Assembly (NCBI GenBank): GCA_021796055.1
Contig: JAJYOS010000013.1
Location: 1-18,942 of the forward strand
Length of the DNA stretch: 18,942 nucleotides
Source: Bacteroidota bacterium
GTDB lineage: Bacteria; Bacteroidota; Kryptoniia; Kryptoniales; JAKASW01
Direction of reading: 5' to 3'
Numbering within the stretch: position 1 is the stretch's first letter; every line of letters begins with the position of its first letter. Position numbers and translations under genes: made by a program. The notes beneath the pieces are model-generated. The model had not been told where the DNA came from. It saw only the letters and a program-made list of their open reading frames with translations, and did no database searches. This document shows, in pieces, positions 1 to 18,942 of this stretch.

Positions 1-11
1 GTTCCTCGCCG

Positions 12-455
12 TTGAGTCTTAAGAAGGTATTCTACTCAAAGCTCGTTCCGAGCATCATCTTCCTCACGGCGGTCGGAGCTATTCTCGGATACGCCGCGCC
101 GTCGCCTTTCAAGAATTTTAGGGGGCTCATAACCGCTAGCGTAATCTACGGCTCGCTTGGCGGAGTAGTCTTTCCATCGTTTGTAATGATGTTCGGGGGT
201 GTTTTCGCGAACTACAAGGAAAACAACCCGGTCAGGATATCTTCGTCACACGGCGCGACGGTTTCGCTCCTTGTCTCGATCGGAGTAATGGTGATACTCA
301 GTTCGGTGGTGTTCAATCAGACATTCGATTATTTCGCTTCGAGAGGGAATATCCCCGTCGATGTCTCACGAGCATGGATTCTTGGACTTGTTGGAGTCGT
401 TTGTTTCGGACTGGCGAGGCTCTTCGGTGTCAGGGCGCTGAAAGTCGATATGTGA
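12..455 (+). CDS. Four-helix integral membrane protein of unknown function, possibly 5'-truncated
   Basis: I do not recognise this protein. The reading frame is open to the left edge of the window, so the TTG at 12 may be internal and the true start may lie outside. The visible 147 residues contain about four hydrophobic helices, near residues 10-29, 40-62, 84-101 and 122-140, separated by short loops rich in Lys, Asn and Ser. This suggests a small inner-membrane protein. No catalytic motif is visible. It runs in the same direction as the phenylacetate-like gene run, but a gap of about 215 nt and a possible weak terminator separate it from the next coding remnant. Its position is the only hint of a shared role. 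Confidence 0.6.
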   Translation: MSLKKVFYSKLVPSIIFLTAVGAILGYAAPSPFKNFRGLITASVIYGSLGGVVFPSFVMMFGGVFANYKENNPVRISSSHGATVSLLVSIGVMVILSSVVFNQTFDYFASRGNIPVDVSRAWILGLVGVVCFGLARLFGVRALKVDM

Positions 456-545
456 AGGTTGGCGCGAGAACAGCTTCGGCGTTTCAGGCGAGCGAATTTT
501 CACGCGCGGGGGTTGAGGTTCACGGGCGCGGACGTGAAACGTCAT

Positions 546-579
546 CAAGTGACCTGGCGCTTCCACTTGTTTCTTTTTT
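546..579 (+). terminator. Weak stem-loop followed by a T-rich run
   Basis: CAAGTG at 546-551 can pair with CACTTG at 564-569 across a 12 nt loop, and a T-rich stretch (570-579) follows at once. It lies about 90 nt after the stop of the membrane protein. The 6 bp stem is short, so it may be chance. The rest of 456-670 shows no convincing coding frame. Confidence 0.25.
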
Positions 580-670
580 GGATCGCGTCTAAATTTTTGA
601 GTCCTCTGCCGTGGTGCTGCTTGATCCGGACAACTCATGGCAGGAGGGCACTTACCAAGCCGGAGCGCCG

Positions 671-1015
671 ATGGATTTCGAAAATATTATTCTCACCAAA
701 GAAGTTCCCGCTGTGACCATCCAGTTAAATCGCCCGGAAGTTCTCAACGCGTTGAGCCATAGATTTTTGACGGAGCTCGCGGCCGATTTGGAGCGGTTTG
801 ACGCGGACGCGGAGAATCGGGATGATCATCGCTTCGAAATCCTCCGTGGCCGTCTGACTCGGGAAAAAGCGGTCCCCAAGGCCGATGAGCTTGCCTTGAG
901 AGACGGACTAGAATTTGAACGCAGAAATTTCTTCGTGCTCTTTTCAAGCCCTGTTCAGAAGGAAGGGATGAGAGCATTCATGGAAAAAAGAATGCCGCAG
1001 TGGAAAGGCAAATGA
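671..1015 (+). pseudogene. Decayed enoyl-CoA hydratase: internal deletion plus frameshift
   Basis: The first 45 or so codons from ATG 671 match the N-terminus of a crotonase-fold enoyl-CoA hydratase (LNRPEVLNALS). The end, DGLEFERRNFF...QKEGMRAFMEKR...WKGK, is the usual C-terminus of the same family. The frame is open to TGA at 1013-1015 but gives only 114 residues, against about 260 in the family. The whole centre is missing: the oxyanion-hole loops, the GAG segment and the catalytic acids. From 822 to 854 another frame reads MIIASKSSVAV, the expected lead-in to the C-terminal helices, and it then hits TGA at 855. Family sequence resumes in the original frame from about 851 (RLTREKAVPKADEL). 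So one large deletion near 815-822 and a second small indel near 850 are needed. It was probably a PaaF-like hydratase that once belonged to this gene run. It cannot be catalytically active as it stands. Confidence 0.8.
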
Positions 1016-1054
1016 AACGCGCCTGATCATCCGCGGCGAATAACAGGTAATGAA

Positions 1055-1846
1055 ATGAAAAGAAGACTCGACCTTATTTTGAGAGCGCACAACGGCTCAA
1101 TTATCTATGAGGACGAGAGAATAATTGTGATTGAGAAGCCGCCTCAGTTTCTCGTCCTTCCCGACAGGTACAACCAGTCTCTGCCGAATCTCTATACCGC
1201 GTTGAAGGATGAATTCGGCGGAATCTTCGTCGTTCACCGCATCGACAAAGAGACCAGCGGCGTAATAGTCTTTGCGAAAGATGCGGACGCACACGCTCAA
1301 TTGAATTCGCAGTTCGAGCACAGAGATATCCATAAGAATTACGTGGCGATAGTCGTAGGAAAGCCAATGGAAGCGGACGGGGTCATCGATGCGCCGATAT
1401 CCGAAAGTCCGAGCCACCCCGGTGTCATGAAGGTGAACAGCAAACACGGCAAGCCTTCTGTTACAAAATTCAGTGTCGAGGAGTTGTTCGACGGTTACGC
1501 TTTTGTGAGGGCGATGCCCGAGAGCGGGAGGCTCCACCAGATAAGGGTACACCTCGCGTCGATAGGACTCCCCATCTTGTGCGACAGGATTTACGGAGAC
1601 GGTGCACCGTTCTTTCTCTCGGATGTCAAGCCGAACTATTATTCCGAAGGGGACGAGAAACCGCTTCTTTCGAGGTCGGCCCTTCACGCGGCTTCGATTA
1701 CTTTTGTCCATCCGGGCACAAACTCGGAAATGAATTTTGAGGCCGAACTTCCCAAAGATATGAGGTCGGTTCTGAATTACCTCCGCAAGTTCAGATCACA
1801 TAATCCCGCCATGCGTCAGCTTGAAGGCTCCTATCACCATGCGTGA
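1055..1846 (+). CDS. RluA-family RNA pseudouridine synthase
   Basis: Predicted to isomerise uridine to pseudouridine in rRNA or tRNA in the cytoplasm. The diagnostic RluA motif HRIDKETSG lies at residues 61-69, with Asp64 as the expected catalytic aspartate. The later SGRLHQIRVHL segment and the C-terminal LHAASITFVHP strand are also typical. There is no N-terminal S4 domain, and the 263-residue length suits the short RluA subgroup. The target uridine cannot be read from sequence. The start at 1055 is preceded by a weak AGG. Its last 8 nt overlap the start of the PaaG-like gene, so the two are probably co-transcribed and translationally coupled. An RNA-modification gene inside a catabolic run is an odd neighbour with no evident functional link. 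Confidence 0.9.
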   Translation: MKRRLDLILRAHNGSIIYEDERIIVIEKPPQFLVLPDRYNQSLPNLYTALKDEFGGIFVVHRIDKETSGVIVFAKDADAHAQLNSQFEHRDIHKNYVAIVVGKPMEADGVIDAPISESPSHPGVMKVNSKHGKPSVTKFSVEELFDGYAFVRAMPESGRLHQIRVHLASIGLPILCDRIYGDGAPFFLSDVKPNYYSEGDEKPLLSRSALHAASITFVHPGTNSEMNFEAELPKDMRSVLNYLRKFRSHNPAMRQLEGSYHHA

Positions 1847-2618
1847 TTTTGAGACGATAAGCGTCGAGATCGGCGAAGGGATCGGGCGCCTGACAATGAA
1901 CAGGCCGGATTCATTGAACGCATTAAACGACAAGATGACTACCGATATCCAAATCGCCTTGAAGGAACTCTCGGCTGATAGGAGCGTGCGTTGTGTCTCA
2001 ATAACGGGGAGCGGAAGAGCGTTTTCATCGGGGCAGGACCTAAAAGAAGCATCGCAGCTTAAATCGTTCGCCGACTCGTTGAGAAAGAGGTACAATCCGA
2101 TCATAAAGCTTGTCACGGGGATGGAAAAGCCTGTTATAGCGCTCGTGAACGGAGTGGCGGCTGGGGCTGGGATGAGCCTGGCGCTCTCGTGCGATTATCG
2201 GATTATGACTTCAAGCTCGAAACTGATCCAGGCTTTCGTGAGAATCGGACTCGTCCCGGACTCGGGCTCCACATTCTTTCTCCCCCGTTTTGTCGGATAT
2301 GCTAAGGCCTTTGAACTGGCAGCCCTCGGAGAAGAGATTTCCTCGGAGGAGGCGTTGAGGCTTGGCATCGTAAACAGGGTGTTCCCGGACAACAAATTTG
2401 TGGCCGAGTCGGAGAAGATACTTGCAAGGTTCGCAAGCGGTCCGACGAAGGCGTATTCTACGATAAAGAAGATGCTCAGGCATTCGGCGGTATACTCACT
2501 CGAACAGACGCTTGAGTACGAAGCGTATATGCAGGAAATCTCCGGGCGGACGGAGGACGCAAAGGAGGCGACGCAAGCCTTTATCGAGAAACGTCCTCCG
2601 GTTTTCAGAGGCAATTAG
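1839..2618 (+). CDS. paaG: PaaG-like enoyl-CoA isomerase (crotonase fold)
   Basis: A 259-residue crotonase-superfamily enzyme. I place the start at ATG 1839, overlapping the upstream stop by 8 nt; a TTG at 1821 is possible but less likely. SSGQDL (63-68) and the GVAAGAG loop (105-111) supply the oxyanion hole. The two glutamates of true hydratases are absent: the usual E of the GGCELA loop is Ser113. VPDSGSTFFLP carries Asp141, which aligns with the catalytic Asp of PaaG, the 1,2-epoxyphenylacetyl-CoA isomerase that converts the ring epoxide to an oxepin and also acts as a cis-delta3/trans-delta2 enoyl-CoA isomerase. The terminal FIEKRPPVFRGN is family-typical. With PaaA-like and PaaH-like genes directly downstream, a role in a phenylacetyl-CoA-type pathway is likely. 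A general fatty-acid isomerase remains possible. Confidence 0.8.
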   Translation: MRDFETISVEIGEGIGRLTMNRPDSLNALNDKMTTDIQIALKELSADRSVRCVSITGSGRAFSSGQDLKEASQLKSFADSLRKRYNPIIKLVTGMEKPVIALVNGVAAGAGMSLALSCDYRIMTSSSKLIQAFVRIGLVPDSGSTFFLPRFVGYAKAFELAALGEEISSEEALRLGIVNRVFPDNKFVAESEKILARFASGPTKAYSTIKKMLRHSAVYSLEQTLEYEAYMQEISGRTEDAKEATQAFIEKRPPVFRGN

Positions 2619-2671
2619 CCGGCGCCGCGGAAGTAAATACATGAGGGGGGTGTGTGCCCCGTCTAAAGTCA

Positions 2672-2680
2672 GAGAGGAGG
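2672..2680 (+). promoter_or_regulatory. Strong ribosome binding site fixing the PaaA-like start
   Basis: GAGAGGAGG ends 6 nt before ATG 2687. This favours ATG 2687 over the upstream in-frame GTG at 2654. Confidence 0.75.
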
Positions 2681-2686
2681 ACGATT

Positions 2687-3544
2687 ATGGCGACAGATCC
2701 AGCAAGAAATCCATCCGGCCTGTCAGATGCAGAGCGCGAAAGACGGATGTGGGAGAAGTTGCAGAAGGGAGAGTCTATCGAAACGGTGGACGAGATGGGT
2801 GATGAATACTACGTCAGTCTCACCGGCCTTATGTTGCAGCAAGCGGATTCTGAACTCGCAGGCGCGTTCGGATGTGTGCCATGGATCGTAAAGGCGCCGA
2901 ATACCGAGGAGAAGCTTGCGGTCGCAAATATAGTCAAGGATGAGGTGCGCCACGCCAGGTCCATGTACCGCCTGCTGGCCGACATTGGCATCGATGCGGA
3001 ATCGCATGTCGCGATGCACGATTATACCCACGAGGCCGACTTCAATTCTGACGATCCAGGACTCGAGCGGGCCGTCGATAATGGGCGAGTGCACGTCTCT
3101 TATTACAAGATAGATACATGGACGGATCTTATACTGTTCCAGTTCTGTATGGACCGCGGCGCTGGTCACCAGCTGGAGGATGTTCGTAAGTCTTCGTATG
3201 GTCCGTGGAGGAGAGAGATCGAACGAATCTTCAAGGAAGAGGCAATGCACGTAAGTCACGGCGATTTCTGGGTGAGAAAGCTCGCGTTTGACCATTCCGC
3301 GAAAGCCGGAGTGCAGGAGGCTCTCAATCGCTGGTACCCGATGGCTATGAGTATTTTCGGCAGGTCGAACAATGAGGGGAACGCGCTTCACAGGAAATAC
3401 GGTTTGAAAGCGAGAGACAACGATGAAGTCCGCAAGGGATTCGTCGATGAGGTGCGGCTAAGATGTTCCGAATGCGGTTTGAAACTTCCAGACTGGAAAC
3501 CTGACTGGGAGAAGATGGAGGAAGATGGGGTGATATCAGCCTGA
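2687..3544 (+). CDS. paaA: PaaA/PaaC-family diiron oxygenase subunit (PaaA-like)
   Basis: A 285-residue protein of the phenylacetic acid catabolic family: ferritin-like four-helix bundles that in PaaA carry the diiron site epoxidising phenylacetyl-CoA. All six expected metal ligands can be placed: Glu56 (ADSELAG), Glu86 and His89 (KDEVRHARSMY), Asp147 (DTWTDLILF), Glu185 and His188 (KEEAMHVSHGD). SSYGPWRREIERI and the late FGRSNN segment also resemble PaaA. That points to the catalytic A subunit rather than the structural C subunit. The stretch between His89 and Asp147 appears longer than in E. coli PaaA (my recollection) and is rich in acidic residues (TH-EADFNSDDPGLE). The stop overlaps the next start (TGATG). 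Genes for PaaB, C, D and E are absent here, so partners must lie elsewhere or it works differently. The substrate is unproven. Confidence 0.8.
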   Translation: MATDPARNPSGLSDAERERRMWEKLQKGESIETVDEMGDEYYVSLTGLMLQQADSELAGAFGCVPWIVKAPNTEEKLAVANIVKDEVRHARSMYRLLADIGIDAESHVAMHDYTHEADFNSDDPGLERAVDNGRVHVSYYKIDTWTDLILFQFCMDRGAGHQLEDVRKSSYGPWRREIERIFKEEAMHVSHGDFWVRKLAFDHSAKAGVQEALNRWYPMAMSIFGRSNNEGNALHRKYGLKARDNDEVRKGFVDEVRLRCSECGLKLPDWKPDWEKMEEDGVISA

Positions 3545-4749
3545 TGAGAGCGGTAGGTATTGTAGGAACCGGCACAATGGGTGCGGGAATTGCCATCTCG
3601 TTCGCCCGGAGCGGATGGGACGTTTTGCTGTACGACCTCTCGAAAGAAATCGTGGCTCATTCGCTGGAATTAATCGTCAAAGAATTTCACCGCGAATCTG
3701 AAAAGGGGAGGATAAAGGCGGAGGACGCGCAGGCGGCGATTGCGAGGATCCATCCGCGGACTGAGCTGTCTGATTTCTCCGAGGCGCATCTAGTTGTGGA
3801 GGCGGTTACGGAAGATCTCGCGATCAAGAAGGAGCTATTCGCAAAGTTGGACCGGATATGTTCTTCTGAAGTTCCGTTGACCTCGTGCACGTCGAGCCTG
3901 TCCATCGGCGCAATTGCCAATGGTTGCGCCGGTCGGGACAGGATCGCGGGCCTGCATTTCTTCAATCCAGCGCATAAGATGAAACTGGTGGAGGTCGTGA
4001 AGACCGACTTCCTTGCGGGGGAGGCCATGCAGGAGCTTTCTCAGATCGTCAGACAGATAGGCAAGACGCCGATCCTTACCAGAGATACTCCGGGTTTTGT
4101 AGTGAACCGGTGTGCGAGGCATTTCTACCTTGAACCTCTGAGGTTTCTCTCCGAGCGATTGGGCAGCGTAGAGGAAATAGATTTCGCGTTTGAGTCTGCC
4201 GGGTTCCCGATGGGGCCGTTCAGACTGCTTGACCTCGTAGGTGTGGATGTGAATCTTCTCGTGTCAAAATCTATTTATGAGCAATTCTTCCACGAACCTA
4301 GATTCAGGCCCGTGATCATGCAGCAAAAGATGGTCGAGTCCGGTTTGCTTGGCAGAAAAACCGGGAAGGGATTTTACAGTTACGACGGCAAGTCGCCAAG
4401 GGCCGCCTTGAGAATTGAAAGGCGGGAGTCCGTTATTAGTGAGTCACTCTCTGAGATGGCGCATAAGATAGCTGCGAAGCTCGAGACAGGTGGCCAGCTC
4501 AATGTGCCTCAACAAGTGATTCTCGCGAGGACTATCTCCATGCTTATCAACGAAGCTCACCTGATGATGGAGGAAGGAATAGCCGACAGAGACTCCATTG
4601 ATCTGGCGATGAAGCTTGGTACAAATTTTCCAAAGGGGCCTTTGGAATTCTCCGATTCTATTGGCAAATATATGATAGCCGAATTCCTGCAGGCAATGCG
4701 CCGCACTTATGGTGACGCCTACAGGCCAAGTCTTCTGTTGTCCCAATAG
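3544..4749 (+). CDS. paaH: PaaH-like 3-hydroxyacyl-CoA dehydrogenase
   Basis: NAD-dependent oxidation of a 3-hydroxyacyl-CoA to the 3-oxoacyl-CoA. The Rossmann motif VGTGTMG is at residues 7-13, with Asp31 after the second strand favouring NAD. The catalytic set fits the 3HCDH family by spacing: Ser117 (TSSLSI), His138 and Asn141 (LHFFNP), Glu150 (KLVEVV) and Asn188 (DTPGFVVNR). The N-terminal domain spans about 3-182, followed by one C-terminal helical domain (about 184-280) and a second repeat of it (about 310-400), so the length of 401 exceeds single-domain forms. The ATG overlaps the PaaA-like stop by 1 nt, implying translational coupling. PaaH acts late in phenylacetate breakdown on 3-hydroxyadipyl-CoA; a broad beta-oxidation or 3-hydroxybutyryl-CoA role is the alternative. 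Confidence 0.85.
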   Translation: MRAVGIVGTGTMGAGIAISFARSGWDVLLYDLSKEIVAHSLELIVKEFHRESEKGRIKAEDAQAAIARIHPRTELSDFSEAHLVVEAVTEDLAIKKELFAKLDRICSSEVPLTSCTSSLSIGAIANGCAGRDRIAGLHFFNPAHKMKLVEVVKTDFLAGEAMQELSQIVRQIGKTPILTRDTPGFVVNRCARHFYLEPLRFLSERLGSVEEIDFAFESAGFPMGPFRLLDLVGVDVNLLVSKSIYEQFFHEPRFRPVIMQQKMVESGLLGRKTGKGFYSYDGKSPRAALRIERRESVISESLSEMAHKIAAKLETGGQLNVPQQVILARTISMLINEAHLMMEEGIADRDSIDLAMKLGTNFPKGPLEFSDSIGKYMIAEFLQAMRRTYGDAYRPSLLLSQ

Positions 4750-4761
4750 AAGGAGAAATGG

Positions 4762-5277
4762 ATGCGTTGCAAAAATCTTTCACTCATGTTGCTTCTTCTC
4801 TTTTCCGTCCCCGCATTGGCGCAGCCTCAGGTGTACAATTTTAAAGAGCTCCAGCGGTTTCTCCCGGAAGGCGATTTCGGCAAGTACAAGCGCGGCGAAC
4901 CGACCGGTGAGACATCCTCCATGATGGGGTTTGCAACCTCGTGGGCCCAGGTCATCTATCGCGCCGAGACGGACACTTCGAAGAGCGCCATATCCATCAA
5001 GATAACGGATATGGTGAGTATTCCTTCTTACATGTATATCGGCAGCGATGTCGATAAGAAAACAGAAACGGGATACGAGAAGACCGTCCTGTACAAAGGC
5101 ATTAGAGTGCTCGAGACCTTCGACAGCACATCGAAGGAAGGAAAGCTGCAGCTTCCCGTAGCAAATCGGTTCCTGGTAGAAGTAACCGGAAGCGGCGTTA
5201 TGAATGCTGCTCCACTTTACGATCTTTTGGATCGTTTGGACCTCAAGGCGTTGGAAAAACTTGGCCAGAAGTCTTAA
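4762..5277 (+). CDS. Small exported protein of unknown function
   Basis: I do not recognise the family. The first 20 residues form a clear signal peptide (MRCKNLSLMLLLLFSVPALA) with cleavage expected after ALA, so the mature protein of about 151 residues is probably periplasmic. There is no lipobox cysteine at the cleavage site. The mature part has alternating strand-like segments (SAISIKITDM, RFLVEVTGSG) and ends in an amphipathic helix (LYDLLDRLDLKALEKL). AGGAG at 4751-4755 sits 6 nt before ATG 4762. Only 12 nt separate it from the PaaH-like stop, so it is probably the last gene of that transcript. A link with aromatic catabolism is not evident from its sequence. Confidence 0.75.
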   Translation: MRCKNLSLMLLLLFSVPALAQPQVYNFKELQRFLPEGDFGKYKRGEPTGETSSMMGFATSWAQVIYRAETDTSKSAISIKITDMVSIPSYMYIGSDVDKKTETGYEKTVLYKGIRVLETFDSTSKEGKLQLPVANRFLVEVTGSGVMNAAPLYDLLDRLDLKALEKLGQKS

Positions 5278-5355
5278 TAGAAATTTTGCAATTGTACAAG
5301 TCGTTAGGCGGTAGAAGACAATTTGTTCCCAAGAAATGACATAAGTTCGGGAAAA

Positions 5356-5616
5356 TTACAGAGGTGTTTTGAGGAACGTAAGACCGAGCGAACTTGCCGT
5401 CCCAATTATCGGATCGCCTGCCGAGAAGTCTAAAATCGACTTACCCGGTGTGACGAGGTTATCATTGGCTGCATCGATCAAGGAGGCGAGGACAACAGAA
5501 GAGTGACGCGTATGGTGGTACTTATAGCCGAATTCCCCTGCCGCGTACCAGTGTGTGCTTAAGCGTAAGGCGTATTGTTCGTCTTTGCCAGCGAAAATTT
5601 GTTCTGGCGTGTTACA
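5356..5616 (-). pseudogene. Coding remnant, C-terminal fragment of an unknown protein
   Basis: The stretch between the exported protein and the next membrane protein is not empty. On the minus strand, a frame of 86 codons runs from just after an in-frame TAA (5617-5619) to TAA at 5356-5358 without an ATG. It reads plausibly as protein, for example DEQYALRLSTHWYAAGEFGY near its start and GLTFLKTPL at its end, and its codon choice resembles neighbouring genes. The lack of a start and the stop just upstream suggest the 3' remainder of a gene that lost its 5' part. I cannot name the family. Strand-like hydrophobic/polar alternation would fit an outer-membrane or beta-rich protein, but that is speculative. 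A TTG inside the frame could initiate a much shorter peptide. Confidence 0.4.
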
Positions 5617-5643
5617 TTAAAGGAAATAATAAGGAGACAATAG

Positions 5644-6129
5644 ATGAATTGGTTTCACATATCGTTGTTCTTTCACCTGCTCGGGGTCGGGATGATCTTC
5701 ACTCTTCTGTTTGCCGGTCCCATCATCGAGGCTAATTTCAGATGGGAGAACGATATCAGGATGAAACAACATGCGGCAAAGATGCTCAGGAGTGTCGGTC
5801 TCCTCTCGCCGTTTGGCGCCCTTGTCCTCATACTCAGCGGCATTGGCAACATGATATTCCTAAATATCAGTGTTGGCGACTTGTTCGGGGCCGATGCCTG
5901 GCTTGGCATCAAGCTTTTCTTTTTCATCATCCTTCTCGGGATAGGGATGGTTGTGAGTCCTAAGACCGGTCGCCAGCGAGCAATGCTGCTCGACCAGATG
6001 AACCAGATCAACCCTCCGGAAGATGCCAGTGATAAGCTGGAGGCGCTTAACAGCAAGCAGACGGTGTTCTTTGTCTTAAACTGGGCACTCGTGGTCATCA
6101 TTGTCCTGATCACTCTATTCAAACCTTAG
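5644..6129 (+). CDS. DUF2269-like four-helix integral membrane protein
   Basis: 161 residues with four predicted membrane helices at about 3-24, 50-73, 85-105 and 137-158. Size, the MNWFHISLFFHLLGVGMIF opening and the WLGIKLFFFIILLG third helix resemble small predicted membrane proteins of the DUF2269 type. No enzymatic motif is visible, and the function of the family is not established to my knowledge. His5 and His12 lie within the first helix. The loop between helices 3 and 4 (about 106-136) is polar, with several Lys and Asp/Glu. AAGGAG at 5631-5636 lies 7 nt before ATG 5644. It is followed 33 nt later by the DinB-family gene in the same direction, so the two may form an operon. Confidence 0.7.
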   Translation: MNWFHISLFFHLLGVGMIFTLLFAGPIIEANFRWENDIRMKQHAAKMLRSVGLLSPFGALVLILSGIGNMIFLNISVGDLFGADAWLGIKLFFFIILLGIGMVVSPKTGRQRAMLLDQMNQINPPEDASDKLEALNSKQTVFFVLNWALVVIIVLITLFKP

Positions 6130-6162
6130 GCTGAATACGATAACCATTCATGGAGATTCTTA

Positions 6163-6639
6163 ATGAGCACAAGAACAATATCATTGATACGCAGGTACGA
6201 GAACGGCCCAGGCGATCTTATAGCGGGCGTGGACGGGCTTTCCGACAGAGATTTGGATAGGCGGCTTGCCTCGAAAAAATGGACTATAAGACAGCAAGTT
6301 CATCATCTCGCCGATGCTGAGCTGAATCTCGTCTATAGGATGAAGAAGATCATCGCGGAGGAAAACCCTCTCCTAATGGCGTTCGATCAGAATGAATGGG
6401 CCGATAGTTTCCTATACACGAAAACATCTGTGGAGGGTTCGATCGCTCTCTTCTACACCTTACGCGCCTCGATGACACCAGTTTTGAAAAGCCTGAAAGA
6501 TTCCGATTTCTCCAGGACAGGCATCCACAACGAAAACGGAAAGGTGACTCTCCTAGGGGTACTCGAACACACCGTGGAGCACTTTGAGCATCACCTCGGC
6601 GTAATCGAGAAGACGAAGAGGAAGTACAAGATCGGCTGA
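6163..6639 (+). CDS. DinB/YfiT-family putative metal-dependent protein
   Basis: 158 residues with the DinB four-helix-bundle pattern. KWTIRQQVHHLADAE (40-54) gives the first metal-ligand histidine (47 or 48), and LEHTVEHFEHHLGVI (134-148) gives the HxxxH pair, His140 and His144 being the likely ligands. The EENP...DQNEWADS stretch after helix 2 resembles the YfiT subgroup (EDxP...DxxxWA). Family members bind Zn or Ni, and some transfer low-molecular-weight thiols such as bacillithiol. The actual reaction here cannot be read from sequence. A GGAG lies 8 nt before ATG 6163. The preceding DUF2269-like gene is 33 nt upstream and probably co-transcribed. Roughly 150 nt with no recognisable feature separate its stop from the convergent NmrA-family gene. 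Confidence 0.8.
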   Translation: MSTRTISLIRRYENGPGDLIAGVDGLSDRDLDRRLASKKWTIRQQVHHLADAELNLVYRMKKIIAEENPLLMAFDQNEWADSFLYTKTSVEGSIALFYTLRASMTPVLKSLKDSDFSRTGIHNENGKVTLLGVLEHTVEHFEHHLGVIEKTKRKYKIG

Positions 6640-6789
6640 AATTAGTCTGCCGAATCCGCACCCGTTTCAGGTTGAAAATCAGTGAAGCTTAGGCCCGATT
6701 TTTTCTCCGCCGGACTCGACGGTCTAAAACGAGTATGTGGCGGGAATCGCATGGTTGCGCGCGACAATTAGGAGGCAAAAAGGAGCCAG

Positions 6790-7665
6790 CTATGAAGCCA
6801 GCAATGTCTCCCAATCAATTTTCCTTGCCCACTCCTCTAGCCTTTGCCAGCCGACCTCAGGAAAGTCCAGACGCAATTTACTTATGGCAGCTGTGTATTC
6901 GTTTTTCTCCTGCCATTCCATCATTATAGCCAAATCGGGGCTCTGAGCCCTGATGCTGGCTGGCGGAAAGCTTTCGTACTTGATCGTTCGGCCAATGATC
7001 TTCGAAAGGATAATTGCAGTTTCCTCCCCCGTGCGTTCGTCACCGGCAATATCTATGCGATCGCCCAGGAATTCGTTGCTATTCTCGATTACGAATGCGA
7101 CAAACGAGCCGATATCTTCAACCGCGATAAGCTGTATCGGCCGCGTGGCTGGAAGCGCCCTCGCTAGTTTTCCCTGGCGAATATTGCCGAGGGCAAACGG
7201 CTGTATGAAGTTTTCCATGAACGCCGTCGGACCGATGATCGTGTATGGTACTCCAGAGGCGGCGATGTACTGTTCCACCTTATATTTGGAGTCGAAGTGC
7301 GGAATGCGGGTATTCTTATCGGCGCTAGCCACAGAACTGAAAACAAGCTGGCCGACGCCTGCGGCTTTTGAGGCGTCGACGATGTTGACTCCCTGAGTCA
7401 CTTCCGCTTCATGACCGTTTTGAAACGGCGTCGTCACGGCAAATACAGCATTAACGCCTCTGAGCGCGCCAGCCAATGAGGCCTTGTCGGTTAGGTCGCC
7501 CTTCACAATCTCGGCGCCGGCTTTCTGAAGTAACATGGCGGCGGAGGAAGCCGGATTCCTTGTGAGAGCTTTTACTTTGAATCCGTTTTCTATAAGAGCT
7601 TTTGCCGCAGCCCCTCCCTGTTTTCCAGTCGCGCCCGCAACCAGAACTGTCCTATTGTCCATCAT
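6790..7665 (-). CDS. NmrA-family NAD(P)-binding protein (atypical SDR)
   Basis: 291 residues with a glycine-rich nucleotide motif GATGKQGG at 11-18, one strand into the protein, and the NmrA-type continuation: LTRNP after the second strand, GDLTDKASL, AVFAVTTPF, then VFSSVASADKN and GPTAFMENF. The usual SDR catalytic Tyr-x-x-x-Lys is not conserved as such (SKYKVEQYI replaces it), as in NmrA/HSCARG proteins, which sense the NAD(P)H ratio or act as quinone or isoflavone-type reductases. Cytoplasmic. An AAAGGGA sits upstream of the ATG at 7665; the second codon is also ATG. It is convergent with the DinB gene and follows the trehalase gene on the same strand after about 150 nt, so it may or may not belong to the trehalase transcript. 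Its substrate is unknown. Confidence 0.85.
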   Translation of the reverse strand: MMDNRTVLVAGATGKQGGAAAKALIENGFKVKALTRNPASSAAMLLQKAGAEIVKGDLTDKASLAGALRGVNAVFAVTTPFQNGHEAEVTQGVNIVDASKAAGVGQLVFSSVASADKNTRIPHFDSKYKVEQYIAASGVPYTIIGPTAFMENFIQPFALGNIRQGKLARALPATRPIQLIAVEDIGSFVAFVIENSNEFLGDRIDIAGDERTGEETAIILSKIIGRTIKYESFPPASIRAQSPDLAIMMEWQEKNEYTAAISKLRLDFPEVGWQRLEEWARKIDWETLLAS

Positions 7666-7816
7666 TGCTAATTCCCTTTCGAGCAGTCATTACTGAATTG
7701 TCAACCTGCTAATACATAACATGGATAAAAGGGCAATAGGTTCACCGCGAGGACGGGGAAAACATGGCGACCGCCGACTGCTGGGTGCTCGTCTCTTGGT
7801 TACGGTTACACGAAAA

Positions 7817-9820
7817 CTAGTTCCTAAACACCCACTCCGGCGGGATCAGCCTGTCGAGAACGGCGATGAGCTTCTTAGTGAGAAAAGTAAGCCCGATCAC
7901 GTATGATGCATTTGTCCAGCCGAAACCTTGCCGGGTAATGTATGAGAACTTTGTCCCGACGTTCCCGTACTCGGCGAAGACCTGCGATGAACGAGTAACC
8001 ATGTCGTACTTTTCAGCGATTGTGCCGTTATAGTTGTAAGCGTTGACAGTAATAGTGTAGAGCCACTTGTAAGCTAGTTCGCGTGCGAGTTTCCCATAGC
8101 CATAGTTTTTCAATCCAACCCATGTCAGTATCTGCTGCGGCGACCAGCCGAAAGGATAGTCCCACTGTGTCTGCGGGCGGTCTTTCGTGATTGGACCGCG
8201 CGACTTCTCCGTGGAGCCAACGATGCCGCCGGGCAGGTCGAGCAGCGGGAGCGCGTGTTTCACCAGTTCCTCCGCCTGCTTCTTCGTGGCGAGGTTCGCC
8301 CAGAGAGGATAAAACGTTGTTGCCGCGACATAGCCGGTCTGCCTCCTAGTGACGAAGTTATAGTCGAAGAACATGCCGGCCTTCGCATCCCAGAGATACT
8401 TTGTCATGAGCTTCTTACGTTTCACGGCCTTTTCGTACCAGGTCGAGCTCTTCTCGACTTTTCCGTTGCCTAGTCTCACCTCGCCGTTCAATTCATCCGA
8501 GATTATGTCGGCTATGTTCGTCTCCTCTTTGTAAAGGAGCGAGTTTAAGTCGACCGTGACGAGATCGATGCAGTCGTACTGGAGTCGATAGCTTGCGTCG
8601 TTACCGGATTCGCGCATCGCCCGGTCGTTCTTGAAGAATGTATCGAGCGAAGGTACTTTAAGTCTTCCAGAGAGGTACTCATCCTTGAATTGTTCTTCGC
8701 TCATGTTGTACTTCTTTGCGTATTCGGCATACAGATAATGATACCTGTGCGGTTCGACCTCCGGCGGCGGTCCGATGCCGTTGTCATAGTATCTGCTCAG
8801 TCCGGTCTTCGTGAGATGATTCGGACCCATCCAGTAGTTGTTGTACTGCTTGATCGCCGCTTCAAGCACTTCTTTCAGCCAGGCTTTTGTCTCTTCATTT
8901 TTCGGAAGCTCCTGATAAACCGCCAGTGCCATGGATGTGAAAAAGGGGGGCTGTGACCTCGTCAGGTAATAAGTCCTGTTGGCGTTGAGGATTTTGCCGT
9001 AGTGATCAATCTCGTAAATGAAATTGTCGACCATCGACTTCGCGAGCGCGACTTTGCCGTCCTGGAGGAGACCGAGCGTTATGAAGTAGCTATCCCAGCC
9101 GTACATTTCATTAAATCTTCCGCCGGGAACGACGAACGGCGTCGCCGTGATTTTGCCATCGGGCTTCCTGTACAACTTGAGGCTAAGGATGCCTGGCCTG
9201 TCGTTAAGACTCTCGACGTATTGGGGGGTAACTTTGGCGGGAAGCATTACGACTTTCATTTTGAAATCCGGCCTGCTGCGCGCCACACCGGAAAAGTAAT
9301 CGTAACCCAATGTGTCGCCATCCGGAACGTAAACGTAATTGAAACCGTCGATCGTCTTTACCTTCTCATCCTTGAATATCTTCTCGAGGCCCGCTTCGTC
9401 GATTCGTCTCGTTAGGCCGGACCAGTAGAGATTCTTTATAGACTCCGCGATGCGCTGGACGGGCGGCTGAAAAATTTCGGCGCCGCTCAGGGTTAAGGTG
9501 TCCTTTCCTTCGTCCTCCGCAAGTTTCAGATTTTCGAGGAGGTTCGCGAGGTAGTAAGTCTCATCGACTTCATATCTGTGCCCGTCGAGCGCAGTCAACC
9601 AAAAGCGTCTGTTTCCCAGGTCGGTGTCGGGAATGTGCGGGTCATCTATTGTTATTCTCTTGTCGTGGTCTGTGTCTTCCTTTGCGATGAGCGAGTCCAA
9701 AGTCGGCTTGACAAGGACCTCTATGCTGGTGAGGTGCTCGTCCGCTGACTGAGCGAAGCCCGGTTTGAGCAGGAAGAGAGTGGCCGCGATCGTGGCAAGG
9801 ATCAGAAGTAATCGCCTCAT
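7817..9820 (-). CDS. Exported GH37 trehalase, neutral-trehalase type with calcium loop
   Basis: Hydrolyses alpha,alpha-trehalose to two glucose molecules by inversion. A signal peptide (about 1-23, ending GFA) directs it to the periplasm. Both GH37 signatures are intact: PGGRFNEMYGWDSY (232-245) and QWDYPFGW (552-559). The expected catalytic acid is Asp408 (RESGNDASYR) and the base Glu603 (AEKYD). The RESGxDxSYR and TVDLNSLLYK stretches resemble fungal neutral trehalases rather than E. coli TreA. DTDHDKRITIDD at 49-60 reproduces the Asp/Asp/Asn-Asp/x/Asp spacing (0, 2, 4, 6, 11) of the Ca-binding loop described in yeast Nth1. The length of 667 exceeds bacterial TreA (about 560). Its start lies only 10 nt after the GH65 stop, with AAGGAA just ahead of ATG, so the two are one transcript. 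Confidence 0.92.
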   Translation of the reverse strand: MRRLLLILATIAATLFLLKPGFAQSADEHLTSIEVLVKPTLDSLIAKEDTDHDKRITIDDPHIPDTDLGNRRFWLTALDGHRYEVDETYYLANLLENLKLAEDEGKDTLTLSGAEIFQPPVQRIAESIKNLYWSGLTRRIDEAGLEKIFKDEKVKTIDGFNYVYVPDGDTLGYDYFSGVARSRPDFKMKVVMLPAKVTPQYVESLNDRPGILSLKLYRKPDGKITATPFVVPGGRFNEMYGWDSYFITLGLLQDGKVALAKSMVDNFIYEIDHYGKILNANRTYYLTRSQPPFFTSMALAVYQELPKNEETKAWLKEVLEAAIKQYNNYWMGPNHLTKTGLSRYYDNGIGPPPEVEPHRYHYLYAEYAKKYNMSEEQFKDEYLSGRLKVPSLDTFFKNDRAMRESGNDASYRLQYDCIDLVTVDLNSLLYKEETNIADIISDELNGEVRLGNGKVEKSSTWYEKAVKRKKLMTKYLWDAKAGMFFDYNFVTRRQTGYVAATTFYPLWANLATKKQAEELVKHALPLLDLPGGIVGSTEKSRGPITKDRPQTQWDYPFGWSPQQILTWVGLKNYGYGKLARELAYKWLYTITVNAYNYNGTIAEKYDMVTRSSQVFAEYGNVGTKFSYITRQGFGWTNASYVIGLTFLTKKLIAVLDRLIPPEWVFRN

Positions 9821-9830
9821 AAAACGTTCC

Positions 9831-12002
9831 TTATTTCTGAATGAGTCTTGTGTTTCCGCGCTCGACTATAGCATCATACAGCTTTCCCCTGAAATGCAGA
9901 TTTGTAATTCTGAGCGAGGTCACTCCGGTCGGGAGCATCGGCTTATACTCCTTCACGAGGCCGCGCGATGTTATCCTGAGTCCGGTGTAGCCGAAAAGCA
10001 CCTGTTGCAGGAAGCCTCCCGTACCTGTGAGGAAATTTGTCGACATGTTTTCTGGCGTTTCGGCAAAGACGTTAAATGAACCCCTGATATATGACCGGTA
10101 GCTCATTTTATAAAAATCTTCGAACAGAGTCCTGTCCCGGATTTCAGCGGCCACGATCTGGTAAAGCGTTATACCCATCATGACTCCAGTACCGTTTTTT
10201 TTCATGAAACCAAGAGCGTTCACGAGGTCGTTCTTCTTGACCTCATTTGGGACCTTCAGCTCAAGTGGATAATAAAGAAGCGGGACGACTGCTCCGAGAG
10301 ACTGCGGAGGCGCGCCCTGGTATGTGAGGTAACAATGTCTGGTGCTGTCGTAAGGTATGTAAAGCCCGTCCGCGACGCGACTCCACATGGAATCCGGACG
10401 TTCACCGAGAAGCTTTGCCGCTCTTGTCGCTATCTCCAGGTTCCTTCTTGCGACCAGGTTTGTATAGGCATCGTTGTTGACGCCGATGAGTCCTTCATCA
10501 ACCGAGACCACATGATCGATGTTATACGTCTTGTTCGCCGGATCATATTTGACCCTGCTGGTCCAGAAGTCCGCCGTTTCCTTGATAACGGGATAGCCGA
10601 AATGCTTGAGCCATGATTTGTTCTGGGTCGCGAGATAATACTGCCATTGGGCGAAAGCCACATCGCCCGTGACGTGATTCTCATAAAGCGCGTTCTGGTA
10701 CGCGAACTTTGGACACGCCTCGTTTCCGTTCTCGTCCGACTCCCAAGGATACATCGCCCCCCGGTAGCCGTTGAGCTTCGCGTTAGCTTCCGCCGCGGGG
10801 AGCGCTTTGTATCTGAACATTACCATTGACCTGGCTATGTTGGGATGCATAAGAAGGAGAGGGGGAAACATCCATGTGTCTGAATCCCAGAAAATGTGTC
10901 CGTAGTATCCGTCGCTCGAAAGTCCCATCGGCGGGATGCCGAAGTCGCTCCCGGCGCGCGCGCTCGAAAGGAGATAAAACATCGAGGAGTGAATTACCTT
11001 CTGAAGTGCAGGATCTCCTTTGACTATGATATCCGTCTTCCAAAGCTTGTGCCATGCTGTCTCGCTGGATTTTAGGATAGTCTGGAATCCACTTAATGCC
11101 GCGTTTGATGCTGTGCGTCTTGCCGACAGCAACGGGTCTTTTGTATCCCGTGATGAAAATATCCCCACGTAGCGATAGAACCGGTAAATCGTCCCAGCCT
11201 TCGCGTTGAAACTAACAGTAATTGAGGGACCGACTTCCGTCGTGTCTCCGGTTACCCGCGCGTTGATGAAGCGTGGATACCATGATATGTTTTGGGCAAT
11301 CGCGACTCGAACGGAATTCCCGTCCGGTTTCGCCACCACCGATTCAACCGCGCCGGTTTGGGCACCGTGTGCCATAAGATTCTCTATTGTCATGTGGCCC
11401 GGATACCAGACATTCGGAAGGCCGTTTATCATTTTAATGTTGATATCCGCGATCTTGGCGAGTTCCATCCTCTTCGGCTCGCTCCATTGTATGATAGGTA
11501 GTATGATTCTCACAGGGCCCGATTTATCTACTTTAACCGTGAATTCCATCCCCGCGAGATTCGGGTTTGACCTCGACACGAAAAGGGTCGTTGAAATATC
11601 CGTCTTGTTACTCTTTTCGATCCAGGTATACCCGGTCTTTAAAACGCCGTTATACATATCGAGTGTCTGACGGTAGTCCTTGATAGCGCCGCCGGTAACA
11701 TCGGTTTCGTTGAGCCAGCTACCACCGTTGAAGAAGTTCACCGCGTTCCAAGCGGGGAGGGAAGCTATTCGCGCTACATCTCCGGGATAATGCTCATAGA
11801 TCCACGCCATATAGGAATGCGTCGGCATCGTGCCGAGCTGCGACGAAGATACGCCGATGTTTCCATTGCCGATATACGTGGGAGTGTACTTCACCGAGAC
11901 GCGGTTCGCGGAAAGCTGAAAATCCTTAGGTTGCGCGTTAACAGCCGCTGTCGCAACGAGAAGGAGAATTAGAATGCAAGTGTGGAGTGTGTATCGTGCC
12001 AT
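9831..12002 (-). CDS. Exported GH65 hydrolase, acid-trehalase-like
   Basis: A 723-residue inverting alpha-glucosidase with a signal peptide (about 1-23, ending VNA) and no lipobox, so periplasmic. GH65 marks are GYYGHIFWDSDTWMFP (365-380), YPWESDENGNE (418-428) and VDEGLIGVNNDAYTN (501-515), with Glu503 as the expected general acid. In place of a phosphate-binding loop there is FAETPENMSTNFLTGTGGFL, with Glu648 in the place of a hydrolase general base. The 145-residue acid-base spacing fits GH65 hydrolases rather than phosphorylases. The closest described relatives by pattern are fungal acid trehalase Ath1 and bacterial kojibiose hydrolases. The usual DEYH after the acid is DEGL here, which may alter substrate choice. 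The neighbouring GH37 trehalase favours trehalose, but kojibiose or another alpha-glucoside is possible. GAAAGAGG lies about 8 nt before ATG. Confidence 0.88.
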   Translation of the reverse strand: MARYTLHTCILILLLVATAAVNAQPKDFQLSANRVSVKYTPTYIGNGNIGVSSSQLGTMPTHSYMAWIYEHYPGDVARIASLPAWNAVNFFNGGSWLNETDVTGGAIKDYRQTLDMYNGVLKTGYTWIEKSNKTDISTTLFVSRSNPNLAGMEFTVKVDKSGPVRIILPIIQWSEPKRMELAKIADINIKMINGLPNVWYPGHMTIENLMAHGAQTGAVESVVAKPDGNSVRVAIAQNISWYPRFINARVTGDTTEVGPSITVSFNAKAGTIYRFYRYVGIFSSRDTKDPLLSARRTASNAALSGFQTILKSSETAWHKLWKTDIIVKGDPALQKVIHSSMFYLLSSARAGSDFGIPPMGLSSDGYYGHIFWDSDTWMFPPLLLMHPNIARSMVMFRYKALPAAEANAKLNGYRGAMYPWESDENGNEACPKFAYQNALYENHVTGDVAFAQWQYYLATQNKSWLKHFGYPVIKETADFWTSRVKYDPANKTYNIDHVVSVDEGLIGVNNDAYTNLVARRNLEIATRAAKLLGERPDSMWSRVADGLYIPYDSTRHCYLTYQGAPPQSLGAVVPLLYYPLELKVPNEVKKNDLVNALGFMKKNGTGVMMGITLYQIVAAEIRDRTLFEDFYKMSYRSYIRGSFNVFAETPENMSTNFLTGTGGFLQQVLFGYTGLRITSRGLVKEYKPMLPTGVTSLRITNLHFRGKLYDAIVERGNTRLIQK

Positions 12003-12057
12003 AGTGTAGCCTCTTTCTGGATCTTGCTTTAGATGAATACTTGTATCGCTGTGTCGG

Positions 12058-12085
12058 CTGATCGCTGCTTAAATGGCGCGATCAG
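12058..12085 (-). promoter_or_regulatory. 8+8 bp inverted repeat upstream of the GH65 start
   Basis: CTGATCGC (12058-12065) and GCGATCAG (12078-12085) are perfect inverted repeats separated by 12 nt, centred about 70 nt before the GH65 ATG. It could be an operator for a dimeric regulator or a hairpin in the 5' leader of the hydrolase transcript. No regulator gene other than FecI/FecR is present in the window. Confidence 0.35.
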
Positions 12086-12102
12086 AAGGATCTTCGGTCC
12101 GA

Positions 12103-12252
12103 TCAAGTGAACCTGGCATTCTCGGACGGTGTGGAGTCGGACCGGTACCTGTTTTTCCGTCGCAGCGTTGTTTCGAGCTCCTCGCCCATGCGTTGCCGTA
12201 ATTTACGTTCCGATGCGTTCAGCTTAATATAACGCTCAAGGCGTGTGTTCAT
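12103..12252 (-). CDS. Possible 49-residue highly charged small protein
   Basis: An ATG frame of 49 codons begins MNTRLERYIKLNASERKLRQ and stays helix-forming and rich in Arg, Lys and Glu for its first 35 residues, then becomes polar (SDSTPSENARFT). There is no clear ribosome binding site, and the frame is closed by a stop about nine codons upstream. It could be a small basic protein, a coding remnant, or chance. It lies within the GH65 leader, so translation through it could influence GH65 expression. Confidence 0.2.
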   Translation of the reverse strand: MNTRLERYIKLNASERKLRQRMGEELETTLRRKNRYRSDSTPSENARFT

Positions 12253-12583
12253 CCATTTGCCGTTCTGCTCGCGTTCAGGTCACTTGAAATGGAATCACGG
12301 GTCTAGCCATTGCGTTGTTGTGTTCTCTGGAACTAGAAGAAGCGCGAGCAATCTCGCAACACAGCATTGCAGTTAGCGGCCGCGGTAATCGTCGATTGTA
12401 CTCCCGCAATTGAGTGGGTGTCTGTCGTTGCGGAACTCGGAGCGACGAATGTCGTGAACGTGTGAGGTGTCGAAGAAGAAAGTGAGCTCGGATGTGGCAC
12501 GCCGCCGCGAAAAAGGAATCACTGAGCGAAATAAAAGCCGAAGTTGTTTCGGATGACATGGCCTTATAAGCTGCTCATCTAAA

Positions 12584-12609
12584 CTGGCTGGGAGGATCCT
12601 CCCAGCCAG
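12584..12609 (-). terminator. 26 bp perfect palindrome after the TonB receptor gene
   Basis: An 11 bp perfect GC-rich stem (CTGGCTGGGAG and its complement) around a GATC loop starts 18 nt after the receptor stop. On the minus strand it is followed by TTTAGA, a weak U-tract. It is best read as a factor-independent terminator or strong attenuator that separates receptor expression from the downstream GH65-GH37 pair. Confidence 0.65.
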
Positions 12610-12627
12610 CGAATGTTGTTTCACATT

Positions 12628-15600
12628 TCAGAATTGGTATCCCACACTAAATGTCAGCCTTCGCGGGAGTATCGGACGTGCGAGGAAATAACTTCCGACC
12701 GCGCTTGCTCTCGGGTTGCCCTCCTCGAGACCCTGGCTCTGGAAGAGGTTCGTCACGCCGAGCCTGAGAGTTATAGCCTGAGACGCTACATAATAGGACA
12801 AGCCGGTGTTCATGTAAGTATAAGCCGGAAGCGCCGTACCGACGACGAAGACAGCCTGACCGCTGCTCGTGTAGCCGCCAAAGTTCAGTCCGCCTATGCG
12901 GTTACCGACGTAATGCCAATCGGCCTCGAGCGTGAAGTTATTCCAGGTGTATGTGCCAAGGAGGTCGCCGATTGAGTTCGGGATTCCGTTTAGTGCGAAG
13001 CTCCCGCCGCTCGCGTAAGTAGCCTTCAGAAGGGTCCAGTTCCCTCGCAGGTACAGACCTGACACGGGCATCCAGGTCGCATCAGATTCGATTCCGTAGG
13101 CGTTTTGGTTCAGACCATAGTTCGTCACCCACACGACTGATCCATTAGGCTGGTTGACAGCTCCCTGGCTGGTGATGTTGGTTAGGTTTGCCCAAAACAC
13201 ATCCGCATTGAAAGCAAATACGTCGCTATAATATTTGAAACCGCCTTCGTATTGCAATGTGTGCTCATCCTGAAAAAGGGCAATCTGTGCAGGCACACCT
13301 TGCAGCAAGTTGTCGAGGGATGGCATTTCATAACCACGGCTGAAGTTCGCGTAGAAAGCAAACACTTGAGGCAAGATGTCGTAATTGAGCCCTGCCGTGA
13401 ATGACCAGTCGTGGAGCCAGGTGCTCATATGTCGATAGCTTCCATTTCCCCACGCGATGCGCGCATAAGGGGGAGTTGTAGAGTCAACGGGAGTGCCGTT
13501 GGGCTGAACCGTGGAATTATTCTCGGTCGTCTGAACAAATCCGTCGCCTTCCCAGCGAGCTGCCAGGTTTAGCCGCAGCCTGTCTGTTACCATCATCTGA
13601 TCGCTTATCACTCCGTCTAAGATACTCGCCTGTCCCTGGCCGTTTACATAGTATGACATATAGTTCGTGAATCCATTCTGTGTTATGTCGAGCGTCTTGG
13701 TGGCGCCTGTTGTGGGGTCGATGTAATTCACCGTCGCATCCAGGAAATGAGTAATGTCCTGAACATCGGTTAGGATGGTTGGGAAGTACCAGTGGTTCCC
13801 CATCGTGTAGCTGGCAAAATAGAGTATCACGCTAAGGTCATGGTGGTACAGGAAATCTCCTCCAAGATCGAGAGACTTATTGATCTGGAATTGTTCCTGG
13901 AATGCTGACATCGGTTTGGCGACATGCCATTCGTTTCCGGGGGATATCAACCCGTTCGTTGGGGTATACTCGGAATTCGGAAACGCCGCGTGAGTTCCGT
14001 TGGGGTTGAACTGGTTGGTGTAAGTGATGTTTATGTTTGTAGGAGCATTGTTCACGAACGTCGCGCTGTCAGTCCCGTGGAAGTATCCCGCGTGCCACAA
14101 ACTGGCTGCCTCTTGAGTTTTCCAGTAGTTAATCGGCTCCGCGTTACCGGGTATGATTGCGTTCCATTCCTGATAGTTGCTCATTACCTGGAGTTGGTTC
14201 TTGACATTCCAGCCATCCGGGAAGTTGAGGTTGATTTCGCCCGTCAGCCAACCAGCGTTCGTCAGAAGTCCGTGTCCGAGGGGAAGTGTGAGTGCTCCAT
14301 CCGGAGTTGGAACGGAAATGTTAAGCCCTTCCGGAGAGTTGAACGAGCCATAGGTTCCGAAACCCGGCACAAACTGAGGTTTTGACGGGTTGTCGTGCGG
14401 AAGGTCGAGGATGAATTGGCTCTTAGAGTTGATGTATTTGCCGTAGAATCTGATGTAGCCGTTGGAAAGAAGCCTGGTCACATTAGCCTGAAGCTGTCCT
14501 CCAATGTTGCCGTCAAATCCCGGATCCCTCACGCCATGATCGTACAGATAGAAGCCGCCTAAGTTGAAACGCCATTTCGGTTCGATCGGTCCGTTGACGT
14601 CGAAATCGACTTTGGCGAGACCTTGCGTCCCGACCTGGACTTGCGTTTCACCTGCGAGAACGGGGCCGCCGGTTTTGGATATTAGATTGATAACGGCAGC
14701 CGGCGTGTTTGAGCCGAAAGTACCCGCGCTTCCGCCGCGCACTACCTCGACGCGCTGGACGTTGTCATCAATTCTAAACAGATTGTCCGTGTTCATGAAG
14801 AAGATGTTTTGCGTCGGGAAGCAAGGAATCCCATCCTGCATGAAATTGATGAAGATTGTCCCGTAAATGCCACGCATGGTATAGTTCTCATTCACATAGC
14901 CGCCCGAACTCTCAACCCTGGTGAAGCCCGGGACATATTTCAGGAATTCGGTTGTACTGAACGGCTGCGCTAGCGTGAGTTCCTTCGGGCTCACTGTACT
15001 GATGGAGTTTGTAGCGTTCAGTTTCTGCACGGGGATAGTCGTTCCTGTCACGACCACTTCGTGCATTCCCAGGAGATCGAGCGGAAGTGAGAAATTCTGT
15101 ACGGTGGTCTTCCCGTCTGACACCGTAATTCGAAAAATCTCGGTTCGATAGCCTACCGCGCTAGCCCTCAACTCATGCGTGCCGCTCGGTGCGCTCGAGA
15201 TCGTGTAATTGCCGTCAACATCGGCAGCGGCACCCAGACTTGTCCCGACTATTAACACGTTTGCGAATTGAACCGGGTTACCATTCTGATCCACAACCCG
15301 TCCCTTTATCGTCCCCTGTCCGGGCGGATCGTTCTTTGTCTGCGTTATGACAACTTGATTTTCCTTCATGGGTATCCAGCTCAGATTCGTTCCTGCTAGA
15401 GTTTCATTAATGGCATCTTCGACGGTGACATTTCTCACCTGCACGCTCACCTGCCGGTCCACCGGAACGATCTCTTTGCTGTAGGAGAAGTGGACTCCCG
15501 TTTTCGATGAGATTTCTTTCAACGCCGTCGCGAGAGGAACGTTCTGCAGATCAATTGACACACTGTTTTTTAGGTAGCCGGTTTCGGAGCCAGCAGCGGC

Positions 15601-15738
15601 GCCAAATGGCTGTGCTCCTCCGGAATTTTCAGATGAATATTCTGATGAGGGATCAGCTGCTTGGGCGCAGACGTCCGGGACGCTCAGCGAGAAAGCGGCG
15701 ATCGCCAACCCGATCAGAATCGTGTAGAGCTTTTTCAT
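12628..15738 (-). CDS. TonB-dependent outer-membrane receptor with STN signalling domain
   Basis: A 1036-residue outer-membrane transporter. Visible parts are a signal peptide (about 1-26), an STN secretin/TonB short N-terminal domain (about 58-133, VSIDLQNVPLATALKEIS...), a carboxypeptidase-regulatory-like domain (about 141-220, IKGRVVDQNGNPVQFANVLI), a linker VVVTGTTIPVQ that may include the TonB box, a plug (about 243-355, DNVQRVEVVRGGSAGTFGSNTPAAVINLISK), and a beta-barrel to the C-terminal aromatic VGYQF. STN domains relay ligand binding to a FecR-type anti-sigma, and the FecR gene is 34 nt upstream. GAGGAGG precedes ATG. The adjacent trehalases suggest import of trehalose or a related glucoside. 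The usual SusD-type partner gene is missing, so it may act alone, like FecA. The ligand is inferred from neighbours only. Confidence 0.93.
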   Translation of the reverse strand: MKKLYTILIGLAIAAFSLSVPDVCAQAADPSSEYSSENSGGAQPFGAAAGSETGYLKNSVSIDLQNVPLATALKEISSKTGVHFSYSKEIVPVDRQVSVQVRNVTVEDAINETLAGTNLSWIPMKENQVVITQTKNDPPGQGTIKGRVVDQNGNPVQFANVLIVGTSLGAAADVDGNYTISSAPSGTHELRASAVGYRTEIFRITVSDGKTTVQNFSLPLDLLGMHEVVVTGTTIPVQKLNATNSISTVSPKELTLAQPFSTTEFLKYVPGFTRVESSGGYVNENYTMRGIYGTIFINFMQDGIPCFPTQNIFFMNTDNLFRIDDNVQRVEVVRGGSAGTFGSNTPAAVINLISKTGGPVLAGETQVQVGTQGLAKVDFDVNGPIEPKWRFNLGGFYLYDHGVRDPGFDGNIGGQLQANVTRLLSNGYIRFYGKYINSKSQFILDLPHDNPSKPQFVPGFGTYGSFNSPEGLNISVPTPDGALTLPLGHGLLTNAGWLTGEINLNFPDGWNVKNQLQVMSNYQEWNAIIPGNAEPINYWKTQEAASLWHAGYFHGTDSATFVNNAPTNINITYTNQFNPNGTHAAFPNSEYTPTNGLISPGNEWHVAKPMSAFQEQFQINKSLDLGGDFLYHHDLSVILYFASYTMGNHWYFPTILTDVQDITHFLDATVNYIDPTTGATKTLDITQNGFTNYMSYYVNGQGQASILDGVISDQMMVTDRLRLNLAARWEGDGFVQTTENNSTVQPNGTPVDSTTPPYARIAWGNGSYRHMSTWLHDWSFTAGLNYDILPQVFAFYANFSRGYEMPSLDNLLQGVPAQIALFQDEHTLQYEGGFKYYSDVFAFNADVFWANLTNITSQGAVNQPNGSVVWVTNYGLNQNAYGIESDATWMPVSGLYLRGNWTLLKATYASGGSFALNGIPNSIGDLLGTYTWNNFTLEADWHYVGNRIGGLNFGGYTSSGQAVFVVGTALPAYTYMNTGLSYYVASQAITLRLGVTNLFQSQGLEEGNPRASAVGSYFLARPILPRRLTFSVGYQF

Positions 15739-15772
15739 CGCTTAATCCTCCTCATCTTTGTTTAACGCTGTC

Positions 15773-16867
15773 TTACAAGGGGTTCCTCGTTGAAAAGAGG
15801 ACCGAGTCATTGGACGCTTTATAGCTGATTCGCAAGGCGAGTGCTATTATTCTTATAATGTCTTGCCGGGTTTGATGGCTCGTAAATGTGGCCGTTAAAG
15901 TTCTCGAGTAAATCGAAGGTTGAGTCGCATAACACTTAATCCCGTAATTCCACTGAAGCTGTCTGAAAACGTTTCGAATGCGTTCGTTATGAAATATGAG
16001 TTCCCCTCTGATCCAGGCTATCTTATCGCCGACGTCCGTGTAAGTCGGCTCAACGGCAATCCTTCCTTTCCTCACGACAGAATACTCTCCGCCTGTGATC
16101 GTCGTTGGCCTGGCGTTCAGCTGACCATTAGGCGTAAGGAGAACCTTGCCGTCGGTTACTGCTACCTGTGTTTGTCCGTCGCCGGGCCACGCCGCGATAT
16201 TGAATTTGGTGCCGACATCCCTGATCACTGCGTCGCTTGTTCTTACGATCAATGGCCTGCGATTGGAATGCACGACCTCGAAGTATGCTTCACCGGTGAG
16301 GTGGAATTCGCGTCTCCCGCTGGGAACGTTGGCATATCGCAGGCTGCTCGCGGAGTTGAGAAGAATTCTCGTTCCGTCTTCGAACGAAATTGTGACTCTT
16401 TGACCAGATTTAGTGGATATTGTCTCGTGAAGAGCTGCCCGTTCCTGGCTAACAGCCGAGTATCTCTTCGCAACCTCTCTCAGGTAGAGGCCGATGTAAG
16501 CGGCTCCGATGAGAACCATCATTACGGCGGCTATTTGCAGGAGACGACCAGGAAGCGATCCTTCGGACGCTTTTGTCGGAACTATTTTATAAAGAAATAT
16601 TTCCATTTGGTTGGTGCGATCGACGTCAACCGCAACTTCGCCGAGTTTCTTTCTTAAGGATGGTAATGAGCGCCACGAATTCCACTCACCGCTTCGGCCG
16701 CCCGATAGCATCCAGATTTCGCGTAACTCATCGAATGTCTGTCTTGATTCCGGGCTGGAATTGATCCATTCTTCAATCTGGAGCCGCTCCCTCTCGCTGC
16801 ACTCCGAAGCGAGATAACGTCCAACCGCCCTAAACCCACGCCTTGTCAACTGAGTATCTTCCACCAA
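15773..16867 (-). CDS. FecR-family anti-sigma factor / signal transducer
   Basis: Inner-membrane protein that holds the cognate ECF sigma factor and receives the periplasmic signal from the receptor's STN domain. The N-terminal cytoplasmic part (about 1-90; SERERLQIEEWINSSPESR, FDELREIW) is typical of the sigma-binding region. A single membrane helix lies at about 107-128. The FecR domain (about 148-243) shows GQRVTISFEDGTRILLNSAS, GEAYFEV and VGTKFNIAAW, and the C-terminal part (about 283-360, IAWIRGELIFHNERIRNVFRQL) matches the DUF4974/STN-like module. The start is TTG 16867 or GTG 16864, neither with a strong ribosome site. It lies 74 nt after the sigma gene and 34 nt before the receptor gene, so all three are probably one transcript. 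Confidence 0.93.
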   Translation of the reverse strand: MVEDTQLTRRGFRAVGRYLASECSERERLQIEEWINSSPESRQTFDELREIWMLSGGRSGEWNSWRSLPSLRKKLGEVAVDVDRTNQMEIFLYKIVPTKASEGSLPGRLLQIAAVMMVLIGAAYIGLYLREVAKRYSAVSQERAALHETISTKSGQRVTISFEDGTRILLNSASSLRYANVPSGRREFHLTGEAYFEVVHSNRRPLIVRTSDAVIRDVGTKFNIAAWPGDGQTQVAVTDGKVLLTPNGQLNARPTTITGGEYSVVRKGRIAVEPTYTDVGDKIAWIRGELIFHNERIRNVFRQLQWNYGIKCYATQPSIYSRTLTATFTSHQTRQDIIRIIALALRISYKASNDSVLFSTRNPL

Positions 16868-16941
16868 CTTGTTCTGAAAGACTTTACATACACTCTAAAT
16901 ACAAACCAGAACTTCTTTACCCCTATACCCAACCACTATTC

Positions 16942-17625
16942 TTACCGCCTAAAAGGCGATAGCTCATTCCTGAGGATTTTCAACGCGTGGGAAATTTGAT
17001 TTTCTACCGTTTTCTGGGAAATTTCCAAGACTCCGGCGATTTCAGTGTAGGTAAGCCCTTCTCGGCGGTTAAGTACGAAAACCAGGCGGCATTTTTCCGG
17101 AAGGTGGTCAATCGCCTTGCTAACAGCCATGAAGAGGTCTTTGTCGGCCACTTCGTCGATCAAATCGACGTCGGTACCAGTTGCAAAAGGTTCTCCCTGT
17201 TCAGAGGTAGGGAAGGAGTTTTGCTTTCTGCTTTTGAGGAGGTTGATAGCTTGATTTCGGGCAGCTTTATAGAGGTAGGCGCCAACGGAACCCTTTGGGT
17301 TCCAATGCGCCCTGTTCGTCCATATTCTTACGAATATGTCCTGAACCAGATCCTCAACGTCATCCGGTGAACGGGTGAGACTGAGTGTGAACCGGCAAAG
17401 GCCATCGTAGTACCGGTGGAACAGTTGTTCCAATGCTAACTGGTCGCCGATTCTCACCCTCTCGATGAGATCCCTTTCGAACGCGGGAGATATCGAGGCT
17501 GAGCCATAAGCATGCTGAAACAGTGCCACGTTCCTTACGGATTGTAATCCACGCTCCCCAATTAAACAAGTTGTTCCAGAATGCAGCGCCTCCATTCGAG
17601 CACCAGAGATCCTACCTGGTGTCAC
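16942..17625 (-). CDS. FecI-type ECF RNA polymerase sigma factor
   Basis: Directs RNA polymerase to promoters of the receptor operon when released by FecR. Region 2 is visible in LEQLFHRYYDGLCRFTLSLT and DDVEDLVQDIFVRIW, and the linker in GAYLYKAARNQAINLLKSRK. Region 4 with its helix-turn-helix is LTYTEIAGVLEISQKTVENQISHALKILR near the C-terminus. From GTG 17625 the protein is 227 residues with about 45 residues before the usual ECF start, so the true start may be later: ATG 17595 or GTG 17529. GTG 17625 has a weak GGAAG at suitable distance, whereas the AAGGA before GTG 17529 is too close. Start unresolved. It is divergent from the threonine dehydrogenase gene across about 150 nt, which must hold both promoters. 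Confidence 0.93.
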   Translation of the reverse strand: MTPGRISGARMEALHSGTTCLIGERGLQSVRNVALFQHAYGSASISPAFERDLIERVRIGDQLALEQLFHRYYDGLCRFTLSLTRSPDDVEDLVQDIFVRIWTNRAHWNPKGSVGAYLYKAARNQAINLLKSRKQNSFPTSEQGEPFATGTDVDLIDEVADKDLFMAVSKAIDHLPEKCRLVFVLNRREGLTYTEIAGVLEISQKTVENQISHALKILRNELSPFRR

Positions 17626-17773
17626 TCGTGCGCTTCCGTCTTCGAAGTGTTGCTAGAAATAGCTGTCATGACTTAACTTGACCGATAAAATTCAGGCGGA
17701 CTACATGCCTGTATCGGCCACCGAACGTCGTCGGTCTTCAAACAGAATCCCGGCGCTTCTTCAAGGAGAATGA

Positions 17774-18796
17774 ATGGAAACAAAAACGATTCTCATCACC
17801 GGTGCGAACGGTGAAATCGGACACGGACTCATCTCACACTTCGCGGAGCACGATGGCGTCAGGGTCGTCGCGCTTGACCTGAACACTCTCGATGACTCTT
17901 CCAGATCGAAGTGCTACAGAACTTACACTGGAGACATCTTAGACAATCGATTTCTCGAATCCCTTTCGACAGCGCACGACTTCGATGTGATATATCATCT
18001 GGCCGCGCTCCTTTCGACCAGGGCGGAACGCCAGCCGACTATCGCACACAAGGTAAATGTTGATGGAACGCTGAACATGCTCGAAACGGCGATCACGCAA
18101 TCACGTCTTCAGGGAAGGGAAGTGAAGCTGATTTATCCGAGCTCGATTGCGGTTTATGGACTTCCTGACGTGGTGGCGAAGGAGAAGGCGGGGAGGATCG
18201 GCGAGGATGAATGCACCGAGCCGCGCACGATGTACGGCATAAACAAGCTGTACTGCGAAAGGCTTGGAAAGTATTACATGAATTATTACCGGCAGCTCGA
18301 CGCCCAGCCGATGGAAGGCAAAGTGGATTTCAGGTGCGTGCGATTTCCCGGTTTGATAAGCGCGGTAACGCTCCCAACGGGGGGGACGAGCGACTTCGCG
18401 CCGGAAATGCTTCACCAGGCGGCGAAGGGGGAGGCGTACGATTGTTTTGTGAGGGAAGACACAAGGATACCTTTCATGGCAATGCCCGACGGTGTGAGAG
18501 CGCTCCTCTCTCTCGAAGCCGCACCAAAAGAGAACCTGACCACGCAGATTTACAACGTCGGCTCCTTCAGCCCGTCGGCAGGGGAACTAAAGAGGGAAGT
18601 GAAAAAGGCTTTCCCCAATGCCGTTGTGAATTTCAAACCTGATCTGAAGAGACAGGCGATTCTTGACTCATGGCCGGCGGACGTCGATGACTCCCGGGCG
18701 CGAAGAGACTGGGGCTGGAACCCGGAGTATGATTTCAAAAGGGCGTTTGAGGAATATCTCGTGCCGGCGGTGTCGCAGTTCTATAGGAAAAAGTAG
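17774..18796 (+). CDS. tdh: L-threonine 3-dehydrogenase, SDR (epimerase-like) type
   Basis: NAD-dependent oxidation of L-threonine to 2-amino-3-ketobutyrate in the cytoplasm, the first step of conversion to glycine and acetyl-CoA. An extended-SDR fold with GANGEIG (10-16) for NAD binding, Ser123/Ser124 in YPSSIAVYG, and the catalytic pair Tyr154-Lys158 (MYGINK). The VRFPGLIS segment followed by TGGTSDFAPEMLHQA and the later IPFMAMPDGVRALL is characteristic of SDR-type threonine dehydrogenases and distinguishes them from UDP-sugar epimerases. The length of 340 is a little longer than usual (about 315). AAGGAG at 17763-17768 lies 5 nt before ATG. No kbl (2-amino-3-ketobutyrate ligase) gene is seen in the window. 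A sugar epimerase is the less likely alternative. Confidence 0.85.
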   Translation: METKTILITGANGEIGHGLISHFAEHDGVRVVALDLNTLDDSSRSKCYRTYTGDILDNRFLESLSTAHDFDVIYHLAALLSTRAERQPTIAHKVNVDGTLNMLETAITQSRLQGREVKLIYPSSIAVYGLPDVVAKEKAGRIGEDECTEPRTMYGINKLYCERLGKYYMNYYRQLDAQPMEGKVDFRCVRFPGLISAVTLPTGGTSDFAPEMLHQAAKGEAYDCFVREDTRIPFMAMPDGVRALLSLEAAPKENLTTQIYNVGSFSPSAGELKREVKKAFPNAVVNFKPDLKRQAILDSWPADVDDSRARRDWGWNPEYDFKRAFEEYLVPAVSQFYRKK

Positions 18797-18853
18797 AGGC
18801 GAAGAAGGCGGTGCGATATTTGAAAATTCGGAACAGGGAACACGGAAGGAAGA

Positions 18854-18940
18854 CTATGCGATTTCTCCGCCCCATTCTTTCAGATGCGAAGTTATGAAAT
18901 CTATTATCTTTGAATTCTCTTTCTTTCCCGTCCCGGTAAC
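18854..18940 (-). CDS. Possible 3' end of a gene running in from the right edge
   Basis: The last bases read on the minus strand as 28 codons plus TAG: VTGTGKKENSKIIDFITSHL followed by KEWGGEIA. The peptide is helix-like, charged and natural in composition, and codon choice is normal. If real, it is the C-terminus of a protein whose body lies outside the window and is convergent with the threonine dehydrogenase gene. No family can be named from so short a piece, and chance is possible at this length. Confidence 0.35.
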   Translation of the reverse strand, partial: VTGTGKKENSKIIDFITSHLKEWGGEIA

Positions 18941-18942
18941 TT

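What the first reader, a model, noticed from the sequence alone, without database searches (positions are those of the whole stretch)
7817..17625. Fec-signalled trehalose locus with two unrelated exported trehalase-type enzymes and no SusD
Directly visible: ECF sigma, FecR anti-sigma and an STN-type TonB receptor in one tight run, followed on the same strand by exported GH65 and GH37 hydrolases. Family knowledge: STN receptors signal through FecR to FecI; glycan loci of Bacteroidota usually pair the receptor with a SusD lipoprotein, absent here. Inference: a self-inducing uptake and hydrolysis system for trehalose or a trehalose-containing or related alpha-glucoside, in which binding by the receptor switches on its own operon. 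Having acid-trehalase-like and neutral-trehalase-like enzymes side by side is unusual and suggests two substrates, two pH ranges, or stepwise trimming of a larger glucoside.
Basis: partly seen in the sequence, partly recalled or inferred. Interest (0 to 1): 0.72.

Follow-up and report, generated by a model that had tools for sequence, protein, structure and literature searches.

The report
Sugar-sensing receptor beside two glucoside-splitting enzymes
This stretch of an uncultured bacterium's genome probably lets the cell sense, import and split small glucose-rich sugars related to trehalose, using a signalling receptor of the kind best known from iron uptake; the parts are known but this combination is a new variant.

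Summary
The gene run is real and the coordinates are exact: ECF sigma, FecR, STN-type TonB receptor, GH65, GH37, all on the minus strand. Three corrections. (1) The GH65 enzyme is not evidently a trehalase: its closest solved relative is the kojibiose hydrolase FjGH65A, whose acid, base and Trp-Glu pair it shares, though other sugar-binding residues differ. Only GH37 is trehalase-like. (2) GH65 beside GH37 is not unusual: in a 395-genome phylum sample 14 of 37 GH65 genes lie within 12 kb of a GH37 gene (0.2 expected). (3) Lack of SusD is not special: 13 genus genomes have 0-2 SusD genes each, and the receptor models as an FhuA/FpvA-type barrel.
Receptor and GH65 are together in all 13 strong GH65 loci found in the class. 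No sigma/FecR was found in the seven outside the genus (one not testable). Close relatives carry GH37 without the 8-kb module at the same site; three loci add a GH31 alpha-glucosidase. A strong hairpin follows the receptor in 13 of 13 loci. Most likely: self-inducing scavenging of alpha-1,2-glucosides and trehalose-type sugars. Substrate and induction are untested.

The parts
16942..17625 (-). ECF sigma factor (TIGR02985, Bacteroidota type); real start probably near 17530
   Evidence: start by alignment with relatives
15773..16867 (-). FecR-type anti-sigma factor (FecR + FecR_C domains; one membrane span by eye)
   Evidence: sequences
12628..15738 (-). TonB-dependent receptor with N-terminal STN signalling domain; FoxA/FhuA/FpvA-type fold by Foldseek rank
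15340..15492 (-). STN signalling domain of the receptor (residues 83-133)
   Evidence: 49.8 bits, cut-off 28.4
12583..12610 (-). GC-rich hairpin directly after the receptor gene; attenuator or mRNA-stabilising element (inferred)
   Evidence: a strong hairpin follows the receptor in 13 of 13 loci; its sequence is alike in G009 but different in most others
12003..12627 (-). 625-bp gap between receptor and GH65; a GH31 gene sits in this place in three related loci; no GH31 remnant detected here
9831..12002 (-). Exported GH65 hydrolase, related to kojibiose hydrolase (W420-E421, acid E503, base E648)
7817..9820 (-). Exported GH37 trehalase of the neutral-trehalase type
9724..17648 (.). Limits of the module absent from G010, G013, G011 and G002, where the SDR gene lies directly beside GH37
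   Evidence: edges by BLAST (left edge seen against all four, right edge against three, not G002)

Best explanation
A self-inducing scavenging locus for small alpha-glucosides of the kojibiose/trehalose kind. The receptor binds and imports the sugar (inferred). Its STN domain passes the signal to FecR, which frees the ECF sigma factor to transcribe sigma, fecR and receptor (inferred from family knowledge). Exported GH65 removes alpha-1,2-linked glucose or a related alpha-glucoside unit, and exported GH37 splits trehalose, probably in the periplasm (location inferred from signal peptides read by eye). A hairpin after the receptor gene lowers or separates expression of the enzyme genes (inferred). 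The module was placed, or kept, next to a GH37 gene that relatives carry alone. Shown here: the families, the catalytic residues, the conserved receptor-GH65 partnership, the GH65-GH37 clustering, and the labile regulatory part.
For: Domains. GH65 aligns best with FjGH65A (319.6 bits, TM 0.81/0.89) and keeps Trp-Glu, the acid and the base, which the FjGH65A paper ties to kojibiose recognition and hydrolysis (PMC8626586 passages). GH37: 577 bits to neutral trehalase in the PDB. Receptor beside GH65, or one gene away, in 6 of 6 genus loci and 7 of 7 loci of other families in the class (all 13 GH65 places). 22 shared contig lengths between the two lists of best homologues, 0.65 expected. GH37 in 33 of 37 GH65 genomes against 42 of 358 others; 14 of 37 GH65 genes within 12 kb of GH37, 0.18 expected. 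A GH31 related to alpha-1,3-glucosidase LlGH31_u1 in three loci. Two other Fec receptor loci in G001 also carry glycosidase genes.
Against: The receptor's family and fold matches are to siderophore receptors, so iron chelates are not excluded by sequence. The GH65 falls below the NCBIfam kojibiose-hydrolase cut-off. The hairpin and 625-bp gap leave co-transcription unproved. The MFS transporter that accompanies the locus in four loci elsewhere has no match in 13 genus genomes (no positive control). G002, G010, G011 and G013 keep GH37 without the module.
Confidence: 0.55

Rival explanations
1. Two units side by side: GH37 is an old stand-alone periplasmic trehalase, and the sigma/FecR/receptor/GH65 module serves a different alpha-glucoside; only genome order joins them.
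For: GH37 stands alone beside the SDR gene in four genus genomes, the GH37 tree groups the window with two of these (94/96), and a hairpin separates receptor from enzymes.
Against: All five module-bearing genus loci that can be read that far have GH37 next to GH65; 4 of 7 loci of other families carry it too; a different GH37 type clusters with GH65 across the phylum.
Confidence: 0.22
2. Pure trehalose locus: GH65 is itself a trehalase, redundant with GH37.
For: Linkage with GH37; JGI's name 'trehalose/maltose hydrolase-like predicted phosphorylase' on many relatives; loss of several FjGH65A sugar-binding residues.
Against: Best matches are kojibiose hydrolase and PGGHG, both acting on alpha-1,2 links, and some relatives are named PGGHG; the Trp-Glu pair is kept; the characterised MmGH did not cleave trehalose (PMC8537180).
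Confidence: 0.1
3. The receptor takes up a siderophore or other non-sugar ligand and its link with glycosidases is accidental.
For: Best family and fold matches are siderophore receptors; the Fec system was first known from iron.
Against: Receptor-GH65 adjacency across families; two other Fec receptor loci in G001 also carry glycosidases; no siderophore gene among the 17 window ORFs scanned.
Confidence: 0.07
4. The cluster targets branched alpha-glucan fragments, with GH31 and GH65 trimming alpha-1,3/1,2 branches and GH37 incidental, like FjDexUL.
For: GH31 between receptor and GH65 in three loci; FjDexUL pairs GH31 with GH65 (PMC10316084 passages).
Against: No GH66, GH97 or SusD among the window ORFs scanned; the window lacks the GH31 at this place; the GH31s match best an enzyme specific for nigerooligosaccharides.
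Confidence: 0.06

Closest known systems
Fec-type cell-surface signalling (FecI-FecR-FecA; FpvA, FoxA)
   Same: ECF sigma, FecR and STN-bearing TonB receptor in that order; FoxA, FhuA and FpvA are among the nearest folds.
   Different: Linked to alpha-glucoside hydrolases rather than iron genes.
FjDexUL, branched dextran locus of Flavobacterium johnsoniae (PMC10316084, passages)
   Same: A GH65 alpha-1,2-glucosidase; GH31 in three relatives of the window.
   Different: SusR, SusC, SusD, SusE/F, GH66 and GH97 there and no GH37 among its eight genes; here no SusD and ECF/FecR control.
SusD-less carbohydrate loci of Xanthomonas/Caulobacter (CUT loci; recalled)
   Same: TonB receptor plus glycosidases without SusD.
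   Different: The window's receptor does not match TIGR01782, whereas receptors of the two other long Fec loci of G001 do (288.7 and 320.4 bits, cut-off 310).
FjGH65A / MmGH kojibiose hydrolases
   Same: Fold, acid, base, Trp-Glu pair.
   Different: Thr407, Trp473 and Lys538-Gln539 not kept; 27% identity to FjGH65A in the structural alignment.

Membership tests
Fec-type cell-surface signalling system | ECF sigma gene next to a FecR-domain anti-sigma gene | tested here: met
Fec-type cell-surface signalling system | Receptor with N-terminal STN domain | tested here: met
Fec-type cell-surface signalling system | Ligand-dependent autoinduction | not testable with these tools
   needs expression data
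SusC/SusD polysaccharide utilization locus | SusD lipoprotein gene beside the receptor | tested here: not met
   none among 17 window ORFs scanned
SusC/SusD polysaccharide utilization locus | Receptor of the SusC/RagA family (TIGR04056) | tested here: not met
   70 bits against a cut-off of 368; a SusC in a GH65 locus of the phylum scores 681
GH65 kojibiose hydrolase | Acid and general-base glutamates of GH65 hydrolases, no phosphate-binding Ser pair | tested here: met
   E503 and E648; no Ser pair at the aligned place
GH65 kojibiose hydrolase | Kojibiose +1 subsite Trp-Glu-Thr | tested here: inconclusive
   Trp-Glu kept, Thr replaced by Gln
GH65 kojibiose hydrolase | Subsite -1 residues Trp-Asp and Lys-Gln | tested here: inconclusive
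   Trp372-Asp373 kept; Lys538-Gln539 of FjGH65A not kept
GH65 kojibiose hydrolase | NCBIfam NF053734 equivalog cut-off of 800 bits | tested here: not met
   441.5 bits
GH65 acid trehalase | Closest to fungal acid trehalases | tested here: inconclusive
   no acid trehalase among the 11 PDB matches, but the PDB may hold none, and no fungal acid trehalase sequence was compared
GH37 neutral trehalase | GH37 domain with catalytic Asp and Glu contexts (positions recalled) | tested here: met
   (ESG-D-YR and EKYD aligned with PDB neutral trehalase)
GH37 neutral trehalase | Ca2+-binding segment PF07492 | tested here: inconclusive
   23.6 bits, cut-off 25; several close relatives carry it in the precomputed annotation

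The most novel reading that the evidence does not exclude
A TonB receptor family with a siderophore-receptor-type fold has become the dedicated outer-membrane importer for alpha-1,2-glucosylated or trehalose-type compatible solutes (for example 2-O-alpha-glucosyl-trehalose or glucosylglycerol), partnered by an uncharacterised GH65 subgroup with a changed sugar site, with its STN/FecR/ECF signalling plugged in or dropped repeatedly while receptor and enzyme stay together.
Probability: 0.25. Interest if true: 0.62.

Novelty: new variant of a known kind. Interest (0 to 1): 0.42.

Why it matters
If right, it gives a case where iron-type surface signalling serves sugar capture without SusD, and a natural series in which one receptor-enzyme pair is kept while its signalling domain and regulators change. 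It also points to an uncharacterised GH65 subgroup with an altered sugar-binding site, and suggests that a GH65 glucosidase and a trehalase act on a common or co-occurring substrate across Bacteroidota.

Tried and rejected
Rejected: SusD loss as the key feature (0-2 PF07980 matches per genus genome; other SusD families were not searched); a GH31 remnant in the 625-bp gap (blastx against the called ORFs found none). Rfam and tRNA searches of the window were empty. Upstream sequences of SIG and GH65 were printed and read by eye only; I saw no shared promoter motif, and no statistical search was made. The consensus scan found 16 terminator-like sites where shuffles give 11 (sd 3.4); it did not list the strong hairpin, for want of a T-run, but did list a weaker one at 12552-12538 just behind it.

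Gene trees did not settle whether the module was gained or lost. The flanking genes and GH37 place the window with G010/G013, which lack the module, while GH65 places it with G009. For the shared taxa the unrooted trees are compatible and only the distances conflict.

Literature, listings only unless stated: GH65 with GH37 and 'polysaccharide utilization' gave 7 papers, none of whose titles or abstract starts describes this pairing; 'selaginose' gave one off-topic paper; 'Kryptonia' with 'trehalose' gave two; the searches (3 papers; 12 of 17 listed; 8 of 15 listed) showed no title or abstract start describing such a locus. Subscription journals are mostly not held. Papers opened: PMC8537180 (parts 1-2 of 7, and passages), PMC8626586 (outline with abstract, and passages), PMC10316084, PMC9061262 and PMC8115612 (passages only; the last is not used in the argument).

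The first label count for STN (18 of 61) was too low: seven more receptors have a 120-132-residue N-terminal extension. Five of them give a weak STN match below the cut-off and two (P0165, P0207) give none but look alike by eye. Both counts are reported.
Full report
What is there. On the minus strand lie an ECF sigma factor, a FecR protein, a TonB receptor with an STN domain, a GH65 and a GH37 enzyme. GH65, GH37 and receptor each begin with a signal-peptide-like stretch (read by eye). A divergent SDR gene (17774) and an NmrA-like gene (6790-7665) flank the run. The window's own assembly is not held; the nearest genome, G001, shares 93% of sampled words. Its proteins here are 99-100% identical, although the locus is split between two of its contigs. 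Of 14 named records with a related GH37, the eight closest (62-86%) are titled 'Bacteroidetes bacterium' (seven) and 'Candidatus Kryptoniota bacterium' (one).

GH65. Among solved structures the best match is 7fe3, FjGH65A, the kojibiose hydrolase of Flavobacterium johnsoniae (319.6 bits), followed by human PGGHG, an alpha-glucosidase of collagen glycans. The AlphaFold model (mean pLDDT 89.8) again puts FjGH65A first and PGGHG second. The passages of PMC8626586 that I read name Glu472 and Glu616 as acid and base, Trp391, Glu392 and Thr407 as contacts at +1, Trp473 at +2, and Trp343, Asp344, Lys538 and Gln539 at -1. In an alignment of 21 GH65 proteins acid, base, Trp-Asp and Trp-Glu are present in all 21. 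In the 12 of the window's group (five genus, seven other families) Thr407 is Gln and Lys-Gln is not kept; Trp473 is Gly or Ser, Gly in the window. Gln436 is invariant in the 59 sequences. So this is a hydrolase related to the alpha-1,2 group with an altered sugar site, and not evidently an acid trehalase. The NCBIfam kojibiose hydrolase model scores 441.5 bits against a cut-off of 800.

GH37. The protein matches PDB neutral trehalase (5nis; yeast Nth1, recalled) over residues 38-664 of 667 (577 bits), with the catalytic contexts aligned (positions recalled, not taken from a paper).

Receptor. NCBIfam puts it nearer to siderophore receptors (97.6 bits) than to SusC (70 bits), both far below cut-off. 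The model (mean pLDDT 83.8) matches FoxA, FhuA and FpvA; no SusC-type entry is among the 50 rows shown. That would explain the absence of SusD. By PF07980 the genus has 0-2 SusD genes in each of 13 genomes. G001 has four FecR matches; apart from the window's, two are long, and these lie beside receptors related to TIGR01782 (288.7 and 320.4 bits, cut-off 310), each followed by a T9SS-sorted protein and then, after one further ORF, a GH3 or a GH2-like gene. SusD does directly follow a Fec receptor in G003 and G004, so both kinds exist in the genus.

Conservation. A GH65 search of 391 class genomes at E 1e-100 gave 13 places in 12 genomes, and I examined all 13; weaker matches (E 1e-26 to 1e-29 in six genomes) were not examined. 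A receptor lies next to GH65, or one gene away, in 13 of 13: six in the genus (75-100% identity; in G001 and G005 the receptor is split over two contigs), four in other families at 44-47%, three at 24-26%. GH37 is in the locus in 5 of 6 genus places (the sixth contig ends inside GH65) and in 4 of 7 others. In the genus FecR is seen in 6 of 6 and sigma in 5 of 6 (one contig ends first). In the seven others BLAST found no match to the window's sigma or FecR in the fetched stretches (one contig starts inside the receptor). Two of these (L094, L103) have an NtrC-type response regulator upstream, and L103 also a histidine-kinase-type ATPase protein; the other five were not scanned for this.

Wider linkage. 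The 120 best homologues of the receptor and the 117 of GH65 that have a contig length share 22 lengths, where 0.65 are expected by chance (at most 4 in 1000 trials). This is indirect, since equal length is taken as the same contig. Homologues of both are named from Gemmatimonadota, but the pairing there was not shown. In 395 phylum genomes, 37 have the GH65 at E 1e-60 or better. GH37 (77 places in 75 genomes; I dropped five weak partial rows) occurs in 33 of these 37 and in 42 of the other 358; 14 of 37 GH65 genes start within 12 kb of a GH37 and 19 within 25 kb, with 0.18 expected at 12 kb. Four of the 37 are class members, and genomes are not independent. I fetched nine of the 33 neighbourhoods outside the class: five show GH37 in the stretch, of a shorter type (505-531 aa) 30-35% identical to the window's over the matched part. 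So the pairing is recurrent and involves two GH37 types.

Module and empty site. Nine of 13 genus genomes have a close GH37 and five have receptor and GH65. In G010, G011, G013 and G002 the SDR gene lies directly beside GH37, without sigma, FecR, receptor and GH65. Similarity to these empty sites ends near 17648 on the SDR side (four of four) and begins near 9724 on the other, just after the GH37 signal peptide (three of four; no match for G002). Three loci (G003 contig 7, G005, G012) have a GH31 of 927-950 residues between receptor and GH65. For the two of these that I searched, the best solved relative is LlGH31_u1 (7wj9), an alpha-1,3-glucosidase that prefers nigerose, then kojibiose, and does not cleave trehalose (passages of PMC9061262). 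G001 has a more distant copy (49%) elsewhere.

Signalling domain. In a tree of 61 receptors built without the N-terminus, the STN label (18 of 61 by Pfam) needs at least 7 changes, 6 forced by supported branches. Counting seven more with an STN-like extension (25 of 61) it needs 9, 8 forced. This was the quick tree method. Receptors 71-74% identical to the window's lack the domain. The receptor-enzyme partnership therefore looks steadier than its signalling. FecR is only 37-50% identical between genus loci and sigma 56-66%, against 75-78% for the receptor, whose first 50 residues are 20-32% identical.

Hairpin. A strong hairpin follows the receptor in 13 of 13 loci. Its sequence is alike in pairs (window and G009; the two G003 loci; G012 and G005) and otherwise different. 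The first ten were seen before the last three were added, and z-scores run from -2.5 to -10.6. The best 50-nt fold has a median of -25.6 kcal/mol, against -11.7 for 34 other same-strand genes with gaps of 90 nt or more in the same loci (Mann-Whitney p 4e-6; rows not independent) and -16.8 for 20 genes facing an oppositely directed neighbour; single controls reach -29.6. Most lack a T-run by eye, so termination is uncertain; attenuation or stabilisation of receptor mRNA is an inference.

Verdict. The anatomy is that of a Fec-type, SusD-less alpha-glucoside scavenging locus. Candidate substrates are kojibiosides, 2-O-alpha-glucosyl-trehalose (selaginose, recalled), 2-O-alpha-glucosylglycerol and trehalose. 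No call here distinguishes them.

Noticed in passing
window 1055-5277, +: Pseudouridine synthase, enoyl-CoA hydratase, PaaA/PaaC-family protein, 3-hydroxyacyl-CoA dehydrogenase and an ORF without Pfam match form a phenylacetate/beta-oxidation-like run.
   Followed up: no
window 611-1015, +: A 134-aa ORF matches only pieces of enoyl-CoA hydratase, best its C-terminal end, while a complete copy follows at 1821-2618; it may be a remnant or a frame break.
   Followed up: no
L117 9680-14938 and L118 7528-12800: Two other ECF-FecR-receptor runs of G001 are followed by T9SS-sorted proteins and GH3 or GH2-like enzymes, suggesting Fec control of several SusD-less sugar loci.
   Followed up: partly
L089 and L090 (G003): One genome bin carries two copies of the locus, one with and one without the GH31 gene, with nearly the same receptor 3' flank; the bin is 5% contaminated, so two strains are possible.
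   Followed up: partly
window 12003-12627: 625 bp after the receptor with no assigned gene; only a 37-base stretch, the hairpin, resembles the equivalent place in G009. G009 has a 228-aa ORF there with no Pfam match.
   Followed up: partly
L094 12355-13578, L103 6831-8198, L106 10488-11711, L107 10375-11592: A conserved MFS transporter (65-85% identical) accompanies receptor, GH65 and GH37 in four loci outside the genus but has no match in the 13 genus genomes.
   Followed up: partly
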